Assembly (NCBI GenBank): GCA_922989275.2
Contig: OV277866.1
Coordinates: 34,613,246-34,677,245, forward strand
Direction of reading: 5' to 3'
Length of the DNA stretch: 64,000 bases
Origin: Gari tellinella
Lineage: Eukaryota > Mollusca > Bivalvia > Cardiida > Psammobiidae
Shown here: one piece after another, positions 1 to 64,000 of the stretch
Numbering within the stretch: position 1 is the stretch's first letter
How the letters are laid out: each line of letters opens with the position of its first letter
Position numbers and translations under genes: made by a program
The notes under the pieces: model-generated
Database searches by the model: none
What the model saw: only the letters and a program-made list of their open reading frames with translations
What the model was told of the DNA's origin: nothing

Positions 1-1
1 A

Positions 2-100
2 AACACTAACAAAAAAGCAGAAAGCGCCAGAGAACTTAAACGGGCTATAAGGCAATGCCACCATGCTATAGAAAGTATATATGCTAAAATACTCAATTGA
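2..100 (+). CDS. Possible C-terminal end of a gene entering from the left
   Basis: An open frame enters from the window edge and runs 32 codons to TGA at 98-100. The peptide is helical and charged, with Lys, Arg, Glu and Ala rich stretches and two adjacent His. No family is recognised. It could be the last exon of a gene, the tail of another gene of the neighbouring virus-like cluster, or chance. Too short to decide. Confidence 0.2.
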   Translation, partial: NTNKKAESARELKRAIRQCHHAIESIYAKILN

Positions 101-876
101 TGTTTAAGTGTATGCAAATGAATTTATGAATTATCCTGATCACGAAACACATGTAGGTTATGTACTGCAAAAATGACATATTAGTACAACTGTTATACAA
201 TCGAACCTTGAAAACTCGAAACTGTCTTTAGTCGACATACCCATATTTCAAAGTTAAATGTATCTTAGTCACCTTCTAACTTTTAACACAGACACGTTTG
301 ACTTAAGCATGAATAAATTATCGATTTTCAACTGAAAAAATACGAGAATATTCAACTAAATCAGTTCTAGTACGCAGTAAATACACGTGATATCGAGGTT
401 CGATTGTATTCTAATTTTACACGTTGAATAAATTGATTTTGATTATGTATTCAATTTACCACCAGAACCATCTTTTTCGGGTAAATAATAACAATATACA
501 TTTGTGAAGTGTCAGTCAATGCCTTAGACGATTATAGTTCTATTCTGTTCTATTCAGATTAAAGAAATTAAGTTATTATATAGAAAATAAACAATTTTAT
601 TATATAACTGGGTCCAACTATATCACAGTACAGTATGTCTGTCCAGTTTACACATTTATAGACACTTTTAATCAGGAAAATTAACCAATTAAGAGCGTTT
701 TTCAAAACTTATTATTTTATGGCGGCCATTTTGGACGCCATTTTGGATTTTGGCCGAAATAGGGCAGTCAGGTCGGACACCCCCAATTATTATGATAATA
801 TACTGCAAATGCAACCCGTATACAAAGTTTTATGCTTTAATCCACCAAGTAACGATTTTCATCCTAAGCAACTAGA
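101..876. other. AT-rich non-coding stretch
   Basis: No gene is seen. At 721-755 there is a short direct repeat of a GGCGGCCATTTTGGA-like unit, a motif common in dispersed animal repeats. The stretch borders the 3' end of the capsid-like gene and may hold the left boundary of the virus-like element. No terminal repeat was recognised. Confidence 0.4.
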
Positions 877-1809
877 CTACATTCTTTGACTGTAAAGTTG
901 ATTTGGAACACCTTCTATTGTCATCTCTACTTTTTCTATATTTGGGTTGAAATATGATTCAGTGCTTGTTCTTTCTGGGTCTTCAAAAAGCATCAATATG
1001 CCTTTCATGCTTCGTGCTGGTACATTCAAGTTAATATTCCATAGTGTATCAGATCTATTCTTTGTTATTTTTCTGTGCCGTAATATGCGATCATATAATA
1101 TAACCATTTTCCCTTCATATTGTAGTCTTATTTGTCTAACAAGTTCTGTATCAGACACCATATCAAATTCCAAACATATATTTTTAATAATGTAAGATGC
1201 CGCTGTGTCGGTTGATTTAATCACTTTATCATAGTTGTTGAATGTAAGTTCATATTCAAGTCTATCACCAAGACCCGCTTGATAAAATGGCATTTGTGTT
1301 TCCAACAGTTCAAAATCAAGAGGGATACAAAATCTTTTTTTGTATGCATTTGCTATAGCTTTGTCTTCTTTGTCTGAGGAAGCATCATCAGCGCCAACTC
1401 GATGTTTTAACATATTGTCTTTACCAATACCTTGATAAGCCATATTGATGCGTTTAGAAGGAGACCTCCATAAATCAATATAACAATGATAAATATCACG
1501 GTCATCAATTGACATCACTTCATTACCGGATATTCTTATTGTCGTTTTTTTTATAAAGGCTCTACCAAGGTTTTGAAACACAGTTGCATTGGCATCTGTG
1601 CTTTTTATTTCAATTTCAAAAGCAAGACGTGCTGTTCTGGGAACAATAACATCATTATTACTGAGATTAGGAAACCTAACCAACAGTTGTAGGTTTTGGT
1701 CAATGGTACTAGGGTTATTAGTTATTACAACACTCTGAGGAATTCCTTTCACACCTTTTGGTTCTCTTATTATTATGTAGGGGTTTAGTTTATCTCCATA
1801 TGCTGACAT
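877..1809 (-). CDS. Candidate capsid-type structural protein of an endogenous virus-like element
   Basis: A single intact 310-residue frame, the only undamaged long frame in the cluster. The sequence looks beta-rich and non-enzymatic. An N-terminal third ends in a GRAFIKKTTIRISGNE-type segment. A middle segment has IPLDFELLETQMPFYQAGLGDRLEYEL near residues 160-190. A second half contains LYDRILRHRKI and LNVPARSMKGILMLFEDP. The order of these blocks recalls the two halves of double-jelly-roll capsid proteins (as in Polinton-like and large DNA viruses), but 310 residues is short for that fold, so a single-domain or C-terminally shortened protein is possible. The start codon lies directly after the motif ATTAATAAAAAC shared with other genes here. 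It is divergent from the gene starting at 1854. I know the family as recurrent in mollusc and cnidarian genomes; the capsid role is inference. Confidence 0.5.
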   Translation of the reverse strand: MSAYGDKLNPYIIIREPKGVKGIPQSVVITNNPSTIDQNLQLLVRFPNLSNNDVIVPRTARLAFEIEIKSTDANATVFQNLGRAFIKKTTIRISGNEVMSIDDRDIYHCYIDLWRSPSKRINMAYQGIGKDNMLKHRVGADDASSDKEDKAIANAYKKRFCIPLDFELLETQMPFYQAGLGDRLEYELTFNNYDKVIKSTDTAASYIIKNICLEFDMVSDTELVRQIRLQYEGKMVILYDRILRHRKITKNRSDTLWNINLNVPARSMKGILMLFEDPERTSTESYFNPNIEKVEMTIEGVPNQLYSQRM

Positions 1810-1853
1810 GTTTTTATTAATGTATTTTTAATTTTTCTTTAATAAATGAACTA
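1810..1853. promoter_or_regulatory. 44-bp divergent gene start region
   Basis: Very AT-rich gap between two head-to-head genes. On the minus strand ATTAATAAAAAC (1810-1821) abuts the ATG of the capsid-like gene. On the plus strand a related TTAATAAA stretch lies about ten bases before the ATG at 1854. The same motif precedes the genes at 11368 and 12695. Confidence 0.5.
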
Positions 1854-3211
1854 ATGGCTAAAGGTGGAATGGAGATTTATAATCCTGAATTTGATAAAGA
1901 TGACTATGATAAAGATGAAGCAGAAACATCTTTTACTGATGAAACACAATTCCAAAGTATGTTGAATACTAAATATAAAGCATTGGATAATCTAACAGGT
2001 TAGGACGAGCAAAGAGAAACAACTTCTTTGATTAAAATATTGGTGAAACGATTTTATGATAGAAATCAAGAACCAATAAGACTTAATAATGATGAGGCCG
2101 AATGGTATATGATACATGATAAATATGGCAGACCTTTGTTTGGTGTGGAGGACACAGATGATAATAATAAAGGATACCTCTTATCATATTACAAGGGTAC
2201 AAAACCTGATGCTATAATGCAGTTTTTTCATTGGACACAATTCAACAGAAATATGGAGTTAGGGTTATTAGGAATATTTTAGGGGTAGATGATTATCAAC
2301 CTCATGTTACTCGAGTTAAGGAGGGTAGACAGGAATTACAACAATTAGTTGAGACAAGAAATAAAATTGAAGCAGAAGAAATTCCAATGCAAGATATATC
2401 TTCTACACAAGAGATACAAGATTTAACCAATACAGTTGATGAAGTTGAAACTGCAGTTAAAACACTTGAAACATCTTTTTGGGATGTAGAAGAACGTGAA
2501 AATGTACAAACACAAACCGATATGACAAAACGAGAAATGGATGGTATTTTGAAAGCAATGACTTCTGTGAAAGAAGAATTTGCTAATGAGTTGGCAAAGC
2601 TTACTGAAACAAACAAGGAAATAGCAGCTGAAAGAGAAAAACTTGCAAACACAAACGATGAGGATGCAAAAAACAATAGAAGGTAGAATAAACGATTTGG
2701 AAGCAGAGAGAAGCGCTAGATTGGAAGTGATAAATGTTAACAAAGAAAAGTTAAGAACTCAAGTGAATAGAATTAAAAATTCTATAAATAAAATATTAAA
2801 CGAAGACACTACCCTTGGTGAAAGGTTGAGAACATTGTTCAGAGAACAAGGTATTACAATTATCAGTATTTTAACTGCTATTGGTATGGTTATTGGTTTC
2901 ATTGTTGAAGCTGTTATTCCATCTGGCAGCGCGGCAACAACATCGCCTCCAAGTAAACCATCTGATGCAAAAGATTGGATAAAAAACAATTGTCAAATCT
3001 TGGAAAATTATTGGCTAATCTTGCAGGGAAAGCAGCAACAGCTTTACCAGGTGTAATTGGTTCTATTGTATCATGGTTGTTATCAACAACTGGTAAAATT
3101 GTTAATTGGTTTAGTGAAAATTTATGGGCGTTAGTTGTTCTTGTTGTTGGTTTGTTGTATGCAGCTGCTAAGGAGTATAGTAATAAATCTCATAAACGAG
3201 TAAAGCTGTAA
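1854..3211 (+). pseudogene. Coiled-coil membrane protein of the virus-like cluster, broken
   Basis: Reading from ATG 1854 gives about 450 codons in pieces that join in order: 1854-2000, in-frame TAG at 2001-2003, continuation to about 2260, frameshift, continuation to a frameshift in an A6 run near 2667, then to a second A6 frameshift near 2984, ending at 3211. The N-terminal part is acidic. The middle (2290-2800) is Glu/Lys/Thr-rich and predicted coiled coil. A hydrophobic segment follows at about 2850-2920 (ISILTAIGMVIGFIVEAVI). A small-residue-rich amphipathic stretch and a second membrane segment (LWALVVLVVGLLYAAA) lie just before a basic tail. This could be a virion membrane or attachment protein; no enzyme motif is present. 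Its 3' end overlaps the convergent minus-strand gene by 44 bp, a compact viral style of packing. Lesions at A-runs could be assembly errors. Confidence 0.5.
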
Positions 3212-4177
3212 GCCCCACTGCTATACTGCCAACAATTAATGCGCTTTTATTATCTTCATGTTGTGTTGCAATTTGTTTTTGTGGTGTTGTTGTTTCTTTT
3301 TTTGGTCCTGAAAGTGTTGCATCTTTTGGTGGAGGAGTTGTTGAAGCATCAATAAGAAAACTATGCTCTTTCACCAATGTGTCACAATAACCGGGTGTAC
3401 ATGTATTTTCTGCCTTTTTAACCCATTCCTTAGGTAAATGGTGTGTTTTTGCATAATCAGTAATCTTTTTATAATCAGCCGCACTTAGTTGTGATGGTTG
3501 TGTTTGTTTTGTCTTAGTTCCTTCAAGCTTTACAGTTGGATTTGGTGGAACTGGTTTTACATTGATACCATTATTCAACCAAAGTGTCTGTTGATCCGTT
3601 GCTATTACAATTTCATTGTTATAATATTGCATTGTTCCTATCCTCAACTCCATATTACTTGGAGACATATACAACCCAATGCCATATACAAAATCAACCT
3701 TAGTTCTTGCATATTTTAGTGTGTGTTGATAGTTTCTAATTTGATTTGGTAAATCAACAGGACCATTTATAGCATCTTCTATACTGGCAAGAAATTGTTT
3801 TTGAGCATCAAAAGCAGTTTCTGTTCCCAGTATATCTGTTCCTGTTTGAGCTTGAGAACATAGGATAGCCCAGCAATAAGTTCGTATTGATTCATTTATA
3901 CGTGGTACACCAGCCTTTGTAAATCCATTTGATGTATCAAGAATAAATGCAGTCCATGCATCTTTTACACCATCGTCTTGTTGAATATAATCAATATGTA
4001 CTTTTTTGGAGGATCATAATTACAGGATGAGATACCGCAGTGTCTATCACCCGGTACTTCAGGACCAAATGTCATTTTGCTTAAATCCAATTCAGCAACT
4101 TTGTTATTAGCAGTATGCTCATCGGATCTATCATGTCTAAAATCTGTTCTGTCCCATGCAACATGACCACTTGTATA
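3168..4177 (-). pseudogene. C-terminal part of a cluster gene split by a DNA transposon
   Basis: This minus-strand frame continues the gene that starts near 11318 and is interrupted by the transposon at 4178-10879. Removing the transposon and one TATA copy keeps the reading frame. One frameshift lies in an A6 run near 4010. The segment has a globular, probably beta-rich part (4170-3580), a Pro/Thr/Lys-rich linker with a Cys pair (about 3440-3290), and a C-terminal membrane anchor (SALIVGSIAVGLTALLVYEIY) ending at 3168. This suggests a surface-exposed, membrane-anchored structural protein; no family is named. It converges on the 1854-3211 gene with overlapping ends. Confidence 0.5.
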
Positions 4178-4210
4178 TGAGCGCGGATCTGACAAAAGGG
4201 GGCTTATGGC
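4178..4210 (+). repeat. Left terminal inverted repeat
   Basis: Pairs with 10847-10879 (31 of 33 positions). It is preceded by the target duplication TATA (4174-4177). Confidence 0.85.
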
Positions 4211-4370
4211 TTTCGACGTCATCGTCGATAAATTACGCTTTAAAGTTACGTCATCACTTTGTGTTGTAAACACATGACTGCAAATTTGACCTTAACGTTT
4301 CAACTCAATTTTTCGCACCGATTGGACAAAGAAGATTGAAAAAACGATCAAGATGGATGGAGACAGTGAT

Positions 4371-5543
4371 GTGAGTATACTTCATATTACGAGTACTACA
4401 CTATTTTGTTTAGCATTGTCGATTCCCGCATAAAATTCAAGGAGCTATATATAGAGCGGCAAGCATGTACGTACTGGACTATTGACAGCCGTTTCAAGAG
4501 TAATGCTTAAACTCATCCTGAAAATCTGTGCTAAAGGCATGGAAACCTGGATCTAGAGTTTCTCCTCAATTAAATAAATACTAATCTGCCACGTTAAATG
4601 TTTACAAAGGCTAATAGAGAGAACTGAACACATTGTTCAATTGATTCTATTTCTCGGTACATTATTCTAAAAATAGATTGCGCGGAAAATCTGTAAAGAC
4701 TTATTTTACTTATTATTGTTTAATGACATGCATCTAAAAACTGCGTGTTGCCGCATACATATATAAAATTATGTTCGTTTAATAATAATAAAAAAAAAAT
4801 TAGTATTTTCACGAGTTTGCTTAGTTTGGGCATTTACACTAGTAAAATACTTATAGCGGTAGCAACAACGTCACATGTAATTGTCTCGGTGGTGTAGAGG
4901 TAGAGGCGACGGCCTGTTTTTATAATTTTGCGTCCCGGCGTGAGATCAAGCCTCGCACGGCGCGAAGTATCTTTTTACTTTTCAAATCTCGTTTAAACAC
5001 ATTTTTGCTAACTATATCAAACCATGCAGACTAGAAAGATATTTTAAGTTTGTTAAAACATAAAAATCTAAAGGATGTGATCTCGGCGTATAATCTTCTT
5101 ACCCAGTTACTGCTTAGATAGGCCTATATGCTCAAACACTTGCTATATAAAGTAGATATAATCCCTATCATACCCTATGTCACCGATTTCGAAAATAGGG
5201 GACCAACAATTGACCCCGATACCCTTAACACGAATAATATTAACGTTTAACTATTATTAGTGGTGTCGGGTTCAAATTTTAGGCCCCTATTATCTCGACC
5301 GTTGTCCAATATGCAAACTGCTTGGATCCAGATGCAATGCCGAGTAACTCGACATCTCATCCAGATCGAGGCTGTTATAGACAATCGGGCAACATGTTCA
5401 CAAAGTTTGAGTGACTTTGTAACTGCAAGCAGATTTAACTAGAGTCTAGATCTACAGCATTTCATTTTAATGTAGATCTAAGTGTTATTGTTGGTTTTGA
5501 AAACAAAATTCTACAGATGATATTCTTATTCTTTGCTTTTCAG
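4371..5543 (+). other. Intron 1 of the transposase gene
   Basis: No coding signal. It contains a tRNA-like SINE remnant at 4884-4985 and otherwise AT-rich unique sequence. Confidence 0.5.
4884..4985 (+). repeat. tRNA-derived SINE-like fragment
   Basis: The sequence begins GTCTCGGTGGTGTAGAGG, which resembles a pol III A box, and has a B-box-like GAGATCAAGCC near 4942-4952 followed by CTCGCACGGCGCGAAG. The anticodon arm is not a proper cloverleaf, so this is not a functional tRNA. Confidence 0.35.
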
Positions 5544-7151
5544 GATCCAGATACGGTAGAGGATTATTTCGGACTAACTCCACTTCAGACGCCATTTGGA
5601 TCCCAGGACAGTTCCTTCTCGTGTGCGATTGATATATCGGATGAAGAAGATATCGATGAGCTGTCACCTGCCTTTGACATAAATGAGCGTGTCCGTCAGT
5701 ACCTCTTGGAACGACGATGACAATGCCATGGAAGAGACAGAGAGAGACAATGTGCCGCTGGAGGTTAGTGACGATGACGATCTTAATCGTGTGAAAAGAC
5801 TTAAAGTAGATGGTTGTAAGTGCAACTTGCAATGCACGGAAAAATTAAGCGAGGCAGATATGATCGGCCATATTCGAAATGTGCGAGAGATGGAGAAAAA
5901 TGACAAGGAAATGTATATAATGGGGACATTAGTAAGTTCTGACACTGTCATGACATCAAAAGGACAGAAAAGAAAGATATGCAAGAATAAGTATGTGTTT
6001 CAAGGTCATCGGGTGTGTAGAAATGTTTTCCTAGTGGTATATGCTATGGGAAAGAAAAGTTTAGAAAACTTGTTCAAACACTTGGAAAAAAATGGTGCAG
6101 TACCTCGCATACATGGGAACATAGGTAAGAGAGCAGTGCATGGACTGGTGTTTGAAGACATAAAGCCTGTTGTGCAGTTCATTATTAACTATGCAGATAC
6201 ACATGGTCTGCCACAGCCAGCTGCAACTCGTGCTAGTGACAATACCCCGCCTATATACCTGCATTGTCAAACCACTAAAAAGGCAGTACACAGTGAGTAC
6301 CTTGAAGCAGCCGGAGAAGACCATCGCACAGTAAAATACACCACCTGGGTAAAAATATGGCGAAGTTGTGTACCTCATATACGGATTGCATCGCCTAGGG
6401 ACGACGTCTGTGCAACGTGCGAGAAGCTACGAAAAAAGATCTCAGATGCCAGAAGTGAAGAAGATAAACTGGCAACTACAGCAGCATACAGGGAACATAT
6501 TATTGCTGCCCAGTTAGAGCGTGATTTGTACAACAAGTGTATAGAACGGGCACAGGATGGGAATGAAGATGGGACAAACTATTTTCATGTAACATTTGAC
6601 TACTGTCAAAATGTTACAATTCCACATCATGGACGTCAGATGGGCCCCTTGTATTTCACCACCCCAAGGAAAATACATATATTTGGTGTGCGACTTGATG
6701 GAATACCAAGGCAGCTGAATTTTCTCCTAGACGAGCAAGAGACCATTGGAAAGGATGGCTCACTGACGCATGGTCCCAATGCTGTCATTAGCATGCTTGA
6801 CTGGGTGTTAGAGAATTATGCCAAGGATGAACCAACATGTGCCCTCCATGCTGATAACTGCCCAGGTAAATACAGAACATTCTATCTACTTACAAATTTA
6901 AAATTGTGAACCATGAAATGTCATAGGCGTATGAAACACAGATTGAGGTATAATCTGTAGTTATTTAACAGTGAAACTACTGACAGGATTTGACACTTAG
7001 TCAAGTGATATGGTCTGATGACTTGAATTTCTGGCTGGCTTGTCCTGTTTACAACTAGAAAAATTGAACTCAGATTTACCTATTTATAAACCTACAGTGA
7101 AAATCTTTCTATCATTGTGTTAATTATTAGGCATATCTGACTGGTAACTGT

Positions 7152-7223
7152 TTAAAGCAAGGTGACAGTAAAACGCAGACAGCTCCTTTAGGAGCTTTCT
7201 GTTTTACTGTCACCTTGCTTTAA
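7152..7223. repeat. Hairpin with perfect 23-bp arms
   Basis: Arms 7152-7174 and 7201-7223 are perfect reverse complements, with a smaller nested palindrome AGCTCC/GGAGCT in the loop. It lies in the exon 2-3 intron of the transposase, probably a small MITE nested in the transposon. The rest of that intron (6866-7580) and of the exon 3-4 intron (7876-8393) shows nothing else clear. Confidence 0.7.
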
Positions 7224-8659
7224 GCTGTAACCTGTTTTTTATTCACTGAATTAGCCGTCATTTAAGTGGTCGTAATAGATAAGTATAAATGTAATTCTCA
7301 TTAAATGTGAACCAAACCCCATGCTTTGTTTTTCAATATAAAATTCAGCCGGGAAAAAAATCCACTTTTTTTTCTTCAAATGTAGCCTTTAGCGTTAATT
7401 AGTCATATGATGCCTTAGGAAAACACGGATTGCTTTCCGTTAGCGTTCGGCATAATATTCGGAACGATAATGGAAGGAAATTAGTGTTTTCCGATATTTG
7501 GCAACTTATCTCAAAGCCAAATGACTCCCATTAGCCAATTTAATCAAATAAGAATTCAAATATACATTATCCAATTTTAGGACAAAACAAAAATCAGTAT
7601 GTGATGGGGTATTTGATGTGGCGGGTGATGACCGGACGCCATTTCCAAATCGAATACATGATGCAGATTCCCGGACACGCTCGTTGTCGGATAGACGGAG
7701 GGTTTGGGCGAATCAAACAGCTTTATCGCCGAACCGACTGTGACAGTATCGACCAGCTGGAAGATGTCGTCAATAGGTCAGCCGAGTCAAACGTGGCCGT
7801 AAGATTCCCCACCTGGCAATGGAGGGACTGGAAGCACTTCCTCGGACAGCTATTCCGTCCAATTAAAGGGATAAGGTATGTTTTTTTATTCCACTACCCC
7901 ATAGCACGTTTTGAATTTTAAAGAGATGTGACCGCTTAAAGTAGGTTGAAAGTAAAGCAGAATGCGCCTTAATGTGCAAACTGCTTTAACTTCAGTCAGC
8001 TTTAAATTACCTCTGCTAGAATACAGAAAGTATTTCTTATGAAATATGGTGATGATTATATGACTGAACTATTTTCTTCAGCGGAGAAATAAATAAGAGG
8101 CGTTTACTAGTATTATGTTTTAAAGGCCTTCCCAGCAACACAAGATGGCGTTCTGTAAAATCTAATGATTGTATGTATTGCAAAAGCCGTATATATTTTA
8201 GGCATATGCGTGCATTTTATTCTTTTACACACGGTGCTTTCATTGCTGTATCGATATGAAAATAATAAAAACAACGTTCATTTTTAAAACTACAGCTTTT
8301 CATTAAAGGGCAATACGATGGTTATGTGATTGACGTGAATACGTGCGACCTGACAGGTTGTGACCTGTTTTGTTTTCTTTCAGGAATTACCAGTACTTCA
8401 AATTCAGTACAGACGCCCCAGGGGTAGTTACCGTGCGGCGAGAATATGGGGGTACGGAATCGACCATCCGCATGCTGAGGCATGATAACAACGTTATCGG
8501 GGACGTGATGCCAGATTTGATGTTGCCAGCAGGATTATCACGAGAGCGACAAGCGTACCTGTATCGTGTAATACGCCCCTACGTGCGCCCAGCCAACAAG
8601 GATATCACATGCCCTGTCAGCGGCGTAGCCAGGCTTGAACGAATGTTACGCACATCAGG

Positions 8660-10080
8660 GGGAGGGTGCGTGAGGGGGGTACCCCCTCCTGCTGGTGGGG
8701 GTCCGGGGGGCCTCCCCCGGGAGAAAAAAGTAAATTAGAAGTAAAATGGTGGGCTCTGAAGTGTGTTTAGAGGGATTTGGAGCACTGAATACGATCTATG
8801 AGAACTATACAAATGTGTCCAACATATAATTAAATTTTGTGATTAGCATTTTTTCTTCTAAAATAATTTGACTTTTAGCCGCACGAGTGGTATATACAAG
8901 AAGCATTGTAGTCTTTTACGATGTCGTCTTAAATTTGTAGTTGTTGAGATCCTGAGTTTCCGAAACTCGAACTTGAAAAATGCAAGTGGGGGTTCGGGGG
9001 TCCTCCCCCGGGAGAAAAATGGAAATAAGAACTGAAATTGTGAGCTCTGAAGTGTGTTTAGAGGGATCTGGAGCACTGAATACGATCAACGTGAACCATA
9101 CAACAATAAATTTAGTGATTAACATTTTTTCCGCTATAATAATTTGACTTTGCCGTACGAGAGGTGCATGAAGCACCGTATTTTTTTTCATGATGCTGAT
9201 TTAAATTTGTAGTTGTTAAGATCCTGAGTTTCCAAAACTCGAACTTGAAAAGTGCAGGTGGGGGTCCGGGGGTCCTCCCCCGGGGAGAAAAATGGAAACA
9301 AGAACTGAAATGGTGAGCTCTGAAGTGTTTTTGGAGGGAATAGGGACACTGAATACGATCAACGTGAACCATACGATTGCTTTGAAGGCTCTGTTTTATT
9401 AGACACAACCTTATTTTGTGACTAATTTTTCCACTGCTAGAACTATTTGACTTTAAGACTCACGAGAAGTACACGAAACACTGTAGAAGTTTTTCAGGCT
9501 GCCAACTTTCTAGTAACTAAGTTCTTTATTTTCTGAAACTTGAACTTGACCGATGAAAGTGGGGTCCGGGGGTCATCCTCCGGGAGAAAAAATCGAAATA
9601 AGAACTGAAATGGTGAGTTCTGAAGTGTGTTTGTAGGGATTTTGGACACTGAATACGATCAATGTGACTAACCTATATATTTCCAAGAACTTTCGACTTT
9701 TAGACGATTTAAGTATACATTGTACGTACGATCCACATGTATATGAACTAGGAAAAATTGTTGGTGGGGGATTTTGGGCACTAAAAACGAACTATGTGAT
9801 CCATACAATTTTTTTCAAAGGTTCGTTATATAAGACATTACATTATATAACTATTTGACTCAATGTTTAGAGGCACGAGAGGTACATGTAGCAGATTACA
9901 TGTAGCACCGTAGGTTTGAGCTGCCATCTTTGTAGTTACTAAGTTATTGGTTTTCTAAAAACTTGAAATTGATCAGTGCTGGAAGGGGGTCCGGGGGTTC
10001 TCCCCCGGGGAGAAAAATGGAAATTAGAACTGAAATGGTGAGCTCTGAAGTGTGTTTGAAATCTTCATTTTAGACTTTAA
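8660..10080 (+). repeat. Five GC-rich direct repeats in the transposon tail
   Basis: A core GGGGGTCCGGGGG..CCTCCCCCGGGAGAAAAA followed by GAACTGAAATGGTGAGCTCTGAAG occurs near 8700, 8990, 9265, 9560 and 9985. The first four are spaced about 270-295 bases and the last about 425. The core is itself palindromic around CCCGGG. Between cores the units share further sequence (GAGTTTCC, ACTCGAACTTGA, GCACTGAATACGATCAA). Confidence 0.8.
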
Positions 10081-10846
10081 GGTCTAACCCCCCTTAGCCT
10101 TCGGTTTTTATGCCATTTTTGGCCATGTTTGATTTTTCATTTTTCAAACTGATGTTACGCACGTGCGTACGTGCGTATCGCTGGCTACGCCCCTGCCTGT
10201 ACCATAATGCCCAGAGTAAAATACATGAATGATGATGAGGAACTTGTTTCAATTTTAAATTCCCGTGTTGTATTAGTATTCCTCTCTGTCTGTCTCCTTG
10301 CCTCTCTATCTCATCTCTGTCATTGTCTATCTCTGTATCTCTGACTCTCACGCTCTTTTTCTCTGTCTATGTCTGTCTGTCTGTCTCTCTTTCTGTCTAT
10401 CCCTCCCTCTCCTCCCATGTCCTTATCAATGTTGTAATTAACCCTTATCGTTTTCTAAATTTCCTGTCTGCTTCAAATTTTCAAAGTGCGTGAAAATGTA
10501 GACAAACAGATTGAATTCGAATGATGCACAGACTTACTCAGAGTTAAATCAGATTCCCAGCTGTTTGTTTATAGTCCCATGGTCACGATCGATCAGATAA
10601 TGGTTAATAAATATCGTCTAGAGGTCACATAGTAAAGCAAGTATGCCGAGTATTGTAACGACGTTATTTACGTACTGTTGACGTCATGACGACGTCGTCT
10701 ATTTTTGGTTTTGTTTATCGGGATGGGTGTACAAAAATGGTCATAACTTTGTTAAAAATCGATATTTTTGAAAAATTCTTTCAGAGTTGTAAACAGAAAT
10801 CCATATATGTTCAGAAATTGCAAAAAAGTAAAAATCATTTTTTTTT
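10081..10846. other. Transposon right-hand non-coding part
   Basis: Contains a CT-rich low-complexity run (10280-10420) and an ACGTGCGTACGTGCG stretch near 10160. No gene is supported. Confidence 0.5.
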
Positions 10847-10879
10847 GCCATAAGCCCCCTTTTCCCAGATCCGCGCTCA
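10847..10879 (-). repeat. Right terminal inverted repeat
   Basis: Reverse complement of 4178-4210 with two mismatches. It is followed by the target duplication TATA (10880-10883). Confidence 0.85.
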
Positions 10880-11318
10880 TATATATCTCCAATTCCTCAC
10901 CATTTGGATATAATTTCTGTTTCCAATCAGCATCAGGATCTACATTAAATTCTTTGCAAATACGTTCATAAGCACCACGGTTATAACTATCGGTAAAAGC
11001 ATTCCAACTTTTGTCTTGTGGTAGAGCGATACCTAATTCAAAGAGTATTCTCCTTGATTGATAATAAACATGAAATAAGAACAGAGAACCAGCCACACCG
11101 CCCGCCTTAAGATCATTATCATAATCAATACCACAACAGGTAGTAGCACACCATATTGCAAAGTTTAATTGATTTTGCCAGAATGATAACCAGTCTGTAT
11201 TCCATTTTTTTACTATATCTTCTGATGCCACGTGTGGTAATAAATACTTTTCAAATATATTTAGAAAATCTGCATTAAAACTCTTTCCATTTGATATAAT
11301 AACAATAGTCTGTTTTAT
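10880..11318 (-). pseudogene. N-terminal part of the transposon-split cluster gene
   Basis: The open minus-strand frame runs from about 11318 to the transposon border. The first ATG-like codon is now ATA (11316-11318); a later in-frame GTG lies at 11229-11231. I prefer 11318 because it sits just behind the divergent start region. The peptide is Trp/Tyr-rich (WNTDWLSFWQNQLNFAIWC near its middle) and globular. It continues at 4177-3168. Together the gene would encode about 480 residues with a C-terminal membrane anchor. The role is unknown; a structural (vertex or surface) protein of the virus-like element is inference. Confidence 0.5.
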
Positions 11319-11367
11319 AATGTTTATTGTTTTTTATTGATTTTTTATTTTTTGATTAATAAAAACA
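11319..11367. promoter_or_regulatory. 49-bp divergent gene start region with shared motif
   Basis: ATTAATAAAAAC at 11355-11366 lies one base before the ATG at 11368, identical to the motif at the capsid-like gene. The minus-strand side is similarly A-rich (ATCAATAAAAAACAAT). Confidence 0.5.
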
Positions 11368-12013
11368 ATGTATCACACAATTTCAAATATAGACAAAACA
11401 ATCAATTTACAAAAGTATATTGATAATAGAGATGGCAGTAAAAGGGTTGGGCTAACAAGTTTTACATACGCTTTATACTGGTATAATGTTGTACATGAAA
11501 CCATACAGAAATCTGGACAGAGACCTTATAAAATTCAAGATGGTTATTATAGTTTACATCATAAATTTCACAGTTTATTAGGTGTCACATAGTCTGTGAA
11601 TGAAACAAATGGTATTGCATCTTTAGTTACTTATAAGGAGCTCAAGATAAGCAAAGGTCTGAAGCTGATGTTAGGGTTTTATAATAAAAGAAAATTTGAA
11701 GCAGCTGTCACTCATATAGGGAAAACATCTGTTGATTGATTTTGCAACAATTAAGTATGTATATATACATTTAGAACAACTAAGCACATCACAGAACGTC
11801 TTTAATGGTGCACCAAGCACAATATTAGCAGTTGTGTCAATTGAAAATAGAGAGTTTGGTGATATTGTGTCTGTAAGGTTTGAACATCCAGAATTTAAAT
11901 GTTTGTCAAACGGAGCACTAATATCAGAATTGGAAATATCGATGGGAGATGAAAGCGGTCGTAAAATTGATAACCATGGCTTACCTATGAGTGCTGTTTT
12001 AGAATTGTTTTAA
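11368..12013 (+). pseudogene. Small cluster protein, broken by stop and frameshift
   Basis: ATG 11368 follows the shared motif. The frame has an in-frame TAG at 11590-11592, continues in the same frame to TGA 11737-11739, and after a frameshift there continues to the stop at 12013, for about 215 residues in total. The N-terminal half is Tyr-rich and the C-terminal half is beta-like. It has no recognised domain. It is first of three or four same-strand genes with gaps of 25-30 bp. Confidence 0.45.
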
Positions 12014-12039
12014 TTTTTTTTAACTGTATATAGAAAAAC

Positions 12040-12670
12040 GTGGGTATCTTTGGAATTAAAAAGCAGAAAGGCAATGAAGACATTGAAACTTTAACAATGC
12101 ATGTTCGAGATTTACATACGAGAGTGAAACCGATTTCTGATATGGAACAAAGAATTTCAGAATTTCAGCAAAAAGTTCATGATAGTAGAAACACTATGCT
12201 TAAACAGATAAATACACAGGCAGATAAATATACTAAACTCCAAGAAAAACTTAAAGAACTTACTATAAACAACCATTTATTACGACATCATGTTGATACT
12301 ATGACAGACAAGTTGGTCATTTCAATATTTGCAGAGAGTAGAGGTGCACCTTTAGAAAACGAATTGTTTTCTTTTGGAAATGGTGGTAGAGAAAGTGGTG
12401 CTGGTTATGTTATGATGCGTCGTGGACAAATCTATCTTAGGAATGGGTCTTTCAAGTGTACTGACTATAGGTGATGTATCGGTAGGTGTTTCCGTGGATG
12501 AAAAACTATTGCATGGTTGTGAAATAACACTTAACACCGCCCCAAGAAAGCATGATAATTTCACAACACCATTTATTATAGAAGCCGGAAGTGTTATTAA
12601 TTTTATATGCAAGAAGGGTAATATGACAACTGAAAATACTTTTGCATCATTATTAATTGAATTGATTTAA
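12040..12670 (+). pseudogene. Coiled coil plus beta-rich tail, fibre-like, frameshifted
   Basis: The frame begins GTG GGT ATC at 12040, where the ancestral start was probably ATG. An A-rich TATAGAAAAAC precedes it. Residues about 15-90 form heptad-like coiled coil. After about residue 100 the sequence becomes Gly/Thr/Val-rich and beta-like. A frameshift near 12440 moves the frame to one ending at 12670. Stalk-plus-knob layout resembles trimeric fibre or attachment proteins; this is a shape argument only, not homology. Confidence 0.4.
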
Positions 12671-12694
12671 AATATCTTCATTAATAAAAAGAGA

Positions 12695-13347
12695 ATGAAA
12701 CAGCCAAGAGCACCGAGTATGTATCCAGAATTGCCCATTGATGATGGGCAGAATTATAGACTACAGAAAATATTTGATATAGAACAGAAATTGATTAAAG
12801 AAAGGGATGATATGACAGGCATTATATAAAAATATAAACGGAGTATAAATATTAGAGATGGGGTCGATACAACTCTCATTTCTGGGAGTGTAATTATGGG
12901 TGGTATTGGATTTGCAATACCGTTAATGTTGCCGTAGACATTGCTGCTATAGTTTGTGATGTAGCAGGGGTATTTGTTAAGTTAATTAGAAGGCGATTGC
13001 ATGCAAACGCAAATAAGCATGGTGAGATTAAAATGATTGCACAGAGTAAGTTAAACAGTGTGAGGTGTTTGATTTCAAAGGCAATGGATGACGGACAAAT
13101 ATCAGAACAGGAATTTAAGATGATTCTTGATGAACTTGAGAGATATTATGATCTCAAAGATAAGACACGCTCAAAACAAGCTGGAGTGAGTGAAGAAGAA
13201 AAAAATAAGTTAATAGAGAAAGGAAAAGCACATGCACCAGGTGCCATTCAAAAAAGATAAGAGACGCATAGTGCTTTTCAGGAAATTCGTGTTTTTAAAC
13301 GACCCCCACCGAAATATATAGAAGATTGGGAAAGATATCTCATATAA
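12695..13347 (+). pseudogene. Cluster membrane protein, two stops and a frameshift
   Basis: ATG 12695 follows ATTAATAAAAAG (12680-12691), eleven of twelve bases of the shared motif. In-frame TAA at 12827-12829 and TAG at 12935-12937 interrupt it, and a frameshift near 12930 leads to the frame ending TAA 13258-13260. The same frame stays open after that stop to 13347, so the stop may also be a mutation. A Gly-rich hydrophobic segment (VIMGGIGFAIPLML plus the following stretch, 12880-12990) suggests a membrane hairpin. The C-terminal part is a charged helix (ISEQEFKMILDELERYYDLKDK). The family recurs in cnidarian and mollusc genomes as far as I recall; function unknown. Confidence 0.45.
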
Positions 13348-13691
13348 CATTAATTCATTGTTAGAGAAATGTGTTATATACCTGTATACATAATCAACTA
13401 TCCACCACACATTCCTAACATGCCACAGTCTATTCGGATTGACTAAGGAATTTGATTTACATAGATTGACAAATTGTAAAACGGGGGGGAGATAACTCAG
13501 CCGTCATAGTCCTTGATTAACAATACAAAACATTTAACTGATAAACCTGTATATATGTATGCTCTTGATAAAACTCTGTTTGAATACTTTAGATAAATAT
13601 TATCTGCAATTTGTTAGAGATAGCGGTTGTGCTTTTATTTACTATTTTAATTTTCGTTTGAACACCAGCTCGTTAACGTACGCTAACCAAC
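13348..13691. other. Gap between cluster genes
   Basis: No gene or repeat is recognised. A short G-run (GGGGGGGAG near 13482) is present. It may contain the right boundary of the virus-like cluster or simply be a spacer. Confidence 0.35.
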
Positions 13692-14070
13692 ATGTCTTCA
13701 CTCAAGAAAGTGGCTGAGTATCCTGACAACGCTATTTCATGGGCAGTGGAAAAATTATCTGCGGAGGAGCGTAAAACTTTCGACGTAACTGTAAAGAAAT
13801 TGGGACAGTTTTTAGGTGATAAGCCTAAAAAAAAAGGTTGGAAAAAGTAGGAATTTTTTGTCGCCGTCTGAGTTATTTCTAAAACATATTGTACCGATAA
13901 TTATGGATGATGTCAATCGATTGGAACTGATTGATGGTGGTGGTAGAGTTCAAACAGTGGGCATTAATTTCGATGATTTGCGAACGGACTTCAACAGAAT
14001 GTCATTGGATGATCTTGGTCAGCTGCACAGGAAAATAGAGAAACTGGAAAAGCATGTACAGACAGTTTAG
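13692..14070 (+). pseudogene. Small gene of unknown function, frameshifted at A9
   Basis: ATG 13692 opens a 52-codon frame ending at 13850. A shift in the A9 run at 13829-13837 leads into a second frame ending TAG 14068-14070. The N-terminal part is Lys-rich and the C-terminal part acidic and helical (FNRMSLDDLGQLHRKIEKLEKH). The final TAG coincides with the border of the foldback element, so the original gene may have continued beyond it. No family is recognised. Confidence 0.35.
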
Positions 14071-15770
14071 GCTATCAGCTGGCTAAGTAAATTCTTCGTC
14101 CCCCTCACCCCGAAAGGTAAAAAATTTCCACATATACCATGATTTAGTATGCATATAGGCAACCCCATTTAGGGTGGATGACAAGCCTATAAAGTGGTGC
14201 AGATTTTTTTATTCGGCGTTTCCATGGCAACCGCACAGTTTTACACTGTGTTTCAGGAAAACCACTGTAACTTGGTCAATTTTTGTAATAGAAGAATGAA
14301 AATAGTACAATGATAAAGCTTAGACCTTGAACTTTAATAACATGAGAGTTTGTGTAAATTATCTCATTTGCATACTTAATTAATAAAAATAGGGAAACTA
14401 ATATAAAAATCATACTTTCAACTAAACATTAAACACACTCAATGGACACAAAAGGTGCCACTTGTGCTTAAAAAACATATCTGAACATTCCTTGAAAGAA
14501 TGAGCTGGGTTTGATTAAACACTGGCTACTGTATATGCCCCAAATTCCATTTCTATGACAGCCATCCATTTCTGACACAGAAAACATGGCAATTCCTCAA
14601 ACTTGCCCCATCCTCCAGAAAATCCTCTGTAACTTTGTTACTTTTGGTAATATAAGTATGAAAATTGTACAGTTATAGACCTTAGAAGTTGGCCTTAAAT
14701 TGAACGAACTTTTTATATAAATTATCTCTTTTGCATAATTATGAATATTAATGAGATTAATAAAATCCTTAAAAATGCAGGGAAAAATTATTAAACTCAT
14801 GCTGAGTACGTATATTTTCAACTGACTCGAAGGTCACAAATAGAGCAAACCGTAATTATGATATATCAGAGAATATTTCTAGAATAATTGAGTCGGTTGA
14901 CGGGTCATAACCCTTTGATCACACGTGCCACGAGTTCCGTTCCCATGACAACATGTCCACACAGATTCATTATTGAATCAGAAAAGCCACTGTATCTTTG
15001 GCGTTATTTGTGAAAAAAGAATGAAAATAAATTTTCAATAGAGCCTAAACATTTGCTTTTAATTTGATGAAAACTGATGCACTTTATCTAATTTGCATAC
15101 TGATGATTATTAATGAGATAATAAGAAAAACATAGATAATTTATGGACATGTATCAAAACCATATTTCGAACTAATCCTTAATCTGGCACAGGGGTCACA
15201 AGAAGAACATGTTGTAAATTGAAAACTAGTATTAAAGGGCATACATAGAATGAATGAGCTGGTTTTGTGTCAAAATTATCTGCCATATCTGTTTTAGCTC
15301 ACCTGAGCAAAAGGCTCAAGATGAGCTGTTGTACTGACATTGTGTTCTGCCCATGCCTCGTCCGTCGTCAATAACACTTGCCTCAATTGACATCTCCAAT
15401 AGCACTTGACAGATTTCACCCAAACTTTACAGAAGTGTTTCTTAGATAAAGTTATTTCAAATGTTTCAAAAGGTAAAAACGATGCAGAATTTTGATTGCC
15501 ATGGCAACCGAAGTAAAAATCAAAAGGAAATCTTGAAAACAATTCTTAACAAAAACTACAAGGGTCAGAGCTGAGATATTTGACACATAGCAGCAGCTAT
15601 AGGTTCTCTATCAAGTTGATTCAAATTATTCCCCTGGGGTCAAAATTCGCCCCGCCCCGGTGTCGCAGTTTTAAAAGGAATTATACAGTAAGGTTTTGAC
15701 CAGATTGCCATCTGAAGCTAATGTAGCCAAAGCTTTGATATGTGGCATAATATTTATGATATTTGATATG
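14068..15770 (+). repeat. Left arm of the foldback element
   Basis: Inverted match to about 18500-20228. The inner boundary is approximate because similarity fades gradually. Confidence 0.7.
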
Positions 15771-16205
15771 TAGCGAACATGCTAAGGTAGCGAAAATCCA
15801 GGTGGCCAAAGGTCCTGAAATCTTTCAAAGCCTTTCAAAATAGGTGAAAATCATGTCTGAGTGACAAAAAACTTGGATCTGGGTATGATGCAACGCAACT
15901 GATCCAAGCTGTTTGCAAATGTCACTACAGTACTTAGCCTTTTGAAAGAAAAGGATTAATGAGTGATTGCATTGGTGGATGAGTTGGGTTTTACAGTACT
16001 GCGATACAAAATATGTCATATAACGATGAGGAATTATAAGATGAGATGCTGATGATTTCAGGAAGACGATTTAGCCTTATCCCATTCGTCCGAAGCAGAG
16101 CATGGGATCAAAACAACCGATGACATATCAGTTCAGATTTCGATCTGAACACGTTCAGTCAAAAGTACTTAAAAAGATCACATATACGCGGATAAGTCTA
16201 CATAT
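15771..16205. other. Foldback spacer, left part
   Basis: No gene. A degenerate copy of the palindromic hairpin family lies at about 15875-15930 (GATCCAAGCTGTTTGCAAATGT arm). Confidence 0.4.
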
Positions 16206-16561
16206 TGAAAGCCTGTACATCATTTGGAGTACATTTGGGTACAGATTTCAGAAACTTCAAAACATTTTCTAAATTATTTTATAGAAATCTTCCTCTCATT
16301 AACAAGTATAAATGTAACTTAAAGTCTTTTCTGCGGCAAGGTATTTCACATCCGGAGTTTTATGGTGATGTGATTTACAGACTTCGTAAGATTCTTGGAC
16401 ATATGCATTTTCAAAACCTATTTGTGAAACGTATTAGATTTTTCCTCAAAAAAGATTATGATCCAACTATATTGCTGCGCACTTCACGTTTGGTTATCGA
16501 TCAATCTACAATTGATAACTATGCTTTCCTCTTTGGTTGTGCGACGACAGACAGGGCTTAG
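16205..16561 (+). pseudogene. C-terminal fragment of Penelope-like reverse transcriptase
   Basis: About 118 codons. The phrases SFLRQGISHPEFYGDVIY and FVKRIRFFLKKDYDPTIL match the translated tail of the element at 36240-36600 on the minus strand. It corresponds to the region after the RT core (thumb and C-terminal extension). It is truncated at the N-terminus, so it has no enzymatic potential. Confidence 0.7.
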
Positions 16562-17211
16562 CACTACATGATGATGTATCTCTAAAGCCGTCCTTAACCG
16601 GGAGAGTTATGTCGGATTTTCGTGCTTTGGTTTTTCTCTCCCTCTCTGTCGTACTCTTAACCCTCCCATGTCTTTCAGTTACTCGTGACTACAGACTATT
16701 CGCTTGAGTACAATTTGACCGTTGCCATAGTGGGTTATTTTTAACACGGGCTTGAATGTTTAATTCTTTCCCGTGTTACTAATAATCCTGTCAGAGAATT
16801 TTGTTAGATGTTTTACATGTATTTACTTACTGTGCTGGCGGTCTTTTTGATTGTAAGGTTGTGGAACAGGGTTTATATTTTATGTACACTGTTCGTCTTT
16901 ATAGGTGCATATAGGAGATAAGTGTGAGGTTGGGCGCCCCTAAACCCAGGTTTAACCCCCCAGTGGTTGTTAATGGTTAATTTATAATTAATTATTGATT
17001 GCTGCTGACCGTTCCAAGGCGGGCTCCTATGTTCACTTTGCTTTATGTTTGTCTTGCGTATTGTTTTCTGTTTGGTGTGTGGGATTGCGTGTGTATGTAT
17101 GTGTGTGTGTGTGTGTTTGTTATGGTATGGATGCGTGTGTGTTCTGCTTTAGAGATGGGTGTATTGTTTGTGTTGCGTTTCCTGCTTGAGTCTTCTTTCG
17201 TATTTATTTGA
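16206..17211 (+). mobile_element. 5'-truncated Penelope-like element (copy 1)
   Basis: Begins inside the last part of the reverse transcriptase protein (frame to TAG 16559-16561) and matches the minus-strand copy at 35873-36600. The 3' UTR contains a SECIS-like hairpin, an AACACGGGCTTGAATG segment and a TG microsatellite (17098-17116). It ends at CGTATTTATT near 17211, the same end point as the other copies. Confidence 0.75.
16568..16618 (+). promoter_or_regulatory. SECIS-like hairpin in the retroelement 3' UTR
   Basis: 5' ATGA (16568-16571), a 12-nt helix arm, AAA at the start of the apical loop (16584-16586), a small CCG/CGG inner helix, a 12-nt return arm, and GAT on the 3' side (16615-16617). 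Eleven of twelve helix positions pair, counting G-U. A-G, G-A and U-U oppositions form at the base exactly as in the SECIS quartet. It lies six bases after the stop codon. Confidence 0.7.
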
Positions 17212-17499
17212 TGTAAAATCGGAAATCTTTGCAGTTTTACAAATTGAAGCACCGATATTTCATTTCAGATAAGTCTATTCTGATATTAATTCATAGTTAC
17301 ATGTGCTATATAGAGTGTAGAATGTCTTAACACTCAAACCGGCAAGAAACTGTGTTGTGATGCTCAACTTGATTATATGCCAGTCTGAAAAGACAAGGCC
17401 TTGAGAAAGGCTACGTCTCAAGGGATAGATACCTTCCTTGGTGCTTTACTTTCTAGAAGGAGGACTCGTGATATAGAATTCGCTGGACAGCTATGTTAA

Positions 17500-17970
17500 A
17501 AGAATGTCTGAAGATGAGTACAAATTAAAAGAATCTTTGGATGATATTCACTGGCATAAAGATAATTGGTGTTATTCAACATACACTACGTAGTAAAACA
17601 AACATTGCAAGTTCACACATTGTCCCTGACACTGATAGTGATGAGAAACGAGGTCCTTCTACATATAACATTCAATTGGAAAGAACTGTGTTTATTTTGA
17701 AAAAAAAGTCTCATAAAAGAGACAAGAATCTCACAGATGTGGCAATATTTGAATTTTGTTCCATATTGGAGAAGAGAACACAGGAAAAGAATGACACAGA
17801 AGAGCTGTAGGATTAGTGACTACAGCAAGCTCATTGCAAATGAAGCCAAATATCACAAAGGCCATCATAGCAAGTATATCAAGCAAGAAAATTGTACAAA
17901 CGATTTGTCTGAAGCAGGCAATGTTTATGATGCAGCCTTTGAAAGCTTGTTGACTGAAATAACAGCATAA
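17500..17970 (+). pseudogene. Relic of an unnamed mobile-element-associated gene
   Basis: Two overlapping frames (to 17810 and to 17970) look like one frameshifted protein. The recognisable part is LIANEAKYHKGHHSKYIK followed by YDAAFESLLTEI, a pattern I associate with a repeated gene family of invertebrate genomes in which the KYH is followed by Cys. No function can be given. It lies in the loop of the foldback element. Confidence 0.35.
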
Positions 17971-18499
17971 AAAGAGGCACATGAGAATGATTTATGTCCC
18001 AGGACGGGTCAGTTTTACTCCAAGAGACAAGTTTTGAATAATCTTGATAGAAAACCAGCAGATGATGATATATGCCAAATATCTAAGCTCTGTGTACTAG
18101 GACTTCGGAAAAGAATCATTTTTATGTTTTCATTGGAACAATCAATTTTTGTTCCTGTGACCTAGATATGCATCAGACCAAAATCATTTCTTTAATATTT
18201 ATAAAGGTCATCTAGAAGAGTCACCACGCCAAATATCAAAGCTTTGGTCACATTAGTACTAAATAGCGTACTCTATGTAAAACTGTGACTCCCGGGTGGA
18301 CCATTTTTTATTCCAGAGACATAATTTGAACAATTTTGACATAAAACATGTAATTGATACTAAATGCCTAATATCTAAAATCTGTGTACTAGGGTTTCAG
18401 ATCAGAAAGTTTTTTGAAGTTTTCATTGAAATATCTATCTTTGCTCATGTGACCTAGTTATTCAATAGATCCAAACCATTTCAACAAAATTGGTAAAGG
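17971..18499 (+). repeat. Degenerate direct repeats in the foldback spacer
   Basis: Repeated phrases AAATATCTAAGCTCTGTGTACTAGG, CATGTGACCTAG and CCAAAGCTTTGGCTACATTAG occur at irregular spacing, as in common bivalve dispersed repeats. No gene. Confidence 0.5.
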
Positions 18500-20228
18500 A
18501 CATTGAGCAATATTATCCATGCCAAAGCTTTGGCTACATTAGCTTAAGAGGACAAGCTGTTCAAAATCTAACTGTATATTTCTTTGTAAAACTGTGACTC
18601 CCGGGGCGTGGCCAATTTTCACCCCAGGGGAATAATTTAGATAAAATTGATAGAGAACCTATAGCTGCTACTATGTGTCAAATATCTAAGCTCTGATCCT
18701 TGCAGTGTTTGTTAAGAATTGTTTTTAAGATTTCGTTAAGGATTTTACTTCGGTTGCAATGGCAACCAAAATTCTGCATCGTGTTTATCTTTTGGAAAAT
18801 TTTGAAATAACATTATCCAAGAAACATTTCTGTAAAGTATGGGTGAAATCTGTCAAGTGCTATTGGAGGAGATGTCAATTGAAGCGAGTGTTATTGATGA
18901 CGGACGACGCAACACGCCGAACACAAGGCCATTACAACAGCTCATCTTGAGCCTTTTGCTCAGGTGAGCTAAAACAGATATGGCAGATAATTTTGGCACA
19001 AAACCAGCTCATTCATTCTATGTATGCCCTTTAATACTCGTATTCAATTTACAACATGTTCTTCTTGTGACCCCTGGGCCAGATTAAGGATCAGTTCAAA
19101 TTATGGTTTTGATACATGTTCATAGATTATCTCTGTTTTTCTTATTATCTCATTAATATTCATCAGTATGCAAATTAGATAAAGTGCATCAGTTTTCATC
19201 AAATTAAAAGCAAATGTTTAGGCTCTATTGAAAATTTATTTTGATTCTTTTTTACAAATAACTCCAAAGATACAGTGGCTTTCCTTAATCAATAATGAAT
19301 CTGTGTGGACATGTTGCCGTGAGAACGAAACTTGTGGCACGTGTGATCAAACGGTTATGACCCGCCATCCGACTCAATTATTCTAGAAATATTCTCTGAT
19401 ATATCATCATTACGATTTGCTCTGTTTGTGTCCTTCAAGTCAGTTCAAAATATACGTACTCAGTATGATTTTAATAATTTTCCCTGCATTTTTAAGGATT
19501 TTAATAATCTCATTAATATTCATAATTATGCAAATGAGATAATTTATATAAAAAGTTCATTCAATTTAAGGCCAACTTCTAAGGTCTATAACTGTACAAT
19601 TTTCATACTTATATTACCAAAAGTAACAAAGTTACAGAAGACTTTCTGGAGGATGGGGCAAGTTTGAGGAATTGTCATGTTTTCTGTGTCAGAAATGGAC
19701 GGTTGTCATAGAAATGGAATTTGGGGCATATACAGTAGCCAGTGTTTAATCAAACCCAGCTCATTCTTTCAAGGAATGTTCCGATATGTTTTTAAGCACA
19801 ATTGGCACCTTTTGTATCCTTTGAGTGTATTTAATGTTTAGTTGAAAGTATGATTTTTATATTATTTTCCCTATTTTTATGAGTTTTTTAATATTCTCAT
19901 TAATATTCATAAGTATGCAAATGAGATAATTTACACAAACTCTCATTTTATTAAAGCTCAATGTCTAAGCTTCATCACTGTACTATTTTCATTCTTCTAA
20001 TACAAAAATTGACCAAGTTACAGAGGTTTTCCTGAACCACGGTGTAAAACTGGGCGGTTGCCATGGAAACGCCAAATAAAAAAATCTGCACCACTTTCTA
20101 GCTTGTCATCCACCCTAAATGGGGTCGCCTATGTGTATACTACATCATGATATAAGTAGAATTTTTCTACCTTTCGGGGTGACGTAGCTCCTTAAATAGA
20201 GCCCTTTTTCAACTTGGCTGATAGCCTA
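18500..20228 (-). repeat. Right arm of the foldback element
   Basis: Inverted match to about 14068-15770. Internal direct repeats around the phrase ATATCTAAGCTCTGTGTACTAGG extend inward to about 18060. Confidence 0.7.
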
Positions 20229-20407
20229 GTTGATAATTTTATTAAATACTACAGAGGTTTTCTCTATCGTGCTGTGCACGAGAAATACACCATTGATGAT
20301 TTTTTGAGATGGAATCAAAAGCAAAATGTGTGCAAGGCCACGGTGTATAATTACATTGCATTTACAAGTCTGATAATGCAATTTTCAAGACCCATCCTAT
20401 GCGACCT
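20229..20407 (+). other. Open frame beside the foldback element
   Basis: A frame of about 60 codons (up to TGA 20415-20417) contains YYRGFLYRAVHEKYTIDDFLRWN, which looks like real protein. It may be the remainder of the 13692-14070 gene displaced by the foldback insertion, but the frames do not join directly. No family is recognised. Confidence 0.25.
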
Positions 20408-20409
20408 TA

Positions 20410-20669
20410 GTGGTTGAAATTATTTTTTGACCAATGAGAGTTGAGTATTTTTGAAACATTTCGAGGATTAATTTTTGTAAGTCAGTACTATCAAACACTA
20501 AACAACGACTAAAAATTTTAATCCTGCGCATGCGTATTTGGGTTGATTCGCAGGTGCGGCATATGTCCATTTCCTTTGACATCTCTTTGTCGGTACTATT
20601 TAAAAAGGGTGTTTCGGGAAGCTTGACGGTATAGCTCTTTGTCGGTACCAAAAAAATAATTTCAACCAC
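20410..20669. mobile_element. 260-bp MITE with TA target duplication
   Basis: Terminal inverted repeats begin GTGGTTGAAATTATTTTTT (20410-20429 and about 20649-20669), flanked by TA at 20408-20409 and 20670-20671. The one open frame inside is not considered coding. Confidence 0.75.
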
Positions 20670-20675
20670 TAAATT

Positions 20676-20778
20676 GGTTAGTGTTTATTAGTCTATTTTA
20701 ACAAAAGATTAAAAGTCGCTTGGGTGCCCCTCGCTTGACTTTTAATTTTTGTTAAAATCGACAAATAGACACTAACCT
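20676..20778. repeat. Long palindrome, hairpin element
   Basis: GGTTAGTGTTTATTAGTCTATTTTAACAAAA.. on the left pairs with ..GTTAAAATCGACAAATAGACACTAACC on the right; the inner AAAAGTCG/CGCTTGACTTTT arms also pair. It directly follows the 260-bp MITE. Confidence 0.7.
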
Positions 20779-20789
20779 ATACTAAATTT

Positions 20790-21781
20790 CAGTCAAATCA
20801 TGAAACATAAGGAAATAATTATAACCTATATGAATGAAGACACCAACAGTAAGGTAGCTCACCAGCTTTCCGACTCAGTTGAATTTTGCATAGGCACCAC
20901 AACAATCAGGATAAAAACATTGAGTCTGATATACCACATGTGAAAGGTGTGTCATTTTCAACCGACTGGAAAGTACAGAATCAAAATGAAGACATTGAAA
21001 TACCTGATATCGAGCCAGAGTCCAGTGTGAGGGAGCCATGTCGATTGACGACAACATGGATGAGCTAATGTAAGTATAGTATTTATTTTTCTGTCGCTGT
21101 GAAACTTCATGAATGTATAAGTCTAGAGTAACTTAATTTCTAAACCATTTTAATCGTTTATGAGATGTTTTGTAATACATGACACAATGTTTGTAGTTTT
21201 TTAAATGAATACTGTTTAGATCAAATGAATGTATATATTTTTTTTGTTGGATTCGTCAAATTGCAGAAGTTTCACTTTAGATTACAACACTATAGTTGTG
21301 ACTAAAAAACATTTTTAATTTGGCTTTCAGGTGGAGTTGCAGTTTGGAAGACAAGAAGAAGAAAGAATAAAGACAAGTCTATAGATATGACAGTGTTGAA
21401 GTAGTCAAGTGATTATTAAGTGGTTTATCATAAACCAGATAAACACTCTCGTGACAGTGTTTTTATCAATCATCGTTAACTCAATCCCACAATATTTGTG
21501 GTAGTGACATATATTTAGTATAAAGTTCATAGTTATTCATTGTTATCTTAAAGGTTAAATTTGTGATATTTTAGGTCTTCTATCAGGATTTTAGGGATTA
21601 TATCGCAGAACCCCCATTTCACATATATATTTATTATTTCTAATTTTATATTTATGTACTTTGCAATAAACAGAGTATTTTACTGGTTTGTTTTTGCATG
21701 GCTCATTTGAACCAAGTGGCATCATAGCACAATGAAAATTCGTATTTGTTTTGTTTTCATATACTTAATTACATGTATCTT
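20790..21781 (+). other. Possible terminal exons of an unidentified gene
   Basis: A Glu/Asp/Ser-rich frame at 20886-21068 ends at a good donor (GTAAGT, 21068-21073). A good acceptor (GGCTTTCAG) ends at 21330, and joining gives a short Lys-rich tail. AATAAA occurs at 21667-21672. The protein is not recognised and the first exon frame is ambiguous, so this is only a hint of a gene end. Confidence 0.2.
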
Positions 21782-22933
21782 TATATACACTAAACGACAC
21801 TTATAAGTGTGCAAGTATAAACATGTCATTTATTAGTTTATTCCTGGTTTGTTTTCAACGATATTTTTACCAAATAATTAAACCTATATTGCAATAATAA
21901 CTCGCTATTCATTTTTTAAAAAGCGCGACATCTTCACGGTCCAGTGAGCAAACAAATTAAAACATAAAAATGCACGTGAAATTCGACGCAGCGTGCAAAA
22001 TGAAATTTAAATGGCGTTAAGTAATGGAATAGCTCACACTTGTATGACAAACAGAAAAAATCAAGTATTCTATCCCGCAAGGAGACGTAGCCATGGGTTG
22101 AATTAAAGCCGATGTCTGTCAATGCGAAGTCTGCATCTTAGTTTTTGATTTACAAATCAATCTGTGGTACGAAAATGATAAACTCACCAGTGAATAATAA
22201 AAAATATTTGTTCTACAGATTGGCATAATTTAATTTTCAAAATTATTTCTCCAATTTAATAAAAAATGAGTTTTACTTGCTCTTATATCGTGCCATCTTA
22301 CACGATACATAGCCCATGTAGGCAATTGATTTTTGAACAAAATATTTTTGAAACATTTTCTTATAAAGTCCAAAATTATTTATTCAACATCGCGCTTAGG
22401 AGAAAATCCACAGAGTTCTGAAATTGTTAAAAAATGTTGATTCTATACCGATGTATACTATTGACCTAAGCATACGCCAGCAGCGGAAAATCGATAATCA
22501 ATAATGCCTGCAGGTAAAGGGCGCAAACACTGTGTTAGATGAAATTTAACGCTGCCTTTAAAATCGACACGATGTTAGTTTTGATATAAAGAATCAACCC
22601 AGGGTCAGTTTTCTATGTTAAGAATCGACCCAGGTTATTAAACCTTAATTTTCGATCCCGTTGGGCTCATTTTTAACTTTAAGAATCGACCCATTGTAAA
22701 GCAGCTTTTTCTATCGGTTATTAGGGTTTTTTGGAATTTCGTGTGATTCATCAGTCCTTTTTTAACCTCTGTCATTAGTTGGCTATTCATTGATATCAAA
22801 TAAAATATAAATCAGTGTGCGACATGGTCTCTTAAGCACACATTCTGAACATTTTACTTAATTCGGTTAATGCGTTAAAAAGATATTCAAAAAATAATAC
22901 TTGCACACTTATAAGTGTCGTTTAGTGTATATA
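21782..22933. mobile_element. 1.15-kb non-autonomous DNA element with perfect 36-bp TIRs
   Basis: 21782-21817 and 22898-22933 are exact reverse complements (TATATACACTAAACGACA...). TA may be the target duplication. The interior has no transposase. It contains a four-fold phrase around AAGAATCGACCCA at 22590-22690. Confidence 0.8.
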
Positions 22934-23983
22934 TATGGTATACAAACGCAAACGGGTAAATCATCAAACATTTCTGAAGAAGCTAAAAATGACGGGTTTA
23001 AACCATTTTGCTCCAGTATCCCCATTTCACATATATATGTATGACACAATATCCACTCGACTCGCCTGAAGACAAGGTTCCGAGCCTGTGTCGAGATATT
23101 CAAACGGGTAAAATTACAAGACAATCTTCAGAAACAAAACGCTAAATACGTTTTTTCTATTGTCAGAAATAGCAATATTTTGAAAAAAAAGCGCTGGTGC
23201 CTCGTTTCTTTTCCAGGAATGCGCTTCTTTAGTACCGGGTTATTTTAATGCAGCTTGGTAACAAGTGCAGACTGTACTTAACCCTAATTAGCATTTCGGA
23301 AATGGCCCGCATCAAAGCCAAGTCATAGTCAAGTGTACAATATAAGGTTTTAATTTAGTCTAGTCTATACTGAATTGTTGTTTTCAGTGACAATGGCAAT
23401 GACAATGAGTGTCCAGTGTAATGTCAAATAACACACAGTGCAGTGCCTTATCAGAGGGCTCCTACATCTAATATGGGTATATTCATTGTTTGCATAGGAT
23501 AAATACTGTTCACAGGTACACAAGTGGTTATATTTGCAGACAACCAATGATGTTCTAAAACGATAGGTGACGAAATCGTGTTCAAGATGTTAAACCGTAA
23601 TGTGTTTTGTATTAGATTTATCTTTGACCTTTGGCTTTCAGTATGCCATCATATGACAGTATATATAGGCTGTTATATTAACTAGTTCTATTTTGTAGTA
23701 AGTGATTCAATCATGTCAGACTCGGACTACAATAACCAAACCACGCATGGGTCAAACATACCCGGTATTGAAATTAAATCACGATAAGCTTCTTTTTAAT
23801 CTTAAAATACTATTTTCTACATGGTTTTAACTAGCTTTAGTATTCGAATTTTGCTGTTAGAAGTACTTTTATGTTCAATGCTTTTGTCTTTCGGAAGATT
23901 CAATCTGTCCATTGTAAACGGAATGCTACGCAAACACATATCAATAAAATATAGAACATGACAGGTTCATGGCGTTTACATGT

Positions 23984-24343
23984 ACAGTGTTCCCTCCCTA
24001 CAACGGCCCTCCCAACAACGACTCCCTCCTTACAGCGACCCATTACCGCTGTTCCCTAAACAGGACAATTATGTATAACGCCTTTACTGTTGCAATATCG
24101 TCTACTTAAAATTGTCGTCTGCTAAATTTCTCATAGTTACATAATGGACATTTTTACAGGAAAACAACTTATTGACGAGTGGCAAACAGCTTGAATCAAG
24201 ATCAGACGCCGCGTTACACGGCGTCTGATCTGGATTCAAACTGTTTGCAAATGTAGCTTTTTTCCCTCTCTATAATGATTCCCCCCGAACAACGTACATA
24301 TTTTTGTCTCCCTTTGGGTGTCGTTGTAGAGATGGAGCGATGT
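23984..24343. mobile_element. MITE with AGTGYTCCCTCYCTACAACG ends, containing the hairpin
   Basis: Inverted ends (CAGTGTTCCCTCCCTACAACG on the left; CGTTGTAGAGATGGAGCGATG on the right). It is related to elements at about 28709-29050, 46116-46457 and a fragment ending near 62990. Each carries a copy or half copy of the GATCAGACGCCGCG hairpin. Confidence 0.6.
24182..24250. repeat. Palindromic hairpin, GATCAGACGCCGCG family
   Basis: GCAAACAGCTTGAATC..GATCAGACGCCGCG / CGGCGTCTGATC..GATTCAAACTGTTTGC: about 30-bp arms, nearly perfect. Confidence 0.8.
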
Positions 24344-24939
24344 ATATGAATTATTTGAATCTATCTGAGAGGTACATACGTTGGAACATGATCAGACATC
24401 GTTTTTTCTGGCGTGTCATATGGCTCCAAACTGCAAAATATACTTGTTGTAGCGTTAACACGTTAATTGGGAATGTCTAACGTTTTCTTCATTGTATATA
24501 TCTCTTTAGAGATTGGTTGGACAGCCCCGGATTTGTTACAAATTATTATTATTTAATAAATAATCATAACAACTCCAAATTAATTATTAATTTGATCCTT
24601 TATAGTTTAGATGCAAAAGAAATAAGTTCTAAGTCCTTAATAGTAAGCACTGAATTTTACAATCAAGTTTACAATTAAAATAAATAAAATACAACCTTCC
24701 AGAAAGCAAACCAATTCAATGTAAAAATGTTTAATTATAGATACTCAGCGTACTACTAAATGAAACAACCATATTTGATAAGCTGTAATCAAACATCTTC
24801 CAACGCCCATGCGTTGTCTACTCTACTACTAGTAGAGTAGAGCTCCTAAAACCTAAGTTGAAGGCAGAATTTGAAAATAAAACAATATCTGGAGAAAAAC
24901 ACGCACACAAAAACGGACAGCCCACTCGAAACAATGTTG
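24344..24939. other. End of PARP copy 0 and unique AT-rich sequence
   Basis: 24365-24535 matches the intron and exon start at 27525-27700. The remainder shows only a 23-bp palindrome CTACTCTACTACTAGTAGAGTAG (24817-24839). No other gene. Confidence 0.4.
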
Positions 24940-25107
24940 TTTTGACGTTGAATCAACGTCATTTCAACGTTGAAACTTCAACCATTATCAACATTGAATC
25001 AACGTTGAGATTCAACGTCAAAAAAACTTTCAAAATCAAATATAAATCGTATGTTTTTTCAACGTTGAAGTTCAACGTTGATTCAACGTTGGTGTGCCTG
25101 CTGGGGT
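24940..25107 (+). repeat. Cluster of TCAACGTTGA palindromes, DNA-element end
   Basis: TCAACGTTGA or close variants occur about eight times, ending in GTGTGCCTGCTGGGG. I know this end type from a dispersed animal DNA-element family whose termini read CCCAGCAGGCAC. The open frame through it has no support. Confidence 0.55.
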
Positions 25108-25238
25108 AAGACACCGGATAGCCTGGTACCTAATTTGATTCGTAGAGGACATAGGACTTTTACCATTTATTAATAACTTTGTTTGGGAAATATCAATGTC
25201 TTCTTGATTTCACACACACTATCGTGTCTTTTCCATAG

Positions 25239-25424
25239 CATATTACGAGATGTTGAACGCAATGAACACAGTCAGAGGTTGGCCTTTTATGCTGCAGATG
25301 TCATACAATGGCACTTCGTCGAACCCGATTCTACTGGATTACAAAGGCTACGCCAATATGAGCCTACTGTCAACAGAGAAATAGAAGACGTCTACAAAGC
25401 CAAAGAGTCTAAGATGGAACTGAT
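25239..25424 (+). CDS. Copy A exon: end of KH-like region and first half of WWE
   Basis: Acceptor TTTTCCATAG, donor GTAAGA. Translated LRDVERNEH... VIQWHFVE ... NREIEDVYKAKE. Same length (186 nt) as the copy B exon at 33253-33438. Confidence 0.75.
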
Positions 25425-28400
25425 GTAAGACACACATCTTAGCACATCGTGTATTAAACAATAAAAAGCGGATTATAAACTATACTGGATTAAACGAGTA
25501 CCGAGATATTTATGGTACATATTATAACACCATCGTATAAACAGGCATCACTATTTACACCCTAACATAAGCTTAAGCTATGTGGGAATAGCGCATTTGT
25601 CTACTCGTAACACATGTACGTGTTCATTCTGCGTTCGTCCGTTACATATATAAAGATACTTCAGGTAAAACTAATATGGTTTGTAACATTTAAATAGACA
25701 TTTTACTTCCTTGGTAAAAATGTTACCGGTTTAAACATTGCGATATATAGCCATTGCTTTGAATTCAACTAACATTATCAAAATAAAGTATTACTTTATA
25801 TTAAGAATAAAAACAAATTCTTACGTCATTTTTAGCAAAGACCAACAGAATAGGTGCTTGGTTATTTCTTATATTAAGGGTTATTTGTTATTATACTGTG
25901 TCGCTGTCATAATGAAGGCACAAGCCATCTTAAACATTCATAGGTACACTACTGCCTGCTTAAAATATCGTCTGCCCCTTTGTCAATTTTACCATTTTCG
26001 GTATTTAGACATAAGTAACGTCGATATTTAGTATCAAACAGTTTAGATCCTAACAGTCATGCTAAATGAAAGTCCGCCTTAGAATATACATTCAACGAAA
26101 TATTATTTTTGCTCAGATTTCAGAATGATGATAAACGCCGTCTGTATGTCATCGACTTTTTAGTTATGACACAATATCCACTCGACTCGCCTGAAGACAA
26201 GGTTCCGATCCTGCGTCGAGATATTCAAATGGGTAAATCTACAGGACAATTTTCAGAAACAAAGCACTAAATACGTTTTTTCTGTTGTCAGAAAAAGCAA
26301 TATTTTGAAGAAAAAAACGCTGGTGCCTGGTTTCTTGTCCACGAATGCGCTTCTTTAGTCTAGGGTTATTTTCATGCAGCTTGGTAACAAGTGAAGACTG
26401 TACTTTACCTTAATTAGCATTCCGGAAATGGCCCAAATCATTGTGTCGTCAAAACAAGTTGCATTTTTCTTGGTTTAGTATTATCTTCATATAATGTCTT
26501 AAAGAACAAGATATGGCCGACAAAACTCCCTGCATGGAGCACAGTCATTCATATATGTATATAAGTAAACGTTAGTTAGGAAAGCAAGGTACATTAAAAA
26601 GTACATTCAGGGAAAAACAAAAGACTCGAAACACTTGCACAAAAGCAAATTAACAAAATATTGGCCACTTTTTACGCCCAAGAGTTATAAAATGACCGCT
26701 GACATGTCGCTATATATGTTTTGTAAATCTAAATATTTACAATATGCACGATATTTGCTATGACATATAAAATTGCATAGAATCATAGTGTAGTCAAAGC
26801 CAAGCCATAGTCAAGTGTACAATTCAAGGTTTTAATTTAGTCTAGTCTATATTGGATTGTTATTTTCAGTGTAATGTACAAAAACAAACAGTGCAGTGCC
26901 TTATCAGAGGACTCCTGCATCTGATATGGGTATATACACTGTTTGCATAGGATAAATACTGTTCACAGGTACACAAGTGGTTATATTGGCAGACAACAAA
27001 TGGTGTTCTAAAACGATAGATGACGAATTCGTGTTCAAGATTTTAAACCGTAACGTGTTTTTCATTAGTTTTATCTTTGACCTTTGGCTTTCAGTATGCC
27101 ATCATAGACACATTAAAGTACTTATGTATATGATTACGAAAGGCCGTTTAATACATGTTCGAGTTATCTTATGACAATACGTATAGGCTGTTATGTTAAC
27201 TAGTTCTATTTTGTAGCAAGTGATTCAATCATGTCAGACTGGGACTACAATAACCGAACCTCGCATGGGTCAGACGTACTCGGTTTTGGAATTAAATCGC
27301 ATATCAGCTTTCTTTTTAATCTTAAAATACTATTTACATTGCTTTAACTAGCTTTAGAATACGAATTTTGCTGGTAGAAGTGCTTGTTTGTTCAATGCTT
27401 TTGTCTTTGGTAAGATTCAATCTGTCCATTTTAAACGGAATGATACGCAAACACATACCAATAAAATATAGAAACATGACAAGTTCATGGAGTATACATG
27501 TACATTGTATATGATTTTTTTTAAATGAGAGGTACAAACATTGGAACCTGATCAGACATCGTATTTTCTTGCGTTTTATATGGCTCTAAACTGCACATTA
27601 TACTTGTTGTAGAACAAAAACGTTATTTGGGAATGTCTAATGTCTTCTCCATTGAACCTATCTCTTTAGAGATTGGTTACTTAGCCCCGTATCACTGGTC
27701 GCCGATGACAGATTCGTTAATGGTACTCGAGCTTTCCAATACAGACCATGAATTTACCAGAGTTAGCGAAGGATTTATGGAATCGTCCGGTGGAGGTTAC
27801 ATCGTTTCAAAGGTGAGTCAATTTCGGGAGAACTTTGGCAGCCTCGACAATGCACTTAGACCATGTTTACTCATACGATTATACAGTGTAATTACATACT
27901 TTGGTATTCTTTATTCTTTTTTAAATTATTCAATTATTATGACACGATTATGTTAAGTAAGTCATATTCACCGCTGTATTTGATGGTAGAGTATCTACTG
28001 TTTGTTTAAGCACATTTGGAAATAACTTTTCATTTTATAGCTTGAGACACGCAGTTAACAGCGTACTGGTACAATTCCGCTTACCGAAAAATAACCAATA
28101 CTGTTCATCACCCATAATCATTGTCAGTGCGATACAGAACGATATAGTCTGCTGTCGACGTACTTGATGGCTACAACTAGATTGGGTTCCTTTGGGCGCG
28201 AATGTGATTGCCGGATTCCGTCAAAAAAGTCGAGAGTAGTAAACACGGCCCTGTATCACACCGGCATATGGTGATACGATTTTGTGTGCTTTCAATATAC
28301 TCACAAACAATTAAAACCAGTGTATATGCAGAGACATTTGACTTTCATGTAGAGCAAATAACTATTGAATGTCACAGTGTATTACGATGAGCATTTACAT

Positions 28401-30522
28401 GCGTATTAAAACATACCAACAGTTCTGTTGGGCTTATCGGAAACAATGTAAGCTAAAGTACAAACTGTTGAAAACAGTTATTTCGATACAAAATATTGTA
28501 TTCCAAATAACAAATACACACCCGGTGAAAAGGAAAGACCCGGTATCACGGGAAGGCATATAAAAAAATGTATTCGAATATTTGAAACGTTAAATGCTGC
28601 TATCAGTCATGGAGTTTCTTATATTGTTTGTGATGTTCAAACAGAGGGATGTAATGTCCGTTTTCCAAAAACTTCAATTTACAGACATGTAACTCCAACA
28701 CACTGATTACGTTGCTCTCTCTCTACTATAACACCCAATGGAAGACAAACATGTTGTTCGATGTTCAGTGTGTGTTGTTATAGGGAGGGAAAATTAAGAC
28801 TTCGCTTACATTTGCATACAGCTTGAATTAAAACCAGACGCCTGATCTGGATTCAATCTGTCACTCGTCCTTATATTTCTTTTTCAAAATGTCCTCTATT
28901 AATTATATAACTTTGAGGCAAAAGAGCAGACGACAAATTTATGCACACGATATTGCAACAGTTAAAGTACCTGGTTTGGGGAACAGCGACAATCATTGTT
29001 GTAATGAGGGAATCGTTGTTCGGAGGACCGTTGTAAGATGGGATCACTGTAGGACTTTTTATTTTAGTGAATTTACGAATTCAAAATGATAATGAATCAA
29101 ACGCTGGTTTTATTTTCATTTTTCATCAAAAACAGATACAGAGGATACAAAACTTTCCATTATGGCAACAGTATCAGGCCAAGAAAACCCAACTGGACTC
29201 CCAGAATCCCACAGGAACAAGGAATGAGCGTATGTTGTGGCATGGTACTAAAGAAGGTGCACTTAACAGCATCAACCAACACGGATACAACAGAAGCTAT
29301 TGTGGTGCCAATGGCAAGTGTCCCAGGGGCATTTGTTTTTATTACCTGAAATGATGTTTGTTACTCTTTATGTGGCAGGTCCAGCACGTGCAATCAGTCT
29401 GGATTTAGATCAGCCGTCAAGTATCGGGGTGCAGTCAAAATCCAAATTATTTTGCAATCATATAAAACATTTCTGAGTCAAACTGCAAACTATTCTGAAT
29501 TTTAGAAGCAAAACAAGACGGTGTATACACGATGCTAGTGAAAAAGTTAGACGGGTTACGGCGTCATAATAGCAGTGAAGGAGTTTGTGCCCACTGGATT
29601 CATCCATGCTTGTATATTGGAAAAGTCCATTTTTTTACCTAAGGGGTGCCTGGTCAAAAAATTCATTTTCATTTTGTTTTTTATTGAAATCCCCATCAGC
29701 AAACAGTGTAGACTCTGATCAGATGCCGCATAATGCGCCGTCTGATCAGCGTCTACACTGCCCATGTCCCATATATGGGATCGTGGGCATCAATGAGTTA
29801 AACTGTTTGAATATTACTTTGTTGTTAAATGTACATGTATATGGTTTTCTTTCTTCGATAGAGACACAACTGCTAATCAATAAATGAATAATATTTAAAT
29901 AAGTTATCCTTCACTTGAACCAATGGTTTAGGAAATAATTGAGCAACTGGCAAGCTTATACTCTTAACAAGTGCTATCAATAGTATTCGTCATGATCTGG
30001 ATTACAATTGCCAACTGTCATTTTACCAACCGTCTTTGATTCGGATGTTTTCATTGCACATACATTTATTTGCGTTATTAACTTATTATCTGGTGTGTCT
30101 ATACATCATAAGTATGGTTTAACCACCTGTTTTCCTTATTTAAGCGATTACCTTTGGTTTAACCACCCGTTTTCCTTTTTTTAGGGACTGCCTTTGGTAA
30201 TGGGGTTTACTTTGCCGAGAAGGCCGTGACAGCTTGTAATAGCACCTATGCTGTTCCGGACCCTAATGGCATCAATCATGTATACCAGTGTAGAGTGCTG
30301 ACTGGTGAATATACACAAGGACAGAAAGACTTTAGAACGCCTCCAGCAAAACCAAGTGGTGGACCACATGCCATGTACGATTCTCTTGTGGACAACACTA
30401 ACGCTCCATCCATATTTGTTATATTAAACGATAATCAGGCGTACCCAGAATATCTGATTTCGTTCAAATGCGGCCATTTGTGGTCTGGGTCAAAAGGCAA
30501 GTTAACATTATACAGATCATAA
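25239..30522 (+). CDS. PARP14-like mono-ADP-ribosyltransferase, copy A (five exons, 5' end missing)
   Basis: Exons are 25239-25424, 26117-26232, 27670-27812, 29136-29313 and 30185-30522. Phases agree (2-2, 2-1, 1-0, 0-1, 1-stop) and no exon is broken. The order is WWE domain (two exons; VIQWHFVEPDSTG, then YVIDFLVMTQYP) followed by the PARP catalytic domain (HWSPM; IQRIQNFPLWQQY; LWHGT; YCGANG; GNGVYFAEKA; AYPEYLISF). The triad reads His-Tyr-Leu, typical of mono-ADP-ribosylating PARPs. The intron between exons 4 and 5 uses a GC donor. The KH-like exons present in copy B are not seen upstream here, so A is either 5'-truncated or shares upstream exons. Family role: ADP-ribosylation of proteins (or nucleic acids), often in immune and stress responses. 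Confidence 0.8.
25425..26116 (+). other. Intron, copy A
   Basis: Collinear with 33439-34126 of copy B. No insertion or gene is recognised. Confidence 0.6.
26117..26232 (+). CDS. Copy A exon: second half of WWE
   Basis: Acceptor TTTTTGCTCAG, donor GTAAAT. Translated FQNDDKRRLYVIDFLVMTQYP...ILRRDIQM, matching the conserved end of WWE domains. It supplies the phase 2 to 1 transition needed between its neighbours. Confidence 0.75.
26233..27669 (+). other. Intron, copy A
   Basis: Collinear with 34243-35677 of copy B and, in part, with copy 0. Open frames in it (for example 26977-27174) carry no support beyond the duplication. Confidence 0.55.
27670..27812 (+). CDS. Copy A exon: start of PARP catalytic domain
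   Basis: Acceptor TATCTCTTTAG, donor GTGAGT. Contains YHWSPM, LELSNTDHEFTRV and YIVSK. Collinear with 35678-35820, same length. Confidence 0.75.
27813..29135 (+). other. Intron, copy A, with broken ORF and MITE
   Basis: Collinear with 45315-46538 of copy B. It holds a degraded version (about 28430-28690) of the ORF at 45810-46076 and a MITE at about 28709-29050 containing a hairpin half copy (28811-28865). Confidence 0.6.
29136..29313 (+). CDS. Copy A exon: PARP NAD-binding part with LWHGT
   Basis: Acceptor CAAAAACAG. Begins IQRIQNFPLWQQY and ends YCGANG, with catalytic His in LWHGT. The donor is GCAAGT (29314-29319), a GC donor, identical in copy B. 178 nt in both copies. Confidence 0.8.
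29586..29799. mobile_element. 214-bp MITE inserted only in copy A
   Basis: Flanked by GAGTT at 29581-29585 and 29795-29799. Copy B shows the uninterrupted site near 47050 (GAAGGAGTTAAACTG). The interior holds a hairpin-family copy at about 29697-29765. The rest of this 871-base intron (29314-30184) matches copy B. Confidence 0.8.
30185..30522 (+). CDS. Copy A last exon: PARP C-terminal part
   Basis: Acceptor CTTTTTTTAG. Contains catalytic Tyr in GNGVYFAEKA, CRVLTGEYTQG, YDSLVDNTNAPSIFVI and AYPEYLISF (Leu at the third triad position). It ends with a copy-specific 17-residue tail after the point where similarity to copy B stops. Confidence 0.8.
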
Positions 30523-30668
30523 TGTTTAAGACTAATGAAGTGGCCTTTGAAAAACATTATAATCTGCCAAGTTCTATTCTCAAAACTAGCATACGGTTAA
30601 TCCCTTTCCTGCCATTTCCCGATTACACGAACATTGCAAATAGTTTTGGCTTAGTCTAGACGGTGCAG

Positions 30669-30909
30669 GGACCCGTTTCATAAAACTTCGTAGACAAATG
30701 TTGTCGTAAGTCAGATTACAAAATTCTCAATTATTATTTATTTATCCATCTAATACTAACTTGTGACATCTCCTATAAATCGTCTTAAAAAGAAGATTCC
30801 AAAGAGATGTCAAAAGACAGGATAAGATGGAAAAATCAGAAAATAAATGTATTTTAAAGTCTGACTTACGACCGTTTTTGTCGTACGAAGTTTATTGAAA
30901 CGGGCCCCA
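30669..30909. mobile_element. Palindromic MITE, GGGMCCCGTTTCATAAA type
   Basis: Ends GGGACCCGTTTCATAAAACTTCG and CGAAGTTTATTGAAACGGGCCCC are inverted, and inner sequence is also largely palindromic (GTCGTAAGTCAGA / TCTGACTTACGAC). Confidence 0.75.
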
Positions 30910-31028
30910 GTCACTGAATATACAACGACTTTCCACCCTTACAGATGATCTGAGTATTGACTGTTTGTAATTTGATACGACTGATCTTCTATAACTAGCT
31001 ACTCAGCAAGTGGGGTGTATGTAATCCT

Positions 31029-31267
31029 GGGGCCCGTTTCATAAATCTTCGTAAGACAAATGTTGTTGTTGTAAGTCAGATTATAAAAGTCTAAATTATT
31101 ATTTATTTCTCCATCTAATCCTTTTTTTACATCTCTTTGGGATCGTCTTGAAAAGACGACCCCAAAGATATGTCACACGACAGGATTAGATTGAAAAATC
31201 AGATATTCAATGTATTTAAAAGTTTTGACTTACGACCGTTTTTGTCGTACGAGATTTATGAAACAGT
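31029..31267. mobile_element. Second copy of the palindromic MITE
   Basis: Same family and orientation as 30669-30909, about 120 bases further on. Ends GGGGCCCGTTTCATAAATC and GAGATTTATGAAACAGTTC. Confidence 0.75.
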
Positions 31268-31764
31268 TCACAGTCTTGATGTATAACTCAACACAAGTTT
31301 TATTGTTGGTCAACCTTGCGATCACTGAACTCTTTCAAACTTTCCAATCACATTACATATTGTGCTTTACAGTTCAAGGAATTGTTGTTTGTTGTTTTAT
31401 ACTATACTTTTAGATGGTTCATATTTCAACACATATGTTATGTGATACGATAGAAATTTGACAGTTTGAACAATACTTCCAACCATTGATCTGAATTTGG
31501 ACTGACAGAAACGTTTTAAATACTTTCGTCTACTTTTATTGTTTTTCAAAGTTTGAGGTTTAGGTAATTTTACTAAAGTAAGGAGTGTCAAACAGTTTGA
31601 AGCCTGGACATACATTCACCATGTTACGCGGCGTCTGATCAGCATCTAACCTGTTCGCTTAAAACAGTGTTTTCTACATAAAGCAGTCAACGGGTTGATA
31701 ATAGGAAATACATTATTTCAAATATTGACGACAAAGAATGATTGGCGGACTGAGAATTATGTTG
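31268..31764. other. Spacer between PARP copies
   Basis: No gene. Contains a half copy of the hairpin family at about 31622-31660. Confidence 0.4.
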
Positions 31765-31943
31765 AATAAATACGAAAGAAGACTCAAGCAGGAAACGCAA
31801 CACAAACAATACACCCATCTCTAAAGCAGAACACACACACAGCCATACCATAACAAACACACACTCACACACACACACACGCAATGCCATTCCTTCATCT
31901 ACACACTAAATAGAAAACAACACGCAAGACAAACATAAAGCTA
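31765..31943 (-). mobile_element. Penelope-like element terminal fragment
   Basis: AATAAATACGAAAG.. to ..ACACGCAAGACAAACATAAAG, including a CA microsatellite, matches 39863-40041 and the reverse of 17035-17211. It stops 27 bases before the first exon of PARP copy B. Confidence 0.7.
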
Positions 31944-31970
31944 AGTCCATTTGAGTAATTTTTTAAACAG

Positions 31971-32170
31971 GTTTATTTGGCAAGAAAGAAGACTCTGTAG
32001 ATTCTGCACCTGTCCGAACCAGGCAGAAGACTGAGGACAACGTTAACATCACCACATACGCTATGTCTGACAGGGATCTAGATGAAATCAGCAATCAACT
32101 AAGTAATGCTTTTGAAGGAATGATGTATAAGAAAACCATGGAGAATCCTATCATAAAAAGAATGGGGATA
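31971..32170 (+). CDS. Copy B exon 1 seen: linker region
   Basis: Acceptor TTTTTTAAACAG; donor GTGAGG gives phase 0. Starts LFGKKEDSVDS. A competing donor two codons later (GTAACA) would break the frame. Only copy B has this exon. Confidence 0.6.
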
Positions 32171-35100
32171 GTGAGGTAACAAGTAATCACTAATAAAGCT
32201 TTATGTATTTGAAAAGTGTTCTCAAACATTACAACAAATGCTACACCAATGCAAAGGGCACTTACGTAGGAATAAAATGTTAAAGTTTAATATGAATACT
32301 AGTTGTTTTATAAAAGATCTACAGTACCATGGAACACCACTCGTATTTCTAGGTGTTCGATATTTAGCATTAATACTATGCTATTGTTTTAGCGACGTTT
32401 GCTATTGCAGCTCAAGTACATAGACATTGTAGCAAGGCAACATAATGTTGAACTAAATATGATGAAAGACGAAGGTCGGAAAGAAATAAACGGTATCAGA
32501 ACAAACGTCTATGAGGCCCTAGACAAAATATACGAGTAGGTTTATTGATAAAAAACTAAGTGGTCTTCTCACATTGTTAATAACCTTAATTTGGAATGAG
32601 CACGTGAGAGCAGTGTTTGATGATGTTGTTGTTTACAAATAAGTTGTTGTTATTGTTGTTGAAGTGGGTTTTTAAGTTGCTTGAACAGGAGACCAGTCGC
32701 CTGATCAACATCTCATTACATCGTTTTAAAGATATGAGGTATTGATCTAAAAATAATGTGAACCCTGACCAAAGTTACAAACACTCTGGATTTTAACCTT
32801 TTCAGTACTTTGGCCGACATACAAATGCATTTTATTATGGATTTATCCATTAGTTGAATTACTGAAAAGGTATCGCCTGTTAGCAACTTTTTACTGCAGC
32901 ATGCAAAACTATGGCAGTGAGCCTAAATCTTTTCTGCAAGTTGATCAAGCTGGCATGCCCCAGAACAATACAGGGCTAACAAATAAGAGTATTTCAAGTG
33001 TGGAGTTCCATATCAGAGACCGAGTAACACGACCTGTCAAACTGTTAATGTTAAAAACGACAACGTCTAGCAAATATTAACCATAAGTTTAATTTGAAAA
33101 GCAAACGGGTTGACGCCTTATCAGACACCGTATAGCCTGGTTCCTAATTTGATTTGTAGAGGGCATAGGACTTTTACCATTTATTAATAACTTTGTTTGG
33201 GAAATATCAATGTCTTCCCGAATTTACACACACTATCATTTCTTTTCCATAGCAAATTACGAGATGTTGAACGCAATGAACACAGCCAGAGGTTGGCTTC
33301 TTATGCTACAGACATCATACAATGGCACTTCGTCGAACCCGATTCTACTGGATTACAAAGGCTACGCCAATATGAGCCTACTGTCAACAGAGAAATAGAA
33401 GACGCCTACAAAGAAAAAGAGTCTAGGATGGAACTGATGTAAGACACACGTCTTAGCACATCGTGTATTAAACCATAAAACTTAATAAAATATATTGAAT
33501 TAAACGAGTACCGAGATATTTATGGTACATATTATAACACCATCAAATAAACAGGCATCACTATTTACACCCTAACATAAGCTTAAGCTATTTGGGAATA
33601 GTGCATTTGTCTACTCGTAACACATGTAAGTGAAAACTATGCGTTCGTCCGTTACATAAATAAAATTACTTCAGGTCAAAACTAACATGGTTTGTAACAT
33701 TTAAATAGACATTTTATTTATTTAGTAAAACTGTTACCTGTTTAAACATTGCGATATATAGCCTTTGCATTTAATTCAACTAACGTTATCAAAATAACGT
33801 ATTACTTTATAATACGAATTAAAACAAATTCTTACGTCATTTTTAGCAAAGACCAACACAATAGGTGCTTGGATATTTCTTACGTTAAGGCTATTTGTTA
33901 TTATACTGTGTCGCTGTCATAATGAAGGCACAAGCCGTCTTAAACATTCAAAGGCACACTACAGCCTGCTTAAAATATCGTCTGCCTCTTTGTCAATTTT
34001 ACCATTTTAGGGATTTAGACATAAGTAACATCGATATTTAGTATCAAACAGTTTAGATCCTAACAGTCATGCTAAATGAAAGTCCGCCTTAGAATATACA
34101 TTCAACGAACTATTATTTTTGCTCAGATTTCAGAATGATGATAACCCCCGTCTGTACGTCATCGACTTTTTAGTTATGACACAATACCCACACGACTCGC
34201 CTAAAGACAAGGTTCCGATCCTGCGTCGAGATAATCAACTGGGTAAATCTACAAGACAATTTTCAGAAACAAAGTGCTAAATACGTTTTTCTGTTGTCAA
34301 AAAAAGCAATATTTTGAAGAAAAAAAGCGCTGGTGCCTGGATTCTTGTCCACGAATGCGCTTCTTTAGTTTAGGGTTATTTTGATCCAGCTTTGTAACAA
34401 GTGCAGACTGTACTTAACCCTAATTAGCATTTCGGAAATGGCCCGAATCATTGTGCCGTCAAAACCAGTTACATTTTTCTTGGTTTAGTCTTATCTTCAT
34501 ATACTGTCTAAAAGAACAATATATGGCCGACAAAACTCCCTGCATGGAGCACAGTCATTCATATATGTATATATGTAAACGTTAGTTAGGAACGCAAGGT
34601 ACATTAAAAGTACATTCAGTGAAAACCAAAAGACTCGAAACACTTGCGCAAAAGCAAATTAACAAAATATTTGCCACTTTTTACGCCCAAGAGTTATAAA
34701 ATGACCTCTGACATGTCGCTATATATGATTTTGTAAATCTAAATATTTACAATATGTACGATCTTTGACATGACAAATACACTTGCGTGGAATCATAGTG
34801 TAGTCAAAGCCAAGCCATAGTCAAGTGTACAAATCAAGATTTTAATTTATCTAGTCTATATTGGATTGTTATTTTCAGTGTAATGTGAAATAACAAACAG
34901 TGCAGTGCCTTATCAGAGGGCTCCTACATCTGATATGGGTATATACACTGTTTGCATAGGATAAATACTGTTCACAGGTACACAAATGGTTATATTTGCA
35001 GACAACAAATGGTGTTCTAAAACGATAGGTGACGAATTCGTGTTCAAGATTTTAAACCGTAACGTGTTTTTCATTAGCTTTATCTTTGACCTGTGGCTTT

Positions 35101-38100
35101 CAGTATGCCATCATAGACACATTAAAGTACTTATGTATATGTTTGCGAAAGGCTGTTTAACACATGTTAGAGTTATCTTATTACAATAGGAATAGGCTTT
35201 TATGTTAACTTGTTCTATTTTGTAGCAAGTGATTCAATCATGTCAGACTGGGACTACAATAACCGAATCTGGCATGGGTCAAACATACCCGGTTTTGAAA
35301 TTAAATCGCAGTTGAGCTTCTTTTTAATCTTAAAATGCTATTTACATGGATTTAACTAGCTTTGGTTTTCAAATTTTGCTGGTAGAAGTACTTGTATGTT
35401 TAATGCTTTTGTCTTTGGGAAGATTCACTCTGTTCATTTTAAACGGAATGATACGCAAACACATGCCAATAAAATATAGAAAATGACAGGTTCAGGGCGT
35501 ATACATGTACATTATATATGATTTTTTTGAATCTGAGAGGTACATACGTTTGGACCTGATCAGACATCGTATTTTCTGGCGTTGTATATGGCTCTAAACT
35601 GCAAAATATACTTGTTGTAGCACGAACACGTTAATTGGGAATGTCTAATGTCTTCTCCATTGAACCTATCTCTTTAGATATTGGTTACTTAGCCCCGTAT
35701 CACTGGTCGCCGATGGCAGATTCGTTACTGGTGCTAGAGCTTTCCAATACAGACCATGAATTTACCAGGGTTAGCGAAGGATTTATGGAATCGTCCGGTG
35801 GAGGTTACATCGTTTCAAAGGTGAGTTAAATTCTGGAGGACTTTGGCAGCCTCGACAATGCACTTAGACCATAATAAATACGAAAGACTCAAGCAGGAAA
35901 CGCAACACATAAAATATAAACCCTGTTCCAAAACCTTACAATCAAAAAGACCGCCAGCACAGTAAGTAAATACATGTAAAACATCTATCAAACTATCTAT
36001 GACAAGATTATTAGTAACACGGGAAAAAATTTAACATTCAAGCCCGTGCTAACAATAACCCACTGTGGCAACGGTCAAATTGTACTCAAGCGACTAGTCT
36101 GTAGTAACGAGTAACTGTAAGACATGGATGGGTTCAGGGTACGACAGAGAGGGAGAGAAAAAACAAACAAAGCACGAAAATCAGACATCACTCTCCCGGT
36201 TAAGGACGGTTTTTTTAGATACATCATCATGTAGTGCTAAGCCCTGTCTGTCGTCGCACAACCAAGGAAGAAAGCATGGTTATCAATTGTAGATGGATCG
36301 ATAACCAAACGTGAAGTGCGCAGCAATATAGTTGGATCATAATCTTTTTGGAGGAAAAATCTAATGCGTTTCACAAACAAGTTTTGAAAATGAATATGTC
36401 CAAGAATCTTACAAAGTTTGTAAATAACATCACCGTAGAACTCCGGATGTGAAATACCTTGCCGCAGAAAAGACAGTAAGTTACATTTATACTTGTTAAT
36501 GAGAGGACGATTTCTATAAAATAATTTAGAAAAGAAGCTTTTCAGTTATAGTTTTATTACGAATGTGGAAGTCCTCAACAGAGGTACAGGCTCTAGCAAC
36601 ACGAATAAGTTACTAGATATCAACCCCGTAAGATGTAGAACGGGGAACATCGCCATCTAGATGAGGATAATTTACAATACTAAAATCAAAATCATCTCGT
36701 TTATCGTAAATCGTAGAAGAAACAATTCCGTTATTTATTAAAAGATCTAAATCTAAAAATGGTGCCGACAAATATGACTCATTTGTTTTATTAAGGCGTA
36801 GTTCTTTTGGGTAAATAAAAGGAAACAACGTATCAAAAAATGAGTTGTCTATATTAAAAATATCATCTAGATAGCGCGATGTATTGTTAAAGGCTTCGAT
36901 CATATCTGCCTGTGTATCAGGTTTTAGACTTAGCATGAAGTCCCTCTCATAACAGTACAAAAATAGGTCTGCGACAAGAGGCGCACAGTTTGTACCCATA
37001 GGGATACCAATCACTTGGCGGTATATGGTACTCCCAAAACGTACATAAATATTATCCAGAAGAAATGATAGTGATTTACAAACATCGGTGCAAGTCCGAA
37101 TAGTGTAATGCTTAACCGTGTCATTTGTAAAAAATGCACGATCAGTATTACACGCCAGAAATAGTTTCCTTTCTCGGGCAAAAGTCTTTTCAATAAGTTG
37201 TATAAGTTTGGCTTTTATTAAACTATGAGGTAAGGTAGTATATAGTGTTGAAAGGTCATAAGTACTTATATTGCAAGCTTGGTATTTTCTATTTTTAAGC
37301 TTCGTCAAAACTTCATTCGAGTTTTTGATAGACCAAAATAGATTAAGTCCAGAATTTTCGTAAGTCTTTGCACAATACCTTTGAACATGTTCTTTGATTT
37401 TAATTAAAGACGATGTCAAAAGTTTGGAAAGCTTAGTAGTAGTACATGCACTTGAATTAGCAATGAAACGGGACTTATATGGAGTTTTGTGGAGTTTTTG
37501 TATCCAGTACATTGTAGGAAGTTTGTTACATGTAATGTTGACTTCAGCTTTTAATTGTACACATGTATCAAGATGATCAGATACTACATTACGTTCCGTT
37601 AAATGGGTTGATGTGTAGGAATTGGTATTTACAAGTATCAACATAATGTAATCGTCATACAATTATCACATTATTGGATGCTTTGTCTGCAGGAACGAGT
37701 ACATATTTGGAATGAAAGTCTTGTATGCCCTTCTTTAAGTGACGAATGCTAAATTTAGGTTTAGGTGGTAAAAGATGGTTATTGGATAATTAGAGCGAAA
37801 TCCGGGTATCGATAATATCAAAAATTAATTATTTCCATTTTGAAAGAGCGTCATTTTCAACATGGTATCTTCGGCACCAGTTGGTACTATAATTATTCAA
37901 AGCTTCCGAAATATGATTGCGGCAAGTATCGAAATCAATTAAGGCAGGTAATCTAAATTTAGGTCCCTTACTCAAAAGCGCTCTGATACGTTAATCTTAA
38001 ATGATATCAAAATTGCCTGTTATTATATGACCCACTGGAGCGTAACAAAATTTAGAAGAGGTACAGTCACATCTATCTGGTGTGTTTTCGAGAATTTTAA

Positions 38101-41100
38101 GATCAGAAACAATTTTATTGTAGTTAAAAATTAACCCTCTTACAGATTTATTATACTTATAGCAAATAATAGGTGGTTCAAGATTTTTGAAATAATTTGG
38201 AATAGCATTCATCACATTTTTGTTTCGGGGAATATTTTGTAAATGTATGAAATCAATACCTTTATTTATAAAAGGGACCTTAATGAAATATCTTTTGTGA
38301 TCGTTTAAAGACTCAATATGAGGTCTGAGAACATGCTGAGTATAACTTTGTATTAAACCCGCAGTAAAATACAGAGGATCTGTGCGTAAAATTATTCCAT
38401 CAGCCGTGTCGTCAATATCTCTTAAAGACGACAATGACAACGAAGAAATCCGAGAAAGCATTTTATGTTTACCAGAAAGTAACAGCAGATTTTGCAAATC
38501 TGTTTTAGAAACCGACTTACGCGATTTACGTTCAATATTTCCAATTATACGAATACCATGCCATCTAGATTTACGGTTGCGTGTAGAATAAATCGAAAAA
38601 ATATCAATAGAAGGTTCTTTTGAAATATTGCCAGATTGGTATATATTATCATTCAAGCCTAAAGGAAAGGGTGTCTGTAAAGCGTTAATCCATTTTAATT
38701 CCGTTATAAATCTAGCCTTACATTTGAAACTATTAGTAGCATTTTTATCATACGTAATAATTATGTTCGACAGGTTGAATTGAAATAAAATCTAATCCAT
38801 GTCCAGATTTTCTAAAATGTTGATAAAAAAAGATCCTCAGTTTTTTGTTTCTACAAGTACGAAGATGTTCATTAAACCTAGTTTTGAGGGGACGACCGGT
38901 TTGCCCAACATACTGGACACCACAACCTGGTGCTTTTCAAGTTAACACGTATATAATATGATTAGTTCGTCAGTTGATGTCTGAATCTATGACAACACTA
39001 AATAATCTACCGTTTACTGATGATTTTATAGTAGACTTGCAAGATAAATAATTGCAACACGCTCACCTCTTAGCATTGCACTTTTCAATAATAGGATGCA
39101 CTGTACGTTTTTTGTTCAGTGGTCGTAATAAAACTGAATTATTGCGCTGAATATAATATTTTAGAGGTGAAAGCATCACTTTTGGACCATTATGAAAACA
39201 ATTATTAATAGAAAGAGATGGAATGTGAAAAGAAGATGCCGAATAGAGCTTAAGTGGTGTTAACTGTACGCACGGCTGTAGTGATACAAAATAAGTATTA
39301 TTTCTAGGGATATGAACAGAACACACAGAGTGCATTCTAAGTGGTGTAAGTGGTATTATTAGTTTTTTGTTAGTTTGTAGTACCATGTTTAAGAGAAGTA
39401 AGTGAGCACCTGCCACTCTGTATCGACTATAACTCTACAGAAAGTAAGTTCGAAATTTATTATAAAGTAATTCCAATTTGAAAAATGTAAAGATTGAAAA
39501 TGGTTAATGTAATTATAACTCTACAGAAAGAAAGTTCGAAATTTATTATAAAGTAATTCCAATTGGAAAGTGTAAAGACTGAAAATGGTTAATTTTAGTA
39601 GTGAAAAAAGTAACTGGTGCGACGTGAGTAACTCATCGCAATACCTTATATGTAAAGAGATAATGAAGAACCGGTACAATACCGAAGCTCATCTGACCAT
39701 CGGTACATAGAGACCTACCATACGGTGCAAGAAAGAAAGACAAAGAGACGAGTTGTACAACAAGTGCACGCTCCTGCAGGAGGAATGATAACACTATTGA
39801 TTAAATATACGGGGCGACGTTTTAAAACCTTCACACGGTACAAGTAACACTATTGTGGCAACAAATAAATACGAAAGACTCAAGCAGGAAACACAACACA
39901 AACAATACACCCACCTCTCAAGCAGAACACACACACAGTCACACACACAGTCATACCACAACAAACACACACACACACACACGCAATACCATTCCTTCAT
40001 CTACACACTAAATAGAAAACAACACGCAAGACAAACATAAAGTAAAGTGAATATAGGAGCCCGCCTTGGTACGGTCAGTAGCAAGCAATATTTAATTATA
40101 AATTAATTAATTATTAACAACCACTGGGTTTAGGGGCGCCCAACCTCAGATTATACAATGTAATTACATACTTTGGTATTCTTTATTCAATACCGTTATA
40201 ACAACCTGTGGACAAAACGCTGTTGAACTGTGTAAGCTATTGTTGCACTGCTATTGTCACACGGTATTAGCATAGCAATTAAGTTACCACAAGTTAACAA
40301 TGGGTGTTGATATCTCAACATATAGGGTTCGTATTGGTCTTCACTATGGCAGGTTTGGAAATCGGCGTCTGTGCAAACCGATGAAGCATGGTATATACAC
40401 ACCGTATACTCGCTCTACTGATGTACACTACCGAACGGTGGTGATGTTTATGGTACTTATCCCTCTGACTATAATATGTAAATATACTGTATTAGTGAAT
40501 ACGTTGTACACCCAAACAAACTGTTCAATTGGACCAAATGTCATCAATGGATCTGACTCGGCATGTGCTTTCAATGTTCAGCGACTTAAGATGCTACTTG
40601 CAAATGACATAGAGTCAAACCCTGGTCCAGCCGATTTTGATACTTTGCCCCGAGCAATTAAGGAATCTGACACAAATCTCTCAGCCCAGATGAAATTGGT
40701 GCAATCTGACATTCACGAGATAAAAACTGAGATGCTGACAATTAAGAATGAACAAGATTCTCTAAAATCGCAATTAAGTGATGTTCAAGGCAAACAAGAT
40801 GATATTGAAAGCAGTTTGAAAGCCACAGATAATACTGTTAATTACCTAGATGAGATTATGGAGACGATGCAACTAGATGTAGACCACATAATAAAGGCCA
40901 CATAATCACATGACGATTCGCTAAGTGAAATCAAGACAGAAATTGAAAACTTAAACAAAAAGTCAATTGCCAATAACATGAGAATATTTGGTTTAAATAT
41001 TGATGCTAAAGCTAGCGAAAACGACCGAAAAGTCCATATCATGAAGAATGTTCTAAATGTAGCGCGTCCAGATATACATTGGGTTGTCGACGATATAAAA

Positions 41101-44100
41101 TACGTGCGTATATATGAAAATGGCGATAACACCTCTCCTCTAGTGATTGTTTCCTTCCGTTTTGATGATGATAAATTCCGAGTTTACGCGGGGAGAGACG
41201 AACTGCGTAAATCATTTATACGAGTTGGAGATGTCATGACTTATGAGCAAAGAAAAGCGTTGAAAAGACTGAAAGCTGAAGGTAAAGCAGGCTATTATCA
41301 TAAAGGAGCATTACATATTAAACCTGACAGTGAAACAACCCCCAGTACTGATAAACGTGAATTTCGTACGGCAGTCCGTAAACTTAATGCTAACCCAAAT
41401 CAAACGGTAAATAATGATCATGTTGAGTCAATAGAAGTAGACTGATAGGAGAAGAACCTAATAAGCAATTGCTTTCGTTCTAATCCTAATGATCTATGTA
41501 TGACTTAAACATGTGTTTGTATTACGAAATAAAATATGTTTAAACTAATAGAAGTAGACTAGGGATCAGGCCGAGGCCCACACAGACTGAACTTAATGTG
41601 CTGGAATATTGAAGGTGTGACAAATAAGTTAGAATTTGAAGAAGTTGTCACCTATTTAAAGTCATTTGAAATATTTGGGTTAATTGAAACCTGGCAAGCT
41701 GATCATGATAAGATTACCATGTTATTTCCTGAGTTTAATTGTTTCTACAAGAATGCTTTTAAATATGGATCTAGAGGAAGAGCAGTGGCCGGAATCTGTG
41801 TTTTTGTCCACAAAACCTTACATACGTTTTGTGAACAATTAAACACAGATTCCAAGTTCATGCTATTCCTGAAACTTAATAAAGATTTAATTGATGATGT
41901 AAAAGATACTGTTCTGTGTTTCACATATTTACCACCGGAAAACTCTCCGGCATATAATAATGACCAGTTGAAAGGGATTGATCTTCTAGAATACGAATTA
42001 AGTATGTTAGATCTTAACCTGTCTAACACACACCTAATAGTAATTGGTGATCTAAATGCCAGAACTGGAACTGAGTCAGACTGTATTGAGGTAGGCCATA
42101 ATATTCCAGAATTTATTGAATATGAAGACTTATGGTTGTCAAACGTTTCAGCTAGATCATCCTGTGACACTAATATAAACAGTGCAGGTAGAAAACTTCT
42201 AGACTTTTGTAAAGTGTATGGAATGTTAATTGTTAATGGAAGATGCGGGAACGATAAAGGTGTTGGTAATTTTACATTTGCAAATGCAAATGGTAGCAGT
42301 GTGATAGACTATATACTTGCGACTGGGGGTGTTATGGATAGCCTAAGCAAATTTAGTGTTGGTGAAAGGACAGAATCGTGCCATTTTACTTTGCAGGTAT
42401 CCATAGAGTCTAAACACCTCCCAGTGAATCAACTAGTAACTGATCAGGACAAATGTGTTAATAAGCCAGTTTATACATTTACTGATACAAACATTGCAAA
42501 GCTTAGAGACAATCTTATGATATTTTCAAAAGACAATTTAGTACATATCACAAACTGTTTAAACAATATGGGTGAGCAAATCGACGATATACTAGATATA
42601 ATGAAGGTTGTCGATAATGCACTATCAGTTTGTAAAAAAACCAGTTAGGTCTAATAAGAGAAGGCCGCAGCCGCCATGGTTTGATAAGGAGTGTTCGAGC
42701 AGGAAAAGAGATAAAACTAAAGCCCTGCGAAAATACAGGCAAAACCGAACCGCAACAAACTTAGAGTTTTACATGAGTTGTAAACAAAGATTTAAGGTAC
42801 ATTGTCAATCTAAAAAGACTAGTATGTATGCCAAACAGTTAGATGACTTGTGTAACTGCTCAAATAGCCCCAGATCCTTTTGGAAAGTTCTTAAACGCAT
42901 TACAAATTCTAATACATGGCAGGCAAATATTAATATAGATGAATGGAAAGAACATTTTGAAACATTATTCCAGTGTGATGACATTGCCAACAAAAACAAT
43001 TTTGATGTTTTAGATGAAGATGAAGATTTGGATGAGATCAGAAATGCAATTTTTTATTTAGATATAAAAGATGAAGAGGTTGCAATGAGTATTAAGTCAT
43101 TAAATAGCTCAAAGGCACCAGGTTAGGATGGTATCCCTCCTGGTTTCTTTAAGCATTCCATGGATATTTTAATGCCTATTATGGTAAGGTTATTTAATAG
43201 ATTGTTTTTAAATGGTGAATTTCCAACGGCATGGGGTAGTGCAGTTTAAGTGCCAATATTTAAGAAAGGCGACCGAGAAAATCCTGAAAATTACCGTGGT
43301 ATATCTCATTTAGATATATTTGGTAAAATTTATACCAGTGTAATTAACAGACGACTCTCTTTTTTTGCCAATGTTTTTAATAAGATTGACGAGTCACAGT
43401 CAGGTTTCAGAGAAGGTTATTCAACAATAGACAACGCATTTGTTTTGCAATCGATAATATCCAAGCAGCTGACTAAAAAAAGGGTAAATTATATGTTGCA
43501 TTCGTAGATTTCAAAACGGCCTTTGATTCAGTGCAAAGGAGTAAACTATGGGAAGTTCTTCAAAGTGCTGATATAAAAGGTAATCTTTTGCGGGCTTTAA
43601 CTGCTATGTACCAGAACGTGAAATCATGTGTTAAATACAATGGTAAGACATCTGAGTATTTTGACTGTCCAGTTGAACTCAAACAAGGCTGTTTAGCATC
43701 TCCGAAACTATTTCTATTTTTTATTAATGAGCTATCCTTAACAATGAAACAAAATAAAGACTTAAAAGGAATTCAGCTCCAGCCAAATGATATTGAAATT
43801 CTGCTTCTAATGTTTGCAGATGATGTGGCTCTTATGGCAGACACGGTTAGAGAACTCCAAAAGCAGTTAAATGTTTTGAATGAGTTTTGCCAAACAAGCT
43901 GTATTAATGTTAATACACAGAAAACGAAAGTAATGGTGTTTAAAAAGGGGGTATGCTATCTAGACACGAAAAAAAGACATACAGAGGGGAAGTCTTACAA
44001 ATAGTAAATACATTTACATACGTCGGTGTTACATTTACTTCTCGTCTTTCTCTCAATGAAATGGCTACAGACTTGGCCACAAAAGCAAAGAGGGCATTAA

Positions 44101-47100
44101 TTTCAATATTAACCTCCCTTTACCAACATGGTCAACTACCGTATAGTATCTTTTTCAAGTTGTTTGATTCTAAAAGCTTACCAGTTGTTTTATATGGTGC
44201 TGAGATTTGGGGATACAGTTCCAGAACTAGTTCAGAAACAGTTTTACATTATGCATGTAAGAGATATTTGTGTACGAGTAAACACTCAACAAATGCTGCT
44301 GTCCTAGGAGATTGTGAGCGTTTTCCGATAGCAATATAAAGTGCTAGGAGGTACATAAAATACTGGTTTAAAATCACAAAAATGTCTGATACGAGGTATG
44401 TCAAAAAATATTACAATATGCTTTTGAAAATGCCGAATGATGGTTATTTTAACTGGTCATCGGAAGTGAAAAACCTTCTATGTGAATATGGTTTTGCATA
44501 TATTTGGTATAACCAAGGTACTGATAACGAAAAATTGTTTTTAATACTGTTTGTACAGAGGATGAAAGATACACATTTACGAAACTGGTACAGTTATGTT
44601 GAGACCTGTTCTAAATGTTCATACGAACGTGAGATTTTCCTGGATGTTTTAACAGTAAGAAATTCAGACACTGTTACGCTCAGTTCAGAACAGGTATACA
44701 TGAACTGGAAATAGAAAGGGGGCGGTATAGGAACATACCAAGAGAAGAACGCTTGTGTAGGGTTTGTTCAAATGGTGATGTTGAAGATGAGTTTCACTTT
44801 CTGTTTATTTGTAGTGTTTATGCAGATTTAAGAGATAGTTTTATACCTAGAAACGTATATAATAACCCATCCTTACAGAAAATGTACAATATGCTAGCAA
44901 CAACAAAAGAAGCAAAACTTAGAAATTCTGCTCAATATATATATTATGCTCTTGCTTTGAAACGACAGATATTAAATACTTAAGCATTTATATAGTACAC
45001 CCAAACTATGATTTAGTATACTACCGGTATACATGTATGTGTTGATATATAAATCTGAATAAGGGGAGATCCTTTGAAAGCACAGAAAACAAAGCAAATA
45101 CTGAAAATTGCAGACTCGGTTTAATTGAGTCTGTTCATGAGCAATACTGAAATGTGCAACAGTGCTCACGCCCCCTAAAATCTATATCTCACGTATCTAT
45201 ATATAAAACAATCCAATACTACTCTACTACATTGATTGTATATTATGCTTTGTCTGTATTTCTTGTACTATGGGCTGGAGGCATGATTGTATAAATAAAC
45301 AATTTGATTTATTCTTTTTAAATTATTCAATTATTATGACAAAATTATGTTTTGTAATTCATAGTCACCGCTGTATTTGATGGTAGAGTATCTACTGTTT
45401 GTTTCAGCACATTTGGAAATAACTTTTCAATTTATAGTTTGAGACACGCAGTTAACAGCGTACTGGTAAAATTCCGCTTACCGAAAAATAACCAATACTG
45501 TTCATCACCCATAATTATTGTCAGTGCGATACAGAACGATATAGTTTGCTGTCGACGTACTTGATGGCTACAACTAGATTGGGTTCCTTTGTGCGCAAAT
45601 GTGATTGCCGGATTCCGTCAAAAAAGTCGAGAGTAGTAAACACGGCCCTGTATCACACCGGCATATGGTGATACGATTTTGTGTGCTTTCAATATACTCA
45701 CAAACAATTAAAACGAGTGTATATGCAGAGACATTTGACTTTCATGTAGAGCAAATAACTATTTAACGTCACAGCTTAATACGATAACGGTTAACATGCG
45801 TATTAATATATACCATCAATTCCGTTGGGCTTATCGGAAACAATGTTGGCTGAAGTACAAACAGTTGAAAACAGTTATTTCGATACAAAATATTGTATTC
45901 CAACTTACAAATACACACCCAGTGAAGAGGAAAGACCCGGTATCACGGGAAGGCATATAATAAAACTTTGTAAATGTATTCGAATATTTGAAACGTTAAA
46001 TGCTACTATTAGTCATGGAGCTTCTTATATTGTTTGTGATGTAAAAAAAAAGGGATATAATGTCCGTTTTCCGTAAACTTTAATTTACATACATGTAGCA
46101 CCAACACACTGATTATAGTGCTCCCTCTCTACTATAACACCCAATGGAAGACAAACATGTTGTTCGATGTTCAGTGTGTGTTGTTATAGGGAGGGAAAAT
46201 TAAGACTTCGCTTACATTTGCAAACAGCTTGAATTAAAACTAGACGCCTGATCTGGATTCAATCTGTCACTTGTCCTTATATCTCCTTTTCAAATGTCCT
46301 CTATTAATTATATAACTTTTTAGGCAAAAGAGCAGACGAGAAATTTAAGCACATGATATTGCTACAGTTAAAGTACCTTGTTTGGGGAACAGCGAAAATT
46401 ATTGTTGTAAGGAGGGAATCGTTGTTCGGAGGACCGTTGTAATATAGGAGCACTGTAGGACTTTTTATTTTAGTGGATTTACGAATTCAAAATGATAATG
46501 AATCAAACGCTGTTTTTTTCATGTTTCATCAACAACAGATACAGAGGATACAAAACTTTCCATTGTGGCAACAGTATCAAGCCAAGAAAACGCAACTGGC
46601 CTCCCAGAATCCCCCAGGAACAAGGAATGAACGTATGTTGTGGCATGGTACTAAAGTAGGTGCAATTGACAGAATCAACCAACACGGATACAACAGAAGC
46701 TATTGTGGTGCCAACGGCAAGTGTCCCAGGAGCATTTGTTTTTATTACCTGAAATGATGTTTGTTACTCCTTATGTACCAGGTCCAGCACGTGCAATCAG
46801 TCTGGATTAAGATCAGCCGTCACATAACGGGGTGCGGTGAAAATCCAAATTATTTGACAATCATATAAAAATCTGAATAAGAGGAGATCCTTTGAAAGCA
46901 CAGAAAACAAAGCAAATACTGAAAATTGCAGACTACATTTCTGAGTCAAACTGCAAACTATTCTGAATTTTAGAAACAAAACAAGACGATGTATTAACGA
47001 TGCTAGTGAAATTTTTAGACGGGTTACGGCGTCATAATAGCAGTGAAGGAGTTAAACTGTTTGAATATTACTTTGTTGATAAATGTACATGTATATGGTT

Positions 47101-47694
47101 TTCTTTCTTCGATAGAGACACAATTGCTAATCAATAAATAAATAATATTTAAATAAGTTATCCTTCACTTGAACCAATGGTTTAGGAAATACTTGAGCAA
47201 CTGGCAAGCTAATACTCTTTACAATTGCTATCAATAGCATTCGTCATAATCTGGATTACAATTGCCAACTGTCATTTTACCAACCGTCTTTGATTCGGAT
47301 GTTTTCATTTCACATATTTGCGTTATTAACTTATTGTCTGGTGTGTCTATACATCATATATTATGGTTTAACCACCCGTTTTCCTTTTTTAGGGACTAAC
47401 TTTGGTCATGGGGTTTACTTTGCCGAGAAGGCCGTTTCAGCTTGTTACAGCACCTTTGCTGCTCCGGACCGTAATGGCATCAAACATATATACCAGTGTA
47501 GAGTGCTGACTGGTGAATATACACACGGACGGACAGACATTAGAGCGCCTCCAGCAAAACCAAGCGGTGGACCACAGGCCATGTACGATTCTCTTGTGGA
47601 CGACACCAACGCTCCATCCCTATATGTTATTTTAAACGATACTCAGGCGTACCCAGAATATCTGATTTCGTTCAAGTCCAAACATGCAGTGTAG
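31971..47694 (+). CDS. PARP14-like mono-ADP-ribosyltransferase, copy B (seven exons seen)
   Basis: Exons are 31971-32170, 32411-32535, 33253-33438, 34127-34242, 35678-35820, 46539-46716 and 47393-47694. Every junction keeps phase and no stop or frameshift is present. The order is a helical/KH-like region in exons 1-2 (MSDRDLDEISNQL; YIDIVARQHNVELNMM; INGIRTNVYEALDKIY), then WWE in exons 3-4, then the PARP catalytic domain in exons 5-7. The catalytic residues are His in LWHGT, Tyr in GHGVYFAEKA and Leu in AYPEYLISF, so mono-ADP-ribosylation is expected. Upstream macro domains usual for PARP14 are not in the window. The exon 5-6 intron is 10.7 kb because of a Penelope-like element and a LINE. 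Expression across that intron is uncertain, but the exons look functional. Confidence 0.8.
32411..32535 (+). CDS. Copy B exon 2: KH-like segment
   Basis: Acceptor TTGCTATTGCAG, donor GTAGGT. Contains YIDIVARQHNVELNMM and GIRTNVYEALDKIY, the alpha-beta pattern of KH-like domains before the WWE of PARP14-type proteins. Confidence 0.6.
32536..33252 (+). other. Intron, copy B
   Basis: No gene or element is recognised in its first part; from 33121 it is collinear with copy A upstream of its first exon. Confidence 0.5.
33253..33438 (+). CDS. Copy B exon 3: first half of WWE
   Basis: Acceptor TTTTCCATAG, donor GTAAGA. KLRDVERNEH...IIQWHFVE; intact and closely similar to copy A. Confidence 0.75.
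34127..34242 (+). CDS. Copy B exon 4: second half of WWE
   Basis: Acceptor TTTTTGCTCAG, donor GTAAAT. RLYVIDFLVMTQYPHDSP, intact. Same length as copy A. Flanking introns 33439-34126 and 34243-35677 are collinear with copy A and hold nothing else recognised. Confidence 0.75.
35678..35820 (+). CDS. Copy B exon 5: start of PARP catalytic domain
   Basis: Acceptor TATCTCTTTAG, donor GTGAGT; intact. Followed after 52 bases by the Penelope-like insertion. Confidence 0.75.
36180..36230 (-). promoter_or_regulatory. SECIS-like hairpin, retroelement copy 2
   Basis: Minus strand: ATGA (36230-36227), a helix arm, an A-rich apical start, the CCG/CGG inner helix, a return arm, and canonical TGAT (36183-36180). 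Same architecture as the copies at 16568 and 63807, with an expanded A-run. Confidence 0.65.
36239..37662 (-). pseudogene. Penelope-like reverse transcriptase
   Basis: The 349-codon open part (37662-36613) contains YWIQKLHKTPYKSRFIANSS, the TYDLSTLYTTLPH motif, GIPMGTNCAPLVADLF and the catalytic YLDD (residues 264-267). It then continues after a stop into the C-terminal extension matching 16205-16561. The RT would copy element RNA at a nicked target. An in-frame UGA at 37655-37657 precedes RLHY, where Cys is expected. A frameshift lies just after it. Confidence 0.8.
37997..38763 (-). pseudogene. Linker and CxC region of the Penelope-like protein
   Basis: Open frame of at least 219 codons, extended upstream in the same frame to the frameshift near 38765. 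It contains basic helical sequence and, near its end, RCDC followed by SSKFCYAPVGHIITGNF (CDC at 38071-38063). The CxC motif between endonuclease and RT is described for N-terminal-endonuclease Penelope-like elements. The frame ends in TAA, with three more in-frame TAA codons before the RT part. Confidence 0.7.
38764..39416 (-). pseudogene. GIY-YIG endonuclease part of the Penelope-like protein, with three UGA codons
   Basis: The frame from 39416 runs through to about 38764 with no TAA or TAG, only three UGA codons: 39063-39065, 38970-38972 and 38937-38939. Their surroundings are KCNAKR-U-ACCNYLSC, IDSDIN-U-RTNHIIYVLT and VLT-U-KAPGCGVQYVG. In related elements Cys is expected at all three places. 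The nuclease motif is GVQYVGQTGRPLKTRFNEH, giving the GIY-YIG pair with the following Arg and His. The domain would cut target DNA for integration. A frameshift near 38765 separates it from the next part. Confidence 0.75.
40300..41445 (+). pseudogene. LINE ORF1 with 2A peptide, coiled coil and RNA-binding domain
   Basis: ATG 40300. Residues 46-70 are hydrophobic (signal-anchor-like), and residues 103-110 read DIESNPGP, a complete 2A motif. After it come about 80 residues of coiled coil, an in-frame TAA at 40903-40905, then in the same frame more coiled coil and a domain starting NNMRIFGLN and ending near KRLKAEGKAGYY, like the RNA-binding domain of LINE ORF1 proteins. The stop is TGA 41443-41445. 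The 2A site would split the N-terminal membrane-targeted leader from the nucleic-acid-binding part during translation. Only the TAA damages the frame. Confidence 0.75.
40606..40629 (+). other. 2A 'StopGo' ribosome-skipping motif
   Basis: Codes for DIESNPGP, fitting D-x-E-x-N-P-G-P. The preceding residues RLKMLLAN also fit the usual helical, Leu-rich context. Skipping occurs between the last Gly and Pro in known 2A peptides. Confidence 0.8.
41596..44983 (+). pseudogene. LINE ORF2: APE endonuclease and reverse transcriptase, broken
   Basis: Endonuclease 41596-42648: MCWNIEG, GLIETW, VIGDLNARTG, SSVIDYIL, ESCHF. A frameshift in an A7 run near 42636 leads to the pre-RT region and the RT: KAPG followed by TAG 43124-43126 then DGIPPGFF; TAA near 43247 before VPIFKKGD; a frameshift near 43490 before VDFKTAFDSV; QGCLASPKLF; catalytic FADD at 43813-43824; a further frameshift near 43960 and a TAA at 44337-44339. 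The C-terminal end carries a zinc-knuckle-like CRVCSNGDVEDEFHFLFIC near 44754. It would perform target-primed reverse transcription if intact. Confidence 0.8.
45810..46076 (+). other. Open frame in the PARP intron, unknown
   Basis: A frame of about 88 codons ending TAA, containing TKYCIPTYKYTPSEEERPGITGR and SHGASYIVCDVKKKGYNVRFP, which looks like real coding sequence. The copy A equivalent (28430-28690) is broken by several indels and a stop. It sits between catalytic exons on the same strand but fits no PARP part. It may be an exonised or transposed fragment of another gene. Confidence 0.3.
46116..46457. mobile_element. MITE with AGTGCTCCCTCTCTAC ends, shared with copy A
   Basis: Related to 23984-24343 and orthologous to about 28709-29050, so it predates the A/B duplication. 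A hairpin-family half copy lies at 46217-46270. Confidence 0.6.
46539..46716 (+). CDS. Copy B exon 6: PARP NAD-binding part with LWHGT
   Basis: Acceptor CAACAACAG, GC donor (GCAAGT, 46717-46722). Intact, 178 nt; His of the triad in MLWHGT. Confidence 0.8.
46871..46935 (+). repeat. 65-bp insertion copied from the LINE 3' UTR
   Basis: Matches 45053-45116 of the LINE with one or two differences and is absent at the orthologous place in copy A (near 29473). It includes neither LINE end. The rest of this intron (46717-47392) matches copy A and holds nothing else. Confidence 0.75.
47393..47694 (+). CDS. Copy B last exon: PARP C-terminal part
   Basis: Acceptor TTCCTTTTTTAG. GHGVYFAEKA, CRVLTGEYTHG, YDSLVDDTNAPSLYVI, AYPEYLISF, then a short tail and TAG. 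Intact. Confidence 0.8.
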
Positions 47695-48879
47695 ATGCAA
47701 TGCCACATACAACAAGACTATAGAATGATTCGTTTGTAAAAGTGTTTAACGATAGTGCATGAGTGTAAAGGTTTTATCCTCTAAAAGGCAACTCAAATCT
47801 TGTATTAGATACAACACAACATTTTAATAATGACGTGATTTTATGAGTAATGCAACTATAATTGGGAGATCCATTGCGGATTTGTATGATTTTTATCTTC
47901 AAAAAAGAAAAAGCAGATACTAGTTTTAAAAACAACATGGATACAATCTGTAACTTGCATTCAAACTTAAACCTTTTTATAATTTACTATTTATCTTCAC
48001 ATATTACATTATGTACACGTGAAGTTAGTGACAAACCCATCTGCAGTATCATCCCTAATATGTGGTTCGTGTCAATGTGATGTATATTACATTGCTAGAC
48101 CTTTTAAATGATGTTTTGCTTACTTTTAAATAACAGTCTCTGAATACAAACCTGACGCTTAGTATCACGGCTTAAAAATGTAACAGTTAATATAGAATGG
48201 AAAAGTTGGACAATGATATATATTATACTTTTGAAGAATATTATAATGCATCGTGATAAGATATGGAATAGTTTAATTAGCTCTAATAGTCATCATTATC
48301 TTCATACATTTGCCTGGAAATCCAGACAAATGACACTTATACTCAGTAGCATGTATGCAGAAAATAGTGGGAATAGTGCTTTGTGATTGTAAGTAGCCTC
48401 TCCGTGTTGTTGTTACCTGTCACTAGAATCGTCTTTTCACGAGCCCTTTCGCCTCGTGAAGACGATTCCAATGAGATGCAACACATGAACATATAGAGGA
48501 CGTGATTAAATCTAGAGCCCTGTTGTTATCAATATCGATTACTAATCATAGTACATACAATAGTGTTATTAAATAAGTACATAAGTCGAGCTTCGGAATC
48601 TCGAACTCGCATAAGTCGACCTTGCTTTATATCTGCTGTTTAATTACTTTGTTTTAATATTATATTTAAATCGAGCATGTCCGTATTCCAAAGCCAAAAC
48701 ATGGTTAGTGATAGTTTAGCCTTGAAACACGCACATGATCGACTTCTACGAGTTCAAGACATCAAAGCTACACTAATTAAAACATATTCAAATATTTAAA
48801 ACGTAAATTAGCGCAACACAATAGATTTGTTGTCCGTTGACCTGTATTTGCACTTACTAAAATCGTCTCTGTTGATATC
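47695..48879. other. Non-coding stretch after PARP copy B
   Basis: No gene. A hairpin AATCGTCTTTTCACGAG / CTCGTGAAGACGATT lies at 48429-48469. Confidence 0.4.
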
Positions 48880-48885
48880 GCATAC

Positions 48886-49150
48886 TGATTTACTCATTGA
48901 GCAATCATAGAGTCTCTCAGTTTAAAGGCTCTTGTAATAAAATTAGCGATTGTGAGTGTATCTCTTTCACTAGCAGCAGTCATAATCTCATAAAACAACA
49001 TTAAGTGAACTGTCCTCTGCAACCATGTAAGTTTGAAATACTCTTTGCGTAAATCACTGTACGCTGGGCAGACTAGAAACATATGAAATGTGTCCTCAAC
49101 GACGTGGATCTGATTACTATGACACTGAAAATAGTGTATATATCAAGACG
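48886..49150 (-). pseudogene. LINE ORF2 C-terminal fragment
   Basis: The minus-strand frame contains FLVCPAYSDLRKEYF and ITRAFKLRDSMI, resembling the zinc-knuckle end of ORF2 at 44754-44983 (FLFICSVYADLRDSF). The upstream Cys/His residues are degraded. Confidence 0.5.
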
Positions 49151-49687
49151 GGAAGCTGCGACTTAGACGAGACGACATTTCAAAAAATAACTCTCACAAA
49201 TATCTATATGATTTAATTTGAGAGTATATATTGTTTACTTTATTGTTTTTGGTTGTGTTGAGCAAACTCCGATGCATACCCTGCAATGACCACGGTGTTT
49301 TGGATATATATTTGTTCAGTACGATGTGTCGAACAGAGATATAATTAATATGAGTATATAGACTTTTATTCACTTCACAGATAATTAATATACTCACGGA
49401 ATTTAAAAACCGTGCATGGTTGAAATTTGTGCTAAATGTACACGTTTTCAATTAGCTCACGTAAAGGCGGTTTATACAATTGAATAAAGTGTGTAGAATG
49501 TATTGGTTACCCTTTTCGTAAAAGTTACGTTCATTTGCGTGTCGAAAGACGTTTGTCTATTTTAGCATAAATTGGTCAGGGCACTCATTTGTACGGTACA
49601 TGCAACATGTTTTTAATGTACATGGGTTGTTATTGAAGTAAATCATCGAAAAAAAAAGTAAGGTTTGTTGTATCAACCATGACGGCT
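49151..49687. other. No gene seen
   Basis: AT-rich sequence without recognised repeats. Confidence 0.35.
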
Positions 49688-50335
49688 ATGCCACGGCTGT
49701 CTGAAAATGCACGTTTACGTTCAGTCAGCATATTAGAGGCTGCAATGAAGAAAAAATGATATCGCAGACCGATTTGGCCTACATCGTAAGATCATGTCGT
49801 CATTATAGAGACGTATCGACAAATTGGCAATGCTCGTGAGAATCTGCAACCAGGAATACCGCTATTTTCGTAACGTCGACAAGATATGTATATTCCCGTT
49901 GCACATGTGCGTGATCGTTTTCAGTCTTCAAACTTTACGGCTAGAAACATTCGACGACTTTGTCTAATCAGCAGGAGGACAAAGCTGAAAAAGTATGCTA
50001 ATTTTGAATCCGTCTTCGACGTCCTACTGTACTTACCGTTCTGACGCCAAACCCGCCATATTGTCTTACAGCATGACAGCGCTCATCCACACGTCTTTCG
50101 CGTGCGTTTTCACGACCTTCCTACAGAAAAAAAACATCCAAGTCTCATCCGAGTCCATGCTTGGGATGCGAGTGGACGTCGTTTGCGACGTCTATCGAAC
50201 CATTCATTGACGTTGGAACAGCTGGCTGATTGTTTAGTCATGGTATGGAATTACATTGTTCGCAGCGTTGGCAATGTCCATTCGACGGTGATGTCGTGCT
50301 TGTTTGATGCAAACGGAGGACACATGCGTTGTTAA
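49688..50335 (+). pseudogene. Tc1-like transposase relic
   Basis: Starts ATGCCACGGCTGTCTGAAAA (MPRLSENARLRS), with an in-frame TGA soon after. Later pieces read VAHVRDRFQSSNFTARNIRR and ISRRT. After a gap the end reads LQHDSAHPH, HSLTLEQLADCLVMVWNYI and FDANGGHMRC, matching the closing part of Tc1 transposases (the SPDLNPIEH region is degraded). Frameshifts and a central deletion make it dead. TIRs were not located. Confidence 0.65.
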
Positions 50336-51429
50336 TTGTGTGACATGGGTCTTGACCCTTAATGTCGAAAAAGCATGGTAGTGCAATCATGATTGACATC
50401 ACACATTAATGACTCGTATGAAATGTTAGATTGATGTTTAATATAACATGGTAACAAAGTCAATTTATATCTGGATTGTTATTCCTTAGTATTATTTAGA
50501 AAGTTATTCCCAATGCACAGTTTTTACATTCCGTGAGTATATATGGTTATTGTAGTTCGGAAATTACGTATGTATAATATCAAACTATGTTTTTAATCTG
50601 GTGGCTGGTGGAAGTTTAAAGCGAATGTCATGTAATTCAGAATCTAAAAATGCATCTCGTGATATCCGATTTAATTTCACCTTACATGAGGCTCTTATAA
50701 TTATTCAATAATGCATATTTTGTGGTACGCATGAGACGGAGAGATGTGGTGTGTGCATGATGCGTCCGTTGAGGAAAGGGTTATCTTGGCAATAAATAGC
50801 TTGAAAGACGGATATATGTTTTGAACAATTGCTGACGAGGAGTATATAGGCACTAAGCTTGGATCACCAATCGTGAGCTAATTTGACATGTGTAATACTT
50901 AATAACCTAGGTATGGTTCACATGCGAGATTCTGGCGGAATTCTCTTTCTGCACCATTTACACTTCAGTGTTTTTTCAGTGTCAAAACCGATATTTACTT
51001 AAAGCATGATCAAAGTAAAGTACAAGGTGCCTGTATGAATCACCTGCCAGGAAAACTGTTATATGGCCCTATATCTGTAGCGCGTTCAGTTACCGTATCG
51101 ATTACATAAAAAAACGTAACAATTTAACTAAAACGACCCGTTTGCACGATATCGATTGCGAACGGCACGAACGGCCTCAGAGGTAGTGAGCCAAGGTGAA
51201 CGAGAAAAAAACAAACTGGCGACCAAATGAGTTTATAAAAAACAGGGAACAGTCCCAAATTGTTTACGTTATTAAAATGAATGAATATGCAAACATTGTT
51301 TTTATATAAGCTTAATATTTCTGCCCCTGGCATCTATATATTTGGAGGCATAGATCGTATAGTGATTGCCCTGTCCATTCATGCGTCCTTCCTTCCGTCC
51401 GTCCGTCAGTGTATACGAGGTTTACCAGA
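50336..51429. other. No gene seen
   Basis: AT-rich sequence; no repeat family is recognised. Confidence 0.35.
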
Positions 51430-52060
51430 ATTTACCGTTTTTACCATTTTTTTCTAGCATCAGCACATCCTACTCAAAATACAGTAGTTGCCTTGGCCTC
51501 GACCTTGAACTAATTTGGAGTTTGAATATTGTGAATAGGCTATTTCTTGGGTAACCAGATTTTCCCGTTTCATCTAGCGTCAACATTACTGACTACAAAG
51601 GCTTTGATACTTGTATGGTTGTTTGTCTTGGACCACTACGAACCTTGATTGTGACCTTGAATTTGAGCTTATTTTGAATTCGAGTATTTTAAGTCGGATA
51701 TTTCTAGGTTAACTAAGTTTTACTATTTCGTATAATGTCAATACTAAAGGCTACTATTATTTGATACGTATGTAGCTGTTGCCTTGGACCACTACCAATC
51801 CACCCGTATTACCAAATCTTTATTTTGACATTGACCTTAACTGAGTTGGACTCAGAATGGTTAAAATGGACTAAGTTGGACTCAGAATAGTTAAAATGGG
51901 TAGTTTTTAGTTAATAAAATTTGACGCTTTGGTCTAGCGTTTACACTACTGACTACAATGCTTTGATACTTATTTATTTCTGCCTTTGACCATGACAAAT
52001 TCACCCATGTCTCAATTTGACTTTGACCATTACCTAAGTTGGACTCAGCAACAATGAACA
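51430..52060 (+). repeat. Degenerate tandem repeat, ~180-bp unit
   Basis: About four units with phrases CTAGCRTCAACACTACTGACTACAA, GCTTTGATACTT, GCCTTGGACCACTAC and TTGACCTTGA. Open frames here are not supported. Confidence 0.6.
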
Positions 52061-53546
52061 ACTTGATAAAACTGGAGTCTGGTAAATATCCCCAACGTGT
52101 TTCTAAAATCCGTCCAACGGTTTTATATTGTATTTATATATAAGACTGGTTTGAGGGAAATTCTTAATATGAAATTGAATCAGAAGAAAATTGTTCTACA
52201 TTTGTCAACCTAAGACATGGTGTAGAGGAAACTTTTATAGTCGATATGATATTAACACCCATCATGTAAACACATATTTAGCTTTGACAAAAAACACCTT
52301 TAAACACATTAATATCTACATATACATATCAATAATTCGTTATCTTCTAAATAAGAAAATATGATATCGTCGTTTTAAGTCAGTATTTTCGTTTGAATAT
52401 GTCATGAAAAAATTAAGGTTACACATCACGTATGCATGCCCATTAGAAACAAGTGTATATGTTTCACATAGAATCGGTATTGTCAACAACATTGCCATAG
52501 AGTAGAAGGGTATACTATATATGAAATCGCCTAGGTGTCTTCTTACTTTAACACGACTCGAAACGTTCGGAATATAAACCATAAATACCGAGAAATGGTC
52601 TTTTTCCCGCGATAATGCACGGCAAATGCGGCTTTCAAACGGCTGTTCGATTTGCTCCCACACTCGTAATTTATTAATGAAATTTCTTAAACCACGTGAA
52701 GTAGTACGCACGTAGTAAATCTGACTCCACGTTTCAGCTGCACTCACGGTTCAAATTAATTTCACAATTGTGAAAGCGATTACCTTGGCATAAAGAATCC
52801 AGGACATGATGCAAATTATATCGTTGTTCACTTCATTGTGGAAGATAAAACATTATTGATTTGGAATTGGTTTTCGATTCAGCTTTTGCCTTTTACTCGT
52901 AAAACATTAGCGGTGAAAGTCGTGTAAGTAAATATAACAGCCAAAATGGGAAAGCCACTTAAACATGTTTGGCTTATTCTCCGGGAAAAGTATTTTTGCT
53001 TACAAAAAACTCGTGTTAGAATTAAAATAACAAATGTGTAGGTGTACATTATGGTGCATTAGATCAAACTAACTATTTTGTTATTTCTTAATTATAAAAT
53101 ATGCTCTTACAGAATATGTTGAACTTTACGGGCCTTTTTCCAAGATAAGCATTAGCCGCTTTAATGTTATGGATGAGTGCGCACAGAAAGACATAAATAA
53201 AAACGATTGACCTGAGAGGGGTTTGGTTCCAGCCGGTCCAGGGCCTCATTGTGTTAGGGGAGATGGGATGAGGGGTGGCTATGCCCTTTACAGAAAATGA
53301 CCATATTGCAGGCTCGTGTAATTCATATAGAGTGATAACACTTTGAGATTTATGGCTATTGAAGGTACCTTTACCCTTTCAATCCTAAATTTCTCTTGTG
53401 GGTAGTTATCTTCCTTTTGAATTTTTCTAGTACATGTATTTTAAACCAGTCTACTGTTACGGGTTTGGTATGACAACAAAAAACAATAAAAAAAGTCAGA
53501 ATAAGTTTGTATTTTTTTAAACAGAAGAGAAGTTGAATATGAATGA
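52061..53546. other. No gene seen
   Basis: Non-coding, AT-rich. The frame at 52340-52747 on the minus strand has no recognisable domain and no supporting signals. Confidence 0.3.
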
Positions 53547-53617
53547 CAAACAGTTTTGGATTTAGAACAGACGCGGCGTATGATTTTAATCGAAACTGTT
53601 TGCAAATGTAAGCCAAA
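53547..53617. repeat. Palindromic hairpin, GATCAGACGCCGCG family
   Basis: CAAACAGTTTTGGATT..AGACGCGGCG.. and ..AATCGAAACTGTTTGCAAATG; a degenerate copy. Confidence 0.6.
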
Positions 53618-55190
53618 TAATGTGGATTCCCGGGCCTACGAACGTATAGGTAGCTACGCGCCTGACAATTGTGAGACATTCGTGTACATAGTTATCTTTG
53701 ACAAAAGTCCGTAGATGTCGAACTATTAAATTATTGCATTGCTTATTTCATTTTAAATTGTTTGTAATAAGACTCTTGTCTGTATCGGTCTACTAAAAAT
53801 TGTACTGGAACTATGATCAGAATAGTGGATTTAAGATTCATTCGGCATATATGTTTTACGTTTGGTGTGTATTCTGAATAAAGGTAATCAATTATGTCTT
53901 TTTTCTATTACTCCGTGACAAGTTGTTTGTCGATTATATATTCTGTTGGTATTTCTTTCCAGATAACATCATAGTTCAAATACAGAAATGAGCATAGCCA
54001 AAAGGTTATGAAGCAGATTATCTGCAAATTAATTCAGCGTATAATCAGCACATTCCTGACTGCCAATTTAATTAAATTTCCAAATCCTAAGACTTTTTTT
54101 ACATATTTGTGTTTAGTATCGTTTAATATTTGGAAAAGTAATATATAGTTATGTAGCATACTAAATCTATATAACGACTAAAACGTGTGGCGTAGACTAA
54201 AGTTAACCCATTTATGCCAAGGGAATTCTTCCATGCTTATGTAAAAATGTATTAGTTTAGTATATTTTGTATATAAAGGGCGCATGATCTAAAGTTTTAT
54301 TTTCGTTGTGTTTTATATTGAATTTACTATCAGCAAACAGTGCAGACTCTGATCATACACCATATTATGCGGCGTCTTATTAGAGTCTACACGTTTTGTC
54401 TATGTTCTATATATGGGACCGTGGACACAAATGGGTGACACATTCCAATCGTTATTCCAATTCGTCTGCTTCAATATTGATGTCTGCAATACCGTTTCAA
54501 AGTTAGATTTAAGGCAATATGACTGAAGAAATTTCGAAATGAGTGCCAAGCAGTTTGGGTCCTAATCAGACGCCGCGTAGTTCGCGGCGTCTTATCAAGA
54601 ACCAAACTGTTTGCAAACGCGCTTTATGATGTCATTGAGAGTGAAAGGGTTAACTACTAAAACCTCCCTGTCTGGACAAAACGTCATATATGAATGTTAA
54701 AACAGTGTCGAAATATTTGTTGTCTATATATGTCGATATTGGTTGCAATTGGTCGCCTTTATGGACGATATTGTGCTCTAAGAAACGGATTAAAGTGGCC
54801 TCTAGTTGTCGTCTGTCTTCAACATAATGTTAAAGTGGAAACAAACCCAATGCATTTTCTGATTTAAAGATCGTTTGCCATAATAAATGTTCAATACTTG
54901 CCTTAGATTTAACAATATATTTACATGCTTATTTTGAAAATGATTTTACCACTAAAATATAACAGTTGTATATCACAAAACTTGCTCACATTAAAACTTT
55001 TAAAATGGTTCACCAATTTAAATTCAGTAAAGTGTCGAGACAAACTATCCGGCTCAATATAAAGTATTTTACATACACTTCGTACCATTTAATTACAACG
55101 GTAATAACACCATACCCGTGTACAAAGTCATAAACATGTACTATATAAATGTCAATCTCAATACAATGTCATGTACTGTACTTTTTTCAA
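53618..55190. repeat. Non-coding stretch with two hairpin-family elements
   Basis: 54333-54400 holds a degenerate copy inside a TTAACCCATTTATGCC-type element. 54548-54622 holds a good copy inside an element of about 200 bases (54455-54655) that is repeated in inverse orientation at about 60808-61010. No gene is seen. Confidence 0.6.
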
Positions 55191-55318
55191 GCTTAAAGAC
55201 ATTACATGACCAAGCTGGGGTGGTAACACCTAGTACCGTAGGAAGTTTGAATCAAAGCATGGAGCCCATGCACTTACTCGGCGATCGTCTAGACAAGGAA
55301 GCATGCAGGCGTCTCATG
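55191..55318 (+). CDS. Possible exon of an unidentified gene
   Basis: Acceptor TTTTTTCAAG, donor GTGAGG. The peptide (LKTLHDQAGVVTPSTVGSLN... GDRLDKEACRRLM) looks protein-like but no family is recognised. It might belong to the receptor kinase gene whose exon lies at 63070, on the same strand; that is a guess from position. Confidence 0.3.
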
Positions 55319-55609
55319 TGAGGCCCGCACCTAATACTCTCAACAAAAACAATTAAAGAGGCAAATATATAGGGTAAAGCAAATAAATAAACTTAAGTTC
55401 ATTCATAGGATGTTTAACAGTATCATGTAAAATAACATGTTTACTTAATTGTAGGGTACTTCTCTCTTTCGAAAAGAAGAAAACGATATCACAACTCTCC
55501 TTAAAACACAACTACCATAAAATGTTAGTTTGCCAGACTAGGTAGTTGGGGTAACAAACATCAAAACCAAGAGCCCCACCTAATAGGTTCTGCTCTTTAA
55601 TTACAGCTA
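55319..55609. other. No gene seen
   Basis: AT-rich sequence between the possible exon and a Tc1 relic. Confidence 0.3.
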
Positions 55610-56135
55610 GTATCGTGCGTGTCCATTGCATGCATTAATCACTTTCTGGCATCTGCGGGGAAAGCTGAGAATTACCTTGCGGATGTATGCCATGGGTAGT
55701 CTGTGTCATCCTTCAATAAACATGTCTTTAAGCTCCTGGACAGTCCTAAAGTGCCAATCTTTACTTGATTTGCAACGTTGCTGCATGTACTATGCATACT
55801 CAATGTGTTTGAGATTGAATGCCCCTGCTGACCAGTCAGTCCGCTCTTTGCCATCCTGCTCCATGTACTGGTCCACCATACGTGATCGGTCCGGGTGAGC
55901 ATTGTCGTCTGTCGGGTTGAAGCCTGGACCCAAAATTCCAGCGTAAGCGGGCTCAATAGCGTCTAGAGCCCAGATTTGTATGACGTGAAGGTCCGTGCAA
56001 CCATTTTAGGAGATGCCCCCCATACGATCCCTGACCCTTTTCTGGGTTGGTCATGCACTGCCACCATGGAGGAAGTATACCCTGTAGAAGTATCCGGCCG
56101 GCTCGCGATTTATCTTGTCGTCCAAAATCGGTCAA
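55610..56135 (-). pseudogene. Second Tc1-like transposase relic, C-terminal part
   Basis: On the minus strand pieces read GGISxNGCTDLHV, LDAIEPAYAGIL, DDNAHPDRSRMVDQYMEQDGKER and VQELKDMFIEGWHRLP-like text, corresponding to the second and third D/E motif regions and the end of Tc1 transposases. Several frameshifts and stops. The N-terminal helix-turn-helix region may be the relic at 58580-58740. Confidence 0.6.
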
Positions 56136-56181
56136 TCAGCGGCGCTCGCTGGCCGCTAGAAAACAACGTTTTTCCGAAAGT

Positions 56182-56690
56182 TAGGTGTTAATAGAAATGC
56201 TTTTAATGTCATCTTTTCGTTATAAATTTTAATACAGATGTTTTATTAGACAAATAGCTTATAAATTGTTAGTTTAGTGAGGTTTTGAAAATGAGAGAAA
56301 AACCTATTTTTTCGTTTACCTACGAAGTTTGGTGTTTAATAGAAATGCTTTTAATGTCATATTTTCATTATAAATTTTAATACAGATGTTTTATTAGACA
56401 ATGATCTTACGCGTAGTACAAAATTTGAGGCGATAGCTTATAAATTGTTAGTATAGTGAGGTTTTGAAAATGAGAGAAAAACGTATTTTTTCGTTTACCT
56501 ACGAAGTTTGGTGTTAATAGAAATGCTTTTAATGTCATCTTTTCGTTATAAATTTTAATACAGATGTTTTATTAGACCATGATCTTACGCGTAGTACACA
56601 ATTTGAGGCGATAGCTTATAAATTGTTAGTAAAGTGAGGTTTTGAACATGAGAGAAAAACGTATTTTTTCGTTTACCTACGAAGCTTGTG
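56182..56690 (+). repeat. Tandem repeat, three ~178-bp units
   Basis: Units start GGTGTTAATAGAAATGC at about 56183, 56330 and 56510. The first lacks about 26 bases (GATCTTACGCGTAGTACA... ) present in the other two. Each ends TTTCGTTTACCTACGAAG. Confidence 0.85.
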
Positions 56691-56850
56691 TGTGTCTATA
56701 TTTATCTGCCACTGTCTGTTTGCCTCTTGTCTGTCTCTCTATCTGTCTGTTTTTCTCTTATCTCTGTCTGTCAGTCTCTCGCTTCTTCTTTTCTGTCTCC
56801 ATCTTTCTGTATGAATGTCTGTCTGTCTGTCTGTCTCTCTCTCTGATGAT
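56691..56850 (+). repeat. CT-rich microsatellite
   Basis: TCTGTCTG and TCTC repeats, directly following the tandem array. The Leu/Ser-rich frame through it is not coding. Confidence 0.75.
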
Positions 56851-57479
56851 CCTCATGCGGAGAAAAGATAAAATGTGTCATAAAGAGCTTAATTTGAAAA
56901 AGGGGTAAACTATATTTCAAGAGACATACTATATGAATCCGACATTTTTGCAGCCTGGTCTGGATTACAACTGTTTGCAATTGCAATAGTCATTATGTTA
57001 CTGGTATTCAGTAATGAGAGGGTTAATCCAGTCATCAACCAAAACAGGTGCATTGATGTTGGTCTTTTTTTTTCTTTTTTTTTTTCAATTCATTTCTATT
57101 ATCTTTATTTTTTGTGATTTGTATAATATATAAAAATCATGCGGTTACAGAAGTCAAAAACACATGTTCAAGTTACACGCACGGGTAGCATTGATCTTTT
57201 TTATTAAAGAGGAAACCCCCTGGTGTCCAGTTCCCTAACAAGCACTTCATAGATAATCGGCATGTTCAAGAAGCATGGACTTCATGCTGGGAGAGTTTTA
57301 TGACGCTTATAAATGGCCTGCTAATTGTGTACGGTTACGTAATGTGTCACATTCCTTTGTGATGTGTAATATGGTAGACATGTAGTTTACAGATGAATAG
57401 CCCTAGTTCATTATTTAACCACAATTTCTTGATGATTTTATTCTTAAATAAACGTCTATTACCTTTGTAGGTCATCATT
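56851..57479. other. No gene seen
   Basis: Includes a degenerate hairpin arm near 56950-56985 and a T-rich run (57064-57085). Confidence 0.35.
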
Positions 57480-58040
57480 ACTTTTTTCGCTTCAAGAAAA
57501 CCCCTGGTATTTTTACAACCGAAAGATAAGTGTCACGGCTTTATATCAAGACCTTTTTTTAATATAATTATATATATATATATATATATATCGGACGAAA
57601 ATTATGGATTAAATTCAAGTTTTTGAAACGGGACGTACGTTGTATTTATTTCGCGATCGCCTGCTCTCGTTTATCGACTATTTCATTTGGCAATCGCTCT
57701 TTAACTCGCCATAAAATTTGTTGATATCAAAAATAAACACTGGCATTTTCTACAACTGAAAGGAAAATATCTTAGCTGTCCTTTAAGACCATTGTTATGG
57801 AAATCGGCCTAAAATTGAGTATTTTATGAAAGGTTTTGTAACAGGGCGTGATATATTTTTGCGCGAGCGCTTGCTCCCTTTTATCGGCAAATTCATTTGG
57901 TAACCGCTCTTTAACTCGCCATAAAAATGATCAATGTAAAAATTAGATTATGTTATTTTCACAAGTGAAAGATAAATATCTTAGCCTTCTTTTAAGATCA
58001 TTATAATGAAAATCGGGTAAAAATTAAGGATTTTATGTAA
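57480..58040 (+). repeat. Tandem repeat, ~200-bp unit, with AT microsatellite
   Basis: Two to three units sharing TTCATTTGGCAATCGCTCTTTAACTCGCCATAAAA, AAAGATAAATATCTTAGC and TTTTGTAACAGGGCG. An (AT)n run lies at 57564-57591. Confidence 0.75.
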
Positions 58041-58579
58041 CTTAAACTAACAGTAGGTAACCATTCAACACGATAAAAAACGCGATAGCCCGCTATCGGC
58101 GTACCGGTGCAGTTGAATTATCGATCGATTAAGCGTTATCGCGCATACAGGTATTGGACGACAACATTTTCGGGAAAATGCAGATTTGTGTATATGATTC
58201 TTCTCCAGGGTATACTTCCTCCATGCTGCCACACAATAGTCCACGAAACGTTCGTTTCTCTGTCGTTACAATTGTTTACACCCTTTATTGAAATCCAAAT
58301 TGAAATTGGACTCACCAGTTCACAATATTTACTGCAAACGTAGACGCTTAAAGGGCACGGTTGTGGGCATAACACTTGGTGACATCTTCGGTGATGTGAG
58401 GTCAAGACCGTTCGCACGATGGGTCTACTAGCCCATAGGTTTACAGCATGAAGTCTGTTCCCGACGACATGAACAGAGATCCTGTAACTATACGTATGTT
58501 TGCGATATTAAGCGTAACGGTGGGATCCAGCCGCTGACGTCATGCCATAAGTGACAACGTATGTCCTGTACTTCATGCA

Positions 58580-58740
58580 TGACCTTCAAATAAACCTTGA
58601 CCTGGTCTCCTATTTACCTTCCCGGTGTCAAGGTATGCATAAATACAATGTACCACAACCTGTTGACCTCGTCTATGCTAACGTCAAACTCTGCCGCAAC
58701 GTGACGTTGGTCTGACAATCTAGCAGATAGCCAAGCGCAC
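58580..58740 (-). pseudogene. Tc1-like helix-turn-helix relic
   Basis: A minus-strand frame contains AWLSARLSDQRHVAAEFDVSIDEVNRLWY, resembling the N-terminal DNA-binding region of Tc1 transposases. Its distance and orientation relative to 55610-56135 suggest one element split by about 2.4 kb, though an inverted repeat (56058-56086 with 58196-58223) lies in between. Region 58041-58579 otherwise shows no gene. Confidence 0.4.
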
Positions 58741-60838
58741 GAATGGTGTCTTTAATGCATATTTATAAAATTTTAAATTAATACGCAATCTACATTTGCT
58801 TCAAATATAAATATGGACTCGATATATCGAAAACAGTTGTAAAATGAATCATTGAAGAATAGGCAGCAACATTGTGCGAAAATGCAATGGACGTTGAAAA
58901 CCCGATTGTTGATGTGTGTCCGCTTAAATTCATTCAACCATGACCGTGTTTGCACATAGTAACTTGTGTTTCTTTCTGTTTTCATTCTAAAGGACCTTAA
59001 CATACATTAACTCTTTTAATTTGAAAAATGTTATCATTTTCGAAAAAGATATATGGCTTTATACTTTTGCCCATTTAATTTTTTTGTTGAGTATAGTTGA
59101 TAGCTTGGTTAGTAAAACCCATTGAAAAACCTATTGAGATTTATAATGTAAGGGCCTCTATTCAACTCTGAGCAGTTGCCTGAATAATTTGCTCATGCTC
59201 TATACCGGTATATCTATATTTTGACACCTAGTGAGAACAATGGGGAGATCAATGAATGGACTGGCTTAATGTCTTTAATAGAGAGGTATGTGGTGTTAAA
59301 CGGCCAAGCATATACAGTTATTTACTCTTGAACTGAGACTCTTAAATACTTGGAACTGTAATCGTATATACAATGTATAACTTTGTTTAGTTTGCCATGC
59401 AAGCAGTTCAGACCTAACTACGAGTAGCATTATCTTTTTTCTTACTAAATGATAAAATGCAATGTTGGGTTAATTCCTAACCAACGTCCAAATGTTCGGA
59501 CATAATTAAACATCTAAAGAATTCGAGAAAAACAAGTCCTCTTAACGTATGTGTAATAGTCATTGCAAAACATGTGGAACTAGATGAGATGCCGTGTAAT
59601 TCTGGATCTGAACAGTTTGATATTCGGGTGATGACATCTAAAATAAAAATGCAGATAACCATAATACATGTATCTCCTCTTCGACACGACAAAGTGTGCA
59701 GATAACAATTACGTATAGTGATGAACTGATAATCTCTTAGCTCTTTCCTCACTCTGAGTAAATGTTATTTTCAAACAGCGATGAGTTTCAGTAAAGAAAT
59801 CATAGGCCGTCGATGACCATCGATTGCGAGCTGGCTACCCAATATGAAATCACGTACACACTGCATACAGGGCATAAACTGTTAAACTAGCAGCTGAACT
59901 CACAACAGTGTTGATCCTGATCAGATGTCGCGTCATGCTGCATGTGATCAGGATGCAAACTATTTGTCACTTTTGTTAAAATCTAAGTCAAAATGCCGTA
60001 AATCAAAGAGTGCAGTATAAAAAACAGGCAACAATTATGTGTACAAAAGTTATTTGCAAACAGTGTGAACATTTATAAAATGCCGCGCCAAGCGGCACCT
60101 GATCAGGAAAACTCATACTAATGTATCAATATAGTGTCAAAACGCCTTAAAGTTAAGGTTGAGAAATAAAAGCAGACGACAAATCTTTAAAATAGGTGAG
60201 CGGACATGCTAAGGGACATAACTATCCTGATAGTGACAGTGAGCTATTATGAGGTTGTATACCTTGAGAACATAATTACTTCTCCTGAAACAGCCATAGC
60301 TGTATTCAGCGACCACTCGATAAAGCAGGTCGCGCTCATTTAAAGAGGTGTGACTGTTTGATGCACGATAGTTAATATACATAAAGCAACTGCTCGGCAT
60401 TTCGTTATATGTAACCTGCTTTAAGAAGTCGCAATATGTAGTACTGCACTTGGTTCTCATATGAAGGGGTGGGCCAAAAGTGTATCAATCTTTCATATTT
60501 TGGAGAAATGTGTATACTGGTGATTGAAACATTGTGGTCCACAATAAAATATATTTGTGATTTAATTGTTTTGAATAAACGATTAAAAGATGTGCTGTAA
60601 TATTAGTATACCCTCCACGGAACATGTGGTTTAACCTCAAATAGGTGATTCCCGTATCCGACCTTTGTAATTAATAATCAAACTATTTTTATTTTCTCAC
60701 TAATACACGAATAACGACAAGATACAATTCGATGGAGCAGCGAGAAGAGCCTGTGTTATCAACACGTTGCTAATACAAAATATAACAGGTTACATGTACA
60801 TCTTAACCATTTCACTCTCAATGACGCTTTAATGCGCG
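58741..60838. other. Non-coding, two degenerate hairpin copies
   Basis: Hairpin-family copies at about 59905-59970 and 60055-60115 (GCCGCGCCAAGCGGC core). No supported gene. Confidence 0.4.
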
Positions 60839-60908
60839 TTTGCAAACAGTTTGGGTCCTGATCAGATGCCGCGTAACGCGGCGTCTGATCAGGACCCACA
60901 CTGTTTGA
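60839..60908. repeat. Best-preserved copy of the palindromic hairpin family
   Basis: 70 bases, arms TGCAAACAGTTTGGGTCC..GATGCCGCG and CGCGGCGTC..GGACCCACACTGTTTGACA; near-perfect palindrome with three to four mismatched pairs. It lies within a ~200-base repeat at 60808-61010. Confidence 0.85.
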
Positions 60909-63069
60909 CACACTTATCGATAGTTATTAAGGCATAAAATCTTAAATCTAACTTTGAAACATGTTTTACAGTCAACAATATTGAAGCAGACGACTATGAA
61001 GCGGTGGAGGGGTGAAATCTCCCAAAAGAATTGATCATAAAAGGGTTAATGTATGACAAATATAAAGCATGAAGTTCTAAGCGTTCATTCACAGACTGTT
61101 AAAAATCAGCTAGTTTTGTAGGAATAATTATACATGTAACCATAGTATGTACAATGCAGAATTATTGTTTCCTTAAACTGAATCCCTGATGATAATCCGT
61201 CGTCCGATCTGGTTCCAAGCTGTTGCGACTCAGATGAATGTGAATCTTTAATGTTTTAAAAAAAATGTCATGTTCAACATTGCGTTTACAGTGCGTTTAC
61301 GGTTCGTTTCATTCGAATGGGAAAGAATATCCTATTCGTCTTCTTCACGGTTTAAGTAATGGCTACTGCTTCAGTGATGAGTAATGAAACAAATGTACAT
61401 GTAGATATAACATACAACAAACAGCATATTTGGAGCTGTCAGAAATACCGAAATAAAATACATTAAATAAATTGACATTCCGGAGATGGTGAATAAAGAA
61501 TCTAAGACAATACCGAGAATAAGGCTATGATATTGATTATTAGTAACAATTTCGGTCAGTCGTTTTCATTCCATCGTATCGGAAAGGGGTGGAGGCGGCA
61601 TTGTTTTGTAGCTGATCAATTTCATAAAACTCTTATCAGTCGAAATAAAAATACTTTAATTCTCAGCATAACTGTCTCTAACCGAAATAATTAAAAAAAA
61701 ATCTGTCTAAAGCGAACTTTATTTCGACTGAAATATATTATTACTAGTGCTTGTGTCGCTATATTATGTATTCACTCTCCGATTGCTTAACGGCATTCAC
61801 CAGCAATTCGTGAGACACCTAGTGGCGTTTAACGAAGTACGATAAATCAAGCATCGTTACTCAACGAAATCGTGCATATTGGTTACCTCCCGTAGGTACT
61901 TTCGGTTTCAAACAATCTCCATTAATCGCGTAATAAAAGAGTTAAATGCATGAAAGTGTACTTGATAAATGAAAGTACGTGAATCTTGGTACATGTAATT
62001 ACTTTATCTAATAAGGCTAAGTTAATAACCAAAAACTTCAATCAAATTGAATATGAGCGTGAACCCGAGATCACATAGAAAAAGCCGTCGGCTTATTTAG
62101 GCCATTGGTACATGTATGTACAAAGGTAAAAATAAGTAGTTGTGATATTTGTATTGTGATAAGTCTCTTATAATTCTTGAAAGAATGGCATGGTTTAAAA
62201 TACTGTTTGTAATATTTGTTTGTGTATATACTATGCTGTAACCATGATGAAACTATAATAAAGAATATAACATGCATGAAAGTGCCTATAGTTTCAAAAG
62301 AACTGAAGCATTATAACTTATGCTTGTTTTAGCATTGTCTTATTATTCGCACCTATAGCTTTTATTGTTAGAAGTGTCATCAATTTTTTTCGGGCAGATT
62401 TTGATTGAGTGAGTGTTTTCATTGAATTGGAGTCGAAAACAATTAAGAAAAATGCAAATATCTCAGGCAACAAGCCATACTCTTTGCATCATACTTTCAG
62501 TGAGCATCACTTTTTAACTGTTTTAATGTATGTTTGTGCCAATCATTACTTTACATCATTAAATAACGCATGCCGACTCTTTGCCGAGAATGGCTACATC
62601 AGACATTTCAAATACCCATAGACAGAAAAAATACCATTATAACCTATGTTTTTCTTTTTGCCATTGTACTTAGATATGTTTGAAAATTGAAAAACCTATG
62701 CTGACATTTTCATAGAGATCCATCGGATATTTCATTTGGTCGTGTATGTCCTTAATGCCCAGCGTCTTAAAGCCCTATATCAAGTTCTATATAGCAAACA
62801 ACTTAAAAGTGGACATTTTGATTGAATCAATATTATGACCAGAGACAAATAGCTTGACGCGGCGTCTTATCTGGATTCAAGCTGTTTGCAAATTTAATCT
62901 TGGTCTGAAATACCCCTTCCTATGACAACTCCATCCGCACAGCACACATTGTCTGTGTCTCCCATCGGGTGTCGTTGAGAGGGAGCACTGTTTATTATTA
63001 TATCATATCACAACTTTACATAACATAGCCTATGCCAAACATCGCTAACGGGTTTTCTATCTACTTCAG
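60909..63069. other. Probable intron, non-coding
   Basis: Contains hairpin half copies near 61184-61222 and 62840-62890 and the end of a MITE (CGTTGAGAGGGAGCACTGT near 62970-62990). No exon is recognised before the kinase exon. Confidence 0.4.
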
Positions 63070-63284
63070 GAATTTTTAGAACAAAGGAAATTTATTCACC
63101 GTGATCTTGCCGCCCGGAACGTGCTGCTTTATGACAAGCGTCATGTCAAAATATCCGACTTTGGTCTTACAAGAGATGTGTACGAGACTAACATGTACCA
63201 GCCTACCTCAGCGAGAAAACTGCCTTATAAATGGATGGCCATCGAATCACTATTCAGTCAACGGTTTACGATTAAAAGCGATGT
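63070..63284 (+). CDS. Receptor tyrosine kinase exon: catalytic and activation loop
   Basis: Acceptor TATCTACTTCAG, donor GTAAGT. Translated EFLEQRKFIHRDLAARNVLL, then KISDFGLTRDVYE, then LPYKWMAIESLF and FTIKSDV. HRDLAARN is the tyrosine-kinase catalytic loop, DFG binds Mg-ATP, and LPYKWMAIES is the tyrosine-kinase P+1 loop. Tyr residues in the DVYETNMY stretch are likely autophosphorylation sites. The style resembles FGFR/RET/Tie-like receptor kinases; the exact subfamily cannot be fixed from one exon. It is intact, so probably part of a working gene extending beyond the window. Confidence 0.85.
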
Positions 63285-63666
63285 GTAAGTAATAACCTCT
63301 TTTAATTAACTGCAATAGTATACATGTACATCCTTCTTGTAAGTTTAAACGCAAACGAAACTCAATCCGATAAAATGGAAACAATGCGTTTTTAGAAAAA
63401 CAAATAACGACCTTTTCTAATCTAAACGGCAAATACTAATAGTTTTCGCGGCGTCTGATCTGGTTCTAAACTGTTTGCAGCGGGCATATACAAATTATTA
63501 CATATTCTCCACTGCACATGTCTTCAGATCATACATCGGTAAACCTGGCATCTGAGCTGGCATCAAAGTGTTCTACCAATCAGATTAATTTAAATAGTCA
63601 AAATTGTAAAAGTATTGTCATTCCATTGTAGACAGCTACAACCGTTACAAACGGGTTTAGATTACA
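63285..63666 (+). other. Kinase intron
   Basis: Contains a hairpin half copy at about 63445-63482 (CGCGGCGTCTGATC..AAACTGTTTGCAG). Nothing else is seen before the Penelope-like fragment. Confidence 0.5.
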
Positions 63667-64000
63667 AACGTATTAGATTTTTCCTCAAAAAAGATTATGA
63701 TCCAACTATATTGCTGCGCACTTCACGTTTGGTTATCGATCAATCTACAATTGATAACTATGCTTTCCTGTTTGGTTGTGCGACGACAGACAGGGCTTAG
63801 CACTACATGATGATGTATCTCTAAAGCCGTCCTTAACCGGGAGAGTTATGTCGGATGTTCGTGCTTTGTTTTTTCTCTCCCTCTCTGTCGTACCCTGAAC
63901 CCTTCAATGTCTTACAGTTACTCGTGACTACAGACTAGTCGCTTGAGTACAATTTGACCGTTGCCATAGTGGGTTATTTCTAACACGGGCTTGAATGTTT
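63667..64000 (+). mobile_element. 5'-truncated Penelope-like element (copy 3), runs off the window
   Basis: From AAACGTATTAGATTTTTCCTC it matches 16429 onward: the end of the RT frame (TAG 63798-63800), SECIS-like hairpin and 3' UTR. It is truncated about 220 bases further 3' than copy 1. Confidence 0.8.
63807..63857 (+). promoter_or_regulatory. SECIS-like hairpin, retroelement copy 3
   Basis: Same as 16568-16618 except for one change just outside the 3' GGAT. ATGA at 63807-63810 and GGAT at 63853-63856. Confidence 0.65.

Follow-up and report, generated by a model that had tools for sequence, protein, structure and literature searches.

A Naiad-type Penelope-like retroelement of the bivalve Gari tellinella very likely encodes a protein with several selenocysteines

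Overview

A high-copy family of Penelope-like retroelements in the genome of Gari tellinella very likely decodes in-frame UGA codons as selenocysteine (Sec), as supported by the conservation of the UGAs, Cys at these positions in relatives, exchange of TGA with TGT, selection downstream of the UGAs, a sub-threshold SECIS match and tRNA-Sec genes. The window analysed here (64 000 nucleotides of contig OV277866.1, assembly GCA_922989275.2) contains an element that, by its sequence, is a decayed Naiad-type copy of this family. We put the probability that the single element protein is a selenoprotein, with Sec at up to five UGAs, at about 0.92. An earlier note on this DNA had read the UGAs as pointing to Sec insertion, and the retention of the UGAs, Cys in relatives, a SECIS-family match and host tRNA-Sec genes argue in its favor.

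Organization of the element

The features of the element in the window are as follows.

35873..39907 (approximate), minus strand: Naiad-type element, with limits set by a 44-nt direct repeat
39428..39600, minus strand: tandem unit of ~86 nt in two copies, upstream of the reading frame
38752..39434, minus strand: frame of 227 codons for the N-terminal region with the GIY-YIG endonuclease, free of TAA and TAG but with three TGA
37997..38791, minus strand: next part of the protein, carrying the CxC linker, in a different frame of this decayed copy
36613..37662, minus strand: reverse transcriptase (RT) frame, 349 codons in the window copy
36237..36239, minus strand: TAG, the terminal stop codon of the frame in intact copies
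36171..36238, minus strand: SECIS-like element (SECIS_1, RF00031), starting within the stop codon, 18.5 bits in the window

The two direct repeats (35873–35916 and 39864–39907), one at each end of the element, are 93% alike. The domain order is an N-terminal GIY-YIG endonuclease, a CxC linker and a telomerase-like RT, which form one frame in intact copies. The Pfam GIY-YIG model (PF01541, cut-off 22.6 bits) scores 23.8 bits in the window and 23.2 bits in L017, one of the intact copies. Both Cys columns of the CCHH endonuclease motif, of which the Cys columns alone were counted, are conserved, and the first of them is UGA site 3. The CxC motif reads CDC in the window, and both of its columns are Cys in 97% of 36 relatives. 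A structure model of the RT (mean pLDDT of 82.3) retrieved telomerases at all of ranks 1–14 in a fold search of the PDB (best E value of 1.7e-10), with modest TM-scores (TMt 0.28–0.44); a sequence search for relatives in the PDB found none. No hammerhead ribozyme was matched up to an E value of 5 in window positions 34000–40300 and 18 loci.

The window copy is frameshifted near 38750–38790 and near 37636, which places the fourth UGA outside the endonuclease frame and the RT in yet another frame. The earlier note had described an endonuclease frame of more than 200 codons with three UGAs and no TAA or TAG, and this holds (39434–38752, with TGA at 39063, 38970 and 38937); all four of its UGA codons were verified on the minus strand. 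The fourth is present before the RT at 37655–37657, as claimed, but in a frame other than that of the endonuclease in this copy. The claim that the clear decay stops are all TAA needs correction, as the decay stops (at least six) comprise five TAA and also one TAG.

UGA sites across genomic copies

A total of 64 copies from the same 1.6-Gb genome were examined. Sites 1–3 are readable in 43 of them, 20 others being short pieces, and 39 copies were picked by their likeness to the segment that contains sites 1–3. The five sites, which all fall within a single frame of 1081 codons in undamaged copies, are listed below.

39063..39065, minus strand: UGA site 1, a Cys position in relatives; all 43 readable copies have TGA
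38970..38972, minus strand: UGA site 2, a Cys position in relatives; all 43 readable copies have TGA
38937..38939, minus strand: UGA site 3, the Cys preceding GIY-YIG; TGA in 43/43 readable copies, two more copies being doubtful
38069..38071, minus strand: first Cys of CxC, the fifth site; TGT in the window; of 64 family copies, TGA in 52, TGT in 10 (including the window copy) and unreadable in 2
37655..37657, minus strand: UGA site before the RT (U4); TGA in 64/64 copies, which derive from few source elements and are thus not 64 independent events

Five copies (L017, L024, L042, L047 and L061) retain the whole frame with no TAA or TAG. The first four have TGA at all five sites, with one additional TGA at a Trp codon in L024, and L061 has four TGA and a TGT. 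TGA with TGT is the sole exchange seen in DNA at the UGA sites and is confined to one of the five, CxC. Among 40 943 codon cells outside the five columns there are 34 TAA, 12 TAG and 5 TGA; the share of TGA stays below 10% in every one of these other columns. A first survey of the genome gave 1502 candidate copies. Across 98 scored genome matches, some of which represent the same copies, 188 TGA were counted versus 18 TAA and 2 TAG. Two of these matches (C10:27415783 and C1:102710598) have one TGA counted even though CxC is TGA, so that their site 3 either has a codon other than TGA or is missing. A TGC at site 3 of L060 was left out of the counts for sites 1–3 because the copy is 5′-truncated there. 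The column-by-column scoring over copies that the earlier note had proposed as a check gives UGA kept, also in the five unbroken frames, and exchange with TGT only, with site 3 of two copies doubtful; this outcome agrees with the prediction for selenocysteine.

Fixed differences between subfamilies comprise 32 synonymous and 25 nonsynonymous changes, compared with 178 and 465, respectively, among decay singletons (p = 2.9e-5). For the region after U1, the corresponding synonymous:nonsynonymous counts are 25:17 and 158:412 (p = 3.8e-5). At the level of sequence, these subfamily differences show that purifying selection acted downstream of the UGAs.

SECIS-like element and tRNA-Sec genes

The SECIS_1 model matches 13 of 18 other loci scanned, including all five unbroken copies, at 23.3–31.3 bits (30.1–30.2 bits in four intact copies), with no copy reaching the Rfam gathering score of 35. 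It was not reported in the other five (L011, L013, L019, L012 and L027), three of which belong to the subfamily of the window. In the window itself a scan of 6.3 kb gave no SECIS match, and the listed score comes from a scan of 301 bases. The L017 hairpin folds only moderately better than shuffled sequences (z = −1.46, with 16 of 200 shuffles as good); the stretches excised from the window and from L061 take other folds. The SECIS-like hairpin of the earlier note corresponds to a SECIS-family match at the stop codon that is below threshold and weak in the window copy. The host genome contains two clear tRNA-Sec genes (80.7 and 78.1 bits, cut-off 47) and a third, borderline match (47.2 bits); among 14 control genomes, five have a match to this model above the cut-off.

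Cysteine in relatives and alternative readings of the UGAs

The five UGA columns are Cys in 97–100% of 30–36 distant relatives. Of the 930 columns usable for comparison, only nine have conserved Cys across 36 such relatives, and these nine include all five UGA columns (chance of 2.2e-11 for a random draw). The earlier note had placed its four UGAs at positions of Cys in related proteins; the distant relatives agree at all four and also at the fifth site. Cys-type Naiad-like proteins in the database (P0139, P0140 and P0142 being examples) have the domain order and conserved Cys columns of the window element, with Cys at all five columns; these three have 37–39% identity over the aligned parts. 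A search of viral_contigs for relatives found none. The genome_contigs search returned two loci, neither of which was accepted as a second Sec family: L001 is a distant Cys-type Penelope-like element (28–36%) and L002 is a 31-residue fragment.

In database proteins, four of the five columns hold some W or L (14 W and 2 L cells in all), with W in 1/37 at site 2, 1/39 at site 3, 5/69 at CxC and 7/65 at U4. These W residues, together with a SECIS match under the curated cut-off, would fit readthrough of UGA by a near-cognate or suppressor tRNA (Trp, Arg or Cys) without Sec insertion. They may, however, reflect gene calls under a genetic code in which TGA stands for Trp, whereas the DNA read here exchanges TGA with TGT only, the SECIS match lies exactly at the frame end and tRNA-Sec genes are present; such readthrough is very unlikely.

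The UGAs could also be true stops that separate short proteins, namely endonuclease pieces and an RT. Among 193 database relatives, 14 stop exactly before U4 and 24 begin two residues past it, which is the pattern of middle pieces and RTs that this explanation would predict. The same ends count in favor of Sec decoding too; gene callers cut proteins of this kind at UGA and leave truncated pieces in databases. Sites 1–3 would split the endonuclease into pieces of 30 and 10 residues, and we rejected separate short reading frames as highly improbable since the protein of distant relatives is uninterrupted, with Cys at the sites, and the sites keep UGA rather than TAA or TAG. Ordinary decay of a dead copy, which the frameshifts and the TAA and TAG stops of the window copy might suggest, has a practically negligible chance and is refuted by the intact copies, as the same UGAs recur in other copies and five otherwise unbroken frames while decay stops elsewhere are scattered and mostly TAA.

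Proposed selenocysteine decoding

Under Sec decoding, one SECIS element, beginning inside the stop codon, would recruit the host SBP2, EFSec and tRNA-Sec, and we infer that ribosomes would insert Sec at up to five UGAs. The endonuclease part, Cys-rich and with GIY-YIG, would carry three Sec, the CxC linker one and the beginning of the RT another; the subfamily of the window would have four, with a Cys codon retained at CxC. The residues at the UGA sites look like metal ligands. It is possible, although unlikely, that Sec has been put at near-invariant, probably metal-binding Cys positions (5/9) such that full-length endonuclease-RT is made only with sufficient host Sec machinery and selenium. 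UGA decoding would then gate transposition, and Sec would coordinate zinc or act as a redox switch instead of filling a classic catalytic role.

The family would be a high-copy retroelement with four or five UGA-coded Sec per chain at (nearly) invariant, metal-ligand-like Cys positions. Subfamilies that are one Sec/Cys swap apart in one genome, with a multi-Sec chain at Cys positions, would provide a natural experiment on why Sec replaces Cys; the element may likewise be one for selenium supply limiting a transposon.

Comparison with known systems

Selenoproteins are few in number and are mostly redox enzymes, and selenoprotein P is a host secretory protein. Several Sec residues per chain are described for selenoprotein P in an excerpt of PMC8230778, and the likeness to the present element, compared by description rather than by sequence, is the presence of multiple Sec in a single chain. 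The canonical Penelope and Poseidon elements have a PLE-type RT and a GIY-YIG endonuclease in common with the present element, but the endonuclease is C-terminal there (as given in part of PMC11167929) and N-terminal here.

A close likeness is to the Naiads of clams and spiders, which have an N-terminal GIY-YIG endonuclease, a CxC linker, a telomerase-like RT, several in-frame UGAs and an animal host, as does the present element. Other Naiad features are a CCHH endonuclease motif, pseudo-LTR or terminal repeats, an insertion in the fingers domain (IFD) and the lack of a hammerhead ribozyme. In 2021 Craig, Yushenova, Rodriguez and Arkhipova (Mol Biol Evol 38:5005) reportedly described such Penelope-like elements with several selenocysteines from both groups, in keeping with the earlier note, which took the element for a probable further instance. 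Multi-Sec Naiads are already known from clams and spiders, and the present element is very likely a clear further case. The present family has five sites, one of them Sec/Cys polymorphic, and a SECIS-like element that starts in the stop codon, the likeness to clam and spider Naiads being one of overall organization rather than a site-by-site comparison.

Element structure and class

The element is a Naiad-type Penelope-like retroelement, with an N-terminal endonuclease, a CxC linker motif and a telomerase-like RT, the features by which Craig et al. (2021) reportedly define this type. A GIY-YIG domain was detected by Pfam in the N-terminal part of the protein and the linker motif reads CDC in the window copy. 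A structure model of the intact frame of copy L017 (mean pLDDT 82.3) retrieved telomerases at all of ranks 1–14 in a fold search of the PDB, with modest TM-scores. The element and its surroundings comprise the following features.

35873–39907 (−), Naiad element, bounded by a 44-nt direct repeat at both ends
39434–38752 (−), endonuclease frame without TAA or TAG, 227 codons
39063–39065 (−), UGA, site 1
38970–38972 (−), UGA, site 2
38937–38939 (−), UGA, site 3
38069–38071 (−), first Cys codon of the CxC motif (CxC site), a UGA column of the family
37655–37657 (−), UGA before the RT, U4
39927–39982, (TG)n microsatellite adjoining the 5′ end of the element
40276–44339 (+), non-LTR retrotransposon with endonuclease/exonuclease and RVT_1 domains, split into several frames and adjoining the element on the opposite strand
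27552–27956 and 35635–35829 (+), two similar short frames (LGMSNVFSIEPISL...), the second beside the 3′ end of the element
877–4013, region with a frame at 877–1827 (−) whose similarity to the major capsid protein N-terminal domain (PF16903, E 0.005) is weak and falls under the cut-off
47197–47694 (+), PARP catalytic domain frame (PF00644, 31.4 bits)

Naiads are reported to be biased towards microsatellites. The two short frames are apparently both copies of a further repeat family, and 877–4013 is possibly, as a guess, a Polinton-like element.

The four TGAs described in the earlier note are present at these positions, all on the minus strand, and the endonuclease frame is open as claimed there. 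The window copy itself is decayed. In alignment to an intact copy it shows six stops other than the UGAs, five of them TAA and one TAG, so that its decay stops are mostly, and not all, TAA as had been stated. Owing to frameshifts near 38750–38790 and near 37636, U4 is out of frame with the endonuclease in this copy.

Conservation of the UGA codons among genomic copies

Searching the 1.6 Gb assembly (80 contigs) with an endonuclease probe of 301 bases yielded 374 candidates. Forty of these were scored, including the window copy and a near-identical copy, L011 (G000:C11:34840899-34845499), which lies ∼192 kb away and is 99.85% identical over 4 kb; the pair either arose by segmental duplication in the recent past or is an effect of the assembly. 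With four further copies and 20 half-kilobase pieces over the CxC site and U4, 64 copies were read. Sites 1–3 are TGA in all 43 readable copies (the 40 plus L058, L059 and L061; L060 is truncated at site 3 and the 20 pieces end short of these sites), and U4 is TGA in 64 of 64. At the CxC site 52 copies have TGA and ten have TGT, and two could not be read. When each UGA column was scored in a copy alignment, as the earlier note had proposed, TGA and TGT were the only codons read at the five sites among the copies included in the counts. Outside these columns, the alignment contains 34 TAA, 12 TAG and five TGA among 40943 codon cells. Five copies retain a 1081-codon frame without TAA or TAG: L017, L024, L042 and L047 have UGA at all five sites within it (L024 has one additional TGA, at a Trp codon), and L061 has four UGAs and TGT at the CxC site, the same set as the window copy.

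In a FastTree tree of the longer copies, from which the near-duplicate L011 was omitted, TGT at the CxC site occurs in the window's clade and in L061, and L059, also TGT, is placed among TGA copies. On this branching the site is likely to have changed at least twice between TGA and TGT.

With the database relative P0129 as query, 1502 genome candidates were obtained; the 98 scored, some of them copies already fetched, contain 188 TGA, 18 TAA and two TAG in total, with exactly two TGA in 83. All Naiad matches listed from both searches are on contigs 1–19. Two of the P0129 matches, C10:27415783 (L062) and C1:102710598 (L078), show one TGA each, yet their CxC codon is TGA; either their site 3 is therefore a codon other than TGA, or the stretch that would hold it was not aligned or has been lost, the situation seen in L060.

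Cysteine in distant relatives

Among 193 related database proteins, counted at each column where they cover it, Cys occupies site 1 in 31/32, site 2 in 36/37, site 3 in 38/39 (plus one gap), the CxC site in 63/69 and U4 in 58/65. Identity of the covering proteins is 27–44% for sites 1 and 2 and has maxima of 53% for site 3, 74% for the CxC site and 65% for U4. Leu replaces Cys once at site 1 and once at the CxC site; Trp does so once each at sites 2 and 3, five times at the CxC site and seven times at U4. P0134 has Trp at four of the five columns, which may point to a gene caller reading TGA as Trp, and P0136, P0137 and P0146 have it at both of the two that they cover; these four suggest gene calls made with such a code. 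Fourteen of the 193 proteins stop exactly before U4 and 24 begin two residues after it, counts that lean towards pieces since the first protein search was limited to 192–611 residues. The MAG labelled Candidatus Thiodiazotropha endolucinida, whose name points to a symbiont of lucinid clams, contains a 65% relative. Clams commonly have n=19, in line with the restriction of the listed Naiad matches to contigs 1–19, and the host is likely to be a bivalve.

For a stricter count, ten relatives that are close or partial (P0001, P0028, P0072, P0097, P0121, P0126, P0129, P0135, P0137 and P0138) were excluded from the 46 in alignment A2, and the remaining 36 were scored. Cys reaches at least 80% in just nine of the 930 usable columns, namely the five UGA sites and four columns at which the element has Cys codons. 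The chance that five random columns would all fall among these nine is 2.2e-11, which supports the earlier claim that the UGAs stand at expected Cys positions.

Candidate SECIS and tRNA-Sec

The SECIS-like hairpin noted earlier has a counterpart in an Rfam SECIS_1 match at the stop codon, but every score is below the gathering score of 35. The match lies directly at the stop codon in four intact copies (30.1–30.2 bits) and was found in five of ten further loci (23.3–30.6 bits) and four of four other loci (24.3–31.3 bits, with L061 at 26.7); the window copy reaches 18.5 bits when only 301 bases are scanned. In the scan of ten loci, no match was reported for L011, L013, L019, L012 and L027, the first three of which are members of the window's subfamily. 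The AUGA motif is present in 33 of 34 aligned copies. The minimum-energy fold of L017 has the SECIS shape, but its z-score is a modest −1.46; the stretches cut here from L061 and from the window copy adopt other folds. Two tRNA-Sec genes of the genome score 80.7 and 78.1 bits, and a third match, with 47.2 bits, is borderline.

Selection across the UGA codons

Codon differences fixed between the window's subfamily (five copies) and the rest (35) were compared with singletons, which reflect decay, by Fisher's test. Fixed differences comprise 32 synonymous and 25 nonsynonymous codons, against 178 and 465 among singletons (p 2.9e-5). For the part beyond the first UGA the ratios are 25:17 and 158:412 (p 3.8e-5). 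The trend is strongest after U4 (p 1e-4) and has the same direction, not significantly, before site 1 (p 0.22) and between site 3 and U4 (p 0.11).

Proposed decoding and comparison with known elements

Most probably, a single SECIS would serve all of the UGAs, which lie 1.5 to 2.9 kb upstream of it; one SECIS for several UGAs is also the arrangement in other multi-Sec messages. Selenocysteine would occupy positions at which relatives have an invariant or almost invariant Cys: in the Cys-rich cluster before GIY-YIG, in the pair at the GIY-YIG start, at CxC and at the RT start. These residues may be metal-binding. According to Craig et al. (2021), Naiads of spiders and clams have reportedly come independently to encode selenoproteins with multiple Sec residues, and the present element, in agreement with the earlier note, is thus a further member of this group.
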